Of a stretch of DNA of 64,000 nucleotides, positions 1 to 64,000 are shown one piece after another; within the stretch, counting starts at the first letter, position 1, and the number at the start of each line of letters is the position of its first letter. Source of the stretch: Microbacter margulisiae (GTDB lineage: Bacteria > Bacteroidota > Bacteroidia > Bacteroidales > Paludibacteraceae). The position numbers were made by a program, and so were the translations under genes. The stretch is from assembly GCF_014192515.1 (NCBI RefSeq), contig NZ_JACHYB010000001.1, positions 1,178,001 to 1,242,000 on the forward strand, given 5' to 3'. Under the pieces are notes generated by a model. The model was given only the letters and a program-made list of their open reading frames with translations. It was not told where the DNA came from and did not search any database.

Positions 1-1098
1 AATTACACCATCATTAATAATATAATGTTTTGATCCGTAAGTCAATGTCCAATTATGGAGTGAAATTGGAAAACTACAGCGATTATACAATTCAATATAT
101 TGCACTTCAGGTAAACTAACGCTTGGAGCCGGATTAACCATCAATTCATTGAAAATCACATCTCCAAAGGAAATTGGGAAAAGACCAAATGACAGAGTAT
201 CAGGCAACATCACATTTCCGGCTAAATCCTCTATTTGTAATAGCGTTAACGAATATGATTCACGAGTCGGAATCGAATGATCAAAAGTAATGAGTAAATG
301 ATTCTCCGAAAGGGATGTTTGGTAATTTAGCAAAGGAGCAAACTGAAATTGGGCATGTTGAAGCGATACATCTTTGGAAAAAACAATCTCTAATTGTGTT
401 TGGTTGATCATCCGATAAGAAACAACAGACAAAGGGACTCGATCTTCGAAAGAAGTTCCGGTTACTTTAAAATCATCAAAAGCATAGTTTGCACTATTAG
501 TCGATGAATACTTACAAAAAATGCCAGAATAGCAACTTTTCTGCATGGTTATATCATTCGCCATTCCTTCCAGAACAAAATTTGTATCCTTAGGCAATTT
601 TGAATAAAGAGCCCAATTCCCTATTGTATCACGCGTCACCTTTACAATAACCTCTGTGGCATTGCCTGAAATTGGCAACCGATTGGCTTGACTGCCGATC
701 AGTTTGGTTCTTGACGAACCCTGCTGCCGGTACAACGTGATAGATTTATCTGTATTCCCTATCATTATGTAATAGCCATTCAATGATCCGGACAAGTTTA
801 CACTATCGGAAACTAAATAGAAGTTGACATAATTGGCGCTTGTCAATAATAATCCAGCTTTCAGGTAAAACTGCCATGAAGCATTATCAATAGCTTTCGA
901 AGAAGTTGATAAATAAGCCGACGAAGTAATTTTGGGTGCATTTAGCTGTAATTGTTCAGAATCGTTGACAATAAACTTATCCGTTGAACCTGACCAAATA
1001 GGATTTTTTGAAAAGTCCTTATCCGAGAAGGAATCCTCAAACTGGGCACACAGTCCACATGGAGCAAAAAGCAACAAAAAAGCAATAATGTTCTTCAT
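1..1098 (-). CDS. Exported lamin-tail-domain protein (C-terminus outside the window)
   Basis: This partial gene reads from an ATG at 1098 down to base 1, giving 366 residues with no in-frame stop. It begins with a signal peptide: Lys near the start, a hydrophobic run, then a likely cleavage after LCA, giving mature QFEDSF. The middle resembles the beta-rich N-terminal part of exported Bacteroidota proteins. From about residue 310 the segment FGDVIFNELMVNPAPS followed by EYIELYN-like residues matches the start of a lamin-tail domain. Such proteins are usually large, carry several of these domains and are secreted or surface-attached; that is family knowledge, not visible here. It is divergent from asd across about 120 bp. 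Its binding target is unknown. Confidence 0.75.
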   Translation of the reverse strand, partial: MKNIIAFLLLFAPCGLCAQFEDSFSDKDFSKNPIWSGSTDKFIVNDSEQLQLNAPKITSSAYLSTSSKAIDNASWQFYLKAGLLLTSANYVNFYLVSDSVNLSGSLNGYYIMIGNTDKSITLYRQQGSSRTKLIGSQANRLPISGNATEVIVKVTRDTIGNWALYSKLPKDTNFVLEGMANDITMQKSCYSGIFCKYSSTNSANYAFDDFKVTGTSFEDRVPLSVVSYRMINQTQLEIVFSKDVSLQHAQFQFAPLLNYQTSLSENHLLITFDHSIPTRESYSLTLLQIEDLAGNVMLPDTLSFGLFPISFGDVIFNELMVNPAPSVSLPEVQYIELYNRCSFPISLHNWTLTYGSKHYIINDGVI

Positions 1099-1125
1099 AG
1101 TGACAGCAATATCAATAAAATGGCG

Positions 1126-1133
1126 TAATTTTG
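1126..1133 (+). promoter_or_regulatory. Possible -7 element for asd
   Basis: TAATTTTG fits the Bacteroidota -7 consensus TAnnTTTG and lies 87 bp before the asd ATG. No convincing -33 TTTG sits 19-21 bp upstream, so this is tentative. Confidence 0.35.
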
Positions 1134-1220
1134 CAGCATATTTAAATAGCTTGGAATACCAAGCACCAACAAAAGTGCATAAAAGTACGATAAGTTTTTT
1201 AATTTTACAATACATAAAAA

Positions 1221-2228
1221 ATGAAAATTGCAATCGTTGGCGCCAGCGGAGCCGTAGGTCAAGAATTTCTCAAAGTATTAGAAGAAAGAGCATTCCCAAT
1301 GGATGAGTTACTTTTATTTGGCTCATCACGTAGTGCGGGAACATCATATACTTTCAACGGAAAAACAATACTGGTCAAAGAATTAAAACATAACGACGAT
1401 TTTAAGGGGGTTGATATAGCTTTTGTCTCAGCAGGAGCAAGTATTTCTAAAGAATATGCAGATACCATTACCAAGTTTGGTGCCGTTATGATCGACAATT
1501 CAAGTGCTTTCCGCATGGATGAAGATGTTCCTTTGGTTGTTCCTGAAGTGAATCCTGCAGATGCAAAAGTACGTCCACGTAACATAATTGCAAATCCAAA
1601 CTGCACCACCATCCAATTGGTTGTAGCATTGAAACCTCTGAATGATATCTCTCCCATTCAGCGTGTTCATGTATCAACCTATCAGGCAGCCAGCGGAGCA
1701 GGGGCAGCCGCCATGAATGAATTAATGGAACAATACAAGCAAGTTATCAACGGAGAACCTGTGACAGTTTCAAAATTTGCTTATCAGTTGGCATTTAACA
1801 TGATCCCTCAGGTTGATGTATTCATGGACAATGGATACACCAAGGAAGAAATGAAGATGTATAATGAAACTCGTAAAATTATGCATACCCAAGCAGAAGT
1901 CAGCGCTACGTGCGTTCGGGTTCCTTCCTTACGGGCTCATTCCGAATCTATTTGGATTGAAACGCAAGCTCCTATTTCAGTTGAAAACGCGCGACAAGCC
2001 TTTAGCCAAGCGGAAGGTGTTGTGATTGAAGACAATCCAAACGAAAAGATTTATCCTATGCCCTTGTTTGTCTCAGGAAAGGATCCTGTTTATGTAGGCC
2101 GTATTCGCAAAGATTTAACAAACCAAAAAGGCTTGACATTCTGGTCTGTAAGTGATCAAATCCGAAAGGGAGCCGCTTTAAACGCAGTGCAGATTGCTGA
2201 ATACCTAATTCGTGAAAATGCTTTGTAA
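1221..2228 (+). CDS. asd: Aspartate-semialdehyde dehydrogenase
   Basis: This enzyme reduces aspartyl phosphate to aspartate semialdehyde with NADPH, the branch point for lysine/diaminopimelate, threonine and methionine synthesis in the cytoplasm. The protein has 335 residues, normal for the family. The N-terminal Rossmann motif GASGAVGQ is at residues 7-14 and the catalytic cysteine is Cys128 in NPNCTTIQ. The later [11 protein letters not shown] segment also fits the family. The start is the first ATG after an A-rich stretch. It is followed at 72 bp by queC, which has its own strong promoter, so asd is probably monocistronic. An alternative reading as N-acetyl-glutamyl-phosphate reductase is excluded by the overall motif pattern. 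Confidence 0.95.
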
Positions 2229-2238
2229 CCTATTCCTG

Positions 2239-2270
2239 TTTGGCAGGTTCTTATGTTTAGATTATCTTTG
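2239..2270 (+). promoter_or_regulatory. Promoter of queC
   Basis: TTTG at 2239-2242 and TATCTTTG at 2263-2270 are separated by 20 bp, an excellent match to the Bacteroidota housekeeping promoter. Transcription should begin near 2275, giving a leader of about 25 nt. Confidence 0.75.
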
Positions 2271-2271
2271 T

Positions 2272-2286
2272 ATCGTTAATAACGAT
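2272..2286. promoter_or_regulatory. Perfect palindrome at the queC transcription start
   Basis: ATCGTTA-A-TAACGAT is a perfect inverted repeat with 7-bp arms and a 1-bp centre, placed two bases after the -7 box. The position suits a repressor operator; the one-base centre is too tight for an RNA hairpin as drawn. No regulator is encoded next to it. Confidence 0.45.
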
Positions 2287-2300
2287 CTTATTTAAAACTT

Positions 2301-2942
2301 ATGAATGCCTTATTGATCTATTCGGGAGGAATGGACAGTACTACGCTTTTATACCAATATCAAAAAGAAATACAACTTGCTGTATCTTTTCATTATGGGT
2401 CTAAACACAATGATCGGGAAATTGTTTACGCTGAACAAAATTGTAAAGATTTCGGAATCGAACATATTACGATTCGGCTTGATTTTATGAATCAATACTT
2501 CAGAAGTGATTTATTGCAAACCGGAGGTGCAATTCCCGAAGGCCATTATGCTGATGAGAATATGAAGCAGACCATTGTCCCGTTTCGCAATGGTATAATG
2601 TTAAGTATTGCAGTTGGCCTGGCAGAGAGCAGGGAACTTGACACGGTTCTTTTGGGAAATCATTTTGGAGATCACGCTATTTATCCTGATTGTCGTCGTT
2701 CATTTATCGACGCTTTTGCCGAAGCCGCACACGCAGGAACCGTAAAAGGTATTTCAGTTGTTTCTCCATATTGTGATTTGACGAAACGGGAGATTGCCTT
2801 AATCGGCAAATCAATTCATGTTAATTTTGCCAATACCTATTCATGTTATAACGGACGGGAAAAACACTGCGGAAAATGTGGTACGTGTATCGAACGGAAA
2901 GAGGCTCTTGAAGGCTTTGATCCCACAGAATACGAAGCCTGA
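2301..2942 (+). CDS. queC: 7-cyano-7-deazaguanine (preQ0) synthase
   Basis: QueC converts 7-carboxy-7-deazaguanine to preQ0 using ATP and ammonia, a step toward queuosine in tRNA. The 213-residue protein has the PP-loop SGGMDS at residues 8-13 and a C-terminal zinc site visible as YSCYNG followed by CGKCGTC (about residues 182-196). Length and motifs are typical. QueD, QueE and QueF are not in the window, so the rest of the pathway lies elsewhere. The next gene, a TauE-type exporter, starts 39 bp downstream on the same strand and may be cotranscribed. No preQ1-riboswitch-like structure fits in the short leader. Confidence 0.95.
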   Translation: MNALLIYSGGMDSTTLLYQYQKEIQLAVSFHYGSKHNDREIVYAEQNCKDFGIEHITIRLDFMNQYFRSDLLQTGGAIPEGHYADENMKQTIVPFRNGIMLSIAVGLAESRELDTVLLGNHFGDHAIYPDCRRSFIDAFAEAAHAGTVKGISVVSPYCDLTKREIALIGKSIHVNFANTYSCYNGREKHCGKCGTCIERKEALEGFDPTEYEA

Positions 2943-2981
2943 TCCACTGTTATTTTAATAAGTTCATCTAATTTTTTCACA

Positions 2982-3788
2982 ATGCACATTGATTTAACCA
3001 CTGTAGAAATCGGCATGTTAGTGTTGGGTTTTATTACAGGCATTCTTTCCGGCTTTTTCGGTATCGGGGGAGGAGTTGTTTTGGTACCTACCCTAATCGC
3101 CATTTTCGGATTCCCCATTCTAAATGCAAACGCTATCTCATTAGCAGCCATGTTATTACCCGTTAGCATATTAGGTGTAGTTGCTTTTTATAAAGCAGGT
3201 TACATTGATATTAAGAATGCGCTGTGGATTTCGCTGGGTCTTATGGGAGGATCTTACTTTGGCGCGTATTTTGCTGTCAATATCAACAGTGCCCTCCTGA
3301 CCAAATTATACGCAGCTTTCCTCCTCTATATCAGCATCGAATATTTGGACATTCCCTCTTATTTCAAGAAGAAGAAATCAATAGAAACAGAAAAAGCCCC
3401 CACTGCTGACTATACGCCACGAAACAAATCTGCCTGGGCATTTATCTTATTAGGTATCATGGCAGGAATTCTGGCAGGTATGTTTGGCAAAGGTGGAGGT
3501 ATTGTTATTGTCCCTGCACTGGTAAAGCTTTTCCGTTATCACCCAAAAGCTGCGGCTGCAACATCATTAGCGGCACTTCAATTACCTGTCGGGCTTCCCA
3601 GTGTAATTGTGTATGCCCACAGCGGCCACCTGAATTTCCTTTATGCAGGGTTAATTGCTATTGGTATTGTTTTTGGCGCTTTTTTCGGATCGATTGTTGC
3701 TGTAAAACTGCCAACTTCAATTTTCAAAAAGGCATTTGCCATTTTCTTATTAATAGTGGCGATTGACATTGTTTCCAAATACTTATAA
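2982..3788 (+). CDS. TauE/SafE-family (sulfite exporter-like) membrane protein
   Basis: This 268-residue, roughly eight-helix membrane protein belongs to the TauE/SafE (TSUP) family of small-anion or sulfonate transporters. The two halves show the family's internal repeat: GFFGIGGGVVLVPTLI near residues 24-39 and GMFGKGGGIVIVPALV near residues 164-180, joined by a charged cytoplasmic loop (residues 125-150). Substrates across the family include sulfite, sulfoacetate and other organosulfur compounds; which applies here cannot be told. It follows queC by 39 bp and converges with tyrS across a shared bidirectional terminator. Confidence 0.85.
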   Translation: MHIDLTTVEIGMLVLGFITGILSGFFGIGGGVVLVPTLIAIFGFPILNANAISLAAMLLPVSILGVVAFYKAGYIDIKNALWISLGLMGGSYFGAYFAVNINSALLTKLYAAFLLYISIEYLDIPSYFKKKKSIETEKAPTADYTPRNKSAWAFILLGIMAGILAGMFGKGGGIVIVPALVKLFRYHPKAAAATSLAALQLPVGLPSVIVYAHSGHLNFLYAGLIAIGIVFGAFFGSIVAVKLPTSIFKKAFAIFLLIVAIDIVSKYL

Positions 3789-3789
3789 G

Positions 3790-3823
3790 AAAGGCAGTGA
3801 TGATGGATTATCTCACTGCCTTT
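3790..3823. terminator. Bidirectional terminator between the exporter gene and tyrS
   Basis: AAAGGCAGTGA at 3790-3800 pairs perfectly with TCACTGCCTTT at 3813-3823 around a 12-nt loop. It lies between two convergent stop codons, and T-rich flanks occur on both strands. Confidence 0.8.
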
Positions 3824-3848
3824 ACTTTATGTATAATAGATATTTAGA

Positions 3849-5141
3849 CTATTTAACAACAATCAGATAATAATTCTTTTTGCCTTTTTGGATTAATAAG
3901 TAACGATTACTCAGTAAGTCTTCCGAAGTAACAATACGATCTGGCTCCGCGAGTTTTTCTTTGTTTACAGACACTCCGCCACCAGTTATCAGCTTACGCA
4001 TTTCTCCTTTTGAAGGAAAAATCTGGCACTTTTCAACTAATAAATCAATTGCTTTGACGCCTTCGGACAACAGCATCGCAGGCACATCAAACTGAGGTAC
4101 TCCATCAAAAACTGCCAAGAAAGTTTCTTCATCAAGCTTTTTCAATTGTTCGGAAGTTGAGTTTCCAAACAAGATATTCGAAGCCTCAACGGCAGCTATA
4201 TAGTCTGCTTCAGAATGCACCATGATTGTTATTTCGCGAGCTAATGCTTTTTGCAGAGGGCGTAAATGTGGAGCTTCAGCTTGCTGTCTGGTCAACCCGG
4301 CAATTTCTTCCTGAGAAAGAAAAGTAAATATCTTGACATATTTTTCAGCATCAGCATCACTCACATTAAGCCAAAACTGATAAAACTTATAGGGGGAAGT
4401 ATAACGCCTATCCAACCAGACGTTTCCAGATTCGGTTTTCCCAAATTTGCCGCCATCGGCTTTTGTAATCAATGGGCAAGTAAGAGCAAAAGCCTCACCG
4501 CTTGCTTTCCGGCGAATCAGTTCAGTGCCAGTCGTAATATTTCCCCATTGATCAGAACCTCCCATTTGCAAACAACAATTTTTATGCTGGTATAGATACA
4601 GGAAATCATATCCCTGAACCAATTGATATGTAAATTCTGTGAAAGACATTCCATCAGCGGTTTCACTATTCAGTCGTTTCTTGACAGAATCTTTTGCCAT
4701 CATATAATTTACGGTAATGTGCTTACCCACATCGCGAATAAAATCAAGGAAAGAGATGTCTTTCATCCAGTCATAATTATTGACCAATTCTGCTGCATTA
4801 GGGGCATCAGAATCAAAGTCAAGGAAACGTGCCAATTGTTGTTTGATGGCCTCCTGATTATGGCGTAACGTATCTTCACTTAACAAATTGCGTTCCTGTG
4901 ATTTTCCTGAAGGGTCGCCGATCATCCCAGTTGCACCACCAACCAAAGCTAGTGGTTTGTGGCCACAGCGTTGAAAATGCTTTAACATCATAACGCCAAC
5001 GAGGTGCCCGATATGTAACGAATCGGCTGTAGGATCAATGCCTACATAACCTACTCCCATTTGTGTTGCAAGTACCTCTTCCACTCCTGGCATCATATCG
5101 TGGATCATGCCCCTCCATTTCAGTTCTTCGATAAAATTCAT
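3849..5141 (-). CDS. tyrS: Tyrosyl-tRNA synthetase
   Basis: This cytoplasmic class I synthetase charges tRNA-Tyr. The 430-residue protein has the HIGH motif at residues 43-46 (SLHIGH) and the KMSKS-equivalent KFGKT near residue 232, the form normal for bacterial TyrRS. The tyrosine-binding [10 protein letters not shown] and [10 protein letters not shown] segments are present, and an S4-like RNA-binding domain ends the protein ([15 protein letters not shown]). The first ATG matches the usual Bacteroidales N-terminus (MNFIEEL). It is transcribed alone, with no T-box-like leader upstream. Confidence 0.96.
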
Positions 5142-5457
5142 TCCAAAATTATTTGTTAGTTCAAAAACAGATAAAAATCATGAGATTACTCCCATTCATT
5201 TAGTAGCAAAAAATTTATTACTTTCCTATTAGATGTACAAAGAATATGCGAAGACAAAGTTCGCCAATTTTGTTAATACTCGCAAGTTATTTCCCATGTG
5301 CCACAAAAAAAGCCAACAACACAATCAACAGATGTTGTTAGCTTATAAGCATTGGGCAAAAGAACCTTGTAAAGATCGTTTCTCTTCATCATTGTGACGA
5401 AAACAATCCACTAATTCAGTGCGAACAAGTAAACATTTCGATGCGTAAACGCAACAA
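5142..5457. other. Intergenic region between tyrS and the CBM48-like gene
   Basis: AT-rich. It holds the terminator of the downstream minus-strand gene (5305-5342) and presumably the tyrS promoter, for which I found no good -33/-7 pair. CAAAATTA at 5144-5151 reads as a -7 box on the minus strand but lies too close to the tyrS ATG. Confidence 0.5.
5305..5342 (-). terminator. Terminator of the CBM48-like gene
   Basis: On the minus strand GCTAACAACA pairs with TGTTGTTGGC (one G-U pair) around an 11-nt loop, followed by seven T residues. Confidence 0.8.
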
Positions 5458-5868
5458 TTAATTGTCGGAAACTTTTTTCTGCCTTGTTGTTTTAGGTTTG
5501 ACAGAATCTACCGAAATTGTTTTTTTTAATGGTTTTTTAGGTTCTTTTGTCTCCTGCAGCGGAATTACTACATTCGTTGTTCCAACCTCATTTCGTAGGA
5601 AATATTTTTCTAAGCCTGAATACAACTCTCCATTATCATAAATTTCACACCAACAGTCATAAATACTATCATAAAATTTGAATGATAATTCATTAAATTC
5701 TGCGGGTATTTTGATGGTTAGTTGCTTCGAGTTTTTTGAAAACGTACTGGCTCCTTTAATGTTCCAGTCATTAAAATTTCCCACTACACTCATTCCGGAA
5801 GCATCAAAAACATCTGACTTAAATACTACTTTCCAGTATGTATCTTCCTTTTTACAAGAAACTTTCAT
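5458..5868 (-). CDS. Small CBM48/AMPK-type glycogen-binding-like protein
   Basis: This 136-residue soluble protein has no signal peptide. Residues 8-90 resemble an early-set (CBM48 / AMPK beta glycogen-binding) domain: the segment VVGNFNDWN is the hallmark, followed by beta strands rich in aromatic residues (FKFYDSIYDCWCEIY). The last 35 residues form a Lys/Pro/Thr-rich tail (KKPLKKTISV, TRQKK) that is probably disordered and may bind nucleic acid or a protein. No enzymatic domain is attached, so it may be a carbohydrate sensor or a structural relative with another ligand. It has its own strong promoter and a terminator, making it a stand-alone transcript. Function is unassigned. Confidence 0.65.
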   Translation of the reverse strand: MKVSCKKEDTYWKVVFKSDVFDASGMSVVGNFNDWNIKGASTFSKNSKQLTIKIPAEFNELSFKFYDSIYDCWCEIYDNGELYSGLEKYFLRNEVGTTNVVIPLQETKEPKKPLKKTISVDSVKPKTTRQKKVSDN

Positions 5869-5945
5869 AGCGATCTATTTTGTAGTTATCCATTAAAATA
5901 CACAAATAAACGTAATTTTACCACAAAGGCATGCTACTGTCACCA

Positions 5946-5977
5946 CAAAGGTAACATTTAATTTTTTAGCCTGCAAA
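5946..5977 (-). promoter_or_regulatory. Promoter of the CBM48-like gene
   Basis: On the minus strand TTTG (5974-5977) and TACCTTTG (5946-5953) are 20 bp apart. The predicted leader is about 70 nt. ACCACAAAGG, containing the -7 box, is repeated about 23 bp further downstream. Confidence 0.7.
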
Positions 5978-6043
5978 TGTTTAGCCTATCATATTTCACA
6001 AATAAAAAATTTTGGAGAAGAAACAAAAACAAAATATTTATTG

Positions 6044-6051
6044 TATTTTTG
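6044..6051 (+). promoter_or_regulatory. Possible -7 element for the dihydrolipoyl dehydrogenase gene
   Basis: TATTTTTG fits TAnnTTTG and lies 94 bp before the ATG. The only upstream TTTG (6011-6014) is about 29 bp away, longer than usual. Confidence 0.45.
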
Positions 6052-6145
6052 TCCTCAAATGTTGAATGTACATTATTTGAGAGCAAATTAATGACTAATG
6101 TGGTGTTGATACACTGAAAGCTAAACCGCTTAAAGTAAATAAATT

Positions 6146-7495
6146 ATGTATGATTTAGGAATTATTGGAGGAGGTCCGGCAGGCTATACAGCCGCTGAAC
6201 GTGCAGCTGCACAAGATTTAAAAGTTATACTTTTTGAAGAGAAAAAAATCGGAGGTGTATGTTTAAACGAAGGCTGCATCCCTACCAAAGCTCTTTTACA
6301 AAGTGCACACGTGATAGAAACCATTCATCACGCTGATAAATATGGCATTTCTGTAAATGCAGAACCAACATTTAATTTAGAACAAATCATTCAACGCAAG
6401 AATCACATCGTGCATAAAATGCAAGCAGGTGTTCGGGCAAAATTAAGACACAACTTCATTACAGTAATAGAAGGACATGCTGCCATCAAAGGGAGGCAAG
6501 GTGAGCTTCTTAATGTTTCTTGTAACGATGAGATTCATGAAGTTAAAAATTTATTAATTGCTACAGGCTCCAGAGAATTTATGCCTTCAATTCCTGGTAT
6601 CGAATCAGCGTCCGTGGTAACACATCGTGACTTATTAAATTTAACAACACCGATCAATGAATTAGTGATTATTGGTGGCGGATATATTGGAATCGAATTT
6701 GCTGATTACTTTAGCAGCCTGAATACCAAGGTTACAATTGTTGAATTAAAAGATACTATATTAGAAGGTACCGACCGAGAGTTAACCGATATTCTACGTG
6801 TTGAATATGAGAAAAGAGGCATTACTTTCTATCTAAATGCACAGGTGACCCAGATAGAAGGTAACGAAGTGATTTTTACTCAAGACAAAGAAATCAAGCG
6901 CGTCAGCGGAGATAAAATATTAGTTTCGGTTGGCCGGGTGCCAAATTTAGAAGGATTTGGATTAGAAGTACTTGATATAGAAGCATATCGCAAAGGCATA
7001 CGAGTCAACAATCAGATGCAAACTTCGGAGCCAAACGTATATGCAGCCGGAGATGTAACAGGGTTTTCAAAATTAGCCCATGCCGCATACCGAGAAGCAG
7101 ACGTGGTTGTAAATACAATCAAAGGGATATATGATCCCATGAATTTCCAATCTATTCCGGGTTGTATTTTTTCCAATCCAGAAATTGCTACAGTAGGATT
7201 AACCGAAGAAGCTTTGAAAATGGCATGGATGCCTCACCGGATTGTTAAGATTCCAATGACATATTCAGGACGTTTTGAAATTGAAAACGGAGGGTTTGCC
7301 GGGCTTTGCAAATTAATTCTTGGAGACAGTGATGAGATTCTGGGAGTTCATATTATTGGAAATATGGCAACCGAAATCATTGTTTCTGCAACAATGGCTA
7401 TCAACAACAGATTCAGTGCAAAACAATGGGCAAAGAACATATTCCCTCACCCATCTGTCAGTGAAATTTTCCGCGAAGCACTTTACAAAGCATAA
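6146..7495 (+). CDS. lpdA: Dihydrolipoyl dehydrogenase (E3)
   Basis: This flavoprotein reoxidises dihydrolipoamide of 2-oxoacid dehydrogenase or glycine-cleavage complexes with NAD+. Residues 1-15 carry the FAD-binding GGGPAG fingerprint. The redox-active disulfide is Cys39/Cys44 in GVCLNEGC. The NAD domain has IIGGGYIGIE near residue 175, and the C-terminal dimer domain carries the His435/Glu440 base pair in HPSVSE. At 449 residues it is of normal length. No E1 or E2 subunit or glycine-cleavage gene lies nearby, so the partner complex is unknown. It is transcribed alone. Confidence 0.93.
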   Translation: MYDLGIIGGGPAGYTAAERAAAQDLKVILFEEKKIGGVCLNEGCIPTKALLQSAHVIETIHHADKYGISVNAEPTFNLEQIIQRKNHIVHKMQAGVRAKLRHNFITVIEGHAAIKGRQGELLNVSCNDEIHEVKNLLIATGSREFMPSIPGIESASVVTHRDLLNLTTPINELVIIGGGYIGIEFADYFSSLNTKVTIVELKDTILEGTDRELTDILRVEYEKRGITFYLNAQVTQIEGNEVIFTQDKEIKRVSGDKILVSVGRVPNLEGFGLEVLDIEAYRKGIRVNNQMQTSEPNVYAAGDVTGFSKLAHAAYREADVVVNTIKGIYDPMNFQSIPGCIFSNPEIATVGLTEEALKMAWMPHRIVKIPMTYSGRFEIENGGFAGLCKLILGDSDEILGVHIIGNMATEIIVSATMAINNRFSAKQWAKNIFPHPSVSEIFREALYKA

Positions 7496-7559
7496 ATTCA
7501 ACGTGCATTGCAGTTTTCTTATTATCTTTGACGATTCTATTTCCTCAAAGAAAAATTAT

Positions 7560-7598
7560 TCGTGGCTATGAGATGTTTTAAATTTTCTCTAGCCACGA
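7560..7598 (+). terminator. Probable terminator after lpdA
   Basis: TCGTGGCTA (7560-7568) pairs with TAGCCACGA (7590-7598); the tail is AT-rich rather than a clean T run. Confidence 0.55.
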
Positions 7599-7643
7599 GA
7601 TATTATTTTATATAAGGAATAAATCCTATTTAATGCTTATTCG

Positions 7644-8387
7644 ATGATCGAAGTTGTCAACTTAAATAAAACTTTCGAAGAAAATCATGTACTCAAAGAT
7701 GTTTCAGCCACTTTCCTGCCAGGCAAAACAAACCTCATTATCGGAAAAAGTGGTTCGGGAAAAACAGTTTTATTAAAATGTATCATAGGATTGCATAATA
7801 TTGATTCAGGGCAAATACTATACAATAAACAGAATTTGCCAGAGATGAATCCTCGCGACACAAAACTCCTTCGTCAAAAAGTGGGTATGCTTTTTCAAGG
7901 ATCTGCCCTTTTCGATTCCATATCAGTTTTGGAAAATGTTCTTTTCCCTCTGGAAATGTTTTCTTCCATGAGTAAATCAGAACAAGTAAAAAGAGCCGAA
8001 TTTTGTTTGGAAAGGGTGAATATTGATCCATCCGCTTTTTCTTTGTTCCCTGCTGAAATCAGTGGTGGGATGCAAAAACGGGTTGCAATAGCCCGCGCCA
8101 TTGTATTGAATCCATTATATCTTTTCTGCGACGAGCCCAATTCCGGCCTTGATCCCCAAACTTCACGATTAATAGACAAACTGATACACGACATCACCAT
8201 AGAGTATAAAATGACTACTATTATTAACACCCACGACATGAACTCTGTCATCGAAATAGGTGAAAATGTGATATATATTGATAACGGAGAAAAAGCCTGG
8301 CAAGGTGAGAACAAAGATATCTTCAGTACTGAGAATAAAAATCTGAATGATTTTTTGTTTGCATCTAAACTAACACAATCTAATTAA
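7644..8387 (+). CDS. MlaF-like ABC transporter ATP-binding protein
   Basis: This 247-residue ATPase has Walker A GKSGSGKT at residues 34-41, the signature ISGGMQKR near residue 140, and a Walker B ending in CDEPNSGLDP near residue 160. The pattern and the ISGGM form match the MlaF/TTG2A lipid-transport group, which works with an MlaE permease and an MCE-domain protein to move phospholipids between the membranes. In Bacteroidota the permease gene usually sits directly upstream. Here the neighbours are lpdA and a long intergenic region, so the ATPase is orphaned from its permease. MlaF is the best assignment; another importer ATPase cannot be excluded. Confidence 0.8.
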   Translation: MIEVVNLNKTFEENHVLKDVSATFLPGKTNLIIGKSGSGKTVLLKCIIGLHNIDSGQILYNKQNLPEMNPRDTKLLRQKVGMLFQGSALFDSISVLENVLFPLEMFSSMSKSEQVKRAEFCLERVNIDPSAFSLFPAEISGGMQKRVAIARAIVLNPLYLFCDEPNSGLDPQTSRLIDKLIHDITIEYKMTTIINTHDMNSVIEIGENVIYIDNGEKAWQGENKDIFSTENKNLNDFLFASKLTQSN

Positions 8388-8571
8388 AAAAAGGGATAGT
8401 CTGTATTAATAATTCTTGTACTATTCCCGCGTCTTCCTTCATACATAGAGCTTTCTTCTATTTACAATCTCAAGTTAAATTATTTCGCTGTAAAGAAATC
8501 CGTTCAAAAAGACAGATATATCTTTAATTATAATTTAACACAAACAAACAATTAAAAGTAAGATTCTCTTA

Positions 8572-8600
8572 TTGTTTCTAATAATAAAACATTACCTTTG
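8572..8600 (+). promoter_or_regulatory. Promoter P1 of the Ehr-like operon
   Basis: TTG at 8572-8574 and TACCTTTG at 8593-8600 are separated by 18 bp. Confidence 0.65.
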
Positions 8601-8629
8601 CACCATAAAAGAGAAAGACATTACATTTG
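8597..8629 (+). promoter_or_regulatory. Promoter P2 of the Ehr-like operon
   Basis: TTTG at 8597-8600 (part of the P1 -7 box) and TACATTTG at 8622-8629 are 21 bp apart. The two promoters overlap and would give starts about 29 bp apart. Confidence 0.55.
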
Positions 8630-8768
8630 TATATCCGTTTTATTTTCAGAAATATACATCTATATAAAAACGACATAATACTTCCAAACAATCTCTTTTC
8701 AGCATTACATTGAAATATTTTTTTAACAACAAGGTTTTAATGGATGCTCTAATCACTTCTGTCTAAAC

Positions 8769-10796
8769 ATGAATCCTGTTGCACTGATTCTTTCCGTTGT
8801 TTTTATTGTTTTGGTGTTTATACCTTTTACAAAAAAAAGGACGACACAAACCCTACTAATAGCCTGTGAGTTTTTTATTTTTTGCTTCAGTGGTTTCTTT
8901 GCAATAGAAGCTTTAACCGGACAATCAACCTCATATATTCTGATCGGATCAATCGTTACTGGCAATATTCCTATTGTTATTGATCCTTTAGCTGCCTGGT
9001 TTATCCTACTGATCAATTTTACTTTTCTTACAGGCTCCATTTACGGAAACAGTTACATGAAGGCTTACGCAGATCGCAAACACCAACTTTCATTACACTG
9101 GATCAGTTACTTATTGTCACATATAGGATTGTTGGCTGTCTGCGTGGTACAACACATGCTGATATTTTTGTTCGTCTGGGAAATTATGGCGCTCAGTTCA
9201 TTTATCATGGTGATTTTTGAAAGTGAAAAATCACAAACCATAAAAGCCGGAATCAATTATTTAATACAATCCCACATTGGCATTTTACTCCTGACTATTG
9301 GCTTCGGATGGGTATATGTAGAAACAGGCTCATGGTCGTTTGACGCTATTAAACTTTTCGGGCAAACCGGATCACTGCTTGAAGCATTTGGGCTAATGCT
9401 ATTGTTTTTTGCTGGATTTTCATTCAAAGCCGGTTTTGTGCCTTTTCATACTTGGCTGCCACAGGCACATCCTGCTGCTCCTGCACATGTATCGGGAGTG
9501 ATGTCAGGAGTATTAATCAAAATTGGGATTTATGGTATTTTGCGTATGTTGTTATTATTGCCGAATAACACGATTGAGATTGGTATCGTCATTCTTATTA
9601 TATCCATAATTACAGGAATTTATGGTGTCATGCTGGCCATTGTACAACATAATCTGAAGACACTTTTAGCATACCATAGCATTGAGAATATAGGCATTAT
9701 CGGGATTGGGATCGGAGTCGGCTGTTTAGGGTTGGGCTTAGGAAATGAACCTATGGCAGCTATTGGATTCGCAGGGGCACTATTACATACGCTTAACCAT
9801 TCATTATTTAAGTCAGTACTGTTTTACGGTGCAGGCAATGTATATCAAGCCACTCACAGTGTTAATATTGAATCATTTGGAGGATTAATTAAACGAATGC
9901 CTCATACCGCTTTCCTTTTTCTGATTGCATCGTTGGCCATTAGCGGACTGCCACCGTTTAACGGATTCATCTCAGAATTTCTGATTTATTCCGGATTAAT
10001 CAACGGATGGAGTCACGGCACATTTATTTATATCCTTATTTTTGCTTTTGCGGTTTTTGGACTTTCATTAATAGGCGGACTAGCAATTCTGTGTTTCACC
10101 AAGGCCTTCGGTACAATTTTCTTAGGATCTCCCCGCCAAACATTCGCCCAAGAACCTCAGGAAAGTTCTCGTATGGCATTAATTCCAATGTATATCATTA
10201 TCGCATTGATCATCGCCATAGGTGTTTTCCCAAGTATTTTTGTAAAGGCTCTGTGGTTACCGGTACAACAATTCACAGGAAATATGCATGAAAATGCTTT
10301 TACCTTTTCGCCTTCGTTACTTAGCATTGCACAACAAATAGGAATTGCATCGCTTATATTTATGGCGTTAACAGGTTTTATATGGTTTATCCGTTATCAA
10401 TTAACGAAAAGACAAACCGTCACTTGTGCGGAAACCTGGGGATGTGGTTATATTGCTCCTACCCCGAAGATGCAATACACAGCAAGCTCATTTGTAAGAA
10501 CCTACCGAAAATTAGCTGAACCCATATTGCTCTTTCAAAAGCACAAAAAGGAAGTTTCGGGCATTTTCCCTCATGAAGCTTTTCATTCAATACATTCATT
10601 AGACAGGGTCGAAATGTATCTGATTCATATGCCATTGAAAAGAATGCGGTTCTGGCTAAATCGATTTTCATTTTTACAAAACGGCAGCCTACAATTCTAT
10701 ATTTTATATGGATTGTTGTTTATCATTATATTGATTGCAGTTCCTTCGCTGGAATATCTTTATCATATTCTGGCTCACTTTTTAAATATCCTTTAA
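8769..10796 (+). CDS. Ehr-like complex, HyfB-type proton-conducting antiporter subunit
   Basis: This 675-residue multi-pass membrane protein is related to HyfB and to NuoL/M/N. The residues that carry protons in the family are present: Glu138 (FVWEIMA), Lys220 (FKAGFVPFHTWLPQAHP) and Lys251 (LIKIGIYG), plus NHSLFKSVLF near residue 345. The C-terminal CAETWGCGY segment and the extended tail are typical of HyfB rather than NuoL. It opens a tight six-gene operon. From homology it should form an ion channel at the distal end of the membrane arm. The start is the ATG after a short AAAC spacer; no good Shine-Dalgarno site is visible, as is common in this phylum. Confidence 0.88.
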   Translation: MNPVALILSVVFIVLVFIPFTKKRTTQTLLIACEFFIFCFSGFFAIEALTGQSTSYILIGSIVTGNIPIVIDPLAAWFILLINFTFLTGSIYGNSYMKAYADRKHQLSLHWISYLLSHIGLLAVCVVQHMLIFLFVWEIMALSSFIMVIFESEKSQTIKAGINYLIQSHIGILLLTIGFGWVYVETGSWSFDAIKLFGQTGSLLEAFGLMLLFFAGFSFKAGFVPFHTWLPQAHPAAPAHVSGVMSGVLIKIGIYGILRMLLLLPNNTIEIGIVILIISIITGIYGVMLAIVQHNLKTLLAYHSIENIGIIGIGIGVGCLGLGLGNEPMAAIGFAGALLHTLNHSLFKSVLFYGAGNVYQATHSVNIESFGGLIKRMPHTAFLFLIASLAISGLPPFNGFISEFLIYSGLINGWSHGTFIYILIFAFAVFGLSLIGGLAILCFTKAFGTIFLGSPRQTFAQEPQESSRMALIPMYIIIALIIAIGVFPSIFVKALWLPVQQFTGNMHENAFTFSPSLLSIAQQIGIASLIFMALTGFIWFIRYQLTKRQTVTCAETWGCGYIAPTPKMQYTASSFVRTYRKLAEPILLFQKHKKEVSGIFPHEAFHSIHSLDRVEMYLIHMPLKRMRFWLNRFSFLQNGSLQFYILYGLLFIIILIAVPSLEYLYHILAHFLNIL

Positions 10797-10803
10797 AGAG
10801 ATC

Positions 10804-11712
10804 ATGATTAGCTTCATTGTTATCATTGTTACAAGCCTGTTTATTTCAGGTATTATTGTCCGTACTAAAAGCATTTGCTCGGGACGTAAAGGTTCAGGTA
10901 TTATGCAGCCCATGAGAGATATTCTTAAATTATGGAAAAAAGGATCTGTTTACAGCCATACATCCAGTTGGATTTTTCGTATTGCTCCAACCGTTTATTT
11001 TTCATCTATACTAATGGCTGCAGCCGCTTTACCTTTGGGAGGACATTGTGGGCTGTTTTCATTTGATGGTGATTTTGTGTTTTTTGCCTATGTGTTAGCC
11101 ACCGGGAAATTTTTTAATATTATTGCCGCATTAGATACCGGTAGCAGTTTTGAAGGCATGGGGGCAAGCCGCGAGGCTCTATTCTCAATGCTTGCAGAAC
11201 CCGCTTTCTTTCTATTAATGGGGTCGTTAAGCCTCTTAACAGGCTATACCTCCTTCAATGCTATTTTTCAAGCATTGCATTTCGGCTCTTACATTACGTA
11301 TGCGCTAACTGCCATTGCTACCTTTATTCTGCTTATGCTTGCCATGATTGAAAACAGTCGCATGCCCATAGATGACCCCAAGACTCATCTGGAATTGACG
11401 ATGATTCACGAGGTAATGATCTTGGATAACAGTGGCTTTGATCTTGGGCTTATCTTTCAAGCAACGAATTTCAAATTTGTTATTTACGGAGCTTTAATTG
11501 CCAATATGTTTTTAGGTAATTTACCTTTATATGACGCCATTCCCATGTTTTTGGGCATTCAGGTAGTATTTGGCATTTGCATCGGGCTGATCGAATCCTT
11601 TATGGCACGTTACCGGATGACCCATAACGCTCAATTTGTACTGATCTTATCCTCATTATCTTTATTAGTTCTGTTTGGAGTTTTGATGTTGCTGAATAAA
11701 TTTAATTCATAA
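10804..11712 (+). CDS. Ehr-like complex, HyfC/NuoH-type membrane subunit
   Basis: The 302-residue membrane protein belongs to the complex I subunit 1 / HyfC family, which couples the soluble arm to ion translocation. The diagnostic segment around residues 185-202, IDDPKTHLELTMIHEVM, is intact, including the acidic residues of the E channel. The N-terminal PMRDILKLWKKGS also matches HyfC. It follows the HyfB-like gene by 7 bp and precedes the HyfE-like gene by 4 bp, so translation is probably coupled. It is distinct from the nuoH gene in the adjacent nuo operon. Confidence 0.88.
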   Translation: MISFIVIIVTSLFISGIIVRTKSICSGRKGSGIMQPMRDILKLWKKGSVYSHTSSWIFRIAPTVYFSSILMAAAALPLGGHCGLFSFDGDFVFFAYVLATGKFFNIIAALDTGSSFEGMGASREALFSMLAEPAFFLLMGSLSLLTGYTSFNAIFQALHFGSYITYALTAIATFILLMLAMIENSRMPIDDPKTHLELTMIHEVMILDNSGFDLGLIFQATNFKFVIYGALIANMFLGNLPLYDAIPMFLGIQVVFGICIGLIESFMARYRMTHNAQFVLILSSLSLLVLFGVLMLLNKFNS

Positions 11713-11716
11713 TAAG

Positions 11717-12346
11717 ATGACAAATATTCTGTTGATTGTCTTCATTATATCGCTTCTCTATTTTGCCATTGCCAATCGATTGATGACTTATGTCAAGATA
11801 TTGGCATTACAGGGAATTTTATTGTTTGGAGTTGCTTTCATTGAATTAATTGAAATCAATATCATAAATTTAATTTTCATTCTTTTTGAGACTATCGTTG
11901 TCAAAGCTATTGCTATTCCGTTGTTTATGCGATATATCATCAAGAAGAACAAAATCACCCGGGAAGCCGAACCTTATGTTCCCTATTTTGTTTCTTTGAT
12001 CGTAATTACTGCAATTATCGTAGTAACCTTTTTTATAGGCAACTATATTCAGGAGCCGAATCTGAATAAGATATACTTCATCGCTGCATTATCAGCTCTT
12101 GTTAGCGGTTTGTATTTTATCAGTACCCGACGAAAGATCATTACCCACGTCATTTGCTATGCAATGATTGAAAACGGCGTATTTATTTTATCTCTGGCGG
12201 TAGGACACAACATGCCCATGCTGGTTAATCTGGGAATTTTACTGGATGTTTTCGTCAGCATCTTTCTCCTTGGCATGTTTGTCAATAAAATAGGCGACGT
12301 CATTAACGAAAGCGATGTCACTCAGTTAAGTAACATAAAAGATTAA
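11717..12346 (+). CDS. Ehr-like complex, HyfE-type (NuoK-related) subunit
   Basis: The protein has 209 residues and about six to seven membrane helices. It resembles hydrogenase-4 component E, whose core is NuoK-like (for example YAMIENGVFILSLAVG, with a membrane Glu near residue 151). Such subunits link NuoH-like and antiporter-like subunits. It lies 4 bp after the HyfC-like gene and 11 bp before the next antiporter gene. Weak primary-sequence conservation is normal for this family; the assignment rests on that motif and on gene order. Confidence 0.8.
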   Translation: MTNILLIVFIISLLYFAIANRLMTYVKILALQGILLFGVAFIELIEINIINLIFILFETIVVKAIAIPLFMRYIIKKNKITREAEPYVPYFVSLIVITAIIVVTFFIGNYIQEPNLNKIYFIAALSALVSGLYFISTRRKIITHVICYAMIENGVFILSLAVGHNMPMLVNLGILLDVFVSIFLLGMFVNKIGDVINESDVTQLSNIKD

Positions 12347-12357
12347 AAGGTACATCG

Positions 12358-13785
12358 ATGACTCTATTCTATTTGGCAGGTTCCATTTTATTGGCAGGCG
12401 CTTTATTCCTCAATCGCAATGCTTTAATAAATAAGACATTGGTAATTATATTTTTATTATTACAAGTCTGTTATACAGCTTTTCTTGTTATATATCAAAA
12501 TTGTAGTGATGCAATCTATTTCAAATCAGATGCTTTGGCAATCTTAATGACAGGTACACTGACTATCATTGCCATTCCTGCTTTATTGCATCGGTATGAC
12601 TACGTTTACAAAGAACAGGATTCGCCGGCCAACAGAGGCATGTATTATGGAGCTATGGTTATATTTATCATGGCTTTAACTGCCGGCTATACCGCATCGC
12701 ATATTGCCGTAACATGGATTTTTGTCGAAATTACTACGTTAAGTACTTCAGTATTAACTTTTCACAGGCGCAATGCCGGATCCATAGAAGCCACATGGAA
12801 ATATATTTTCGTCTGCTCCATTAGTTTGGTATTCGTTTTTATAGGTATTTTGCTCTTAAGTCTGGCCATGAACAACGAATATCAAGCGGGCATGCAATAT
12901 AGCACACTTGTACAACTGGCGCCATCACTTGATCCTTTCTGGTTGAAGCTAGCTTTTATCTTTATTTTTACTGGATATACAGCTAAATTAGGATTAGTTC
13001 CCATGTACACAGCCGGCATTGATGCCAAAGATAAAGCCCCGGCTCCGGCGTCAGCTCTTTTTTCAAGTGTATTAATGAATTTAGGTTTTGTCGGAATCTT
13101 ACGCATGTACATAATCACAGAGCACGCTTCCATTCACGCATGGGTTAACGCAATTATCCTCATTACAGCGTTACTTTCCATATTCGTAGCTACTGTTTAT
13201 TTGCTAAAAGTCAGAAATATAAAACGAATGCTAGCCTATTCAAGCATTGAGCATATGGGAATTGTTATGGTAGGAATAGGCACAGGAGGAATAGGCTATT
13301 ATGCTGCTATTTTGCAATTAATTTTACATTCTTTTGTCAAATCGTCTCTATTCCTGCAGGTCGGACATCTTTACAAAACCTTCAAGAGTAAAGAAATCTT
13401 CTCCATTGGCAATTACTTCAAATACAATACCCCGGGAGCAGTTTTTCTGTTGTTGGCATTTATTGGTATAGCGGCTATACCTCCATCAGGATTGTTTATA
13501 AGTGAATTTTATCTGGTACTTGCGTTAATACAAGCACACCAATGGTTTGTTCTGATTCTCATATTAATATTGCTGACCATTATTTTATGGACATTAGGAA
13601 AAAACGTATTCAAAATATTATTCGTTCCACCATTAGGTTTTAATCCTAAAAACATAGAAAAAGGGAATGGATATGAGACTTTATCACATTATTTGCTGCT
13701 CGGATTAACCGTATATCTGGGATTTTGTCCGCCACAAGGATTCGTCAATTTAATTCAATCGGTTGTTCATTCAATTACATTCTGA
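12358..13785 (+). CDS. Ehr-like complex, HyfF-type antiporter subunit
   Basis: This 475-residue, about 14-helix protein is related to HyfF and NuoN/M. Glu124 (WIFVEITTLS) and Lys210 (GYTAKLGLVPMY) occupy the expected proton-path positions, and a third lysine lies in HSFVKSSLF near residue 328. The DAKDKAPAPASALFSS segment replaces the more usual DAHAxAPxPVSA but keeps the Pro/Ser pattern. It is the second antiporter-like subunit of the complex, suggesting at least two ion channels in addition to the NuoH-like one. It ends one base before the large-subunit gene. Confidence 0.87.
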   Translation: MTLFYLAGSILLAGALFLNRNALINKTLVIIFLLLQVCYTAFLVIYQNCSDAIYFKSDALAILMTGTLTIIAIPALLHRYDYVYKEQDSPANRGMYYGAMVIFIMALTAGYTASHIAVTWIFVEITTLSTSVLTFHRRNAGSIEATWKYIFVCSISLVFVFIGILLLSLAMNNEYQAGMQYSTLVQLAPSLDPFWLKLAFIFIFTGYTAKLGLVPMYTAGIDAKDKAPAPASALFSSVLMNLGFVGILRMYIITEHASIHAWVNAIILITALLSIFVATVYLLKVRNIKRMLAYSSIEHMGIVMVGIGTGGIGYYAAILQLILHSFVKSSLFLQVGHLYKTFKSKEIFSIGNYFKYNTPGAVFLLLAFIGIAAIPPSGLFISEFYLVLALIQAHQWFVLILILILLTIILWTLGKNVFKILFVPPLGFNPKNIEKGNGYETLSHYLLLGLTVYLGFCPPQGFVNLIQSVVHSITF

Positions 13786-13786
13786 A

Positions 13787-15283
13787 ATGCACGCAATTGT
13801 CATAAAAAATTACCAACGTATTCCCTTTTCAGCCATCCCGGCTTTGCCTTATGAACTTTTTGTTCCGGTTATTCTGGAAGAACTGATGATTGACGACTCG
13901 TGCCATTGTGTTAATTATGTTGGATTTCCACATAATGACAAGGTTCAATTGATTTGTTGTATTGCCAATGACAAACAACACACCATTTATGTCACATCAA
14001 CCATTGTAACACTTAATGCAACATTACCTTCACTGACAGCTCATAAACTCGCCTTTCACATTTTTGAGCGGGAACTTAATGAACAATTTGGAATTCAATA
14101 CACTGATCATCCTTGGCTAAAACCAGTACGTTATTCTTTCAATCGATCGGATCTGAATAAAACAATTGCCAATTATCCGTTTTATTCCATTGAAAGCGAA
14201 GAGCTCCATGAAGTCGGAGTAGGCCCAATTCACGCAGGAATCATCGAACCAGGCCATTTTCGATTTATCTGTAATGGAGAACAAATCTTGCATCTGGAAA
14301 TTCAATTAGGATACCAGCATCGCGGTATTGAATCCCTGTTTGTGGAGAAAAAGAAAATTCTGCAACGAGCAACATTAGCCGAAAATATAGCCGGCGATAC
14401 AGTAATTGGTCATGCTTCAACTTTTGCCCGTGTTTGGGAAAGTTTATGCGAAACAGCTGTTTCTCCCGCATTGCAGCTTGAGCGTACCTTAGCGTTAGAA
14501 CACGAGCGAATCGCCATTCATACCGGTGATTTAAGCGCCATGTGTACTGATTTGGCTTATCAATTAGGCAGTTCCGTTTTCGGGCGACTACGCACGCCTA
14601 TCATTAATTATTTTCAGGAGTGGACAGGTAATCGATTTGCTAAAGGATTAATACGTCCTAATAAAACCAATTTTACTTTTACCAAAGAGTTAGCGACACG
14701 ATGGCATGAAGTAATTTCAAAATTTGAACCCGATTTTATTGAAATGTATGACATGCTTTCGGATCTACCCTCGGCATTAGCTCGAATGGAAAAGACAGGA
14801 ATTGTCAATAAAGAAACAGCTCAAACAATCGGTATGGTCGGCATGGCAGCCCGTGCAAGCGGATTGACCCGAGACATTCGCATGTCACATCCCGAAGGAT
14901 GGACTACCATTTCCCATCAACCGGTTATAAAACGACATGGTGACGTTTTCTCGCGCGTTCAGATACGAAAAGAAGAAGCACTCCAATCCATTCAATATAT
15001 CAGACAAATCATTGAATTATTGCCAGATGCTGATAAAGGTATAACAGAAGAAAAAGATGCTTTGCCAGACTCTTTTGTTATTGGATTAACAGAAGGATGG
15101 CGTGGCGAAATTTGTCACTGTGCCATAACAGATAAAACCGGCAATTTGCAATGTTATAAAATAAAAGATCCATCTTTACATAATTGGTTGGCATTAGGAC
15201 TGGCTGTACGTAACAACGAAATATCGGATTTCCCGATTTGTAATAAAAGCTTTGATCTCTCATATTGCGGTAACGATCTGTAA
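13787..15283 (+). CDS. Ehr-like complex, NuoCD/HyfG-like large subunit lacking NiFe ligands
   Basis: The 498-residue soluble protein joins a NuoC-like N-terminal domain (about residues 1-120) to a NuoD/hydrogenase-large-subunit domain. LGYQHRGIESLF (residues 174-185) anchors the alignment. The L1 hydrogenase motif CGxC is replaced by Ala202-Gly-Asp-Thr205 in ENIAGDTVIGHA. The L2 motif near the C-terminus is SFDLSYCGNDL, where the two cysteines align with Ser492 and Gly495. All four nickel-iron ligands are thus missing and hydrogenase activity is very unlikely. I chose ATG 13787, just after the previous stop, over the upstream TTG at 13763. The catalytic role and any electron acceptor are unknown. 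Confidence 0.85.
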   Translation: MHAIVIKNYQRIPFSAIPALPYELFVPVILEELMIDDSCHCVNYVGFPHNDKVQLICCIANDKQHTIYVTSTIVTLNATLPSLTAHKLAFHIFERELNEQFGIQYTDHPWLKPVRYSFNRSDLNKTIANYPFYSIESEELHEVGVGPIHAGIIEPGHFRFICNGEQILHLEIQLGYQHRGIESLFVEKKKILQRATLAENIAGDTVIGHASTFARVWESLCETAVSPALQLERTLALEHERIAIHTGDLSAMCTDLAYQLGSSVFGRLRTPIINYFQEWTGNRFAKGLIRPNKTNFTFTKELATRWHEVISKFEPDFIEMYDMLSDLPSALARMEKTGIVNKETAQTIGMVGMAARASGLTRDIRMSHPEGWTTISHQPVIKRHGDVFSRVQIRKEEALQSIQYIRQIIELLPDADKGITEEKDALPDSFVIGLTEGWRGEICHCAITDKTGNLQCYKIKDPSLHNWLALGLAVRNNEISDFPICNKSFDLSYCGNDL

Positions 15284-15308
15284 TATTGCTATTAATTCAC
15301 ACAAGACA

Positions 15309-16061
15309 ATGTTTAATAATTTAAAAATACTCCATCACCAAGGAAAACAATTTATTCCCGATGTTACTAAAGCTGAAGCTGCTGGCATTTTCAGAGGACG
15401 ACCCGTTATTAGTAAAGCAAGTGTGAATACAGAAACACTGACTGAACTTTGCCCAACAAGTGCCATCACAACAAATCCCGTTTCAATTGATTTAGGGAGA
15501 TGTACTTTCTGTGGCGAATGTGCCATTCAATTCCCCGAAAAAATCCGGTTTACCAAAGATTATAAATTATCATCGAACACTCGCAATCAATTAATCATAG
15601 AAGAAGGAATTGAGCAACCTATTACTCTTGATGCTGATAAGATTCGAAAAGAAATCCGAAGATTATTTCATCATTCATTGAAATTACGACAAATATCAGC
15701 AGGGGGAGACAATAGTTGCGAATGGGAATTGAACGCCGTAGGCAATGTCAATTTTGATATAGGACGTTTCGGTATAGAATTTGTCGCCTCTCCGCGACAT
15801 GCTGATGGGATTGTTATCACCGGACCCATTACACAAAGCATGGCAAAACCATTGGAACTTTGCTACAAAGCTGTTCCTGATCCTAAAATCATTATTTTAG
15901 CTGGGGTTGATGCCATCAGTGGAGGTATTTTTGAAGAAAGCCATGCATTAGACCGTTCATTTCTTGTACAATATCCAATTGATTTGTACGTTCCAGGTAA
16001 TCCGGTTCATCCACTCACTTTCATTAACGGTATCATTCAACTGATTGGTTTAGAATCTTAA
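15309..16061 (+). CDS. Ehr-like complex, ferredoxin-NuoB fusion with degenerate N2 site
   Basis: The 250-residue protein fuses a ferredoxin-like segment (residues 40-85) to a NuoB/HyfI-like domain (115-245). In the ferredoxin part Cys48 (ELCP) plus Cys65, Cys68 and Cys71 (CTFCGEC) could hold one [4Fe-4S] cluster; the second cluster's ligands are gone. In the NuoB part only Cys137 (DNSCEWE) remains. The GAC cysteine is Asp201 (GVDAISGG) and the PGC cysteine is Asn231 (VPGNPVHP). A proximal N2-type cluster of normal ligation is therefore unlikely. The ATG at 15309 is preferred to an upstream start at 15252 that would overlap the previous gene. It is the last gene of the operon. Confidence 0.84.
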   Translation: MFNNLKILHHQGKQFIPDVTKAEAAGIFRGRPVISKASVNTETLTELCPTSAITTNPVSIDLGRCTFCGECAIQFPEKIRFTKDYKLSSNTRNQLIIEEGIEQPITLDADKIRKEIRRLFHHSLKLRQISAGGDNSCEWELNAVGNVNFDIGRFGIEFVASPRHADGIVITGPITQSMAKPLELCYKAVPDPKIIILAGVDAISGGIFEESHALDRSFLVQYPIDLYVPGNPVHPLTFINGIIQLIGLES

Positions 16062-16172
16062 TAAAATGCCACATGGACATTGCAGTTTCGAACAATAAAA
16101 TTAAATAATCAAAAAATATGGGCTTTTTTCAATGTCAAAAAATAGCAGCATCTAAATAACTTACAACTACTT

Positions 16173-16195
16173 AATCTATATATAAAGATTTTTTT
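16173..16195 (+). terminator. Weak A/T terminator after the Ehr-like operon
   Basis: AATCT (16173-16177) can pair with AGATT (16186-16190), followed by T residues. The stem is only five A/T-rich pairs, so read-through into nuo is possible. Confidence 0.3.
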
Positions 16196-16240
16196 CAATA
16201 ATACGAAGGTTCGTTAATAGTAAATAATCGTTTAATTGAC

Positions 16241-16248
16241 TACCTTTG
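16241..16248 (+). promoter_or_regulatory. -7 element of the nuo operon
   Basis: TACCTTTG, identical to the P1 -7 box of the Ehr-like operon, lies 25 bp before nuoA. The -33 region is poor. Confidence 0.55.
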
Positions 16249-16273
16249 CACTCTCTAAAAACAAGGATCAATT

Positions 16274-16624
16274 ATGGGACCAGCATCTCTTATCGTACTG
16301 TTATTCATAGCAATAGCATTTGCTATCATTGCCGTATACATCGGCAGAATTTTTGGAACATCATCTACTAATCCTGTAAAAGGAGAACCGTACGAATGTG
16401 GAATTGAAACCAAAGGAGAAACCTGGGTTCAGTTTCACATCGGATACTATTTATTTGCCCTTTTATTTTTAGTATTTGACGTAGAAATTGTTTTCCTATT
16501 TCCCTGGGCAACCGTTATACGTGAGTTAGGCGTTGTTGCTTTTATTGAAATATTTCTTTTCACGCTGTTCCTCTTTTTGGGACTTTTATATGCATATAAA
16601 AAGAAAGCACTCTCATGGATGTAA
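16274..16624 (+). CDS. nuoA: NADH-quinone oxidoreductase subunit A
   Basis: NuoA is a three-helix membrane subunit at the junction of the arms of complex I. The 116-residue protein shows [16 protein letters not shown] in the loop with the conserved cysteine, then [15 protein letters not shown] in the second helix. Both are hallmarks of the family. It opens an 11-gene operon, nuoABCDHIJKLMN. Its last codons overlap the nuoB start by 10 bp. Confidence 0.96.
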
Positions 16625-17172
16625 AAAAAGAATATATTCCCGAATTCGACGGGGATGCTTATAAAGATGACATGGGAAGAACGAGTTTTATTCTCACTTC
16701 CGTAGATGCCATTGCCAATTGGGGTCGAAGCAATTCATTATGGCCTTTATCATTTGGAACAAGTTGTTGTGCTATCGAACTGATGAGTACAGTTTCAGCA
16801 AAATATGACTGGTCTCGTTTTGGATTTGAAGTAATGCGTGCCAGCCCCCGCCAATGTGATCTGATTATCGTTGCTGGAACCATCACACACAAAATGGCTC
16901 CGGTTCTTAAACGTCTTTATGACCAAATGCCCGAACCACGTTATGTGATTGCAATGGGAGCTTGTGCAGTGTCAGGCGGACCTTTTTATTATAACTCATA
17001 CGCTGTTGTTCGTGGCGTTGATAATGTAATTCCAGTTGATGTCTACATTCCAGGATGTCCTCCGCGTCCTGAGGCATTGATTCATGGCATGATGACGCTA
17101 CAGGAAAAAATCAGAAAATCCAAAGCATACGTTATCGATAAACCTAAAAAAAAGAAGGACAACAATGACTAA
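16615..17172 (+). CDS. nuoB: NADH-quinone oxidoreductase subunit B
   Basis: NuoB carries the terminal N2 [4Fe-4S] cluster that reduces quinone. All four ligands are present: Cys51 and Cys52 (GTSCCAIE), Cys117 (GACAVSGG) and Cys148 (PGCPPRPE). The 185-residue length is normal. It overlaps nuoA by 10 bp and nuoC by 8 bp. It contrasts directly with the degenerate NuoB-like subunit of the upstream Ehr-like operon, which keeps only one of these cysteines. Confidence 0.97.
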
Positions 17173-17620
17173 AGAGGAACTCAAACACTATCTCGGGGTT
17201 ACCTTCCCAAACCTGGAAGTGAAAGAGACATTCAATTTCCCACTGTTAATCGTGAATAAAGAAGATGTCATCGAGGTGCTGTCCAAGTTGAAGACAGCCA
17301 CTGAAACAAAATTTAATTTTTTGTTTTGTGAGACTGCTGTCGATCGAAATCCAAACTTTGAAGTTGTTTATCACCTATCCTCCACTTACTATCATCATGA
17401 TTTAGAGGTAAAAGTGATTCTGGAAGATAGAGAGAATCCTGAAATTGATTCCGTTTACGGGCTTTGGGAAGCTGCTGATCTATATGAAGATGAAATTTAT
17501 GATATGTTTGGCATTCGTTTCAAAGGTCATCCTAACCTTCGCCGGATTATGCTTACCGATGAATGGAATGGATTTCCACTACGAAAAGATTACCAAGATG
17601 ATAAAATTATTTCCTTGTAG
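17165..17620 (+). CDS. nuoC: NADH-quinone oxidoreductase subunit C
   Basis: The 30-kDa subunit of the soluble arm, 151 residues, includes the signature segment [20 protein letters not shown] and ends in FPLRKDY, both typical of NuoC. It packs against NuoD. It overlaps nuoB by 8 bp and is followed by nuoD after 11 bp. Some Bacteroidota fuse nuoC and nuoD; here they are separate genes. Confidence 0.95.
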
Positions 17621-17631
17621 CCTATTAGTCA

Positions 17632-18759
17632 ATGGAAAATCAATCTAACCAAAAACCAAACGAACTAAGAACGGAAGAGTTCGTTGTCAATATTGGGCCA
17701 CAACACCCTGCAACACATGGAGTATTACGCATTGAAGCAACTCTTGACGGAGAAATAGTAAAGAACGTTCAGCCTCATTTGGGCTACATCCATCGTGGTA
17801 TTGAGAAAATGACAGAATCGATGCCTTATAAACAATCGATTTTTCTAACCAGCCGGATGGATTATCTGTCCGCCCACATCAATAACCACGCCTGCTCTTT
17901 GGCTATTGAAAATGCCCTCGGTATTGAAGTGCCAGCCCGTGCAAAAGCCATTCGAATCATCATGGATGAATTGCAACGTTTAACATCACATGAATTGTGG
18001 TGGGGTTCGTGTGCAATGGATATTGGGGCTGTTACACCTTTCTTTTTAGGATTCCGTGACCGGGAACGTATTCTGGAAATTTTTGAAGCTAATACAGGAA
18101 ACCGTCTTACAATGCACTACATTGTACCTGGCGGGGTTATGCGCGACGTACTATCCACATTTGTCACGGACGTCAAGGAATTGCTCAAGAAAATCAAAGG
18201 TTACCGGCATGAATATGATCAATTGATTACCGGCAACTACATTTTTCAACACCGGACACAAGGCGTTGGATATCTTTCAAAAGAACAAGCCATCTCATTA
18301 GCCTGTTCAGGTCCGGTTGCACGCGCCTCAGGAGTAAGCTGCGATATTCGAAAACTTCATCCTTATGATGGTTATGAGAATCTGGATTTTAAAGAAGTAA
18401 TCGATTATGGTTGTGATAACTGGGCACGTTATGTCGTTCGGATGGAAGAGATGAATCAATCCATTCATATCATCGAACAATTATTGGATAACTTTCCAAC
18501 AGGAGACTACCGGACAAAAATTAAAGGGATCATCAAGCTGCCTGAAGGAGAATATTACCAACGTGTTGAGACGGCTCGCGGCGAATTGGGAGTTTATATC
18601 GTTGCCGATGGTAGCAACAAACCTTACCGTATGAAATTCCGTACGCCTTCCTTTTCAAATCTTGGCGCAGTGAACCCTACAACAGTAGGCCTAAAAATTG
18701 CCGACTTAATGGCAAACATGTCGACCATCGATTTGGTAATTCCTGATATTGACCGATAA
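17632..18759 (+). CDS. nuoD: NADH-quinone oxidoreductase subunit D
   Basis: The 49-kDa quinone-site subunit has 375 residues. It starts with the quinone-site loop GPQHPATHGVLR (residues 23-34), which holds the quinone-site histidine, then LGYIHRGIEK near residue 51. As in all complex I the hydrogenase cysteines are absent, and it ends in the normal IVIPDIDR. The final codons precede nuoH, whose ATG is 11 bp beyond the nuoD stop. Confidence 0.97.
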   Translation: MENQSNQKPNELRTEEFVVNIGPQHPATHGVLRIEATLDGEIVKNVQPHLGYIHRGIEKMTESMPYKQSIFLTSRMDYLSAHINNHACSLAIENALGIEVPARAKAIRIIMDELQRLTSHELWWGSCAMDIGAVTPFFLGFRDRERILEIFEANTGNRLTMHYIVPGGVMRDVLSTFVTDVKELLKKIKGYRHEYDQLITGNYIFQHRTQGVGYLSKEQAISLACSGPVARASGVSCDIRKLHPYDGYENLDFKEVIDYGCDNWARYVVRMEEMNQSIHIIEQLLDNFPTGDYRTKIKGIIKLPEGEYYQRVETARGELGVYIVADGSNKPYRMKFRTPSFSNLGAVNPTTVGLKIADLMANMSTIDLVIPDIDR

Positions 18760-18769
18760 AACAGAGCAT

Positions 18770-19867
18770 ATGATTTCAATGATTCAGTTTACAGATATTA
18801 CAGCTTGGATTCACACCCTTTTGCTGAGTGTTATGTCTCCAACGTGGACATATGTTGTTGAATTAATATTATCCGGTGTGACTGCATTGGTAGTATTGTT
18901 AGTTTGTGTTATCATCATGGTATACATGGAACGCAAAGTAGCTGGGTTCATGCAGCTTCGCTGGGGTCCAAATCGGGTTGGTCCTTATGGACTTTTTCAA
19001 GTTATTGCCGATGTCATCAAACTTTTATTGAAAGAAAGTTTTTCGCCAAATCGAGCGGATAAAATCATGTTCAATATTGCTCCTGCATTGGCGTTATGTG
19101 TTTCTCTGATGGCTTTAGCCCCGATATCGTGGGCGCCTGGGTTAACCATGTGGGATACTAATATAGGAGTCTTGTTCATTACTGCTATTTCTTCGATGGG
19201 TGTCATCGGAATTATGATGGCCGGATGGTCAAGTAACAATAAATACTCATTACTTGGCGCTATGCGAAGCGGAGCTCAAATTGTCAGTTATGAGCTTTCG
19301 GCCGGTTTATCCATTGTAACTGCCGTAGCTCTTGCTGGCACACTGTCAACAAATGGCATCATCGCATCCCAAGCCAATGGGTGGTGGATCATTAAAGGAC
19401 AAATTCCTGCGATTATCGCATTTCTGGTTTACATTATAGCGAGTACAGCCGAATGTAACCGAGCACCATTCGATTTAGCAGAAGCAGAATCAGAGCTTAC
19501 AGCAGGTTATCATACCGAATATGCCGGTATGCAATTTGGTATTTTCTACTTGAATGAATACATCAACATGGCAGTTGTTGCAATTATAGCTTCTACCCTG
19601 TTCCTCGGTGGTTGGATGCCATTCCACTTGCCATTTGATTATCCTATTGTACAAACGTTTAACCATATAATGGACTTTATTCCCACATGGATATGGTTCT
19701 TTGGAAAAATGTTCCTAGTCATTTTCTTTATGATGTGGTTCCGTTGGACATTCCCTCGCTTACGGATTGACCAATTGTTGAAGCTGGAGTGGAAATATTT
19801 GTTGCCCATTAGTATTGTCAACTTACTGTTTGCCGCATTAATTATCATATTACATTGGCATCTGTAA
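18770..19867 (+). CDS. nuoH: NADH-quinone oxidoreductase subunit H
   Basis: NuoH is the membrane subunit that forms most of the quinone tunnel and links to the ion channels. The protein has MERKVAGFMQLRWGPNRVGP near residue 48 and AEAESELTAGYHTEYAGM near residue 242, both signature segments. It has 365 residues from ATG 18770. An in-frame TTG at 18749 would overlap nuoD by 11 bp, and a later ATG lies at 18779. A 111-bp gap separates it from nuoI, the largest gap inside the operon. Confidence 0.95.
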   Translation: MISMIQFTDITAWIHTLLLSVMSPTWTYVVELILSGVTALVVLLVCVIIMVYMERKVAGFMQLRWGPNRVGPYGLFQVIADVIKLLLKESFSPNRADKIMFNIAPALALCVSLMALAPISWAPGLTMWDTNIGVLFITAISSMGVIGIMMAGWSSNNKYSLLGAMRSGAQIVSYELSAGLSIVTAVALAGTLSTNGIIASQANGWWIIKGQIPAIIAFLVYIIASTAECNRAPFDLAEAESELTAGYHTEYAGMQFGIFYLNEYINMAVVAIIASTLFLGGWMPFHLPFDYPIVQTFNHIMDFIPTWIWFFGKMFLVIFFMMWFRWTFPRLRIDQLLKLEWKYLLPISIVNLLFAALIIILHWHL

Positions 19868-19978
19868 TTTTTTGTCTGTAATATCAAATGAGGCAAATGA
19901 ATAAATAGATTGAATAAAGCATACCCGTTTGAAACCGGGAACTTTCTTCAGACTCGAATAATAAATTAATAACAAAAG
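19868..19978. other. 111-bp spacer inside the nuo operon
   Basis: Between nuoH and nuoI. CCCG and CGGG flank an A/T loop at about 19924-19938, a weak hairpin with no T run. No coding potential or promoter is evident. Confidence 0.4.
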
Positions 19979-20482
19979 ATGAGAGCACTTTTCAACTATA
20001 TTAAGGAGGTTGTTTATGCCTTCGTGTCGTTGGCCAAAGGGTTATTATTGACTCTTCGCTACTTTGTCACCATCAAGAAAGTGAACATCACCGAAGAGTA
20101 TCCCGACAACAGAACAACTACAATTAGCGTCAAAGAGAGATTTTATGGCGAAGTTGTTTTGACGCACGACGAAAACAACGAACATAAGTGCACAGCTTGT
20201 ACATTGTGCCAAATTGCATGTCCCAATAATTCAATTCAGATTATTTCAAAACAAGTTGAAACAGAAGATGGAAAAAAGAAACGTGTTTTGGACAAATGGA
20301 TTTATCACCTGGATATGTGTACTTTTTGCTATCAATGTATTGATGCTTGCCCACAAGATGCCATTGAAATGAAAAATTCATTTGAATTAAGCGTTTATGA
20401 TCGCAGCAAGTTAGTTCGTCAATTGAATCGTCCTGGTTCTAAATTAAAAGAAAAACCGACCGTTAAAGAGCAACAATCATGA
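19979..20482 (+). CDS. nuoI: NADH-quinone oxidoreductase subunit I (two [4Fe-4S])
   Basis: This ferredoxin-like peripheral subunit passes electrons to NuoB. Two complete cluster motifs are visible: Cys71, Cys74, Cys77, Cys81 (CTACTLCQIACP) and Cys114, Cys117, Cys120, Cys124 (CTFCYQCIDACP). The N-terminal amphipathic stretch (LAKGLLLTLRYFV) fits membrane association. The protein has 167 residues. Its stop overlaps the nuoJ start as ATGA. With nuoE, F and G missing, NuoI would be the electron entry point for an external donor. Confidence 0.96.
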   Translation: MRALFNYIKEVVYAFVSLAKGLLLTLRYFVTIKKVNITEEYPDNRTTTISVKERFYGEVVLTHDENNEHKCTACTLCQIACPNNSIQIISKQVETEDGKKKRVLDKWIYHLDMCTFCYQCIDACPQDAIEMKNSFELSVYDRSKLVRQLNRPGSKLKEKPTVKEQQS

Positions 20483-21021
20483 ATGCATCCACAGTAATAT
20501 TTTATGTTTTGGCCATTTTAGTGCTCACTTTCGGAGCAATGACCGTTTTTACGCGCAAAATTTTCAGAGCTGCCATTTATTTGTTGTTTTCGCTTATTAG
20601 TGTTGCTGGCATCTATTTGCTATGGGGAATGGATTTTGTCGCTGCGTTACAAATCATTATCTATGTAGGAGGTATAGTAGTATTAATCATTTTCTCTATT
20701 TTACTAACGCAACGTGCAGGAGACAAACTGCCACCTCCAATTAAGAGTAGGCTTCTCGGTGCAGGAATTTTATCCGTTGCGGGATTAGGCTTTACTTCAT
20801 GGATAGTGTATAATTATCTGTTTACATCATCTAACTTGCCCGCCATTGAACCTTCCGTTCATAATATAGGAAAGCAGATGCTAAACTATACTCAATTTGG
20901 ATACGTATTTCCATTTGAAGTCATCAACATCTTATTGCTGGCAGCATTAGTTGGAAGTATAGTGATTGCTATGAAGAAAAAAGAGGAAAAATCAACTAAC
21001 GATACCAATCAAACCAAATAA
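20479..21021 (+). CDS. nuoJ: NADH-quinone oxidoreductase subunit J
   Basis: The 180-residue, five-helix membrane subunit has the conserved third helix pattern AALQIIIYVGGIVVLIIF near residue 55, which in complex I undergoes the pi-bulge transition. A lysine-rich tail ends the protein. It starts in a 4-bp overlap with nuoI and is 11 bp before nuoK. Confidence 0.95.
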   Translation: MNASTVIFYVLAILVLTFGAMTVFTRKIFRAAIYLLFSLISVAGIYLLWGMDFVAALQIIIYVGGIVVLIIFSILLTQRAGDKLPPPIKSRLLGAGILSVAGLGFTSWIVYNYLFTSSNLPAIEPSVHNIGKQMLNYTQFGYVFPFEVINILLLAALVGSIVIAMKKKEEKSTNDTNQTK

Positions 21022-21032
21022 ATAAACAGAAT

Positions 21033-21347
21033 ATGGAACAAGTTCCTTTATCACATGTTCTTATTTTAAGTTCTGCTCTTTTCTTTCTGGGGGTTTACGG
21101 ATTTTTTTCACGTCGTAACATGATTACGATGCTTATGTCCATTGAACTTATATTGAACAGTGTCAACATTAATTTTATAGCGTTCAACAAATATCTGTTC
21201 CCGCATCAACTGGAAGGTGTATTTTTCACCATGTTCATTATCACAGTAGCTGCGGCTGAAGTATCAATATCGATTGCTATTATTATAAATCTGTATCGTC
21301 GATTCAAAACCATTGACATTGAAGATACGACAACGATGAAGTATTAA
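21033..21347 (+). CDS. nuoK: NADH-quinone oxidoreductase subunit K
   Basis: The 104-residue, three-helix subunit contains the membrane glutamates of the family in MLMSIELILNSVNINF (near residue 38) and in VAAAEVSISIAI (near residue 75). Length and topology are standard. It is 2 bp from nuoL, implying coupled translation. Confidence 0.96.
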   Translation: MEQVPLSHVLILSSALFFLGVYGFFSRRNMITMLMSIELILNSVNINFIAFNKYLFPHQLEGVFFTMFIITVAAAEVSISIAIIINLYRRFKTIDIEDTTTMKY

Positions 21348-21349
21348 AT

Positions 21350-23287
21350 ATGAACAGTTACGATTTATCATCCTTATTAATTGTGGGGTTGCCTTTGCTG
21401 AGTTTTACCCTGATTATTTTACTCAGCAAACGAATGAAGCCTGGTATCGCTGGGCTCATTGGCACACTTACACTTGCCACAACGGCTATTTTGGCTTTTT
21501 ATGTTGCCGCAGGTTATTTCTTTGGATTTGGACCAGAAGCCGGTTCATATGTACATCATATTGCTTTGCAGTTTCAATGGCTAAAATTCTCAGATAATCT
21601 TTCCATCGATTTGGGTATCGTGCTTGATCCTATTTCCGTAACACTCTTATTAGTCATTACCATCGTGTCAACGATGGTGCATCTGTACAGTCTGAACTAT
21701 ATGCATGGCGAGGAATATTTCGCCCGTTATTATGCATATCTTTCCCTCTTTACTTTTTCAATGATAGGGTTGGTTGTAGCTGTCAACATTTTCCAAATGT
21801 ATATATTTTGGGAATTGGTTGGTGTATCATCCTTTTTACTGATTGGATTCTATTTTACCAAACCATCAGCAATCGCAGCAGCGAAGAAAGCATTTATAGT
21901 AACGCGTTTTGCCGATTTAGGGTTTCTAATTGGGATTTTGATATTAAGCCATGGGGCAAAAACACTTGACTTCTTTGTAATGATTCAACGTCTTACTGAA
22001 GCCGGATCACCATATCTTGCCCACTTTACCGCTACTTCGTTCATGGGATTATCCACCCTGACATGGGCTTTACTTCTTGTGTTCATGGGAGGCGCCGGAA
22101 AATCGGCTATGTTTCCGTTACATATCTGGCTGCCCGATGCAATGGAAGGCCCAACACCTGTGTCGGCTTTGATCCATGCAGCCACGATGGTTGTTGCCGG
22201 TGTTTATTTGGTTGCCCGTTTATTCCCTATTTACGCTATATCAGCTCCTGATGCGCTGCATATCATAGCCTATATCGGAGCTTTTACGGCTCTTTTTGCG
22301 GCAATTATCGCGTGTACACAAACTGATATTAAACGGGTGCTGGCCTACTCCACTATTTCTCAGATTGCCTATATGATGTTTGCGCTGGGTGTTGCCGGAT
22401 GGAGTGAAGGACAAACAGAAGGCTTTACTGCCTCAATTTTTCACCTTTTTACGCATGCCTTCTTTAAAGCTTTATTGTTCTTAGGTGCGGGTGCTATCAT
22501 CCACGCTATAAATAGTAACGAAATGGAAGATATGGGTGGCTTGAGGAAGGCTCTGCCTATCACACATATTACTTTCCTTGTGGCATGTTTATCCATTTCC
22601 GGTATTCCTCCTTTTTCCGGTTTTTTCAGTAAAGAAGCAATTTTGTCAGCAGCATCTCATAGCAATCCTTTAGTATATTACATTGGAGTATTCACCAGCG
22701 GACTGACTGCATTCTATATGTTCAGGCTTTACTTCCGGATTTTCTGGTATAAACCGGTAAGTGATCATCATAATCACGAAAAACATACATGGGCAATGAA
22801 TACGGCTCTCCTCGTGTTAGTACTTGGCGCCGCTTTTGCAGGTCTCATTCCATTCGGATCATTTGTAAGTGCAACAGGAGCTCCGATTATACTGCCTTTC
22901 CATCCTGCATTCTCTGTATTGCCTGTTTCTCTGGGATTGCTTGGAATCATCCTCGCTTATCTCTTCTTTTATAAGGAATCCGACAAAGCAGAAAAAGCAG
23001 TTGGCTATTTCAAAGGATTTTATCAGGTAGCTTACCACAAATTCTATATCGACGAGATTTATTTATTTGTCACCAAAAAAATTATTTTCAATTTGGTTGG
23101 GCGACCTGCCGCTTGGTTTGACCGCACAGTAGTCAATGGCATTTTAATTAATGGGACAGCTACTGTAACCGAGGTTACTTCAAAAACCATCAAGCCGATG
23201 CAATCAGGGAAAGTTCAGGAATATGCCATGTATTTTCTGGGTGGCGCGCTTCTTCTTGTCGCTTTATTATTCATTCAATTTATGTAA
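21350..23287 (+). CDS. nuoL: NADH-quinone oxidoreductase subunit L
   Basis: This is the most distal antiporter-like subunit, 645 residues, with a C-terminal lateral helix. The key segments are present: YIFWELVGVSSFLL (channel Glu), GAGKSAMFPLHIWLPDAM (channel Lys) and HAFFKALLFLGAGAI. The C-terminal part (residues 545-600, with KFYIDEIYLFVTKK) carries the long amphipathic helix typical of NuoL and absent from NuoM/N. It is followed after 6 bp by nuoM. Confidence 0.96.
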   Translation: MNSYDLSSLLIVGLPLLSFTLIILLSKRMKPGIAGLIGTLTLATTAILAFYVAAGYFFGFGPEAGSYVHHIALQFQWLKFSDNLSIDLGIVLDPISVTLLLVITIVSTMVHLYSLNYMHGEEYFARYYAYLSLFTFSMIGLVVAVNIFQMYIFWELVGVSSFLLIGFYFTKPSAIAAAKKAFIVTRFADLGFLIGILILSHGAKTLDFFVMIQRLTEAGSPYLAHFTATSFMGLSTLTWALLLVFMGGAGKSAMFPLHIWLPDAMEGPTPVSALIHAATMVVAGVYLVARLFPIYAISAPDALHIIAYIGAFTALFAAIIACTQTDIKRVLAYSTISQIAYMMFALGVAGWSEGQTEGFTASIFHLFTHAFFKALLFLGAGAIIHAINSNEMEDMGGLRKALPITHITFLVACLSISGIPPFSGFFSKEAILSAASHSNPLVYYIGVFTSGLTAFYMFRLYFRIFWYKPVSDHHNHEKHTWAMNTALLVLVLGAAFAGLIPFGSFVSATGAPIILPFHPAFSVLPVSLGLLGIILAYLFFYKESDKAEKAVGYFKGFYQVAYHKFYIDEIYLFVTKKIIFNLVGRPAAWFDRTVVNGILINGTATVTEVTSKTIKPMQSGKVQEYAMYFLGGALLLVALLFIQFM

Positions 23288-23293
23288 TCAACA

Positions 23294-24790
23294 ATGGATA
23301 TCGTACAATTATTAATTATTCTACCGATTGTAACTTTACTCGGGATGATTGTGGCTAAAAAAGAGCTGCATATTAAAAGTGTAGCTTTAGCCGGGAGTTC
23401 CCTCCAATTAATTCTAGCCATTATACTAACTACCTTGTATGTGCAGATGCGTCAGGCAGGGGCTATTGCTCCTTATTTGTTTCAAAGTAGTTATGTGTGG
23501 TTTGCACCGTTGAAGATTTATTTCACATCGGGTATTGACGGCATCTCATTGGTGATGATTTTAATGACAGCTTTGGTTGTACTTTCCGGAGTACTGGTTT
23601 CCTGGAAGATCAACAAACAGGTAAAAGAATTTTTCTTTCTGCTCATCCTGTTGAGTTTAAGTGCATACGGATTCTTCATGACAACGAATCTTTTTGCCAT
23701 GTTCTTCTTCCTCGAACTGGCTGTTATTCCAAAATTCCTGTTGATCGGGATGTGGGGTAGCGGACGAAAAGAATACAGTTCAATGAAACTAGCTTTGATG
23801 CTAATGGCAGGTTCTGCACTGGTTTTTCTGGGCATGATCGGGTTGTTCTATGAATCAGGAATGCAATCCTGGGACATTCAGGATATAGCCAGGCTCAATA
23901 TTCCTATTGCAACCCAACGTGTGCTCTATTTATTGCTGTTTACAGGATTTGGAGTTTTCACAGCCATGTTCCCGTTCCATACATGGGCACCTGACGGACA
24001 CTCATCGGCACCAACAGCTGCCTCAATGTTCCTGGCCGGTATTTCCATGAAACTTGGAGGTTATGGCTGTTTACGGGTAGCCACATATTTATTACCGGGC
24101 GCTGCACAGGAACTTTCATGGATATTTATCATCCTGGCATCCATTGCCATTATTTACGGAGCTTTTGCTACTATGATGCAAAAGGATCTCAAGTATATGA
24201 ACGCATATTCGTCCGTAAGTCACGTAGGATTTATCATACTTGGTATTGCCATGCTGACCAAGGTTGCCATCACAGGGGCAGTCATGCAAATGGTATCGCA
24301 CGGTATTATGACAGCACTTTTCTTTGCTGCTATCGGCATGATTTACGACCGGGCACATACACGACAAGCGAATGAACTGGGGGGGATGTTGAAACAAATT
24401 CCTTTTATTGGTGCTGCTTTCATTGTTTCAGGGTTAACTTCCCTCGGATTGCCTGGTTTTAGCGGGTTCGTTTCGGAAATGACAATTTTTGTAGGATCAT
24501 GGGAACATGCCGGTATATTTTATCGGGTTGCCACCATTTTAGCAGCAGCGTCGATTGTGGTAACAGCCGTTTACATTTTGCGTGCAGTTGGATTTGCCAT
24601 CTGGGGATCTATCACCAATAAAGAATTTTTGAAATTGAAAGATGCTACATGGAGTGAAAGAACAGCCACCGTGCTTTTAGTACTTGGCATTTTACTTATT
24701 GGTCTTGCTCCATTCCTGTTTGTACGGTTGATCGATATGGATACTACCACGATTTATCAAAAACTGATTTCGGGAGTGCTTGTTCACTGA
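23294..24790 (+). CDS. nuoM: NADH-quinone oxidoreductase subunit M
   Basis: The 498-residue antiporter-like subunit has FFFLELAVIPKFLLIG (channel Glu), MFPFHTWAPDGHSSAPT and KLGGYGCLRV (channel Lys), and AYSSVSHVGFIILG. These match NuoM. It lies 6 bp after nuoL and 54 bp before nuoN. Confidence 0.96.
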   Translation: MDIVQLLIILPIVTLLGMIVAKKELHIKSVALAGSSLQLILAIILTTLYVQMRQAGAIAPYLFQSSYVWFAPLKIYFTSGIDGISLVMILMTALVVLSGVLVSWKINKQVKEFFFLLILLSLSAYGFFMTTNLFAMFFFLELAVIPKFLLIGMWGSGRKEYSSMKLALMLMAGSALVFLGMIGLFYESGMQSWDIQDIARLNIPIATQRVLYLLLFTGFGVFTAMFPFHTWAPDGHSSAPTAASMFLAGISMKLGGYGCLRVATYLLPGAAQELSWIFIILASIAIIYGAFATMMQKDLKYMNAYSSVSHVGFIILGIAMLTKVAITGAVMQMVSHGIMTALFFAAIGMIYDRAHTRQANELGGMLKQIPFIGAAFIVSGLTSLGLPGFSGFVSEMTIFVGSWEHAGIFYRVATILAAASIVVTAVYILRAVGFAIWGSITNKEFLKLKDATWSERTATVLLVLGILLIGLAPFLFVRLIDMDTTTIYQKLISGVLVH

Positions 24791-24844
24791 TCAAAAACAA
24801 ATCCTGTTATCATCCCAATTATAACATCGTAAACACATAAATAA

Positions 24845-26248
24845 ATGGATAACGTTTTATTATTTCGTTTTGAGATTGTCATCGCGGTTTTGATTTTAGC
24901 GCTTTTAGTGATGTCGCTACGTGATTTCAACACGAAAGTAACTGCTTTTCTAGGCACGATGAATATCCTGTTGCTGGTAAACTTCTTAGCCGGTTGGTTA
25001 CCCATGGCTACCGGAAGTTATTTCTCAGGATTTTTCAGAACAACCGATCTGATTGTTTTCGAAAAAAACATCCTGAATCTGGGCATCTTGTTGATTTCGC
25101 TCACTTCTTACCAATGGCTCAAACAATCGGAACATCGTCTTGAATTCTATTTTCTGATGCTCAGTAGTATCATGGGCGTGTTTGTCATGCTATCGAGCGG
25201 GCATATCTTAATGCTTTACCTGGGAGTTGAAATGTCAACAATTCCTATTGCTGCCATGTCGAATTTCAATCTCAACGAAAAACGTTCGTCTGAAGCTGGG
25301 TTGAAACTCATTCTGTCATCAGCATTTTCTACTGGTATTATGCTGTTCGGTATTTCATTACTCTATGGAGCCGTTGGCAATTTAAGTTTTGACTCTGTGA
25401 TTGCTAATTTGCATCCTGACATGCTGACGATTTTTGCATTCACCTTTATCCTGGCTGGATTTGCTTTCAAAATGTCAATTGTACCATTTCATCTCTGGAC
25501 TGCCGATGTTTACGAAGGTTCCCCTATTGCCGTCACCAATTTTCTTTCGGTTATCAGTAAAGGTTCGGTAGTATTCGTATTTCTTACCATCTTATATCAT
25601 CTTTTCGGTGGATTAAAAGAAGAATGGCTATATGCCATCAGTATCCTGTCCATTTTGAGTATGACCATAGGGAACTTGTTTGCCATGCGTCAACAAAATG
25701 CAAAACGATTCCTTGCATTCTCATCTATTTCTCAGGTGGGATTTGTACTTGTAGGTGTGGCTGGAGCATCTGTCATGGGATCGACTTCCGTTGTCTATTT
25801 TATCCTGATCTATTTGCTCAGCAACATTGCCGCTTTCGGGGTAATCAGTGCTATGGCCGATACGACTGGCTCCGAATCGCTGCAATCGTTCAAGGGACTC
25901 TATAAATCGAATCCTTTTTATGCTCTGTTTATGGTAGTTGCTCTCTTCTCGCTGGCAGGCGTGCCTCCTGTAGCCGGATTTTTCGGGAAACTCTTCCTGC
26001 TGACTTCGGGGATGAATAGCAAACTCTACGTCCTGCTGGGTTTTGCAGGAGCCAACCTGGTGCTATCCCTTTACAATTATTTGAGAGTTGTGAAATATAT
26101 GTTCATCGATGAAGCTATTGAAACCATACCGCCGATGAAGCGCAACCGTCAACTAACGATCGCATTGGTAGTCTGTACGATTGGTCTTCTTGCTATCGGA
26201 TTCATTCCTGAACTCTACCAATACATCAGTCAAATTTGCACAATGTAA
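24845..26248 (+). CDS. nuoN: NADH-quinone oxidoreductase subunit N
   Basis: This is the antiporter-like subunit nearest the quinone module, 467 residues. It has MLYLGVEMSTIPI (channel Glu), GFAFKMSIVPFHLWTADVYEG (channel Lys), and FSSISQVGFVLVG. It ends the operon and is followed by a strong terminator. No nuoE, nuoF or nuoG follows, so the encoded enzyme has no visible NADH-oxidising module. That is the known situation in Bacteroides-type complex I. Confidence 0.95.
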   Translation: MDNVLLFRFEIVIAVLILALLVMSLRDFNTKVTAFLGTMNILLLVNFLAGWLPMATGSYFSGFFRTTDLIVFEKNILNLGILLISLTSYQWLKQSEHRLEFYFLMLSSIMGVFVMLSSGHILMLYLGVEMSTIPIAAMSNFNLNEKRSSEAGLKLILSSAFSTGIMLFGISLLYGAVGNLSFDSVIANLHPDMLTIFAFTFILAGFAFKMSIVPFHLWTADVYEGSPIAVTNFLSVISKGSVVFVFLTILYHLFGGLKEEWLYAISILSILSMTIGNLFAMRQQNAKRFLAFSSISQVGFVLVGVAGASVMGSTSVVYFILIYLLSNIAAFGVISAMADTTGSESLQSFKGLYKSNPFYALFMVVALFSLAGVPPVAGFFGKLFLLTSGMNSKLYVLLGFAGANLVLSLYNYLRVVKYMFIDEAIETIPPMKRNRQLTIALVVCTIGLLAIGFIPELYQYISQICTM

Positions 26249-26269
26249 TATATCCGTTTAATTGTGAAC

Positions 26270-26310
26270 AAAACGAGCCTTCGGAGAACTCCGGAGGCTC
26301 GTTTTATTTG
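26270..26310 (+). terminator. Terminator of the nuo operon
   Basis: AAAACGAGCCTTCGGAG and CTCCGGAGGCTCGTTTT form a long stem with one G-U pair and end in a T-rich tail. Confidence 0.85.
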
Positions 26311-26427
26311 TTCTTGAGAGTCATCAAATAAACCACATGACAATCCAGAAAAAAATGCGTACATCGTATTTACTCTAAACACAAGTCTGCTTTCTGACTA
26401 AATCTTGCTGCTCCGCTTCAAATCGGA

Positions 26428-26454
26428 TGCTTAGAAAAAATATTTTTCTAAGCA
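26428..26454. repeat. Perfect 12-bp inverted repeat
   Basis: TGCTTAGAAAAA and TTTTTCTAAGCA are perfect complements separated by 3 bp. It is too A/T-rich for a classical terminator and lies 275 bp before upp. Confidence 0.6.
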
Positions 26455-26728
26455 CAAAATTCAGATTCCATTGCTTACTCTTTTTTCTATCTTCTGGAAC
26501 AAGTATCGTTTTCATTTCAAAACTACAGCTAATTTGTTATATGACAATGAAAAAAAGCCCAACAAAGGCATTTGAAGTTCCCTATTTATTGTTGGTCATA
26601 CGAAGTCAAGTCACAATGTTGACGTTGAGACAGAAACCAAACAAATTGCATGACAATCTATGGAAAAACATCGCCTCTTCATTTGGAAGACATCGTTTTA
26701 TTTTGTTATTTTGCAAAAATTATCTCTT

Positions 26729-27382
26729 ATGACAATACACAACCTATCCGAACAAAACTCACTGCTGAATCAGTTTTTGAAAGAAATACGCCATGTTGAC
26801 ATTCAAACCGATAGAATGCGGTTCCGTCATAATATTGAACGTATTGGAGAAGTAATGGCTTACGAAATCAGTAAAACTCTCGCTTATCGAAACGAAGATA
26901 TTCCAACTCCCCTAGGAACAATCAACATGCCGGTTTCAGGAGAATCTATTGTTTTGGGAACTATTTTACGCGCCGGGCTCCCCTTTCACAACGGGTTCTT
27001 ACATTATTTCGACCATGCCGAAAATGCTTTTGTATCAGCTTATCGAAAATATAAGGATGCATTGAAATTCGATATCTTCATTGAATACATTGCATCCCCT
27101 TCCATCACTGAAAAGACATTGATTATTACCGATCCGATGCTGGCTACAGGCAGCTCTATGGAGTTGGCCATTGGAGCTCTGCTAACAAAAGGAACTCCTG
27201 CACATATTCATATTGCCACCATCATTTCAAGCCAACCAGCTATCGATTATGTACAAGCACATATGGAGAATACAAATATTACCCTGTGGACAGCTGCTAT
27301 TGACCCTGCGTTAAACGAGCATTCATACATTATTCCAGGATTAGGCGATGCTGGCGATCTCGCTTACGGAGAAAAACTATAA
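26729..27382 (+). CDS. upp: Uracil phosphoribosyltransferase
   Basis: This salvage enzyme makes UMP from uracil and PRPP. From ATG 26729 the protein has 217 residues. The PRPP-binding loop is TDPMLATGSSME (about residues 134-145), and the uracil-site end is PGLGDAGDLAYG. An in-frame upstream ATG at 26660 would add 23 residues unlike the family and is rejected. It is followed by a vanZ-like gene after 14 bp. Confidence 0.93.
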   Translation: MTIHNLSEQNSLLNQFLKEIRHVDIQTDRMRFRHNIERIGEVMAYEISKTLAYRNEDIPTPLGTINMPVSGESIVLGTILRAGLPFHNGFLHYFDHAENAFVSAYRKYKDALKFDIFIEYIASPSITEKTLIITDPMLATGSSMELAIGALLTKGTPAHIHIATIISSQPAIDYVQAHMENTNITLWTAAIDPALNEHSYIIPGLGDAGDLAYGEKL

Positions 27383-27396
27383 ATCACTAATTTTTT

Positions 27397-27795
27397 ATGC
27401 TACTATTCTTCAAAAGATACTGGAAGACTATCATAGTACTCCTTGTCATATTTTATTTGTCGGCTGCTCCAGCTTCAACGTTTGCGGGCATTCCCTCATT
27501 CCCCAACGAAGATAAGCTGGTACATTTCATGATGTATTTCGGTTTTGCCCTGATGCTGTTTTGGGAATATTCCTCAACCTATGGCATTTCTGTGATTCAT
27601 CAGACAAAGACCGTCTTGCTTATCATCGGAATACCCGCGATCTGGGGAGGCAGCATGGAGTTATTCCAGTTGTTTTTCACCACTACCCGCGATGCTGAAT
27701 GGCTGGACGAATTAGCAGACGCCATAGGGGCAACTGCCGGTTATTTCATAGGCAGGTGGTTGTTGGCTATTTATTATAATCATAAAGCCAGATGA
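27397..27795 (+). CDS. VanZ-family membrane protein
   Basis: The 132-residue protein has four predicted membrane helices and the VanZ-like features FPNEDKLVHFMMYFGFALML and DAEWLDELADAIGATAGY. VanZ-type proteins are linked to teicoplanin resistance in some Gram-positives, but most homologues have no known function. The last four bases overlap the dprA start (ATGA), so the two genes are translationally coupled. Confidence 0.8.
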   Translation: MLLFFKRYWKTIIVLLVIFYLSAAPASTFAGIPSFPNEDKLVHFMMYFGFALMLFWEYSSTYGISVIHQTKTVLLIIGIPAIWGGSMELFQLFFTTTRDAEWLDELADAIGATAGYFIGRWLLAIYYNHKAR

Positions 27796-28904
27796 ACGAA
27801 TCCTCCCTGCGCTACTATATCGGATTAACGCTGATAAAAGGGATTGGTCCCATATTGGCAAAAAATCTGATTGCTTTCTTAGGAAGTGCAGAAGCCGTAT
27901 TCAAAGAAAAAGCGTCCACTCTGGAAAAAATACCTGGTATAGGTACGATACTGGCAACCATCATTGCTGACCAGGCGTCCACTGCATTAGCCTTAGCGGA
28001 TAAAGAACTTGAATACATACATGCACATCATATCCGGCCTTTAATCTTTTCAGAGCAAGACTATCCATTTCGGCTAAAAGAATGTGACGACTCACCTATT
28101 GTGCTCTATTATGATGGCACTATCAATTTGAATGACGGCCATTTTATTGCTTTTGTCGGCACACGAATGCCAACTGACTATGGCAAAAGTTGGTGTACGT
28201 CTATGATTGAAGAACTGGCACAAAAACTTTCCAATATTATAATTGTCAGTGGGTTGGCGTATGGAATTGACATTACGGCACATAAAGTAGCCTTGAAAAA
28301 CGAAATCCCCACCATTGGTGTGGTAGCTCATGGATTAGATCGTATCTACCCTGCAACACATACTCCCATTGGCAATAAAATGGCTAAAAATGGAGGTATT
28401 GTGAGTGAATATTCCACAGGCACAAATCCAGATAGACCTAATTTCGTGCAACGTAACCGCATTATAGCAGGATTGTCCGATGCAATTATCATTGTAGAAT
28501 CAGCAGCACGGGGCGGAGCGTTATTAACCGCCGAAGCGGCCAATAGCTACAACCGTGATGTATTCGCTCTTCCTGGTCGTATTGGTGATATTCGTTCTGA
28601 AGGCTGCAACAACCTGATCAAAGAAAATAAAGCCATGCTAATTGGATCATCTACCGATTTACTCAATGCTATGAATTGGGAATCAAAAGATAACGTTTCA
28701 ACTCAGCAAACGCTTTTTAGCGATTTAAACCAAGATGAACAGACAATACTGACGCTTTTGCGCAAAAGCGAAGGATTACAAATCAATCAACTTACAGTCC
28801 AAACTCAATGGCCTGTGGAGAAACTGTTTTCCATGTTGCTTGAAATGGAATTCAAAGGAATTATACGAGTACTACCGGGCAATGTATATAAGGCTGTTAC
28901 GTAA
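27792..28904 (+). CDS. dprA: DNA processing protein DprA
   Basis: DprA protects incoming single-stranded DNA and loads RecA during natural transformation. The 370-residue protein has an N-terminal helix-hairpin-helix-like region (IPGIGTILATII), then the Rossmann-fold core with FVGTRMPTDYG, IVSGLAYGIDITAH, PDRPNFVQRNRIIAGLS and ARGGALLTAEAA, all DprA signatures. The C-terminal winged-helix domain (residues 305-368) is present. It overlaps vanZ by 4 bp. Confidence 0.93.
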   Translation: MNESSLRYYIGLTLIKGIGPILAKNLIAFLGSAEAVFKEKASTLEKIPGIGTILATIIADQASTALALADKELEYIHAHHIRPLIFSEQDYPFRLKECDDSPIVLYYDGTINLNDGHFIAFVGTRMPTDYGKSWCTSMIEELAQKLSNIIIVSGLAYGIDITAHKVALKNEIPTIGVVAHGLDRIYPATHTPIGNKMAKNGGIVSEYSTGTNPDRPNFVQRNRIIAGLSDAIIIVESAARGGALLTAEAANSYNRDVFALPGRIGDIRSEGCNNLIKENKAMLIGSSTDLLNAMNWESKDNVSTQQTLFSDLNQDEQTILTLLRKSEGLQINQLTVQTQWPVEKLFSMLLEMEFKGIIRVLPGNVYKAVT

Positions 28905-28916
28905 AACATTTCTGTT

Positions 28917-28945
28917 TTTGTTATAAAAATCATTTTGTACCTTTG
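28917..28945 (+). promoter_or_regulatory. Promoter of the XRE-cupin operon
   Basis: TTTG at 28917-28920 and TACCTTTG at 28938-28945 are 17 bp apart. The -7 box lies between two copies of TTATAAAAATsATT, at 28921-28934 and 28952-28965. Confidence 0.6.
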
Positions 28946-28965
28946 TTTTTCTTATAAAAATGATT
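28921..28965. promoter_or_regulatory. Paired operator-like repeats at the XRE-cupin promoter
   Basis: TTATAAAAATCATT (28921-28934) and TTATAAAAATGATT (28952-28965) are near-identical direct repeats 31 bp apart, covering the -33/-7 spacer and the start region. They are candidate sites for autoregulation by the adjacent XRE protein. Confidence 0.45.
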
Positions 28966-29045
28966 GTTTTGGCAAGTAAAAGCATCATTTTTAAACCGCT
29001 AAAGAGTATAGTTTTATAAGCATTCTACTATTCATTTTAACACGC

Positions 29046-29621
29046 ATGACAAACGAAACTTCTATTGGATCCAAGATCACTACCATCCGAGAAAGTAAAC
29101 AACTCACAAAAGAGACATTAGCAGAACGTTCCGGTTTATCCGTTGAACAAGTTGAAGCCATCGAAAATAATAGTACAATCGCATCACTATATGTATTGCT
29201 AAAGATTGCAAGGGCCTTAGGAGTACGGTTGGGAACCTTTTTAGATGATACGACCAGCAATGAACCTATTATTGTTAGTAAGCAAGAAGCTAAACCGACT
29301 ATTAGTTTCTCTACACAAAATACACCTAGCCAAGCCCATTTGAAATTTTATTCACTAGCAGGAGGAAAGGCTGATCGTCACCTCGAACCGTTTCTGATTG
29401 ATGTGCTACCGGCAGAAGAACAAACGTTAAGTTCCTCATCCCATGAAGGAGAAGAATTTGTATATGTGATTTCGGGAAAAATTACAGTACGTTATGCACA
29501 AAATGTTTATAATCTTCAGGTTGGCGACAGCATTTATTACGATTCAATTGTCTCTCACCTGATTGTATCTGCTGTTGACGAACCAGCCAAAGTATTGGCA
29601 GTACTTTATACCCCCGCATGA
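29046..29621 (+). CDS. XRE-family regulator with C-terminal cupin domain
   Basis: The 191-residue protein has a helix-turn-helix at residues 8-62 (including TLAERSGLSVEQVEAIEN) and a cupin ligand-binding domain at about 115-188 (HEGEEFVYVISGKITVRY and LQVGDSIYYDS). Such MerR/HipB-like cupin regulators bind a small molecule and control adjacent metabolic genes. It is first in a three-gene operon with a creatininase-family enzyme (23 bp downstream) and an acyl-CoA synthetase. The ligand is unknown; a product of the two enzymes is a reasonable guess. Confidence 0.88.
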   Translation: MTNETSIGSKITTIRESKQLTKETLAERSGLSVEQVEAIENNSTIASLYVLLKIARALGVRLGTFLDDTTSNEPIIVSKQEAKPTISFSTQNTPSQAHLKFYSLAGGKADRHLEPFLIDVLPAEEQTLSSSSHEGEEFVYVISGKITVRYAQNVYNLQVGDSIYYDSIVSHLIVSAVDEPAKVLAVLYTPA

Positions 29622-29644
29622 GAACCTGAGAAAACAAATAAATA

Positions 29645-30418
29645 ATGCCTACAACCACACTAAACATACTATCGTTACAAACCATACGGGATAAAAAGAT
29701 TGACCTTCTTTTGTTACCTTGGGGTGCAACTGAGCCTCATAACTTGCATTTACCTTACGGGACAGATACTATCCTCAGCAATGACATAGCTGTGGAAGCC
29801 GCACAAAAAATTGTAAACAAAGGTGTGACAGCTATCATATTACCACCTGTGCCTTTTGGTTCCCAAAATCCGGGGCAAACAGGACAACCGTTGTGTATTC
29901 ATGCCAGATATGAAACCCAAAAAGCAATTCTTTCGGATATTATTGCATCGATGAATCGACAACATTTCGACAAACTGGTCTTAATCAATGGTCATGGCGG
30001 CAATTCTTTCAAAAACATGATACGGGACTTGGCTGTCGATTTTCCTAAAATTACCATTGTGGTAGTAGACTGGTTTGCCATCGTTCCGCAATCATCTTAT
30101 TTCGAAAATAAGGATGATCATGCCGGGGAAATGGAAACTTCTGTTATGCTCCATTTTCACCCAGAATGGGTATTACCACTGTCGCAAGCCGGAGATGGGA
30201 TAGAAACTCCATTTAATATCGCTGCGCTAAACGAAAAAACAGGTTGGACACCCCGACATTGGAATCTCGCGACGTCTGATACAGGCATCGGCAATCCTAA
30301 AGCATCTACTGCAGAAAAAGGAGCCAAATATGTTGATGCAGTTACTGATAAAATTGCTATCTTACTAGAACAATTGGCCAAAAATGAATTATACCCCCAT
30401 CCAAACAATGTCCTCTAA
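29645..30418 (+). CDS. Creatininase-family amidohydrolase
   Basis: The 257-residue protein has the metal-binding motifs of the creatininase family: WGATEPHNLHLPYGTDT near residue 25, VLINGHGGNSF near 114, and DDHAGEMETS near 157. Members hydrolyse cyclic amides or act in cofactor and nucleotide-analogue pathways; creatinine itself is rarely the substrate. It lies 23 bp after the regulator and 3 bp before the acyl-CoA synthetase. The specific substrate cannot be named from sequence. Confidence 0.85.
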   Translation: MPTTTLNILSLQTIRDKKIDLLLLPWGATEPHNLHLPYGTDTILSNDIAVEAAQKIVNKGVTAIILPPVPFGSQNPGQTGQPLCIHARYETQKAILSDIIASMNRQHFDKLVLINGHGGNSFKNMIRDLAVDFPKITIVVVDWFAIVPQSSYFENKDDHAGEMETSVMLHFHPEWVLPLSQAGDGIETPFNIAALNEKTGWTPRHWNLATSDTGIGNPKASTAEKGAKYVDAVTDKIAILLEQLAKNELYPHPNNVL

Positions 30419-30421
30419 CTC

Positions 30422-32074
30422 ATGAATCAATTATCAGAAAAAACCATTGGAGAATGGCTTGAATACTGGGCAGAGAAAACTCCTGATAGAGAATGTATAG
30501 TCTATTCCGATCGTAATTTACGTTTTACATGGCAACAGTTTAACGAACGTGTGGATACATTGGCCAAAAGTATGATTTCACTCGGAATTAAAACAGGCGA
30601 TCATGTAGGTGTATGGGCACAAAATGTTCCCGATTGGATGACGATTCTTTATGCTTCTGCAAAAATTGGAGCTATTACTGTTACGGTCAATACCAATTAC
30701 AAGCAGCACGAATTGGAATACGTAATTAAAAATTCCGATATGCATACGCTTTTCCTAACCAATGGGACATTTGACACAGATTATATTGAGATGATTTACG
30801 GGCTGATACCCGAATTGAAAAGCTGTCAACGCGGATATCTGGTCAATGAGCGTTTCCCAAAACTACAAAACGTAGTGTATATCGGTCAAGAAAAATTCAG
30901 GGGAATGTATTCAACAGCCGAATTGTTGTTGCTTGGTAAAACCCAGGATGATCAACCTTTACTGGAAGCAAAAAAGGCAGTCAACTGCCACGATGTCACG
31001 AATATGCAATATACTTCAGGAACCACAGGATTCCCTAAAGGAGTAATGTTGACTCACTATAATATTGTAAATGACGGTTATATAACCGGCGAAAACATGG
31101 CTTTTACCGAAACCGACAAACTATGCATTTGTGTGCCTCTCTTTCATTGCTTTGGTATCGTTTTAGCAGGAATGAACTGTCTCACACATGGAAGCACGCA
31201 AGTTATGGTAGAACGGTTTGATCCATTAGTAGTTCTGGCATCAATTCATAAAGAGCGTTGCACTGCAGTGTATGGTGTTCCGACAATGTTTATTGCAGAA
31301 CTGAATCATCCTATGTTCGACCTTTTCGATCTGACTTCATTAAGGACAGGCATCATGGCAGGTTCGCTTTGCCCTATTGAACTTATGAAACGGGTCTCAG
31401 AACAGATGCATATGACCATTACCAGTGTTTATGGACTGACCGAAAGTTCTCCGGGAATGACTCAAACTCGTATCACAGATTCGTTTGAAACCCGTTGTAC
31501 AACGGTAGGACGAGACTATCCGTTTGTAGAAGTACAGGTCATTGACCCTGAAACCGGAAAAGAATGTCCTGTTGGTGTCCAGGGAGAATTATGCTGCAGA
31601 GGATTTAATGTGATGAAAGGTTATTATAAAAACCCGGAAGCCACGGCTGAAGTTATTGATCAAAAAGGATTTCTACATTCTGGCGACTTAGGAGTAAAAG
31701 ATACCGATGGAAATTATCGGGTTACCGGACGCATTAAAGACATGATTATTAGAGGAGGAGAAAATATATACCCACGTGAGGTAGAAGAATTTCTTTATCA
31801 ATTACCGAATATCCACGATGTTCAGGTTGTTGGCATTCCTTCCGAAAAATACGGAGAAGAAGTAGGAGCCTTTTTCATTCTCAAAGAGGGCACTAATCTC
31901 ACAGAAGAAGAAATTCGGGATTTTTGCCGTGGAAAAATTTCACGTTACAAAATCCCGAAATATTATTTCTTTGTCGATCATTTTCCAATGACCGGCAGCG
32001 GTAAAATCCAAAAATATAAACTAAAAGATATTGGATTAAACCTGCTGAAAGAACAAGGGATTGATGTGATTTAA
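30422..32074 (+). CDS. AMP-dependent acyl-CoA synthetase
   Basis: The 550-residue adenylate-forming enzyme activates a carboxylic acid to its CoA thioester. Visible motifs are the P-loop [16 protein letters not shown] (near residue 198), the YGLTESSPG segment (near 338), [26 protein letters not shown] (near 440) and the catalytic lysine in [11 protein letters not shown] near the C-terminus. It resembles the medium/long-chain fatty-acid group. It ends the XRE-cupin operon and converges with recQ; the two stop codons are 5 bp apart. Confidence 0.9.
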
Positions 32075-32081
32075 TCACATC
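32063..32081. terminator. Palindrome spanning two convergent gene ends
   Basis: GATGTGATT-T-AATCACATC is a perfect inverted repeat that includes the acyl-CoA synthetase stop codon and touches the recQ stop. There is no T run, so any role as a bidirectional terminator is tentative. Confidence 0.4.
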
Positions 32082-34266
32082 AGTTTCCCATTTCAGAAAG
32101 AAATTTGACACGAACAAGGCGTACTTCTTCTTCGCTGAAGTCTTCTTCTCCCAATTCATTCATAGCATCAGCCAGATCATCTGACTCGGCTTCACGAAAA
32201 TATTCAACGATATCATTAATGTGATCGTCATCCATAATTTCGTGCAAAAAATAATCAATATTTATTTTCGTTCCCGAATAAACTATTGCTTCCACCTCAT
32301 CCAAAAGTTCTTCAAAATCAAGTCCTTTTGACTCAGCTAAATCATCTAAAGCCACTTTCCGATCAATAGCCTGAATGATGGCTACTTTTAGTTTTGATTT
32401 GTTTGCAACTGTGCGAACACGCAAATCTTCAGGACGTTCAATTTCATTTTCAGTCACATGCCTTTTAATTAAAGCAACAAATGGTTCTCCATATCTTTTT
32501 GCTTTACCTGACCCAACACCCGGGACATTCTGAAGCTCGTCAATATTAATAGGATAAGTGGTCGCCATGGCTTCCAACGAAGGATCCTGAAATATTACAT
32601 AAGGAGGGAGTCCAAACTGCTTTGAAAGCTTCTTTCTCAGATCAATCAACATTGAATATAAAGCAGGATCGACAGCGCTTGTCCCAGCACCTCGCATTGG
32701 CGCTTCTTCTTCATCTTCTTCAAAATCAGCATTTTTTACAACTAAAAATGAAGTAGGACTAGCCATATATTTTTTGCCTTTTGCTGTAATCTTGAGTAAT
32801 CCGTAATTTTCAATGTCTTTTTCTAGGAAACCTGCTAACATCGCTTGACGAATAATAGCTTCCAAAAAATTCGCATCTTCATCCTGAACAGTTCCAAATT
32901 GCTCGATTTCATCATGATGATACGATTTAATATCTTCAGTTTCAACGCCTCGAAGCACATTGATTATATAATCCGATTTAAATTTCTCTTTTAGTAAATT
33001 AATCGTCTCCATAATCGACAACAATAAGTCCTGAGCTTCAATTTGTTTCTTAGGATGTAAACAGTTGTCACAACTCCCGCAATTTTCCTCCATATATTCT
33101 TCTCCAAAATAATGTAATAATACTTTTCTTCTACACACTGAAGTTTCAGCATAAGCTTGGGTTTCAAGCAATAATTGACGGCCAATTTCCTGCTCTGCTA
33201 CCGGCTTTCCCTGCATGAATTTTTCTAATTTCTGTAAATCCTTGATTGAATAAAATGCAATACAAACACCTTCACCTCCATCACGCCCGGCACGTCCGGT
33301 TTCCTGATAATATCCTTCCAGACTTTTAGGAATTTCGTAATGTATCACAAAACGAACATCTGATTTGTCAATTCCCATTCCAAATGCAATTGTTGCAACA
33401 ATTACCTGGGCCTTGTCCATTAAAAATTTATCCTGGTTTTCTGCTCTCACTGTACTATCCAAACCTGCATGGTAAGGTAATGCAGCTATCCCATTCACCT
33501 GTAAAGTCTCTGCTAACTCTTCTACTTTTTTCCGGCTTAGGCAATAAATAATCCCAGCTTTTTTGGGTTGAGTACGTATGAATTTAATAATTTCTTTATC
33601 GACCTCAGATGTTTTTGGCCTTACTTCATAATAAAGATTGGAGCGATTGAAGGATGATTTAAACAAGTTGGCATCCAACATACCCAAATTTTTCAGAATA
33701 TCATGTTCCACCTTTGGAGTAGCACTAGCTGTCAAAGCAATAATAGGTGCAACCCCAATTTCATTGACAATAGAACGAATCCTGCGATATTCAGGGCGAA
33801 AATCATGACCCCATTCCGAAATACAGTGCGCTTCATCGACGGCATAAAAAGAGATTTTCAATTGACCCAAAAACTCAATGTTCTCATCCTTCGTCAAGGA
33901 TTCAGGGGCGACATACAACATTTTTGTCTTACCAGACAGAATATCTTCTTTGACGGCATCAATAGAAGCTCGCGTTAACGATGAATTTAGGAAATGAGCA
34001 ATCCCGTCTTCTGCACTTACACTCCTAATGACATCAACCTGATTTTTCATCAAAGCAATCAAAGGAGAAATAATAATTGCAGTGCCGGGCATAATTAAAG
34101 CCGGTAACTGATAACATAACGACTTTCCACCTCCTGTTGGCATTAACACAAAAGTATCTTTCCCGGCCAATAAATTTTGTATGATCGTTTCCTGATTCCC
34201 CTTGAACGTATCAAATCCAAAGTACTTTTTAAGTTGCTCCGTCAATTCGGAATGCTCTTTTACCAT
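32080..34266 (-). CDS. recQ: ATP-dependent DNA helicase RecQ
   Basis: RecQ unwinds DNA 3'-5' in recombination and repair. The 728-residue protein has Walker A PTGGGKSLCYQLPAL, the DEAH-type box VDEAHCISEWGHDFRPEY, the helicase C motif QETGRAGRDG, a zinc site (CRRKVLLHYFGEEY then CGSCDNC), a winged helix, and an HRDC domain (VPGVGSGKAKRYGEPFV). About 100 acidic residues follow the HRDC domain. The start is ATG 34266 (MVKEHSELTEQL); the longer open frame from 34302 has an N-terminus unlike the family. Confidence 0.93.
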   Translation of the reverse strand: MVKEHSELTEQLKKYFGFDTFKGNQETIIQNLLAGKDTFVLMPTGGGKSLCYQLPALIMPGTAIIISPLIALMKNQVDVIRSVSAEDGIAHFLNSSLTRASIDAVKEDILSGKTKMLYVAPESLTKDENIEFLGQLKISFYAVDEAHCISEWGHDFRPEYRRIRSIVNEIGVAPIIALTASATPKVEHDILKNLGMLDANLFKSSFNRSNLYYEVRPKTSEVDKEIIKFIRTQPKKAGIIYCLSRKKVEELAETLQVNGIAALPYHAGLDSTVRAENQDKFLMDKAQVIVATIAFGMGIDKSDVRFVIHYEIPKSLEGYYQETGRAGRDGGEGVCIAFYSIKDLQKLEKFMQGKPVAEQEIGRQLLLETQAYAETSVCRRKVLLHYFGEEYMEENCGSCDNCLHPKKQIEAQDLLLSIMETINLLKEKFKSDYIINVLRGVETEDIKSYHHDEIEQFGTVQDEDANFLEAIIRQAMLAGFLEKDIENYGLLKITAKGKKYMASPTSFLVVKNADFEEDEEEAPMRGAGTSAVDPALYSMLIDLRKKLSKQFGLPPYVIFQDPSLEAMATTYPINIDELQNVPGVGSGKAKRYGEPFVALIKRHVTENEIERPEDLRVRTVANKSKLKVAIIQAIDRKVALDDLAESKGLDFEELLDEVEAIVYSGTKINIDYFLHEIMDDDHINDIVEYFREAESDDLADAMNELGEEDFSEEEVRLVRVKFLSEMGN

Positions 34267-34690
34267 AAAAAATAAACAGTCAAATGATTTGTTTTCATGC
34301 AATTAAATTAGAAAATAAAACTACGATACATGGTGAAAGCAGACAATAAAATAAGTAATTTTCATCATGTGTATGTTTGTATTATTCTTAATTGATGCCT
34401 TGCAATGCATGTTATATGTCAACTTTACAAGATTTTTTTTGTCTACAGGTTTCCCAAAACAAATTTATAAACAAGTTTTGCAAACAACCTAATTTTTGAA
34501 GCAAAAAATCAGTAATTCATTCAAATATATAGAATTTGCTCCATAAAAAAAACACAAATCACACATTCTCTTTATGTTATGAAATCTCACACAACTGATG
34601 ATAGCATGAAAAAACGCGAAATAGCACTCACAAAAGAACTATTCCGCGTTTTGTATCAGAAAAAACCTATATATTGCATTTAAAATCAAA
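34267..34690. other. Intergenic region between recQ and clpX
   Basis: AT-rich. It contains the clpX terminator (34605-34652). The rest is about 330 bp upstream of recQ with no clear coding potential or convincing promoter pair. Confidence 0.5.
34605..34652 (-). terminator. Terminator of the clpP-clpX operon
   Basis: On the minus strand AAAACGCGGAATAG pairs with CTATTTCGCGTTTT (one mismatch), followed by T residues. Confidence 0.8.
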
Positions 34691-35920
34691 CTAAGCAGAC
34701 AAAATTTTCAGACGCTCCATTTTTTCTTTTGCATACATCAAGGTAATGTGCAATTCTTTCTTGCGGGTAGATGGAATTTCGAACATAGCATCCATCATCA
34801 CCGTTTCCACAATGGAACGAAGGCCTCTAGCACCCAGCTTGAATTCAATAGCTTTATCAACAATGTAATCCAATACCTCATCCTCAAACTGAAGATTGAC
34901 ATGATCCATCTCAAAGAGCTTTTTGTACTGTTTAATAATCGAATTTTTGGGCTCAGTCAAAATTTGCCGCAATGAATCCCTATTTAACGAATCCAAATAA
35001 GTCAATACTGGCAATCGTCCTATAATTTCAGGAATTAATCCAAATGATTTCAAATCCTGAGGCGTAATGTACTGTAATAAATTCGAACGGTCGATGGTCT
35101 GCATATCACGGGTAGAACTATACCCTACCACGTGAGTATTAAGACGTTGGGCTATTTTTTTTTCAATACCGTCAAAAGCACCTCCAACCATAAATAAAAT
35201 ATGCTGCGTGTTAACAGCAATCATCCGTTGTTCGGGATGCTTTCGGCCACCTTGGGGAGGAACATTGACGATAGACCCTTCCAAAAGTTTCAATAATCCC
35301 TGTTGAACACCTTCTCCGCTAACATCCCGTGTAATTGATGGATTATCCCCTTTACGAGCTATCTTGTCAATTTCATCAATAAACACAATACCACGTTCAG
35401 CAGCTTTCACATCGTAATCGGCCACCTGTAGCAGTCGGGTCAGGATACTTTCAATATCTTCTCCAACATAACCAGCCTCAGTAAAGACTGTCGCATCCAC
35501 GATAGTAAAAGGAACATGTAACTGTCTGGCAATAGTTCGCGCCAACAGTGTTTTTCCTGTCCCGGTTGGACCAACCATAATGATGTTTGATTTTTCAATT
35601 TCCACATCATCTCCCAGATCTCGTTGCATCAATCTTTTGTAATGATTATATACGGCCACCGAAAGAAATTTCTTTGCTTCATCCTGACCGATTACATACT
35701 GATCAAGAAATGATTTGATTTCCTTAGGTTTAGGTAATGAATCATTTTGAAATTTCAAATCTGATGAGGGTTTCTTGGAAAATTCGAGCACAAGATCGTG
35801 AGCCATTTCGACACACTGTGTACAAATAGCGCCTTCCAATCCTGTAATCAACGATCCTACTTCCGATTCAGGTCGTCCGCACATAGAACAAAATCGATCG
35901 TGAACAATTCTTTTTGCCAT
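34691..35920 (-). CDS. clpX: ATP-dependent Clp protease, ATPase subunit ClpX
   Basis: ClpX unfolds substrates and feeds them to ClpP. The 409-residue protein has an N-terminal zinc-binding domain ([15 protein letters not shown] ... ICTQC), Walker A GPTGTGKT near residue 117, Walker [12 protein letters not shown], and the pore-loop GYVGED segment. Its gene follows clpP by 12 bp in the same operon. Confidence 0.96.
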
Positions 35921-35932
35921 ATTAATATCACA

Positions 35933-36604
35933 TTAAAGCTTTTGCTCGCGCACCAAAACCTCATCAATCATACCATATTCTTTTGCTTCAGCAGCTGTCA
36001 TCCAATAATCACGATCAGAATCCTTTTCAATTCGTTCATACGGATTTCCGCTATGATCGGCAATAATGGTATATAATTCAGTTTTTAATTTTTGAATTTC
36101 ACGAGCAGTAATCTCAATGTCAGAAGCTTGTCCTTGCGCTCCGCCCATAGGTTGATGAATCATGATCCGCGAATGCTTCAAAGCAGAACGTTTTCCTTTA
36201 CTTCCGGCTACCAACAAAACAGCTCCCATAGATGCAGCCATTCCTGTACAAATTGTAGCTACTTTACTGCTTATAAACTGCATCGTGTCATAAATGCCCA
36301 ACCCTGCATATACTGAGCCTCCGGGCGTATTCAGGTAAATAGCAATATCTTTGCCTGGGTCAGAAGAATCAAGATAAAGAAGCTGGGCTTGTATTACATT
36401 AGCTACATAATCGTCAATGGGCAATCCAAGAAAAATAATGCGATCCATCATCAATCTGGAAAATACATCCATTTGTGTTACATTCAATTGTCTTTCTTCC
36501 AAAATGGAAGGAGAGATATAGCTATCTGAGAATGATGTATATTGATCTAAAGCAAGACCATTCATTCCCAAATGCTTCGTTGCAAATTTTCGAAAATCAT
36601 TCAT
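35933..36604 (-). CDS. clpP: ATP-dependent Clp protease, proteolytic subunit ClpP
   Basis: ClpP is the tetradecameric serine protease that works with ClpX. From ATG 36604 the protein has 223 residues. The catalytic triad is visible as Ser125 (GMAASMGAV), His150 (MIHQPMGG) and Asp199 (SDRDYWM). The start is chosen because [16 protein letters not shown] fits the family; an upstream ATG at 36652 would overlap the likely leader. tig, which often precedes clpP in other bacteria, is not here. Confidence 0.95.
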
Positions 36605-36701
36605 TATGTTGAACTTTTTATTATATTCGGTCTGTATTGAATTAAAAATCACTGACCGTTAAAACACAAAAACGGCCACAAATTCAATTCAATAAGGATG
36701 G

Positions 36702-36732
36702 CAAAGATAACCCATTTTCAGTAAATGCCAAA
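36702..36732 (-). promoter_or_regulatory. Promoter of clpP-clpX
   Basis: On the minus strand TTTG (36729-36732) and TATCTTTG (36702-36709) are 19 bp apart. The leader is about 95 nt and contains a short CCGTT/AACGG inverted repeat. Confidence 0.7.
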
Positions 36733-36761
36733 AGTAATTTTTCTGTTTATATCGTCCCCAT

Positions 36762-37916
36762 TTATTCAAACATTCGTTTAAAATTTTGGAAAAACGAATG
36801 AGATGCGGTTGCTGATGGCTTTACATTTGGCGATTCGTTTAATTTTTCAATCAGTTTTTGCTCTTCTTTGGTCAATTTTTCGGGGACATACACACCTAAA
36901 TGCACCAACAGATCGCCATGTCCATAACGATTTACATCTGGTAATCCTTTACCGCGTAAACGTAAAACTTTTCCTGGTTGTGTACCTTGTTCGATTTTCA
37001 CTTTTACCTTTCCATCAATTGTCGGGACTTCAACAGTACCACCTAAAATAGCCGTTGTAAACGGAAGTAAAAGATTATAAACCAAATCATTTTCATCTCT
37101 GATTAATTGTGGATGTGGTTCCTCTTCCACGATAATCAACAAATCACCGTTTGTACCGCCGCGCCGCGCAGCATTGCCTTTCCCTCTAAGTGATAATTGC
37201 ATTCCTTCAGCTACTCCTGCAGGAATATTAATGCTAATTACCTCATCTTGTCTGACAACACCTTCGCCGTTACAATACGTACATTTTTTCGTAATGGTTT
37301 TCCCTTCGCCATTACATGTCGGACAGACGGATTGCGTTTGCATCATTCCTAAAATAGTCTGTTGCACACGCGTCACATGTCCTGTACCGTGACAGGTTGA
37401 GCATGTTGTTACATCGGTCGGGCTTTGAGCACCACTACCACCGCAATGAGAACAAGCAACATACTTATTCACCTTAATTTTTTTCTCAACACCACTGGCA
37501 ATTTCCTGTAAAGTAAGTCTAACCTTTACACGCAAATCGGATCCTCTATTATAACGCTGTCCGCTACTTCCAGAACCCCCGAATCCGCCAAAGCCTCCAA
37601 AATGCCCTCCAAAAATATCTCCGAAACGACTAAAAATATCATCCATAGAGAATTCCATACCGGCACCCTGAAAACCTCCTCCTGCGGCTCCACTAACACC
37701 AGCATGACCAAATTGGTCATATCGCTGACGTTTCTGAGGATCACTTAAAACCTCATAAGCTTCAGCTGCTTCTTTAAAATTTTCTTCAGCTGCTTTGTCG
37801 CCTGGGTTCTTATCAGGGTGAAACTTCAATGCCTGCTTGCGATAAGCCTTTTTAATCTCTTCGGCTGTTGCATCTTTCGAAACACCCAGTACTTCATAAA
37901 AATCTCTTTTCGTCAT
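36762..37916 (-). CDS. dnaJ: Chaperone protein DnaJ
   Basis: DnaJ stimulates DnaK and delivers unfolded clients. The 384-residue protein has a J domain with the HPD tripeptide (KFHPDKNPG), a Gly/Phe-rich linker (about residues 72-118), four zinc-finger repeats ([32 protein letters not shown]) and the C-terminal client-binding domain. It is downstream of grpE by 52 bp. dnaK is not in the window. Confidence 0.96.
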
Positions 37917-37968
37917 GGTTCTATATGGTTTTTTAACAAATATACGCAGGATAGTTCAAACTGCACTA

Positions 37969-38580
37969 TTATTCGCCAACAATCACTTTTGCGTAACGAA
38001 TAACCTTATCCCGCATCATATAGCCTTTTTGAACGGAATCAATAATTTTACCTTTTTGGGCTTCTGTTGGTGCAGGGATCGTAGTAATGGCTTCGTGATA
38101 TGTGGTATCAAAAGCACAATTTGTAGTATCTATAGGAGTCACACCATTTTGTTTCAAGAAAGACAGAAATTTGGAATAAATCAGATCCATGCCTTCTTTT
38201 ATTGCTTGAACATCACTGGCATTTTCGGCTGTTTTCAGTCCCCGTTCCAAATCATCAATTAATGGTAGTACGTTAACAATCACAGATTCGCCTGCGGATT
38301 TGATCATGTCTGCTTTTTCCCGCAATGTACGTTTACGGTAATTATCAAATTCAGCCATCAAACGCAAATGAGCATCATTGAGGTCATCATATTTTTTTTG
38401 TAGCGATTCTATTTCTTCTTTAAGTTTGGCATCAGCAATAGACTCTTCTTCAGATAATAATAATTCATCACCTGATTCTTCAGTCCCAAAGATGGTTTTT
38501 TCCGCATTTGGTTCTAAAGGCTTTTCATTTTGATCAGCAGTAGTTTCGTTTGCAAGTGGCTTCTCGTTTTTTTGTTTCAT
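37969..38580 (-). CDS. grpE: Nucleotide exchange factor GrpE
   Basis: GrpE releases ADP from DnaK. The 203-residue protein has a long acidic N-terminal region, a coiled coil (residues 65-110, with EIESLQKKYDDLNDAHLRLM) and the C-terminal beta domain (FDTTYHEAITTIPAPTE). The ATG at 38580 is preferred; a TTG eight codons upstream is also open. It forms an operon with dnaJ, as usual. Confidence 0.94.
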   Translation of the reverse strand: MKQKNEKPLANETTADQNEKPLEPNAEKTIFGTEESGDELLLSEEESIADAKLKEEIESLQKKYDDLNDAHLRLMAEFDNYRKRTLREKADMIKSAGESVIVNVLPLIDDLERGLKTAENASDVQAIKEGMDLIYSKFLSFLKQNGVTPIDTTNCAFDTTYHEAITTIPAPTEAQKGKIIDSVQKGYMMRDKVIRYAKVIVGE

Positions 38581-38871
38581 CTCACAATATTTTTGTAGTT
38601 TCAAAAATGGAATTCCCTTTTAGGTAATACATTCTATGTCAATGAAAAACGAACTATTGATTGTTGGATGTTCAGATCATAAAAAAAACCATCTTACCAT
38701 TAAATCGTTTGAGATCAGAACGTATAACAAACAATAGTAGCGTTTCTTTCTGGTTGTCTATACCTTTTGACAAATCATTGTCTGTCTGCAAAAAGTTTAC
38801 CACAAGGCAAATGACATCCATCTTGTCAGGTTAGACTATGAAGCTCTGCATTTTTGTCAGCTTAGAAAAGA

Positions 38872-39345
38872 TCAGATATGATGATAAGGCTCTCCTTTTA
38901 AAATGGTCATGGCACGATACATTTGCTCAACAAAAAGCAAACGGATCATCTGATGAGAGAAAGTCATTTTTGAGAGGGATAATTTTTGAGTGGCGCGCTC
39001 ATATACTTTGGAAGAAAATCCGTAAGGACCTCCTATAACAAACACAAGACGTTTTGTTGACTCAACCATTTTCTTCTCCATCCATGAAGCAAATTCTTCA
39101 GACGTATATGACTGCCCTTTTTCGTCAAGCAATATTACATCATCGGATGGACTTAAAATTTTCAAAATAGCAATTCCTTCCTGCTCCTTTTGTTGTTCAA
39201 AAGTCAGGCTTTTAGCATTTTTCAATTCTGAAATAATCAACGGTTCAAAATTCAAATAGTGATTGATCCGTTCAAGATACTTCGTTACTCCATCTACCAA
39301 ATAACGATCAGTCGTCTTTCCAACCAGAATCAAAACACACTTCAT
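38872..39345 (-). CDS. rlmH: 23S rRNA pseudouridine-1915 N3-methyltransferase
   Basis: RlmH is a SPOUT methyltransferase that modifies pseudouridine 1915 in helix 69 of 23S rRNA. The 157-residue protein has the SAM-binding knot motif FVIGGPYGF near residue 102 and the C-terminal EQMYRAMTILKGEPYHH, both invariant in the family. It lies 23 bp downstream of the efflux outer-membrane factor gene on the same strand and may be cotranscribed with the pump operon. Confidence 0.96.
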   Translation of the reverse strand: MKCVLILVGKTTDRYLVDGVTKYLERINHYLNFEPLIISELKNAKSLTFEQQKEQEGIAILKILSPSDDVILLDEKGQSYTSEEFASWMEKKMVESTKRLVFVIGGPYGFSSKVYERATQKLSLSKMTFSHQMIRLLFVEQMYRAMTILKGEPYHHI

Positions 39346-39368
39346 ATATCACACATTATCATTCTTTT

Positions 39369-40772
39369 TCACCAACCACCGCCTAAGGCACGGTACAGTG
39401 TAATTTTTTGCTGAATAATACTGTTATAAGTATTATACAAAGATAACTCCGTGGATAATTCACTGTTTTGAGCGTTCAACACATCCAAATAAGTAGCATA
39501 CCCGTTCATTAAAAGCTCTTGTGAATATTCATATGCTTTTTTCAAGGCATCAACCTGTTCCTTTTGATAGACAGCCTGTTGCTGCAAATAGCGTATGGAA
39601 GCTAAAGCATTCGAAACCTCTTCCCCTGCATTTAAAAGTGTCTGTTTGAATGTCAATAGAGCAGCGCTTTCTTGGAGCTTAGCGACTTCCCGTTGAGTTC
39701 GTAAAGTACGGCCATTAAAAATCGGTTGTGTCAATCCAGCTACAGCACTCCAAAAAATTGATCCTGGTAAATTAAACCAATTAGTAATTCCAGTTGCTTC
39801 GGTGCCGAACGAACCGGTCAATGAAAGTTGCGGATACATGTCTGCAGTTGCGACATTGAATTGTTCATGAGCTGCTCTTAGTGCATATTCAGCGGCTAAT
39901 ACATCCGGACGGCGACGTAACATTTGTACAGGGACACCAATATGCAAAGGTTCTGGATGAAATAAAATCAAATTAAGGCTATCCGAACGGGAAATAGCTG
40001 ATGAAGCTTTTCCAAGTAACTGCGAAAGATAATTTTCCGTTGTTACAATTGACAGCTGAATCTGAGGTAAATACGCTGATGCAGAAGCCAATTGTGCTTT
40101 CGCCTGTAAAACAGCAACTGCATTCACCTGAGCCGATTTCATCATACTTTGCACCATCGAAAGATACTTTTTATAATTGGCAATACTCTGCAAGGTCACT
40201 TGTTTCTGCTTATCCAACAAAACCAATTGATAATAAGCCGATGCAACATCTGCAATCAACTGAGTACGGGTTGCTTCAACCGTTGACTGTTGTTGTAGCA
40301 TCGTAGCCAGCTGTGCCTTTTTAGCGCTGTTTAGTTTTCCCCAGATATCAACTTCCCAACTAGCGGCAAGACTCCATTTCAAATCCGAAATAGGCACTAC
40401 TTTAGGAGGTTGGGAATTCCCGTACTTAGAAATATTTGACAAAGAGCCATCCATGCCAAAATTTAATGTAGGAAACAGGGCAGCCTCACTTTGTTTATAA
40501 TATTGGGAAGCCTGTGCCAAATGATTAATAGCTAACCGAACATTCAAATTACTATCCAACGCTTGCTGAATCAAATATTGCAAATGCGGATCTGCATAAA
40601 AATCATGCCAATTTATACTGGCAATAGTTGTTGTATCTACTGACGTACTGTCACGATACAATCCTTTTGCCATCACGCTTAAATTGGTTTTAAACGGTTG
40701 GACAGCACAACCGGCAACCAAAGCCATTAAAATAACAAGAAATGCTATTCGTTGTATTTTTAGTGTCTCCAT
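39369..40772 (-). CDS. RND efflux outer-membrane factor (NodT/OprM-type lipoprotein)
   Basis: This is the outer-membrane channel of a tripartite efflux pump. The 467-residue protein has a lipoprotein signal (LMALVAGC, lipid on the Cys near residue 22) and the OEP-family helical repeats, including PHLQYLIQQALDSNLNVRLA near residue 60 and RRRPDVLAAEYALRAA near 283. Its start overlaps the end of the RND permease gene by 13 bp. The pump substrate is not predictable. Confidence 0.92.
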   Translation of the reverse strand: METLKIQRIAFLVILMALVAGCAVQPFKTNLSVMAKGLYRDSTSVDTTTIASINWHDFYADPHLQYLIQQALDSNLNVRLAINHLAQASQYYKQSEAALFPTLNFGMDGSLSNISKYGNSQPPKVVPISDLKWSLAASWEVDIWGKLNSAKKAQLATMLQQQSTVEATRTQLIADVASAYYQLVLLDKQKQVTLQSIANYKKYLSMVQSMMKSAQVNAVAVLQAKAQLASASAYLPQIQLSIVTTENYLSQLLGKASSAISRSDSLNLILFHPEPLHIGVPVQMLRRRPDVLAAEYALRAAHEQFNVATADMYPQLSLTGSFGTEATGITNWFNLPGSIFWSAVAGLTQPIFNGRTLRTQREVAKLQESAALLTFKQTLLNAGEEVSNALASIRYLQQQAVYQKEQVDALKKAYEYSQELLMNGYATYLDVLNAQNSELSTELSLYNTYNSIIQQKITLYRALGGGW

Positions 40773-43700
40773 TTTCTTTTTCTAATTTTTTCATCTAAGG
40801 TTTGGAAAATCACAAACATAGTCGGTATAACAAAAATACCAAACATAGTTCCAATCAGCATGCCTCCTCCAGCAGCCACCCCAATTGAATTATTTCCTGC
40901 CTTCCCCGCACCATTTTCAATCACCAAGGGTAACATAGCAAAAATAAACGCAAATGATGTCATCAAAATAGGTCGTAAACGAGCTCCGGCACCATCAATA
41001 GCTGCCTGAACAATAGACATTCCATGTTCCCGCCGCTGTCGGGCAAATTCTACAATCAAAATACCATTCTTTGCCAATAGCCCGATCAACATGATCAGTG
41101 CTACCTGTACATAAATGTTATTGGTAATTCCAAAAAGATGGACAAAGAAATATACCCCAAACAAACCAATACTCAACGAAAGCATCACTGACCAAGGCAG
41201 AATATAACTTTCATACTGGGCACTTAAAATAAAATAGACAAACAGGAATGAAAGCAAAAAGATAAAGATTGCCTGACTTCCCGATTTAATTTCTTCACGA
41301 GACATACCAGAAAACTCTACGGAATAACCGGTAGGTAAGGTAGAAGCCACCTGCTTTACGGCATTGATTGCATCCCCTGTGCTATAACCGGCTTTCTGCT
41401 TGCCAGAAATTGTAGCCGCAGTAAACATGTTGTATCGCGTCAGAGCTTCTGGCTGATAGACACGTTTAAAAGTTAGTAGAGTCGTAATAGGCACCATACT
41501 ACCCTGACTATTCCTAACCATTACTTTTGAAAAAGAATTCAAATCGGTCCGATCTTGAGGAGGCGCCTGAATCATAACGCGACAATACTTTGTATATAAG
41601 TTAAAATCGGACACAAACATGCCACCGTAATAAGCCTGTAGTGACTGAAAGACATCACTCACGGATACGCCTTCCATTTTACATTTATCTACGTCAATAT
41701 CAAATTGATACTCGGGAAAATTAACATTAAATGATGTTGTAGCATAATCGATTTCAGGACGAGCCATTAAATCCTTAAGAAATTTTTGTTCGACCTGATA
41801 AAACTTATTGATACTTCCTCCAGTTTTATCTTCCAATTGCACTTCAAATCCTTCGGAAAAACCAAATCCTCGAATGGGAGGCGGAGCGAAGAATAGTATT
41901 TTCCCTCCTTTTATTGTTGCCGTTTTGCGATATAGCTCTGCTATCACATCCTGAACTGTTGTATCTCCACGTTCGTCCCAGTTTTTTAATGAAGAAACGA
42001 CCATTCCATGCGAACTTCCAGCAACACCGGTCAACAAGCTTTGCCCAGCAATTGCAAGACGCGATTCTATAATTGGCATCGTTTTTATCACGCTATCAAT
42101 CTGACTAATGACATGCTGTGTTCGTTCAAGGGATGCTCCTGGAGGCAATGTTACATCAGCCATGATAATACCCTGATCTTCGTTAGGCACAAAGGCTGTA
42201 GGTGTTATTTTAATTAAACCGTAAGCCCCCAGTGCAAAAACGACAATCATCAAAGCTGGAATCCAGCGGTGTGTTGTTGTAAAAAAGCCTAATGCCCGTT
42301 TATATTTTACGGTTTGTGCCTCAAAAGCAACATTGAAATTAGAATGTAAACGGGTAAAAAAATTCTTTTTTCGCTCTTCTTTATTTTCACGCTTGATTAA
42401 TAGGGTACACAATACCGGGCTTAAGGTCAACGCATTTAAGGCGGACAATGCAATAGCAGCCGCCAGAGTTAATCCAAACTGTCTGTAAAAGACGCCACTT
42501 GTGCTTTGTAAAAAGCTCACAGGAATAAATACGGAAGCCATAACCAAAGTAATGGAGATAATGGCCGTTGAAATTTCACTCATCGCACTTGAAGTGGCCT
42601 CAAATGTTGATAAAGTTTTATCTTTATCCATTTTGGCATGTACCGCCTCCACCACCACAATTGCATCGTCCACTACAATTCCAATGGCCAACACCAACGC
42701 AAACATCGTGAACAGGTTAAGCGAAAAGCCGAACGCATTCAGGAAGAAGAAAGATCCCACAATGGCGACTATTGACGAAATAGCCGGAATCAATGTGGTA
42801 CGCAAATCCTGTAAGAACAGGAACACAACAAAGAACACTAATAGAAAAGCTTCCAATAAAGTTCGCTTTACTTTATTGATGGATGCAACAAGAAACTTAT
42901 TGGCATCATTTGGAATGGTGTATTTGACTCCGGGAGGAAAAGATTTGGATGCTTCCTGCAACACAGATTTCAAACGATTAACCACATCACGTGCGTTAGA
43001 GCCAGCCATTTGAAAAGCTGCCATTCCAACTCCTGGCTTCCCGTTTGCTAATGTTTTAACCGAATAATCATAAGCTCCCAACTCTATTTTAGCCACATCC
43101 TTTAGTCTGAGAATTTGTCCGCCAGGTAAAGCCTTAATGACAATATTCTCATATTCGGGTACTTTATTAAACTTTCCCTGATAGGTCAATGTATATTGGA
43201 AGGGTTGATTTCCATTCAACCCTAATTGTCCGGGGGCAGCTTCCACATTCTGTTCCTGAATGGCACTGATTACATCACTTGGTTCCAAATCATAAGCTGC
43301 CATTTTGGTAGGATCCAACCAGATACGCATTGAGTAAGTACGGGATCCGAATATATTTACCTGTCCAACACCATCTACCCGTTCCAATAATGGCGCAACA
43401 TTGATACGGGCATAATTTTGCAGAAAAGTTTCATCAAACTTAGGATTATCACTATAAAGGGCTGCAATTATCAATTGATTATCAAGCATTTTTCGAGTGG
43501 TAACTCCATATTGTGTTACCGCAGCAGGCAACTGACTTAAAGCAGATGAAACCCGGTTTTGTACATCCACCTGAGCCATATTTGGATCTGTCTTAATATC
43601 AAAATAAACTTTTATGGAAGCTGATCCGTTATTACTGGCAGAAGAAACCATATAGGTCATTCCTTCAACTCCATTAATTTGCTCTTCCAAAGGAGCAATG

Positions 43701-43882
43701 ACGCTTTTCAACACCGTTGAAGCATTCGCTCCGGGATAAGTTGCAGACACCATAACCATTGGTGGTGCAATACTGGGAAACTGTTCAACCGGTAACGATA
43801 TGTATCCTAAAATACCAATAATACAGATAAGGATAGAAATTACCGTTGCAAGAACAGGTCGGCGTAAAAATGTTTGTATCAT
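40760..43882 (-). CDS. RND-family efflux permease (HAE1/AcrB-type)
   Basis: This 1040-residue inner-membrane proton/drug antiporter has 12 helices and two large periplasmic domains. The proton-relay aspartates are present in GIVVDDAIVVVE (near residue 407) and the matching lysine in GLLAKNGILIVEFARQR (near residue 945). The N-terminus FLRRPVLATVISILI is typical of the HAE1 family. It is 27 bp after the adaptor gene and overlaps the outer-membrane factor gene. It probably exports hydrophobic toxic compounds. Confidence 0.95.
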   Translation of the reverse strand: MIQTFLRRPVLATVISILICIIGILGYISLPVEQFPSIAPPMVMVSATYPGANASTVLKSVIAPLEEQINGVEGMTYMVSSASNNGSASIKVYFDIKTDPNMAQVDVQNRVSSALSQLPAAVTQYGVTTRKMLDNQLIIAALYSDNPKFDETFLQNYARINVAPLLERVDGVGQVNIFGSRTYSMRIWLDPTKMAAYDLEPSDVISAIQEQNVEAAPGQLGLNGNQPFQYTLTYQGKFNKVPEYENIVIKALPGGQILRLKDVAKIELGAYDYSVKTLANGKPGVGMAAFQMAGSNARDVVNRLKSVLQEASKSFPPGVKYTIPNDANKFLVASINKVKRTLLEAFLLVFFVVFLFLQDLRTTLIPAISSIVAIVGSFFFLNAFGFSLNLFTMFALVLAIGIVVDDAIVVVEAVHAKMDKDKTLSTFEATSSAMSEISTAIISITLVMASVFIPVSFLQSTSGVFYRQFGLTLAAAIALSALNALTLSPVLCTLLIKRENKEERKKNFFTRLHSNFNVAFEAQTVKYKRALGFFTTTHRWIPALMIVVFALGAYGLIKITPTAFVPNEDQGIIMADVTLPPGASLERTQHVISQIDSVIKTMPIIESRLAIAGQSLLTGVAGSSHGMVVSSLKNWDERGDTTVQDVIAELYRKTATIKGGKILFFAPPPIRGFGFSEGFEVQLEDKTGGSINKFYQVEQKFLKDLMARPEIDYATTSFNVNFPEYQFDIDVDKCKMEGVSVSDVFQSLQAYYGGMFVSDFNLYTKYCRVMIQAPPQDRTDLNSFSKVMVRNSQGSMVPITTLLTFKRVYQPEALTRYNMFTAATISGKQKAGYSTGDAINAVKQVASTLPTGYSVEFSGMSREEIKSGSQAIFIFLLSFLFVYFILSAQYESYILPWSVMLSLSIGLFGVYFFVHLFGITNNIYVQVALIMLIGLLAKNGILIVEFARQRREHGMSIVQAAIDGAGARLRPILMTSFAFIFAMLPLVIENGAGKAGNNSIGVAAGGGMLIGTMFGIFVIPTMFVIFQTLDEKIRKRKWRH

Positions 43883-43909
43883 GTAAACGTAAAACTAAAA
43901 TGAGACGTA

Positions 43910-44995
43910 TTAATGCAACACCGGAATAACTTTCATTCCGTCTTTTACCAGATTAATTCCATCAATCACAATGACAGAACCGTCTTGCAAACCATCATTT
44001 ACCACGTAGTTATCACCTGCTGATGCTCCAACGGTAATGTTTGTGGCATGAGCTATATTTTCTTTATCCACCGTATAAATCATTTTTTTATCCTGTATAT
44101 CAAAAGTAGCTTTCTGAGGAACTAGCAGTACATTTTTATAATATTTTGGAAGCTGAATGGTTCCGGTACTACCGGTACGTAACAGTTCCTGAGGATTGGG
44201 GAAAATAGCTTTCAAGAGCAACGATCCGGTAGTAGAATTGATCAATCCACTTCCCAGGGCAATTTTACCTTTATATGAATATAAGGTACCATCAGCTAAC
44301 GTTAATTCAGCCGGTGGAAGTCTCATGATTTTTTCCTGTAACGTTCCTTTAAGTGTATCAACCAATTGCAACATTTGTTTTTCATCTATAGAAAAATACG
44401 CAAACATATTTCCGTTTGATGAAACTGTAGTAATCGGAGAAGATTCGCCCGCAGTCACTAAACTTCCTTCACGCAAGGTAATCTGGCCCACAACTCCTGT
44501 CACAGGACTTGTAATCAAAGTATAGCCTAAGTTAATTCTGGCATTTTCATAGTTGGCTTTAGCAGCATCCAGATTGCTCTGATCCGTTTCCAATTGATAC
44601 GGACTAATAATGCCCTGTTTCACCAAAGGCGTAATCTTTCTCACTTCAAGCAATGCATTTTCATAAGCAGCTTTGGCACTCCGGAGAGCTTGTATATAAT
44701 CATTATCCTGTATCTTCAGAATCGGCTGCCCTTTATGGATATGGTCTCCTTCGGCAACATACAAACGTTCAATATACCCTGTTGCCCGGGGATAAATGGT
44801 TACAACATTTTCACTCTGAAGTTGCGTTGCATAACTTGTATAGACTGTAGCATCAGCATAATGCACCGTCATTGCTTTAAGATGGGGCGGCGGAGTATGA
44901 TTCCCTTTGTTTGATGAATGGCAGCCAGCCAGGGTAATCATTAAGAATGGGATAAGAAAAGAACGAAGCCTTGACATAAAAAAAGACTGTCTCAT
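43910..44995 (-). CDS. RND efflux membrane-fusion (adaptor) lipoprotein
   Basis: The 361-residue periplasmic adaptor joins the permease to the outer-membrane channel. It has a lipoprotein signal ending in ITLAGC, a lipoyl/barrel-sandwich domain (VAEGDHIHKGQPILKIQDND near residue 80), an alpha-helical hairpin (about 100-160) and beta-barrel domains. ATG 44977 (MSRLRSF) is an equally plausible start. It is first in the pump operon, downstream of a TetR gene and a tRNA on the same strand. Confidence 0.92.
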   Translation of the reverse strand: MRQSFFMSRLRSFLIPFLMITLAGCHSSNKGNHTPPPHLKAMTVHYADATVYTSYATQLQSENVVTIYPRATGYIERLYVAEGDHIHKGQPILKIQDNDYIQALRSAKAAYENALLEVRKITPLVKQGIISPYQLETDQSNLDAAKANYENARINLGYTLITSPVTGVVGQITLREGSLVTAGESSPITTVSSNGNMFAYFSIDEKQMLQLVDTLKGTLQEKIMRLPPAELTLADGTLYSYKGKIALGSGLINSTTGSLLLKAIFPNPQELLRTGSTGTIQLPKYYKNVLLVPQKATFDIQDKKMIYTVDKENIAHATNITVGASAGDNYVVNDGLQDGSVIVIDGINLVKDGMKVIPVLH

Positions 44996-45041
44996 ATAGG
45001 TATAATTAAAAATAAGAATAAGTGAGAATTAACGGAAAAGC

Positions 45042-45081
45042 AAAAAGAGAAGACACGATCCTTTGGGGTATATCTTCTCTT
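45042..45081 (-). terminator. Terminator after tRNA-Arg
   Basis: On the minus strand AAGAGAAGA and TCTTCTCTT form a 9-bp stem, followed by TTTTTGCTTTT. Confidence 0.7.
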
Positions 45082-45109
45082 ACAGAGTAAATCGTATGAC
45101 AAATAAAAG

Positions 45110-45181
45110 TAGTCCCACCGGGAATCGAACCCAGACCAACAGAACCGGAATCTGTCATTCTATCCATTAAACTATAGGACC
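45110..45181 (-). tRNA. tRNA-Arg (anticodon CCG)
   Basis: A 72-nt cloverleaf folds on the minus strand. The acceptor stem is GGTCCTA with TGGGACT (two G-U pairs), the D arm has AATGGATA, the anticodon stem ACAGA/TCTGT encloses loop TTCCGGT with anticodon CCG, and the T arm is CTGGG-TTCGATT-CCCGG. CCA is not encoded. It decodes CGG arginine codons. Confidence 0.92.
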
Positions 45182-45304
45182 ATTTGATCATGCAAAAATA
45201 GTTGATTTTTCCTTAGCACGTGCATCTATTCCTCACAATTCGTGTCAAAACCACACAAAAAATGAATTTTCGATGTGCTAATCTTCTGTTTATGAACTAC
45301 AAAA

Positions 45305-45922
45305 TTATTTGACTACCTGAATACTATGTAAAACAAAATCGACAATGGCATCTTTCCGTTGTCCAATATAATTTACATATTCCTCATTGTTCCAGTCAAA
45401 TAGCGATTGATTCAGTGTTTTACTCACAAAAACAGATGAATTGAGGGAAAAAATGTTGATAAGTAAATCTCGGGCGTTGACTAGCCTGATTTCCCGAGCT
45501 TCTACCGCTTTTTGAGTTGCATGCTCAAAATGATCCTGCAAATGGGACGTCAACGAAACAATTTTATGCTTGAAAAATTCCAACCGTTCTTTATTAATAA
45601 AAAATTCATTCAGCATAAAAATAGGCATCTGAGGGTTATCGATAAAAAGATCAAAATAAGCATTGATAATCTTTTCAATACGCTCCGAAAAAGAAATTTC
45701 GAGAGAAAGAATCCCTTCAAAAGATTCAAGGATGGACTTTAGCCTTGCCACAAAAATGGTTTCAAACAAATTCTCCTTCGTACGAAAATAATAATGAATC
45801 AATGCATGATTCACACTGGCTCGCTGTGCAATTTCAGTAGTCTTTGTTGCACTAAACCCTTTTTCAAGAAATACAGCTTCAGCAGCTTCCAATATTTTCT
45901 GTTCGGTGTTTTTTGCCTTCAT
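45305..45922 (-). CDS. TetR/AcrR-family transcriptional regulator
   Basis: The 205-residue protein has an N-terminal TetR helix-turn-helix (residues 5-55, TTEIAQRASVNHALIHYYF) and a helical ligand-binding C-terminal domain. It lies upstream of the RND pump operon on the same strand, separated by tRNA-Arg. By analogy with AcrR-type repressors it probably responds to pump substrates and represses the pump, but no operator could be identified with confidence. Confidence 0.9.
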   Translation of the reverse strand: MKAKNTEQKILEAAEAVFLEKGFSATKTTEIAQRASVNHALIHYYFRTKENLFETIFVARLKSILESFEGILSLEISFSERIEKIINAYFDLFIDNPQMPIFMLNEFFINKERLEFFKHKIVSLTSHLQDHFEHATQKAVEAREIRLVNARDLLINIFSLNSSVFVSKTLNQSLFDWNNEEYVNYIGQRKDAIVDFVLHSIQVVK

Positions 45923-46257
45923 AATTCAATATTTCATTACGAATTTTATATAGTTGATATTTGATTCTTGCTTCTTAAAATCTTTGTTTAGACCATAGCA
46001 ACAAGCAAAAGTTTAAATAAAACGTTGCGATTTTATTTATTTGACTTGTCAAAAAACATAAAACACTGATATACAATAGCAAATACAAAAATAATATTTT
46101 TCTCTACATCTACAGATAACACTGCACAAAAACAAAAAAACCGGCTCATTTCACAACGAACCGATTCTCTTAACTATAAAAAAACTTGAGTCACATGTTT
46201 GTTTATATGAAAAGTATCATTTCAGTTTTTACATACAAATATCTGTATATAAGAAAT
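45923..46257. other. Intergenic region between tetR and the first beta-barrel gene
   Basis: Holds the terminator of the first beta-barrel gene (46129-46163) and the upstream region of tetR. CAAAAATA at 46086-46093 reads as TATTTTTG on the minus strand, a possible -7 box 160 bp before tetR. Confidence 0.45.
46129..46163 (-). terminator. Terminator of the first beta-barrel gene
   Basis: On the minus strand CGGTTC and GAGCCG pair around a loop containing TTGTGAAA, followed by TTTTTTTGTTTTT. The loop resembles that of the second gene's terminator. Confidence 0.75.
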
Positions 46258-48717
46258 TTATTTTGCGCTTCGCCTTTCTTCTTCGCTTGAAGATGTAGCT
46301 CTGTTTGCTCTAGTTTTGAAATTATCTTTTCCAAAACGATAAGAGAATGAAATATTCAACCTCCGGCTATCCCAATGATTCCAGACGTGCATATTGATAT
46401 CTCCATATTTGGCTATAGCTGTGCCATGATTGGTATTAAATATGTCATCCAGTGACAATTTCAACGTAGCTTTATTGTTCATCAAACGTTTCTGGATTCC
46501 AACATTAAGTTGATATTGTTCCAGCAAGGTGAAATTTCCCCATAATTGTGTTGATTGGTATTGTCCGCTTAACTCCATGCTCCAATCTTTAGGTAAAGTG
46601 ATGGAGTTCGACATGTTACCGCTGTAACTCCAACGGGAAAAAGTTGTTGCCCCGGCTGCATTCGAAACAATGCGTTTGTACATTCCTATTACTGTTCCAT
46701 TAAAATGCCACCATTTTGTAATATCCAGCTGTGCGGTTTCAGAAGCGTTGAAATCGACCTCTTTGCTTAAGTTCTCATCAGTTTGATAAATGACATTTGA
46801 CTGGTCGTTTTGCTGTAACACCTGCGTAAAGAGATCACGCGTATAATTATAGCCTACCGAAGTGATCCATCTGTTTTTGTAGGTATAATTAAGTCCTAAC
46901 GCATGAGTAAACTGAGGCTTCAGGAATGGATTTCCCTGCATGTATGTATAAGGATCGAGCATCCACAAAAACGGATTCAGCATATTGTAGCTCGGGCGAC
47001 CAATACGATAGCTGTATGAAAAGCCCAACTGATTATTGTCATTAAAAGCACGTTGTACAAACAATGAGGGGAAAAGATTTGTGTAATGATCCCTGTCAAT
47101 CCGGTTCATTGACTCCGAATTTCCTTTTGAATTGGTATTTTCAACCCGTAATCCCAGTTGAACAGATGTTTTTCCAAATTGTCCTTTCCCACTGATGTAG
47201 GCAGCATTGATGTTTTCATTGTATATAAAACGATCATGCAGTTGTAATCCGCTGTTCCAGATGGTTCCCGACGGGTCGTTTACATTAAAATCTGTGCGAC
47301 CGTCATTGGTAACAAAGCTTGTTTTCATACCTGATTCAATCGTAATTGCTTTGTTCACAGGATAGACATAATCTACTTTAGAGGTGAAGATATTAATCAC
47401 ACTTTTCTGAAACCCCACCATACCAAAATTATGATTCAGATCTACGCCGACAGCATTCTCATAATTGCTGTTTTGAGTATTCGTGGCGTCATAGAAAAAT
47501 TGTGCATAATCGGCGTCAATGGTCAAGGCTTTTCCGGTCGTATCAATATCCCATTTGTAGTTGGCATTATACGTATAGTTTTGCCAATGATTATTAACGC
47601 TTAATTTGGTAAACAACGTGGAATCCAGCTGATGGTTTGAATCTGAAAACGCATTTTCTGTATGTCCCTTTACATCATTAAATCCTGTTGAACCACGAAA
47701 CATAACACTGAATACCTGGTTTTTATTGATATTGTAATCTGCACCGACTTTGAAGTTATGGGCATTGCCATGATATAAACTATAGGAATGAATATTTTGA
47801 AAACCACCTGCAGATGCTCCACTCATAAACTGACGAACAGCATCCATGCTTTCCCATCCGCGCCACTCATAAAATGAATAGTTCCCGTAGAAATTAAACT
47901 TCCCGGTGTGCATGTTCAGGTCAATCCCGCCATTTTCTCCCAGTCTACTGCCAATGGCCAATCCCCCAAAAACATTACCATTGAAACCCGGGGCACTGTT
48001 ATGCTTGGTTTTGATATTAATAATACCCGAATTACCTTCTGCATCATAACGTGCAGATGGATTTTCAATAATCTCGATCCGGTCAACGTTTTTACCCTGC
48101 ATTCCCTTGAGCAAATTAGCCAATTGATCTGCAGAAAGATAGGTGGGCTTGTCGTCAATCATCACAATGACACCCTGTTTCCCTTTCAGGCTGATATTAT
48201 CGTTGTTGTCAACCGAAACACCGGGCAATTTTTTCAAGATATCGAATACATTGTCAGAAGAAGTGGTAATGGAAGCATCGGGATTAACCACCATTTTATC
48301 CGCTTTCTGTTCGATAAATTTTCGTCGTGCCGTGACTGTAGCTTCCGCGAGCTGTTGTGCAGCTTCATTCAGCACGATTTGTTTTTCCACAACAGCATGA
48401 TTATTGGAGGCCAACGTGAACGATTCTGTTTCCACTTTTTGATAGCCGATCATGCTTACAGTAAGTTTATATTCACCAAATGGCACCTTGTCAATTTCAA
48501 ACTCTCCCTTATTATTGCTTACACTACCGTTTATCAGCTTATTTGTTTTAGCATTCCACAATGCTGCCGTGGCAAACTCCACCGGATGTTTCGTCTGATC
48601 TATAACTTTTCCTTTTACTATGCCAAGAGATGCAGCAGAAGCCACGCCAATGGCTGCTACAAAAAGGCCTAATGCTACGCAAGCGTAACGTACCGTGAGT
48701 AAAATAGTTGTTTTCAT
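46258..48717 (-). CDS. Outer-membrane beta-barrel protein, copy 1 of a tandem pair
   Basis: The 819-residue protein has a signal peptide (cleaved near VASA-A), a carboxypeptidase-regulatory-like domain (about 34-115, GKVIDQTKHPVEFATAAL), a TonB-receptor-type plug (about 130-235, DILKKLPGVSVDNNDNISL and IIENPSARYDAEGNSGIINI), and an outer-membrane beta-barrel (about 250-805) ending in SFSYRFGKDNF with a charged C-terminal tail. This is the Bacteroidota family that resembles TonB-dependent receptors; its ligand is unknown. The second copy lies directly upstream in the same direction and has the same length. Confidence 0.87.
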   Translation of the reverse strand: MKTTILLTVRYACVALGLFVAAIGVASAASLGIVKGKVIDQTKHPVEFATAALWNAKTNKLINGSVSNNKGEFEIDKVPFGEYKLTVSMIGYQKVETESFTLASNNHAVVEKQIVLNEAAQQLAEATVTARRKFIEQKADKMVVNPDASITTSSDNVFDILKKLPGVSVDNNDNISLKGKQGVIVMIDDKPTYLSADQLANLLKGMQGKNVDRIEIIENPSARYDAEGNSGIINIKTKHNSAPGFNGNVFGGLAIGSRLGENGGIDLNMHTGKFNFYGNYSFYEWRGWESMDAVRQFMSGASAGGFQNIHSYSLYHGNAHNFKVGADYNINKNQVFSVMFRGSTGFNDVKGHTENAFSDSNHQLDSTLFTKLSVNNHWQNYTYNANYKWDIDTTGKALTIDADYAQFFYDATNTQNSNYENAVGVDLNHNFGMVGFQKSVINIFTSKVDYVYPVNKAITIESGMKTSFVTNDGRTDFNVNDPSGTIWNSGLQLHDRFIYNENINAAYISGKGQFGKTSVQLGLRVENTNSKGNSESMNRIDRDHYTNLFPSLFVQRAFNDNNQLGFSYSYRIGRPSYNMLNPFLWMLDPYTYMQGNPFLKPQFTHALGLNYTYKNRWITSVGYNYTRDLFTQVLQQNDQSNVIYQTDENLSKEVDFNASETAQLDITKWWHFNGTVIGMYKRIVSNAAGATTFSRWSYSGNMSNSITLPKDWSMELSGQYQSTQLWGNFTLLEQYQLNVGIQKRLMNNKATLKLSLDDIFNTNHGTAIAKYGDINMHVWNHWDSRRLNISFSYRFGKDNFKTRANRATSSSEEERRSAK

Positions 48718-48780
48718 AATTACAAATGATTGGTTTCAGAAATTAATACAAATTGAAATGGGAGTTCCGGGTGCTCCCTT

Positions 48781-48810
48781 TTTCTGAAGCTTCATTTATT
48801 AGACGTAATG
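48781..48810 (-). repeat. Leader element of beta-barrel copy 1
   Basis: On the minus strand this is CATTACGTCTAATAAATGAAG followed by CTTCAGAAA. Related 30-bp elements occur twice upstream of copy 2. CGTCTAA resembles an ECF-sigma -10 box. Confidence 0.5.
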
Positions 48811-49105
48811 AATAGGTTGAATGGATGAGTGAACCAGATTAAAATCCGAAAAAAATTCAATATTTTTACTACTAACCTGAGATTCGTGTCATTCCGGCAG
48901 TTTACTTTAATGTGGATCACATCGCCCTTCATATGATGTTGCTTGAAAGCCTGCAGTACAAAAAGAAACCAACTTCTCTTTCAGTATATGTCTTTATGTT
49001 CCGGATAAGTAACAAAATGAGTCAATCCATATCCTGATGAATAAAAATGGCAGCATATTCCCAGGATGATTACCCATATCATGGATAGTCCGATTTAGCT
49101 GTCAC

Positions 49106-49140
49106 AAAAAACCCGGCGTGTTTCACAACAAACCGGGTTT
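49106..49140 (-). terminator. Terminator of the second beta-barrel gene
   Basis: AAACCCGG and CCGGGTTT pair perfectly around a 16-nt loop, followed by T residues on the minus strand. Confidence 0.85.
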
Positions 49141-49222
49141 AGTTCTATAATAAAACATGAATCACATGTCTATTTACAAGAAAAGTCTACATATGAGTGT
49201 TAACAAAAAAGCATAGCATATT

Positions 49223-51682
49223 TTATTTTGCGCTCCGCTGTTCTTCTTCACTTGAAGAAGTGGAACGATTAGCCCTTGTTTTGAAATTATCTTTCCCAAA
49301 TTGATAAGAAAATGAGACATTTACCCTACGCCCACTCCAGTGATTGAGAGCTGTCATGTTGATACTCCCATATCGCACAATCGCTGTACTATAATTATGG
49401 TTGAATATATCATTCACGGTCAATTTAAGCGTAGCCTTATTGTCCAACAGATGCTTTTGAATGCCTGCATTAACCTGATATTCGGAAAGGATAATAAAAT
49501 TCCCGTGTAACTGTGTCGATTGGTATTGTCCGTTCAGTTCCATGCTCCAGTCTTTCGGCAAACTAAAGGTATTCGACAAATTACCGCTATAGCTCCAGCG
49601 TGCAAAGGTGGTCGCCCCAGCTACATTCGAAACAATACGTTCATACATTCCGATTACCGTTCCGTTCATGTGCCACCATTTGGTTAAATCAAGCTGTGCT
49701 GTCTCGGAAGCGTTGAAATCGACTTCTTTGCTCAGGTTTTGATCGGTTTGATAAACAGCATTGGTTTGGTCATTCTGTTGTAATACCTGAGTAAACAGAT
49801 CGCGTGTGTAATTATAGCCTAAGGAGGTGATCCACCTGTTTTTGTAGGTATAATTCAGTCCAAGTGCATGGGTAAACTGAGGCTTCAGGAATGGATTTCC
49901 CTGTTGATAAGTATAAGGATCGAGAATCCACAAGAATGGATTCAGCATATCATAACTGGGGCGACCGATACGATAGCTGTATGAAAAGCCCAGTTGGTTA
50001 TTTTGGTTAAAAGATTGCTGTACAAACAACGATGGAAACAGGTTGGTGTAGTGTTGCCAGTTAATTTCATGCAGTGATTCCGAGTTTCCTTTTGCGTTGG
50101 TATTTTCAACCCGGAAACCGAGCTGCGCCGAAGTCTTTCCAAACTGTCCTTTTCCGCTAATATAGGCCGCATTAATGTTTTCGTTGTATATAAAACGGTC
50201 ATGTTGCTGCAATCCGTTGTTCCAGATGATTCCTGTCGGATCGTCCACATTAAAATCCGTCCGATTATCATTGGAAACAAAACTGGTTTTCAAACCCGAT
50301 TCAATGGTAATTGCTTTGCTGACAGGATAGACATAATCCACTTTTGATGTAAAGATGTTGATCACGCTCTTCTGTAAACCGATCATACTGAAGTTACGAT
50401 TCAGGGCTACACCGTCAGCATTATAATAATCACTGCTTTGTGTATTGTTGGAGTTGTATAAATATTTTGCGTAGTCGGCATCAATGGTCAGCGATTGTCC
50501 TGTGGAATCAATGTCCCATTTGTAGTTAGCGTTGTAGGTATAGTTTTGCCACCGGTCATCCATTGCCAGAGTGGTATTCAGTGTCGAATCGAGCTGTTGA
50601 TGTGCATTCAGAAAAGCATCCTTTGTGTAACCGGGAGAATTATTGAATCCTGTCGAACCACGAAACATAACACTGAACACCTGATTCTTGTTAATGTAAT
50701 AATCGGCTCCTATTTTGAAATTATGCGAGTTACCGTGATAACGGGAAAAAGAATGAACCTGTTGAAAACCATCCTGATTAACTCCTGTAGTATATTGTCG
50801 TGCTACATCCAGTGTATGCCATCCGCGCCATTCATAGAATGAATAGTTTCCGTAGAAATTAAATTTTCCAGTGTGCATGTTCAGGTCAATACCTCCATTT
50901 TCCCCCAATTGATTAGCAATAGAAAGTCCTCCAAACACGCTTCCATTAAAACCTGGAGCCTTGTTATGCTTGGTTTTGATATTAATAATACCCGAATTGC
51001 CCTCAGCATCATAACGGGCAGATGGATTTTGGATGATCTCAATGCGATCCACATCTTTACCCTGCATTCCTTTTAAAAAGTTGGCTAACTGGTCAGCTGA
51101 AAGATAGGTAGGCTTGTCGTCAATCATTACAATAACACCCTGTCTCCCTTTCAAACTAATGTTATCGTTGTTATCCACCGATACACCGGGTAATTGTTTC
51201 AAAATATCAAACACATTGTCGGAAGAGGTGGTAATGGAGGCTTCAGGATTAATCACCATCTTGTCAGCTTTCTGTTCGATGAACTTACGCCGTGCCGTGA
51301 TTGTAGCCTCTGCCAGTTGTTGTGTGGATTCATTTAGCACGATTTGTTTTTCAATGACCATATGGTTGCCGGAATTCAGGGAAAACGATTCGGTTTCCAC
51401 TTTTTGATATCCGATCATACTAATGGCCAGTTTATATTCACCAAAGGGAACTTTGTCTATTTCAAATTCTCCCTTATCATTGCTTATGCTGCCTGTAATC
51501 AGTTTATTGGTTTTTGCATTTAGCAGAGCTGCCGTAGCAAACTCCACCGGATGTTTCGTCTGATCTATAACTTTCCCTTTTACAACGCCAAGCGATGCAG
51601 CAGAAACCATACCAACGCCTGCCATAAACAGCACCAACGCTAAACATCCGTAACGCACTCTGAGTAAAATTTTTGTTTTCAT
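49223..51682 (-). CDS. Outer-membrane beta-barrel protein, copy 2 of a tandem pair
   Basis: From ATG 51682 this protein also has 819 residues and the same domain order as copy 1: signal peptide, carboxypeptidase-regulatory-like domain, plug and beta-barrel. By eye the two are mostly identical, with differences concentrated in some barrel loops (for example around residues 285-300). An open frame continues upstream to 51931 but reads through the regulatory leader and is not used. The leader here carries two copies of the CGTCwAA element; copy 1 has one. A recent tandem duplication that included leader and terminator is the simplest explanation. Confidence 0.87.
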   Translation of the reverse strand: MKTKILLRVRYGCLALVLFMAGVGMVSAASLGVVKGKVIDQTKHPVEFATAALLNAKTNKLITGSISNDKGEFEIDKVPFGEYKLAISMIGYQKVETESFSLNSGNHMVIEKQIVLNESTQQLAEATITARRKFIEQKADKMVINPEASITTSSDNVFDILKQLPGVSVDNNDNISLKGRQGVIVMIDDKPTYLSADQLANFLKGMQGKDVDRIEIIQNPSARYDAEGNSGIINIKTKHNKAPGFNGSVFGGLSIANQLGENGGIDLNMHTGKFNFYGNYSFYEWRGWHTLDVARQYTTGVNQDGFQQVHSFSRYHGNSHNFKIGADYYINKNQVFSVMFRGSTGFNNSPGYTKDAFLNAHQQLDSTLNTTLAMDDRWQNYTYNANYKWDIDSTGQSLTIDADYAKYLYNSNNTQSSDYYNADGVALNRNFSMIGLQKSVINIFTSKVDYVYPVSKAITIESGLKTSFVSNDNRTDFNVDDPTGIIWNNGLQQHDRFIYNENINAAYISGKGQFGKTSAQLGFRVENTNAKGNSESLHEINWQHYTNLFPSLFVQQSFNQNNQLGFSYSYRIGRPSYDMLNPFLWILDPYTYQQGNPFLKPQFTHALGLNYTYKNRWITSLGYNYTRDLFTQVLQQNDQTNAVYQTDQNLSKEVDFNASETAQLDLTKWWHMNGTVIGMYERIVSNVAGATTFARWSYSGNLSNTFSLPKDWSMELNGQYQSTQLHGNFIILSEYQVNAGIQKHLLDNKATLKLTVNDIFNHNYSTAIVRYGSINMTALNHWSGRRVNVSFSYQFGKDNFKTRANRSTSSSEEEQRSAK

Positions 51683-51750
51683 ACAAATTTCAAATGATTG
51701 CTTGCCAGAAATAAATAAAAAATGGAATTTGAGAACAGGTTGCTCTCTTT

Positions 51751-51780
51751 TTTCTGAAGTTCTGATCATTTGACGTAGCA
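51751..51780 (-). repeat. Leader element of copy 2, proximal
   Basis: Minus strand reads CTACGTCAAATGATCAGAACT then TCAGAAA, a diverged copy of the element at 51821-51850. Confidence 0.45.
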
Positions 51781-51820
51781 AGCCTGTAAAACATAACATC
51801 CGAAAGCCTGTTATTTCGCT

Positions 51821-51850
51821 TTTTTCAGAACTTCGTTTGTTAGACGTAAT
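51821..51850 (-). repeat. Leader element of copy 2, distal
   Basis: Minus strand reads CATTACGTCTAACAAACGAAG followed by TTCTGAAAA, nearly identical to the element before copy 1. Confidence 0.5.
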
Positions 51851-52033
51851 GCCTGAAGGGATTGGATGAGTCACATATGTAAAAAAACAAAAAACGACCG
51901 GATTATTTTCCGACCGTTTCTTACATAACATATAACTATCTGGGATAATATTCGTTGTATATCAGCGAAAAGTTATAGTCATTACCATTTCTATGCTATA
52001 AAAAGACAAACACTTGCTGTGCTAAATGATTTT

Positions 52034-53119
52034 TTAATGATGAAACAAACGTACGCCTGTATTAATCAGGGTTATCCCCAGTTTATCGGCAGTTTCCACA
52101 ATTTCTTTATCCCTGACCGAGCCCATCGGAGTGGCAATATATTTGATTCCATACTGATGGGCCAGTTCTATATTATCTTTCTGGGGGAAAAAACCGTCAG
52201 ACAGCATGCAAGTGCCCGGTAATTGATTCAACAATATCTCATTGCCAAAAGTTTCCTGTCTTTTTTGTTCGATAATCTGATCCAGATCCGTTCTTTTCAG
52301 ATCCGAGTATTCCTTCAGGAAAGAATAATCCAACAACATTTTTTGGTACCAGACATTCGCTTTAGTCAACGCCAGGTTGGAACAAAGAATCCGTGATTGT
52401 TGTCCAGAGCCGATTCCGATGACATGACCGTTGTTCACTACGCAAATAGAATTTGACTGGGTATATTTGAGGGTAATCATTCCCAGCTTCAAATCAGTCA
52501 ATATTTGCGGTATCAGTTCTTTGTTTGATGTCACCACGTTTGAAAACATCTCATCCGACACGCGGAGGTTGTTTCTCTTCTGTTTAATGGTGATACCAAA
52601 CACTTCCCTTGACTCAATTTCTTCAGGTTCGTAACTACTGTCAATCTGAAAAACCACATAACCACCTTTTTTCTTCGCGCTCAGAATTTCCAAAGCTTCT
52701 TTCGAATAACCCGGAGCCACAATTCCATCGGAGACTTCCGATTTGATCAGCAATGCGGTCTGTTTATCCACCGGATGACTTACAGCAATGAAATCGCCAA
52801 AAGAAGCGAGCCTGTCTGTTCCCCTTGCCCTGGCATACGAGGAAGCTAAATCCGATAATTCCTGTTTAATCAGGTAGGCCTGCTTCTCCTTCTCATCCAA
52901 AGCCTTTGATATGGCGACCCCCGACGGAGTAACATGCTTAAAGGAGGTACTGGCTTCCGTTTGTAGTGTAAGACTGGTTTCTTTTACCAATTGCCATGAG
53001 TTTAATGCATCCAATACATTAATAACGCTCGGATTACCATTTTTAAGTTCCAATGCATTCGACTTATCAATTACTTCCGCGTAATCCTGATAAGGATTCA
53101 TTCCATATTTTAATTTCAT
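52034..53119 (-). CDS. Stand-alone AICAR formyltransferase (PurH C-terminal domain type)
   Basis: This 361-residue protein matches the AICAR transformylase half of bifunctional PurH, which formylates AICAR in the penultimate step of IMP synthesis. The catalytic Lys-His pair is kept in FKHVTPSGV (near residue 61), the start KYGMNPYQ is canonical, and RARGTDRLASFGDFIAVS matches the substrate-binding loop. The N-terminal IMP cyclohydrolase domain is absent. Separate short formyltransferases of this kind are known in Bacteroidota. Either a second purH or a separate cyclohydrolase must supply the final step. It is transcribed alone. Confidence 0.85.
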   Translation of the reverse strand: MKLKYGMNPYQDYAEVIDKSNALELKNGNPSVINVLDALNSWQLVKETSLTLQTEASTSFKHVTPSGVAISKALDEKEKQAYLIKQELSDLASSYARARGTDRLASFGDFIAVSHPVDKQTALLIKSEVSDGIVAPGYSKEALEILSAKKKGGYVVFQIDSSYEPEEIESREVFGITIKQKRNNLRVSDEMFSNVVTSNKELIPQILTDLKLGMITLKYTQSNSICVVNNGHVIGIGSGQQSRILCSNLALTKANVWYQKMLLDYSFLKEYSDLKRTDLDQIIEQKRQETFGNEILLNQLPGTCMLSDGFFPQKDNIELAHQYGIKYIATPMGSVRDKEIVETADKLGITLINTGVRLFHH

Positions 53120-53180
53120 GATTTTGGGGGATTAGTTATTCTATTCTCTTGTGATGTGTTATCTACAGCTTTTGAAGGCA

Positions 53181-53211
53181 CAAATTTAACAAATCCCCCT
53201 TTTATGCCCAA
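53181..53211 (-). promoter_or_regulatory. Promoter of the AICAR formyltransferase gene
   Basis: On the minus strand TTG (53209-53211) and TAAATTTG (53181-53188) are 20 bp apart; leader about 55 nt. Confidence 0.55.
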
Positions 53212-53727
53212 CACAAAAAATAAGAAATAATGTTCATCCATTCGGACAGAGGAGAAAATAAAACGACTTGAAATTAGAAAAGTTAAAAAATTCGGAGGTA
53301 AACAAAGTTGAGTGCAATTTCTCATTTTCTTATAAATCATTGAATTGTTCTGTCAATGCAGGCTTGAAAGGCTTTGTCCCATGCTAAACTGTAATAGTTG
53401 GCGTTGAGGTCTATCTTGGTGCTATGAGTAAATTGTCTTCAGAAAAACCATCTTCTGCTCTCACAGAGAGAAAAAATTTGATTACAGATTTCTTAAGATA
53501 CCTTTGAGTTTCCGATTACGAAAAAGGGTTATAATGTATAATGAGCCAGTCGTGGTGCGTTCAATAATCACATAAAACCCATATCATTTCTAATCTTCTA
53601 TTTCGTGCAAAAAACAACGTTACTCAAATATTCACAAATCACTATTTTATTTTTAAAATATTTTTTTAATCTACATATAAATCTGTATTTCAACGGTATA
53701 AAACCATACACTTTCAAATATTTAGAC

Positions 53728-53770
53728 AAAAAAAGCTGTCTCATTTTTGTTTCGAGACAGCCTCTTTTTT
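53728..53770 (-). terminator. Terminator of rng
   Basis: GCTGTCTC and GAGACAGC pair perfectly; T runs occur on both strands, so it could act in both directions. Confidence 0.85.
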
Positions 53771-53779
53771 TTTACTTGG

Positions 53780-55354
53780 TTATAAACGAGTTTCTATTTC
53801 TTCTCTAAGATCAACTTCATTCCCATCTTGATCAATAAAAGCATATTGAAGTAACCCATAATCCTGTACCGGAATAATCTTAAATCCCAAGCCATAACGC
53901 CATCTCCATTTCCAGATCAGCGAAGGAAATCCGGAACGAAGGTACGCCTCTACATAAGGATGGACTTTTAAAAGAAAATGTTTTGTATGTAGTTGACTTA
54001 CCATATAATCCATCTTTCTTTCCAAGGTATCAGTAAATAAAATGGATGCTTTTATTTTCCCTGTACCAAAACAAGTCGGGCAAGTTTCTTGTGTATCTAC
54101 AAACATAGCAGGGCGTACCCGTTGCCGGGTAATTTGCATAACTCCGAATTTGCTCAGAGGTAGAACATGGTGCTTAGCACGGTCCTTCTCCATCAATTTT
54201 TCAACATGATCAAAAAGTTGTTGACGATGCTCGCTTTTTATCATGTCAATAAAATCAATAGCAATAATACCTCCTAAATCACGTAGACGAAGCTGACGTA
54301 CAATTTCCTCAGCAGCAGCCAGATTCACTTCCAAAGCATTATCTTCCTGATTACTATTGGCTTTTGAGCGATTACCGCTATTCACATCGATGACATGCAT
54401 AGCTTCTGTTTGCTCAATAATTAAATAAGCACCACGCTTGAAAGTGACGGTTTTGCCAAATAAGGCTTTTATCTGCTTGGTTACTCCAAAATTATCGAAA
54501 ATAGGGAGTTTGCCATTGTAAAGCTTCATTATTCCTTTTTTTTCAGGAGCAATCAACTCTACATAATCACGCACTTCATTATATACAGATTCATCGTTGA
54601 TATGAATATTTTCAAAATCAGGATTGAAAATATCCCGGATAATTCCTATTGTGCGCCCGATTTCTTCAAGGACTGGCGTAACGCCTTTTGATTTTTGAGT
54701 TTTTCCAACTGCCTCATCCCATCGTTTTACAAGAATCTTCAATTCATTATCCAGTTCAGCAACTCGCTTACCTTCGGCAACAGTACGTATAATTACACCG
54801 CAACGTCGCGGCTTAATACTTTGAATAAGTTGCTTTAGACGGATGCGTTCCTCACTGGATTTAATTTTTTGAGAAACCGACACTTTGTCGGAAAAAGGAA
54901 TAAGTACCAAATAACGACCTGCAATTGAAAGTTCTGCAGACAATCGAGGTCCTTTGGTTGAAATAGGTTCTTTTGCAATTTGAACCCACATTTCCTGTCC
55001 TACCTTTAATACATCGGATATTGAACCTTCTTTGGGAATATCTGCAAACGATTTAGATTTGAGCATCGAAGGGATCCGTTTGCGATCGGCCAGGGTTTGT
55101 TTGAGGAATTCAGTTTGAGAAAGGAATTGAGGTCCTAAATCTTGATAGTGAAGAAAAGCTTCTTTTTCATAACCAACATCCACAAAGGCGGCATTTAATC
55201 CGGGCATCAGTTTCTTGACACGGCCAAGATAAATATCGCCAACCATAAAAGATAACGAGCGACCTTCTTTATTCAGTTCGACTAAATTTTTATCTTCAAG
55301 AAGGGCTATGGTTATCTCAGATTGTTGAACGTTAACTATTAATTCACTATTCAC
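53780..55354 (-). CDS. rng: Ribonuclease G/E-family endoribonuclease
   Basis: RNase G cleaves AU-rich single-stranded RNA and matures 16S rRNA 5' ends. The 524-residue protein has an embedded S1 domain (VGDIYLGRVKKLMPGLNAAF near residue 37), the catalytic aspartates in HVIDVNSGNRS and IIAIDFIDM (near residues 321 and 363), and the zinc-link cysteines CPTCFGTG. Its length, without a long C-terminal scaffold, fits RNase G. It lies downstream of the AURKAIP1-type small gene and HU. Confidence 0.94.
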   Translation of the reverse strand: MNSELIVNVQQSEITIALLEDKNLVELNKEGRSLSFMVGDIYLGRVKKLMPGLNAAFVDVGYEKEAFLHYQDLGPQFLSQTEFLKQTLADRKRIPSMLKSKSFADIPKEGSISDVLKVGQEMWVQIAKEPISTKGPRLSAELSIAGRYLVLIPFSDKVSVSQKIKSSEERIRLKQLIQSIKPRRCGVIIRTVAEGKRVAELDNELKILVKRWDEAVGKTQKSKGVTPVLEEIGRTIGIIRDIFNPDFENIHINDESVYNEVRDYVELIAPEKKGIMKLYNGKLPIFDNFGVTKQIKALFGKTVTFKRGAYLIIEQTEAMHVIDVNSGNRSKANSNQEDNALEVNLAAAEEIVRQLRLRDLGGIIAIDFIDMIKSEHRQQLFDHVEKLMEKDRAKHHVLPLSKFGVMQITRQRVRPAMFVDTQETCPTCFGTGKIKASILFTDTLERKMDYMVSQLHTKHFLLKVHPYVEAYLRSGFPSLIWKWRWRYGLGFKIIPVQDYGLLQYAFIDQDGNEVDLREEIETRL

Positions 55355-55390
55355 ACGTTTATTGTTTTATGATCTACACTTATAAACAAA

Positions 55391-55428
55391 GAACAAACCT
55401 ACTGCCATATAGGCTGCCGGTTTGCTCT
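55391..55428 (-). terminator. Hairpin after the small basic protein gene
   Basis: On the minus strand GAGCAAACC pairs with GGTTTGTTC, with an inner GCC/GGC stem, followed by a T-rich stretch. It overlaps a possible -7 box for rng (TAGGTTTG, 55394-55401). Confidence 0.55.
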
Positions 55429-55456
55429 TGTAAAATTTTCTTGAAATGAATTACGA

Positions 55457-55546
55457 CTACTTCTTTTTATGACGATTCTTTCTAAGTCTTTTTTTACGCT
55501 TATGAGTAGCCATTTTATGTCTTTTTCTTTTCTTTCCGCTTGGCAT
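55457..55546 (-). CDS. 29-residue AURKAIP1/COX24-type basic protein
   Basis: This very short gene encodes 29 residues, about 60% Lys/Arg/His, from MPSGKKRKRHKM to RKNRHKKK. It matches the AURKAIP1/COX24 domain: bacterial members are small ribosome-associated proteins, and the mitochondrial counterpart is mS38. It lies 8 bp after the HU gene on the same strand, so the two are cotranscribed, and about 100 bp before rng. A nucleic-acid-binding, probably ribosomal role is inferred from family and charge. Confidence 0.8.
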   Translation of the reverse strand: MPSGKKRKRHKMATHKRKKRLRKNRHKKK

Positions 55547-55554
55547 GTTATTAT

Positions 55555-55827
55555 TTATTTTACTGATTCAAAAAAAGTTTTTGCCGGTTTAAATGCCGGA
55601 ATATTGTGTGCCGGTATAACAATGGTAGTATTCTTCGAAATGTTACGAGCTGTTTTTTGAGCTCTTTGCTTCACAATAAAGCTACCAAATCCTCTCAGGT
55701 AAACATTATCTCCTTTGGATAACGATACTTTTACATTTTCCATGAATGACTCCACGGTTTTCAGAATAGAAACCTTATCAATCCCGGTTTCTTTCGCAAT
55801 TTCATTTACAATTTCTGCTTTTGTCAT
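55555..55827 (-). CDS. HU-family DNA-binding protein
   Basis: This 90-residue histone-like dimer bends DNA. The N-terminal helices (MTKAEIVNEIAKETGIDK), the GDNVYLRGFGSFIVKQR beta segment and the PAHNIPAFKPAK arm tip are typical of HU/IHF. It has a strong promoter and is followed 8 bp later by the AURKAIP1-type gene. HU versus IHF subunit cannot be decided from sequence alone. Confidence 0.95.
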   Translation of the reverse strand: MTKAEIVNEIAKETGIDKVSILKTVESFMENVKVSLSKGDNVYLRGFGSFIVKQRAQKTARNISKNTTIVIPAHNIPAFKPAKTFFESVK

Positions 55828-55888
55828 CGTTGAAAGTTTTTAATTGGGTTATACATTAATGCGTAAAAACTAATTGTCTATGGGTTTG

Positions 55889-55919
55889 CAAAGATATTGC
55901 ATTAATTTTCAACGACAAA
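55889..55919 (-). promoter_or_regulatory. Promoter of the HU gene
   Basis: On the minus strand TTTG (55916-55919) and TATCTTTG (55889-55896) are 19 bp apart; leader about 55 nt. Confidence 0.75.
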
Positions 55920-55972
55920 ATCTTTTTTCCACTTTTTTTCATTCAACACGATTTTTTTTTTGACCATTCAAG

Positions 55973-55980
55973 TATCTTTG
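55973..55980 (+). promoter_or_regulatory. -7 element of mutY
   Basis: TATCTTTG lies 52 bp before the mutY ATG; no -33 match at the usual distance. It is divergent from the HU promoter. Confidence 0.5.
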
Positions 55981-56032
55981 TTGAACAATAAAACCGACTT
56001 TTGTTTTCTAGAACAAAAAAGTAGTTCTTTTT

Positions 56033-57127
56033 ATGAATCAAAACTCTGACAACTCACATTTTTCAAACGCATTAATTAACTGGTATTCAAACAATAAAAG
56101 AGATCTTCCATGGAGAAATACCCAAGACCCTTATATAATTTGGATTTCTGAAATCATTTTACAACAAACACGCGTAGCTCAGGGCGTTGACTATTTTTTA
56201 AGATTTATACAACGATTTCCTGATGTCAAAAGCTTAGCTGAAGCCCGAGAAGAAGACGTATTGAAATATTGGCAAGGCCTCGGTTATTACAGCAGGGCAC
56301 GTAACTTACATGCTGCAGCACAAAAAATCATGGAAATTCATGGAGGAAAATTTCCTGACACCTTTGAAGCAATTCTCGCTTTACCTGGTATTGGAGATTA
56401 TACAGCATCTGCCATTGCATCTTTCTCATTCCAACTACCTCATGCAGTGCTTGATGGTAACGTTCTTCGCTTTCTAGCCCGTTATTTCGGCATTTCTTCT
56501 CCGGTAGATAACACGAAAACGCGTCAGGAAATCAAAGAATTAGCTGATTCCCTTCTTGACACAACGCATCCTGACAATTTTAATCAGGCTATTATGGAAT
56601 TTGGGGCTCTACAATGTGTACCCAAAAACCCCAACTGCTCAGAGTGCCCATTCGAAAATTCGTGTCTTTCGTTGGCCAATCATTCGGTTAATCAAATTCC
56701 GAGAAAAAAAACAAAAACGCCACCTCGTGACCGATATTTTTATTATCTCTGCCTAATCAGTAATGAAAGTATTTTCTTGCAAAAACGTACTCAAAAAGAT
56801 ATTTGGCACAATTTATATGAGCTGCCATTAGTAGAAACAGATGAAATAATCACAATAAGTGAACTAGAACAAAATGATTTTTTTAAAAATCTTACTAATG
56901 ATACAACATATAAATTACATGCTATTTCTTCGCCTATCAAACATCAACTCAGCCATCAAACAATTCATGCAAACTTTATAACTTACTTGGTAAACAGCAA
57001 AGAAACTCAAAACAACATCGATCATTTTCTCCAAGTTCCTATCAAAGAAGTCAATAATTATCCCGTTTCTCGATTAACAGAAAAGTTTTTTAAAAAACAT
57101 TTTCAGGAGCAATATATAGAAAAATAA
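56033..57127 (+). CDS. mutY: A/G-specific adenine glycosylase
   Basis: MutY removes adenine opposite 8-oxoguanine. The 364-residue protein has the helix-hairpin-helix LPGIGDYTASAIASF (near residue 119), the catalytic Asp in LDGNVLRFLARYF, the [4Fe-4S] loop with cysteine spacing x6-x2-x5 (CVPKNPNCSECPFENSC) and a C-terminal NUDIX-like 8-oxoG-recognition domain (residues 230-360). It precedes ssb by 39 bp; this order with gldE is common in Bacteroidota. Confidence 0.95.
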   Translation: MNQNSDNSHFSNALINWYSNNKRDLPWRNTQDPYIIWISEIILQQTRVAQGVDYFLRFIQRFPDVKSLAEAREEDVLKYWQGLGYYSRARNLHAAAQKIMEIHGGKFPDTFEAILALPGIGDYTASAIASFSFQLPHAVLDGNVLRFLARYFGISSPVDNTKTRQEIKELADSLLDTTHPDNFNQAIMEFGALQCVPKNPNCSECPFENSCLSLANHSVNQIPRKKTKTPPRDRYFYYLCLISNESIFLQKRTQKDIWHNLYELPLVETDEIITISELEQNDFFKNLTNDTTYKLHAISSPIKHQLSHQTIHANFITYLVNSKETQNNIDHFLQVPIKEVNNYPVSRLTEKFFKKHFQEQYIEK

Positions 57128-57166
57128 ATACTATCTTTACACCAATTAAACCTTAACCTTACTCAT

Positions 57167-57619
57167 ATGTCCGTAAATAAAGTTATTTTAGTAGGAAACG
57201 TTGGTAAAGATCCGGATGTGAAATATTTGGATCGTAATATGGCTGTTGCTAACTTCACATTAGCCACTACGGAACGTGGTTACAAAACAGCAAACGGAAC
57301 TGAGGTTCCAGATCGTACAGAATGGCATAACATTGTTATGTGGAATCGCTTGGCAGAAACAGCCGAAAAGTATATCAAAAAAGGTAGTCAATTGTATATT
57401 GAAGGCAAAATCCGGACTCGTCAGTGGGAAGACAAAGACGGGAACAAACGGTATACCACTGAGATCTACGCTGATACAATGCAACTCTTGGGAAAGCGAT
57501 CTGATACCGGAGGAGCACCATCAGAGTCTCAACCTGCTTATTCGTCAAATACGGCTGACATGTCAACTACGGCTTCAGTTCCGCCAGTTGATTCTCCGGA
57601 AGATGACCTACCATTTTAA
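57167..57619 (+). CDS. ssb: Single-stranded DNA-binding protein
   Basis: The 150-residue SSB has an N-terminal OB fold (VNKVILVGNVGKDPDVKYL; TEWHNIVMWNRLAE) and a disordered linker ending in the protein-interaction tip DSPEDDLPF. It binds exposed ssDNA in replication and repair. A perfect terminator hairpin lies between it and gldE. Confidence 0.96.
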   Translation: MSVNKVILVGNVGKDPDVKYLDRNMAVANFTLATTERGYKTANGTEVPDRTEWHNIVMWNRLAETAEKYIKKGSQLYIEGKIRTRQWEDKDGNKRYTTEIYADTMQLLGKRSDTGGAPSESQPAYSSNTADMSTTASVPPVDSPEDDLPF

Positions 57620-57678
57620 TTGCATCACAATGCTATTGAGCTACAAAATAGCAAAATAAGATATTTTTACTACTTTTG

Positions 57679-57711
57679 CAAGGACAGAATAATCTGTCCT
57701 TGTTTTGTTTT
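57679..57711 (+). terminator. Terminator or attenuator between ssb and gldE
   Basis: CAAGGACAG and CTGTCCTTG form a perfect 9-bp stem around AATAAT, followed by TTTTGTTTT. It ends only 14 bp before the gldE ATG and directly follows TACTTTTG (57671-57678), a -7-like box. Confidence 0.8.
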
Positions 57712-57725
57712 AGGACTTCGTAGTC

Positions 57726-59060
57726 ATGCTATTACATTTTCATATTCTCTCGATTTTTCAGATAAATGCATTCACAGCTACATTGGCAATGAATTTAATT
57801 GTCATATGCGTATTATTGGTTGCAACAGCATTTTTGTCTGCTTACGAGATTGCATTCTTTTCGTTAAGTCCATCTCATTTACAAGAGATCAGCAAAAGCA
57901 AGAAAAGCGCTGACAAACAACTTGAAGTATTAAAAAGACAGCCCGAAAAAACTTTAGCGACGCTACTCATCAGCAACTCTACGCTAAATATTGCAATTGT
58001 TATTCTTCTGAGTATATGCATCTCATCGCTTTTTGATTTCTCACAATCTCCCTGGGTTAGTTTTCTTATACAAACCATCATCATAACTTTTATTCTGTTA
58101 TTGTTCTGTGAAATAATTCCTAAGGTATATGCACGGCAAGATCCTCTAAAAATCACACGACGTCTGTCGGGCATCATTTCTTTATTAACAACATTATTAT
58201 CTCCTTTTTCGTCCATCTTGCTGGCTTCCGGGAAGGTTGTAAGCAAAAAAATGACAGCGTTTAGTACAAAGAAGTTATCGATGACTGATTTATCCAATGC
58301 TTTGAAACTCACAACCTCAACGCAAAAAGAAGATGATAAAGAAATTCTGGAAGGGATTATCCGGTTTGGAAGTAAAAGCGCGAATGAAGTAAAAACAGCA
58401 CGTCCTGATATTGCAGCTATCAATATTCATTCCAATTTCTATGAAGTCAAGAAGCAGGTTATCGATTTGGGATACTCGAGAATTCCGGTTTATTACAATA
58501 ACATTGATAACATAAGGGGAATCTTATACAGTAAAGACCTCCTGTCTCATCTGGAAAAAAATGATAATTTTAAATGGCAAATTCTGCTTAGACCAGCTTA
58601 TTTTGTACCTGAGACCAAGATGATTGATGATTTATTGCGTGAATTCCAAACCAACAAAAATCATATTGCTATTGTTGTCGATGAGTTTGGGGGCACATCA
58701 GGAATTGTCACGCTGGAAGATATCCTGGAAGAAGTGGTTGGCGAAATTGACGATGAATATGATGATCAAACACCCCTTTTCTCCCGTATTGATGAACAGA
58801 CATTTGATTTTGACGGCAAGATTCTATTGCCCGATTTCTTTAAGATTACGGGGATCGAAACTGCACCTTTTGATGAGATCACTTCCGGAGTTGAAAGCTT
58901 GGCAGGTTTGATTCTCGAATTGAAAGGTGATATTCCCAAATTGCATGAAAAAATTGCTTTTCATTCTTATTCATTTGAAATCTTAGAAGTGACAAAAAGA
59001 AGAATACTGAAAGTCCGTCTGATCACTGCAGATCCTTCTTCTATTGCTAAAAACGAATAA
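57726..59060 (+). CDS. gldE: Gliding-motility-associated GldE (CNNM/CorC family)
   Basis: The 444-residue protein has an N-terminal DUF21 membrane domain (three to four helices, residues 15-150), two CBS domains (about 200-330, with LGYSRIPVYYNNIDNIRGIL and VDEFGGTSGIVTLEDILEEV) and a C-terminal CorC/HlyC transporter-associated domain. GldE was found in Flavobacterium gliding screens and acts with GldD; in non-gliding Bacteroidota it probably serves another envelope role. ATG 57726 is used; ATG 57789 is an alternative. Confidence 0.9.
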   Translation: MLLHFHILSIFQINAFTATLAMNLIVICVLLVATAFLSAYEIAFFSLSPSHLQEISKSKKSADKQLEVLKRQPEKTLATLLISNSTLNIAIVILLSICISSLFDFSQSPWVSFLIQTIIITFILLLFCEIIPKVYARQDPLKITRRLSGIISLLTTLLSPFSSILLASGKVVSKKMTAFSTKKLSMTDLSNALKLTTSTQKEDDKEILEGIIRFGSKSANEVKTARPDIAAINIHSNFYEVKKQVIDLGYSRIPVYYNNIDNIRGILYSKDLLSHLEKNDNFKWQILLRPAYFVPETKMIDDLLREFQTNKNHIAIVVDEFGGTSGIVTLEDILEEVVGEIDDEYDDQTPLFSRIDEQTFDFDGKILLPDFFKITGIETAPFDEITSGVESLAGLILELKGDIPKLHEKIAFHSYSFEILEVTKRRILKVRLITADPSSIAKNE

Positions 59061-59081
59061 ATCATCAGCATTCAAGTAAAC

Positions 59082-59651
59082 ATGAAAAAATTATTCGGAA
59101 TATTTCTATTGCTTATCTTCACCGTTACCGGATGTCATAATTACACGCCCAGACCGTACGGCTATTTTCGAATCGATTTGCCTAATCATGCCTATCGTCA
59201 ATTTGATAATGCTTATCCCTATTCCTTTGACATGTCCGCTTATGCAGCAGACAGTGTCGTACATGCAAAAGGAGAAGAATACTGGATAAATATCTATTAC
59301 CCAAAATTGAATGGCTGTATATATATCAGTTACAAGCCAGTGCACAATAACTTACAGGCAATTTCGGAGGATTGCCGCAGGTTTGTCTATAAGCATGTGA
59401 TTAAGGCAGAAGCTATCACAGAAAGACGGTTTGTCAATCCGCAAGCGAAAGTATATGGAATTTTATACGATCTCAGAGGCGACGTGGCATCGCCACTACA
59501 ATTTATGTTGACAGACAGCGTCCATCATGTGGTCCGTGGTGCATTATACTTTAACGATGTGCCAAACCAGGATTCCATTGCGCCAGTACTTGCATATGTC
59601 CGAAAAGACGTGTTGAAAATGATCGAAACTTTTCATTGGAATAAACCATAA
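59082..59651 (+). CDS. gldD: Gliding-motility lipoprotein GldD
   Basis: The 189-residue lipoprotein has signal FTVTGC (lipid on Cys18), followed by PRPYGYFRIDLPNHAYRQF, the GldD signature. It follows gldE by 21 bp; the pair is conserved in Bacteroidota, whether or not they glide. Its molecular function is unclear. Other gld/sprA/por genes are absent from the window. Confidence 0.9.
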   Translation: MKKLFGIFLLLIFTVTGCHNYTPRPYGYFRIDLPNHAYRQFDNAYPYSFDMSAYAADSVVHAKGEEYWINIYYPKLNGCIYISYKPVHNNLQAISEDCRRFVYKHVIKAEAITERRFVNPQAKVYGILYDLRGDVASPLQFMLTDSVHHVVRGALYFNDVPNQDSIAPVLAYVRKDVLKMIETFHWNKP

Positions 59652-59662
59652 TCGCATAGTTC

Positions 59663-60316
59663 ATGCTTATTCAAAAGAAATGGACACATGAAAAGGCGCT
59701 CATCGGCATCTGGCATATCACCGAGACAGAAGATCAACTCCTTTCATTGCACAATTATCCTGTAAAATGGCTTAATGAATTACAGGCAATTTCGCATTCG
59801 GGAAGACGATGCGAAAAATTAGCCGTACGCGCCTTGCTCCGAGAATTAACTGGGGCTGATCATACAATTCTTTATGACGAAAACGGAAAGCCGTATTTAG
59901 AAGATGGCAGTTTCAAGATAAGTATTTCACATACAACCGGATACGCCTGTATCATCTTACACCCAGACATGGCAGTGGCTATCGACATTGAAGCAAATAC
60001 ACCACGCGCGGCAAAAATTCAGCAACGATTTTTAAGCCCTTCGGAACTCAAACTGGCAAATCATTCGCCTGGATTTGTTGTACCTTTGTTGTTGTGGACG
60101 GCAAAAGAGGCCTTGTACAAGTTGATTTCCAATCCATCCGTAGATTTTGTACATCATTTACAAGTTATTGATATAAAGATGGATAAACAGGAAATGAAGG
60201 GATGTGTGAAAGACACTGAAACATCGTTTACATTATACTTTAACATAGAGACCGATTTTGTACTTACTTATGTTTGTTCGAACCTTGAACATAAGAGCCC
60301 ACAAAATCTTGAATAA
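59663..60316 (+). CDS. 4'-phosphopantetheinyl transferase superfamily protein
   Basis: The 217-residue Sfp-type enzyme attaches phosphopantetheine to carrier proteins. The Mg2+/CoA-binding motifs are [19 protein letters not shown] (near residue 110) and WTAKEALYK (near 153). It is 11 bp after gldD. The carrier-protein partner is unknown; acyl carrier protein is usually handled by AcpS, so this may serve a secondary-metabolite or flexirubin/aryl polyene-like system, though none is visible here. Confidence 0.88.
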
Positions 60317-60335
60317 TATCAAATATGTACGCATT

Positions 60336-61775
60336 ATGGACAGTAAACAAAATATCAACGAATTAACCGACAAAGAATACAAGTACGGTTTTGTAACAAA
60401 TATTGAAGCAGACACCATTCCGAAAGGACTTAACGAAGACATCATCCAGACTATCTCCATGAAAAAAGGAGAACCGGAATGGTTATTGAAATTCCGACTG
60501 GATGCCTATCGCCACTGGCTAACATTGAAAATGCCGACTTGGGCGCATCTTAAAATAGACAAAATTGATTATCAGGATATCATCTATTTTTCAGCACCTA
60601 AAAAGACCTCCCCGAAATCGCTCGAGGAAGTAGATCCGGAATTGCTAAAAACGTTTGACAAATTAGGCATTCCCCTGCATGAACAGAAACAACTGGCGGG
60701 TGTTGCAGTGGATGCTGTCATGGATAGTGTATCTGTAAAGACCACATACAGGGAAAGTCTGGCAGAGTTGGGCATTATCTTTTGTTCCATTAGCGAAGCT
60801 GTAAAAGATTACCCGGATTTAGTCAAAAAATATTTGGGTTCTGTTGTTTCTTACCGTGACAACTTTTTCGCTGCTTTGAATTCTGCCGTTTTCACAGACG
60901 GTTCATTTGTATATATTCCCAAAGGCGTTCGTTGTCCGATGGAATTATCTACCTATTTCCGCATCAATGCAGCCAATACAGGTCAATTTGAACGCACCTT
61001 AATTGTGGCCGACAGCGACAGCTACGTTTCCTACCTGGAAGGATGCACAGCCCCCATGCGTGATGAGAACCAGTTACATGCTGCCATCGTCGAAATTTAT
61101 ATCCATGACCGGGGTGAAGTGAAATATTCAACCGTACAAAACTGGTATCCGGGCGATAAAGATGGCAAAGGAGGAATCTATAACTTTGTAACAAAAAGAG
61201 GATTATGCAAAGGAGAATCTTCCAAGCTTTCATGGACTCAGGTAGAAACCGGCTCTGCCATCACATGGAAATATCCGAGTTGCATTCTTGCCGGCGATAA
61301 CTCTGCAGGTGAATTTTATTCTGTAGCCGTAACCAACAATTATCAACAAGCCGACACCGGCACAAAAATGATTCACATTGGAAAAAACACCCGGAGCCAT
61401 ATTATTTCCAAAGGGATCTCCGCAGGTAAAAGTCAGAATAGCTATCGCGGGTTGGTGAAAGTTTCGCAACGGGCAGAGAATGCCCGGAATTATTCCCAAT
61501 GTGACAGCTTGCTGTTAAGCAGCACTTGCGGAGCGCACACTTTCCCTTACCAGGAGGTAAGCAATGACACGGCACAAATTGAACACGAAGCTACCACATC
61601 AAAAATAGGCGAGGATCAAATCTTTTATTGCAATCAGCGGGGAATCTCCACCGAAGAGGCTATCGGACTTATTGTCAACGGATATGCAAAAGATGTTCTC
61701 AATAAACTTCCGATGGAATTTGCAATTGAAGCCCAAAAATTATTACAAATATCACTTGAAGGATCAGTCGGATAA
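60336..61775 (+). CDS. sufB: Fe-S cluster assembly protein SufB
   Basis: SufB is the scaffold of the SufBCD Fe-S assembly machine. From ATG 60336 it has 479 residues. The conserved cluster-relevant segments are [17 protein letters not shown] and [16 protein letters not shown] near the C-terminus. The longer open frame from 60258 overlaps the previous gene and is rejected. sufC and sufD normally follow directly, but the next gene is an unrelated methyltransferase. SufB therefore stands alone here. Confidence 0.94.
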
Positions 61776-61868
61776 ACATAAGAAACAAGCCATAAAATAA
61801 CTCATGTTCAAGCAAATGATTGTTTTGGCGAGGTTCATACATCTTTAGTGTAAAAATAAAATCAACGT

Positions 61869-62573
61869 ATGAAAGGTACTCTTTACATGCTTCCGACAAC
61901 ACTCGGTGATGTCGATTTACGCGTTGTTCTTCCTGATTATAACCTGGAAATTATCAATCGTCTGACCCATTTCATTGTCGAAGATGTACGGACGGCACGG
62001 CGTTTTTTGAAAAAAGTCAATTCAAAAATCGACATTGATGCGCTTACCTTTTTGATTCTTAATGAACAAACTCAGGAGAAGGAGTTACCTGCCCTTTTGC
62101 AACCTTTGAAAGAGGGTCATGATGTGGGAGTGCTGTCCGAAGCGGGATGTCCTGCAGTTGCCGATCCGGGAGCCGACATTGTCCGCCTGGCGCAACTCGA
62201 AGGGATTCGTGTGGTGCCTTTGGTAGGCCCCTCTTCTTTGCTGATGGCGCTGATGGCTTCAGGATTCAACGGACAAAATTTTGCTTTTGTCGGATATCTT
62301 CCCATTGCCTTCGACAAACGTGTCAAAGCCTTAAAGATATTGGAGAAAAGGGCAATAACTGAAAATCAGACACAGATCTTCATTGAAACTCCTTACCGGA
62401 ACATCAAACTGATGGAAGAAATGGTGGAACATTTACAACCTGCAACTCATTTGTGTGTTGCAGTAGATATTTCCATACCGACGGAATCAATTCTCACGAA
62501 AAGCGTAGCTGCATGGAGAAAAGCGTTACCTGATATTCAGAAAAAGCCCACCGTATTTTTAATCAACAAATAG
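61869..62573 (+). CDS. RsmI-like SAM-dependent (tetrapyrrole methylase fold) methyltransferase
   Basis: The 234-residue protein has the tetrapyrrole-methylase fold of RsmI, which 2'-O-methylates C1402 of 16S rRNA. Visible are GVLSEAGCPAVADPGADIV (near residue 83), VVPLVGPSSLLMALMASGF (near 118) and FIETPYRNIKLMEEM. The N-terminal GTLYMLPTTLGDV replaces the usual GTLYVVATPIGN, so this is the divergent Bacteroidota branch; identity as RsmI is likely, not certain. The start follows a 93-bp spacer after sufB. Confidence 0.82.
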   Translation: MKGTLYMLPTTLGDVDLRVVLPDYNLEIINRLTHFIVEDVRTARRFLKKVNSKIDIDALTFLILNEQTQEKELPALLQPLKEGHDVGVLSEAGCPAVADPGADIVRLAQLEGIRVVPLVGPSSLLMALMASGFNGQNFAFVGYLPIAFDKRVKALKILEKRAITENQTQIFIETPYRNIKLMEEMVEHLQPATHLCVAVDISIPTESILTKSVAAWRKALPDIQKKPTVFLINK

Positions 62574-62660
62574 CAAAACAGATATATTTCAGCATCATTG
62601 CCATAGCCTTATTGAAAGATTTATTTTATAACCATCCAATTACATGATTTCAAATCTTTA

Positions 62661-64000
62661 ATGCGATCTATTGTTACACTGTTTATCGTCCTGTTTGCCC
62701 TTTTATTGACGAATTGCACAGAATCTAAAATTGCATTTGGCTCAGATGGAAAGCTGGCCTTCTCATGCGACACACTTTCCTTCGATACGGTATTTTCTAC
62801 CATAGGGTCGACAACCCAAGACTTCATGGTATACAACCGCAGCGGCAACCCGGTAACGATCAAATCAATTCAACTGGTTAACGGAACGGCAAGCGGGTTT
62901 CACATCAATGTTGATGGAACCAATCTGACGGACAACGAACTTCAAAACATAGAAATTAAAGCCCACGACAGCATTTATGTTTTTGTCTCCGTCACCGTCA
63001 ATCCGCAACAACAAAACAATCCTGTATTGATTGAAGATTCGGTTTTATTCGAAACAAATACAAACAGGCAGATCGTAAAACTATTGGCATACGGACAGGA
63101 TGTCACTATTTTCCGTTCCAAAACGATTCATAACGACACAACGCTAACGAACGCAAAGCCATATCTTATCTACAATTATCTGGCTATCGACAGTGGAAAA
63201 ACATTAACCATACAGCCAGGCGCCAAATTTTACTTCCATCAGAACGCATCACTGCAAGTCAATGGTAACCTGATAGCGGACGGCGGACTAGGAGCCAATC
63301 AACAAATTACCATGCAGGGTGATCGCATCGACTGGTTATTTCCAGGTGTGCCCTATGCTTATTTATCAGGACAATGGGGAGGCGTTCAGTTATCAGGGGC
63401 GCAAAGCACCTATTTGCTCAACCATGTTATTCTCATTGACGGGAAGATAGGCGTTAATATTCCGAACGGAAATAACCAGCATCAACCTATTGTGAACATT
63501 GAAAACTCCAGCATTCAGAATTTTGATTCATGCGGTATAGCGGCAAAAAACGCTAACCTGAACATGTATAATTGTGAAATCTCAAACTGCAAATCATATT
63601 GCCTGTATTTTGCAGGAGGCACTTACACTTTAACGCACAACACAATTGCAAATTATTATAATGACGTTTACGGCGGGAAACAACGTGACGGAAATCCGTC
63701 TGTTGTGCTGATGGATAAAGACAAAGATGCAATCTGGCCATTATCTGTTATATTCAATAATTGCGTCATAACAGGATATTTAACCAACGAACTCTTTCTT
63801 CCCGACACACTCTCCTCAAGTCAGTTTAAGTTTCATTTCAACCATTGCTACATCATGTCTCCTGCTATCAGTTCATCCAACATGTCGGGTATGATTTGGG
63901 GAAATTCGCAGGATAACATTTTTGTCAATTCTACCATGCAAAATGGTTATTACAATTTCGAACCTGATTCCCTGTCTGTATTACGGGGAAAAGCAGATCC
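62661..64000 (+). CDS. Beta-helix lipoprotein (C-terminus outside the window)
   Basis: From ATG 62661 the frame is open to the window end (446 residues visible). It starts with a lipoprotein signal (FALLLTNC, lipid on Cys19). Residues 25-150 contain a beta-sandwich-like segment; from about 170 it becomes a parallel beta-helix with repeats rich in Asn and Gly (ITMQGDRIDWLF, IENSSIQNFDSCGIAA, MYNCEISNCKSY). Such proteins are typically outer-membrane-anchored and may bind or cut polysaccharide; no catalytic residues can be assigned. The preceding methyltransferase gene ends 87 bp upstream. Confidence 0.8.
   Translation, partial: MRSIVTLFIVLFALLLTNCTESKIAFGSDGKLAFSCDTLSFDTVFSTIGSTTQDFMVYNRSGNPVTIKSIQLVNGTASGFHINVDGTNLTDNELQNIEIKAHDSIYVFVSVTVNPQQQNNPVLIEDSVLFETNTNRQIVKLLAYGQDVTIFRSKTIHNDTTLTNAKPYLIYNYLAIDSGKTLTIQPGAKFYFHQNASLQVNGNLIADGGLGANQQITMQGDRIDWLFPGVPYAYLSGQWGGVQLSGAQSTYLLNHVILIDGKIGVNIPNGNNQHQPIVNIENSSIQNFDSCGIAAKNANLNMYNCEISNCKSYCLYFAGGTYTLTHNTIANYYNDVYGGKQRDGNPSVVLMDKDKDAIWPLSVIFNNCVITGYLTNELFLPDTLSSSQFKFHFNHCYIMSPAISSSNMSGMIWGNSQDNIFVNSTMQNGYYNFEPDSLSVLRGKAD

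Follow-up and report, generated by a model that had tools for sequence, protein, structure and literature searches.

The window analysed here, a stretch of 64,000 nucleotides from Microbacter margulisiae, contains one operon of six genes encoding a complex which is supported as a member of the Ehr (energy-converting hydrogenase-related) family, a relative of respiratory complex I. Judged by its ligand positions, it is not an average Ehr complex, as its sub-clade has lost the proximal (N2-type) [4Fe-4S] cluster that most Ehr complexes retain. We consider the chances about even that it is a six-subunit machine of the complex I superfamily in which the electron relay has been dismantled and ion movement is not redox-driven at the pocket of the large subunit HyfG.

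Gene organization and relation to known complexes

The ehr operon consists of six intact open reading frames, all on the forward strand within 8769..16061, and the measured intergenic gaps of 7, 4, 11, 1 and 25 bp bear out the tight operon with gaps of 1-25 bp that a sequence-only reading had described (Table 1). For HyfG the ATG at 13787 (498 aa) was taken as start, in agreement with database entry P0121, where the list of open reading frames had an upstream TTG at 13763; for HyfI it was the ATG at 15309 (250 aa), in agreement with entry P0001, where the list had a TTG at 15252. Single-chain AlphaFold models of HyfG (pLDDT 82) and HyfI (pLDDT 84) have their nearest folds in HycE (7z0s chain E) and HycG (7z0s chain G) of FHL, respectively.

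Table 1. Genes and sites of the ehr operon and the neighbouring nuo operon, in window positions
Feature	Position	Strand	Remarks
HyfB-like antiporter subunit	8769..10796	+	675 aa; Proton_antipo_M; E138, K220, K251 conserved
HyfC/NuoH-like membrane anchor	10804..11712	+	302 aa; NADHdh model
HyfE-like subunit	11717..12346	+	209 aa; Oxidored_q2 and NCBIfam HyfE model, both below cut-off
HyfF-like antiporter subunit	12358..13785	+	475 aa; Proton_antipo_M; E124, K210 conserved; position 241 Asn
HyfG-like large subunit (NuoC+NuoD fusion)	13787..15283	+	498 aa; Complex1_49kDa plus 30kDa
HyfG E154 codon	14246..14248	+	beta1-beta2 loop glutamate, equivalent of HycE E193; retained
HyfG A202..T205	14390..14401	+	in place of NiFe ligands HycE C241, C244
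HyfG S492..G495	15260..15271	+	in place of NiFe ligands HycE C531, C534
HyfI-like small subunit with fused N-terminal ferredoxin-like domain	15309..16061	+	250 aa; Oxidored_q6
HyfI C48, C65, C68, C71	15450..15521	+	retained [4Fe-4S] ligand set, equivalents of HycF C50, C75, C78, C81
HyfI D134, C137	15708..15719	+	positions of proximal-cluster ligands HycG C48, C51
HyfI D201	15909..15911	+	position of proximal-cluster ligand HycG C115
HyfI N231	15999..16001	+	position of proximal-cluster ligand HycG C145
nuoABCDHIJKLMN operon without nuoEFG	16274..26248	+	separate from the complex; 212 bp downstream of ehr

The HyfB/C/E/F/G/I gene set in a single operon is of the Ehr type, and together with the absence of NiFe CxxC motifs it supports the Ehr-like identity that had been proposed. 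In the accessible part of the published Ehr definition, the missing NiFe CxxC motif figures and the proximal cluster ligands do not. The Ehr complexes of Geobacter, Nitrospira, Margulisbacteria and CPR resemble the window's complex in gene set and order, in the lack of NiFe ligands and in an NKS-type pocket signature; however, the proximal cluster ligands are kept in 88 of the 118 non-Nuo Ehr loci compared (one of the 88, L023, with a large subunit truncated to 347 aa), while the window's sub-clade lacks them, carrying D-x-D-N at the four positions along with an incomplete outer cluster. The two states are called CCCC and DxDN below.

By sequence and by fold the closest solved relatives are FHL and hydrogenase 4 of E. 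coli (Hyc, Hyf), from which the window's complex differs in lacking NiFe ligands, a proximal cluster and any HycB/HyfA or HycF/HyfH protein as a separate subunit; its HyfI carries a fused ferredoxin-like domain with one cluster. With complex I (Nuo), whose operon adjoins, it has the architecture of Q-module and P-module in common, but the ligands of the N2 cluster are missing and the aligned NuoD tyrosine (Y78 of the window's NuoD), presumably a quinone-site residue, is G203 in HyfG. The MBS sulfane sulfur reductase of Pyrococcus (Mbx) is likewise NiFe-free with antiporter subunits, and its catalytic site is reported to be the proximal cluster, held by three cysteines (PMC7684303), whereas HyfI has at most one of four; since that cluster is lost here, an MBS-like reaction does not fit.

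The NiFe site and the iron-sulfur clusters

All four NiFe ligands are gone from HyfG (HycE C241/C244/C531/C534 correspond to A202/T205/S492/G495), so that it lacks the four cysteines of a group 4 [NiFe] hydrogenase. The missing NiFe site had been claimed before, and it is seen equally in the 120 homologues listed (of 7996 matches), none of which has a cysteine at any of the four positions; restoration of the ligands through a frame or sequencing error did not come to light. Neither RxCGxC nor DPCxxC occurs in any of 124 paired large subunits, and none of the proteins of the organism's own genome matches a NiFe large subunit above cut-off. The pocket itself is conserved: the proton-handling residues E154 and R439 (equivalents of HycE E193 and R478) are retained, and H149, E154, H157, R159, D204, N486-S488, S492, Y493 and D497 are found in 28/28 DxDN and 79-81 of 81 CCCC rows. 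The C-terminal NKS-type signature is present in 119 of the 124 large subunits, the five without it being four Nuo rows and one CCCC row.

In HyfI, the proximal ligand set HycG C48/C51/C115/C145 has become D134/C137/D201/N231, and the ligands of the outer ferredoxin-domain cluster are absent as well. Among the 120 homologues listed, of the 7996 matches, 118 are DCDN, one DCDD and one DNDN, with D134 and D201 in all and N231 in 119, and a frameshift or sequencing error behind the proximal-cluster loss is rejected on these grounds. The replacement holds in 28/28 distinct DxDN loci, in which the position of C137 varies among C, N, S and A, and when the HyfI sequences of 28 DxDN and 81 CCCC relatives are compared, no fixed difference exists apart from C134D, C201D and C231N. 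The outer cluster is incomplete in all 20 Bacteroidota DxDN rows of the thinned set and complete in 53/73 CCCC rows, which leaves these 20 HyfI proteins with a single isolated four-Cys site. That set (C48, C65, C68, C71) is complete in 120/120 homologues listed. The statement of the sequence-only reading that the soluble arm has lost its metal ligands is therefore right for the NiFe site and too broad for the arm as a whole, in which one full [4Fe-4S] site is still present. The dN/dS of HyfI, the one gene for which dS was computed, is about 0.07-0.08 against two congeners, at a dS of 1.9-2.2 that is near saturation.

The membrane arm

The claimed channel residues, Glu138, Lys220 and Lys251 of HyfB and Glu124 and Lys210 of HyfF, proved to be present and conserved in relatives, and the third HyfF position is Asn, not Lys. 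The acidic residues E124, E132, E183, D190, D191, E197 and E203 of HyfC, to which we assign an E-channel role by homology, are conserved in the DxDN and CCCC groups alike. Positions specific to one of the two groups number zero in HyfC and HyfE and one each in HyfB and HyfF (A to G in both), so these four subunits scarcely differ and the complex appears to be under equal constraint with or without the proximal cluster. The residues support an ion path that is predicted to be intact.

Evolution of the cluster loss

Trees were made from rows thinned of near-copies (129 to 106), leaving out rows shorter than 380 aa (L133, L023, L037, L208) and two rows pairing nuoB with HyfG. The window's HyfG belongs to a group of 98 Ehr of the ferredoxin-domain type (SH-aLRT 99). 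Regarding the active group 4 hydrogenases, the separation is not firm: in the large-subunit tree, where E. coli HycE and HyfG alone represent them, 104 Ehr rows leave these two outside, and this deepest split is weak at 0.26. Support for the Bacteroidota DxDN clade is 0.998 (concatenate), 0.907 (HyfG) and 0.962 (HyfI) with FastTree, and 74 with a quick IQ-TREE run.

A single origin of the proximal-cluster loss is rejected (AU p 2e-33), and the loss arose at least three times, in Bacteroidota, Planctomycetales and Allomeiothermus. The HyfG tree requires 5 changes, 4 of them forced by starred branches; in the HyfI tree without ligand columns the four Planctomycetales losses come together as a clade (0.976), so that three groups result. 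One Planctomycetales locus, L205, has converged on D-A-D-N. In some other losses the cavity is filled by Trp or Phe (NEEW, DESF), and the residues seen at the fourth position are W, F and S; the aromatic residues make a poor fit to a preserved metal site. In the tree, the outer cluster persists in all four Planctomycetales of the lost type, thus the dismantling of the relay was not identical in every lineage. Oxygen tolerance as the cause of the loss was rejected on COX1 (PF00115), the one marker used: it is found in 18/26 DxDN genomes, 4/4 lost-type Planctomycetales and 21/21 cluster-bearing genomes, and so cluster loss does not track the haem-copper oxidase.

Discussion

At the NiFe site, at the proximal cluster and at the outer ferredoxin cluster the ligands have disappeared and one isolated [4Fe-4S] site is left, while Asp, Asp and Asn would occupy the former proximal-cluster cavity. 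The relay of FHL is described as having steps below 14 A and a route via the proximal cluster (PMC9474812); in the window's complex, electron transfer to the HyfG pocket at a useful rate would probably have ceased. If electrons no longer arrive there, ion movement would be driven or gated by non-redox means, and candidate drivers may be an exchange between two cation gradients or ligand or proton chemistry in the old active-site pocket. Antiporter modules are reported to conduct protons by themselves (PMC11496545). The lone cluster may be structural, serving the fold, or a redox sensor. The complex seems to be run, or switched, by something besides the usual electron delivery, and we infer that it has no redox engine of any kind.

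The most serious competitor, though in our view rather unlikely, is a pump that is still redox-driven, either because the D/D/N site binds another metal or because a soluble partner picks up electrons at the lone cluster and passes them to a substrate along a different route. The near-invariant D134, D201 and N231 among the matches listed and the convergence of L205 agree with a metal site, but C137 varies and other losses have W, F or S as their fourth residue, which is unlike a strict one. That the remaining [4Fe-4S] ligands are universal among the 120 matches listed counts for the partner version and against a dismantled relay, since electrons may still matter; however, the outer cluster, the would-be electron acceptor, is incomplete too. 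Such a partner might be the PaaE-like NADH/FAD/2Fe-2S reductase that three loci, all of one genus, encode on the operon's own strand at 32-51 bp downstream, but none lies beside the window's operon. This reductase, the IQ-TREE value of 74 and the outer cluster of Planctomycetales are likewise counted against the dismantled relay.

Gene neighbourhoods offer two special cases of the non-redox machine preferred here, and no conserved gene partner of the DxDN operon appeared in the 28 loci inspected, PtsN-like, SulP and PaaE-like genes being only partial companions. An Mrp-like cation:proton antiporter, or a complex for osmotic or pH homeostasis under PtsN-like control in relatives, is an unlikely specification. 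The ion-path residues of HyfB and HyfF are retained, and in 24/123 loci (not de-duplicated), all with the proximal cluster intact, the operon has a gene for an HTH plus PTS EIIA (PtsN-like) protein ahead of its antiporter genes, for which the binding and inhibition of the K+/H+ antiporter YcgO by PtsN in E. coli is a precedent (PMC11808508). Nevertheless, the gene is in none of the 28 DxDN operon runs inspected, some ending at contig ends, and no Mrp-type small subunits were seen within the ehr operon. Vectorial chemistry in the HyfG pocket, acting on CO2/bicarbonate or a different small anion and coupled to the flow of protons, is less probable still. Its precedent is DAB2, in which a complex-I-like proton-conducting subunit is coupled to a non-redox reaction, CO2 hydration (PMC13144422), and a SulP-family anion transporter stands in the operon run of 9/123 loci, among them four of the nearest sister clade that bears the cluster and one DSDN locus at a gap of 25 bp. 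Yet unlike DAB2 the six operon proteins include no DabA-type carbonic-anhydrase subunit, no SulP adjoins the window's operon, and the one SulP compared with NCBIfam models, that of L157, scores 531 bits with DauA against 266 bits with BicA, both below cut-off.

That ehr is a relic in decay, or serves the neighbouring complex I as an assembly partner, is very improbable. The Ehr of Geobacter is viewed as non-functional in a 2026 paper (PMC13194489), ehr is patchy (4/8 genus members, 8/61 relatives), and its adjacency to nuo recurs in congener G399 and also in G396, there at a contig edge; but the fixed replacements, the ion path and pocket conserved across 28 loci and the low dN/dS of HyfI argue otherwise, and no relatives of the window's NuoA or NuoC occur outside the genus in the DxDN flanks examined. 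Four congeners without ehr have a different upstream context of nuo within 8-12 kb, and comparison with an empty site therefore yields nothing. Feeding by a Mo/W formate dehydrogenase, which has been proposed in Margulisbacteria and also suggested in Geobacter (PMC6349859, PMC7894505), is hardly credible here: some molybdopterin oxidoreductase (PF00384) protein is present in 14/26 DxDN genomes but absent in 12/26, the proximal cluster is missing, and the own genome (100% complete by tool) has 0 PF00384 matches, hence this donor was not found in M. margulisiae.

How the arrival of electrons at N2 is coupled to distant proton pumping is a long-standing question on complex I. The Ehr complexes form a natural family that has lost the N2-type cluster at least three times with the residues of its pump and pocket conserved, and the cluster-bearing relatives, with just three fixedly different HyfI positions, are a matched control, so that the need for redox at an N2-type site in coupling becomes directly testable. 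A bolder reading, which we put forward as tentative and somewhat doubtful, is that these are widespread, repeatedly evolved ion translocators of the complex I family whose coupling site lacks any redox cofactor, the fixed Asp-Asp-Asn being a proton- or cation-binding switch that replaces N2. If such a redox-free switch is true, the long-range coupling of complex I would work without electron transfer at N2. For the Ehr complexes, whose function has been called unknown or never investigated (PMC10284858, PMC4378227, PMC7894505), the family may hint at a role.

Results

Gene content of the locus

The six-gene, closely packed Hyf-like operon proposed by the sequence-only reading is borne out, with gaps of 1-25 bp and family models for HyfB, HyfC/NuoH, HyfE, HyfF, HyfG (a NuoC/NuoD-type fusion) and HyfI (a NuoB-type small subunit with an additional N-terminal ferredoxin-like domain). 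AlphaFold models of HyfG and HyfI (pLDDT 82 and 84) have HycE and HycG of E. coli formate hydrogenlyase (FHL) as best solved structural matches. The source genome (2 contigs) is 100% complete by tool estimate; the nearest homologues with an organism name, among the matches listed, are from Microbacter sp. MAGs (74-75% identity), and the homologues would place the DNA in Bacteroidota/Bacteroidia. In the genus, a dihydrolipoamide-dehydrogenase-like gene and an ABC ATPase lie upstream and nuo downstream; with 0 genome-wide matches to PF00384, a NuoG of that family is absent too. Elsewhere in the window, two adjoining long ORFs have translations much alike, which by eye resemble outer-membrane TonB-type proteins.

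Coordinates of the features discussed (L-numbers, fetched loci of relatives)
Feature	Sequence	Positions	Strand	Details
Ehr operon	window	8769-16061	+	six genes; gaps 7, 4, 11, 1, 25 bp
nuoABCDHIJKLMN operon without nuoE, F, G	window	16274-26248	+	starts 212 bp past Ehr operon
HyfF position 241	window	13078-13080		Asn
Long ORF, 819 aa	window	46258-48717	-	
Long ORF, 902 aa	window	49223-51931	-	
Allomeiothermus HyfI copies	NC_014213.1	21491-22249 and 247249-248007		loci L003, L175, L176
First tandem Ehr-type operon	L002 (Variovorax plasmid)	4845-12129		
Second tandem Ehr-type operon	L002	15541-21368		
HTH_17 + PTS EIIA (PtsN-like) gene	L068	2177-2881		and 38 other loci
Gene-caller family	L056	7602-8597		23 loci
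Gene-caller family	L117	11180-12256		18 loci
PaaE-like reductase	L160, L163, L165 (three species)		same as HyfI	32-51 bp 3' of HyfI

Metal sites of the soluble arm

The soluble arm had been said to have lost its metal ligands, which is right for the NiFe site: HycE C241, C244, C531 and C534 align with HyfG A202, T205, S492 and G495, Cys at the four ligand positions occurs in 0/120 matches listed, and an RxCGxC or DPCxxC motif in 0/124 paired large subunits, so that no ligands restored by frame or sequencing error came to light. In the own genome no NiFe large subunit was found over the family cut-off, the single weak match lying inside nuoD. It is wrong for HyfI C48, C65, C68 and C71, equivalent to HycF C50, C75, C78 and C81, which are kept in 120/120 matches listed and suffice, on sequence grounds, for one [4Fe-4S] cluster, presumably the N6b-type one adjoining N2 by ferredoxin logic. 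The glutamate of the beta1-beta2 loop (HycE E193, HyfG E154) and the canopy arginine (HycE R478, HyfG R439) are likewise kept in 120/120 matches listed, the former having been assigned to the proton route in the part consulted of PMC9474812.

The main point, overlooked before, is that the ligands of the proximal cluster are, judging from the alignment, gone from HyfI. HycG C48, C51, C115 and C145 correspond to D134, C137, D201 and N231, and the four positions read DCDN in 118, DCDD in 1 and DNDN in 1 of the 120 matches listed of 7996. Among 118 distinct non-Nuo pairs from many phyla, 88 were CCCC, 28 D-x-D-N (23 DCDN, 3 DNDN, 1 DADN, 1 DSDN), one TDES (an Allomeiothermus plasmid) and one NEEW (a Planctomycetales MAG), proportions that are no census since the set was partly drawn with DxDN and Variovorax queries. 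C137 is dispensable, because its position varies among the 28 DxDN loci, while D134, D201 and N231 are invariant (28/28) and are the only HyfI columns fixed differently in the 81/81 CCCC sequences bearing the ferredoxin-like domain. HyfG shows four softer differences, its pocket signature being conserved alike in both groups.

For the second ferredoxin-type cluster, a simple cysteine count gives a full set in 53/73 CCCC rows and all four lost-type Planctomycetales rows, and an incomplete one in 20/20 thinned Bacteroidota DxDN rows and Allomeiothermus; with the proximal cluster also missing, the wire in the window's clade has lost its entry and exit clusters. The Allomeiothermus silvanus plasmid carries its cluster-less HyfI in two copies with identical scores. 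On the Variovorax plasmid, HyfI of the first tandem operon has the ferredoxin domain and all proximal-cluster ligands.

Membrane subunits

The channel residues named earlier (HyfB E138, K220, K251; HyfF E124, K210) are kept across relatives, where aligned, in 25/25 DxDN sequences and in 70/70, 71/71, 71/73, 66/68 and 68/68 CCCC sequences respectively. No position of HyfC or HyfE is group-specific, and HyfB and HyfF each show a single one, A->G. HyfF has Asn241 at the middle antiporter Lys position, unlike HyfB K251, as do 23/25 DxDN and 45/68 CCCC sequences. In several DxDN loci (L145, L164, L167, L171; also L166, L170) an extra antiporter-like gene of ~660-680 aa stands before HyfB, which would mean three antiporter-type subunits; some CCCC loci, L068 and L088 among them, have one too.

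Distribution and number of losses

Matches at E<=1e-90 were found in 15/395 genomes of a phylum sample (2 DxDN, 13 CCCC) and at E<=1e-60 in 16/395 of an overlapping class sample (15 DxDN, 1 CCCC); among relatives 8/61 match, including 4/8 genus members, all DxDN. The trait is accessory.

DxDN is monophyletic in the HyfG+HyfI concatenate (0.998; CCCC sister G101/L010, 1.0) and in the HyfG-only tree (0.907; sister 1.0), with three more CCCC sister genomes (G836, G842, G845) at the same place; against this clean picture, a quick IQ-TREE run supports Bacteroidota DxDN monophyly by only 74. In Planctomycetales 11/45 genomes matched, five CCCC and six lost-type (NEEW, NEDW, DACS, DESF, DADN, truncated DAS-), locus L205 having arrived at D-A-D-N inside this group. 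For HyfG, a tree of 106 rows, 25 of them lost-type, needs five changes, four forced by starred branches, and the HyfI tree without ligand columns places losses in three groups; the AU test rejects a single common origin (p-AU 2e-33, delta lnL 307).

Neighbouring genes

Among the loci inspected, the DxDN operon is usually self-contained. In 123 inspected loci, duplicates kept (L056 = L211), a PtsN-like HTH+EIIA gene lies 5' of the antiporter genes in the same operon run in 24 (0/28 DxDN; 39/134 loci overall carry such a gene), and a SulP transporter in nine: one DSDN locus, four loci of the sister clade that bears the cluster, and four more. In five loci the gene after SulP is porin-like, with a weak match to ExtI. 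Two recurrent gene-caller families without Pfam/NCBIfam match are probably shadow ORFs, since their members are antisense inside the operon span (L056 family 24/25, L117 family 20/20).

Discussion

The Ehr family was reportedly named in two comparative papers, Marreiros 2013 and Coppi 2005, which lie outside the literature consulted; in what was consulted, an Ehr without its proximal cluster is nowhere described. Ehr itself is already known, and priority for the loss here is not certain. Its function is called unknown or uninvestigated in the parts consulted of PMC10284858, PMC4378227 and PMC7894505.

As for redox partners, a PaaE-like NADH/FAD/2Fe-2S reductase, found in 3/123 loci, all of one DxDN genus, is a possible electron donor there. 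Catalysis as in MBS, which sits at the proximal cluster (PMC7684303, in part), is a poor fit where that cluster is absent. The FDH-Ehr pairing put forward in passages of PMC6349859 and PMC7894505 fails here, because molybdopterin oxidoreductase (PF00384) has no match in the own genome, nor in 12/26 DxDN genomes. Haem-copper oxidase shows no association with the loss.

On the evidence of its sequences, the complex very probably has a conserved pump and a conserved pocket free of metal ligands, lacks the ligands of the proximal cluster and keeps a single, isolated cluster site. Because the FHL relay runs through the proximal cluster in steps <14 A (PMC9474812, part consulted), electrons would not get to the HyfG pocket at useful rates. 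If so, function would rest on non-redox drive or gating, a reading that we hold evenly balanced and that has two precedents: antiporter modules alone can conduct protons (PMC11496545), and in DAB2 the hydration of CO2 is coupled to proton flow (PMC13144422), both according to the parts consulted. In relatives, the PtsN-like gene hints at K+/H+ physiology by analogy with YcgO, a K+/H+ antiporter that PtsN inhibits (PMC11808508, in part).
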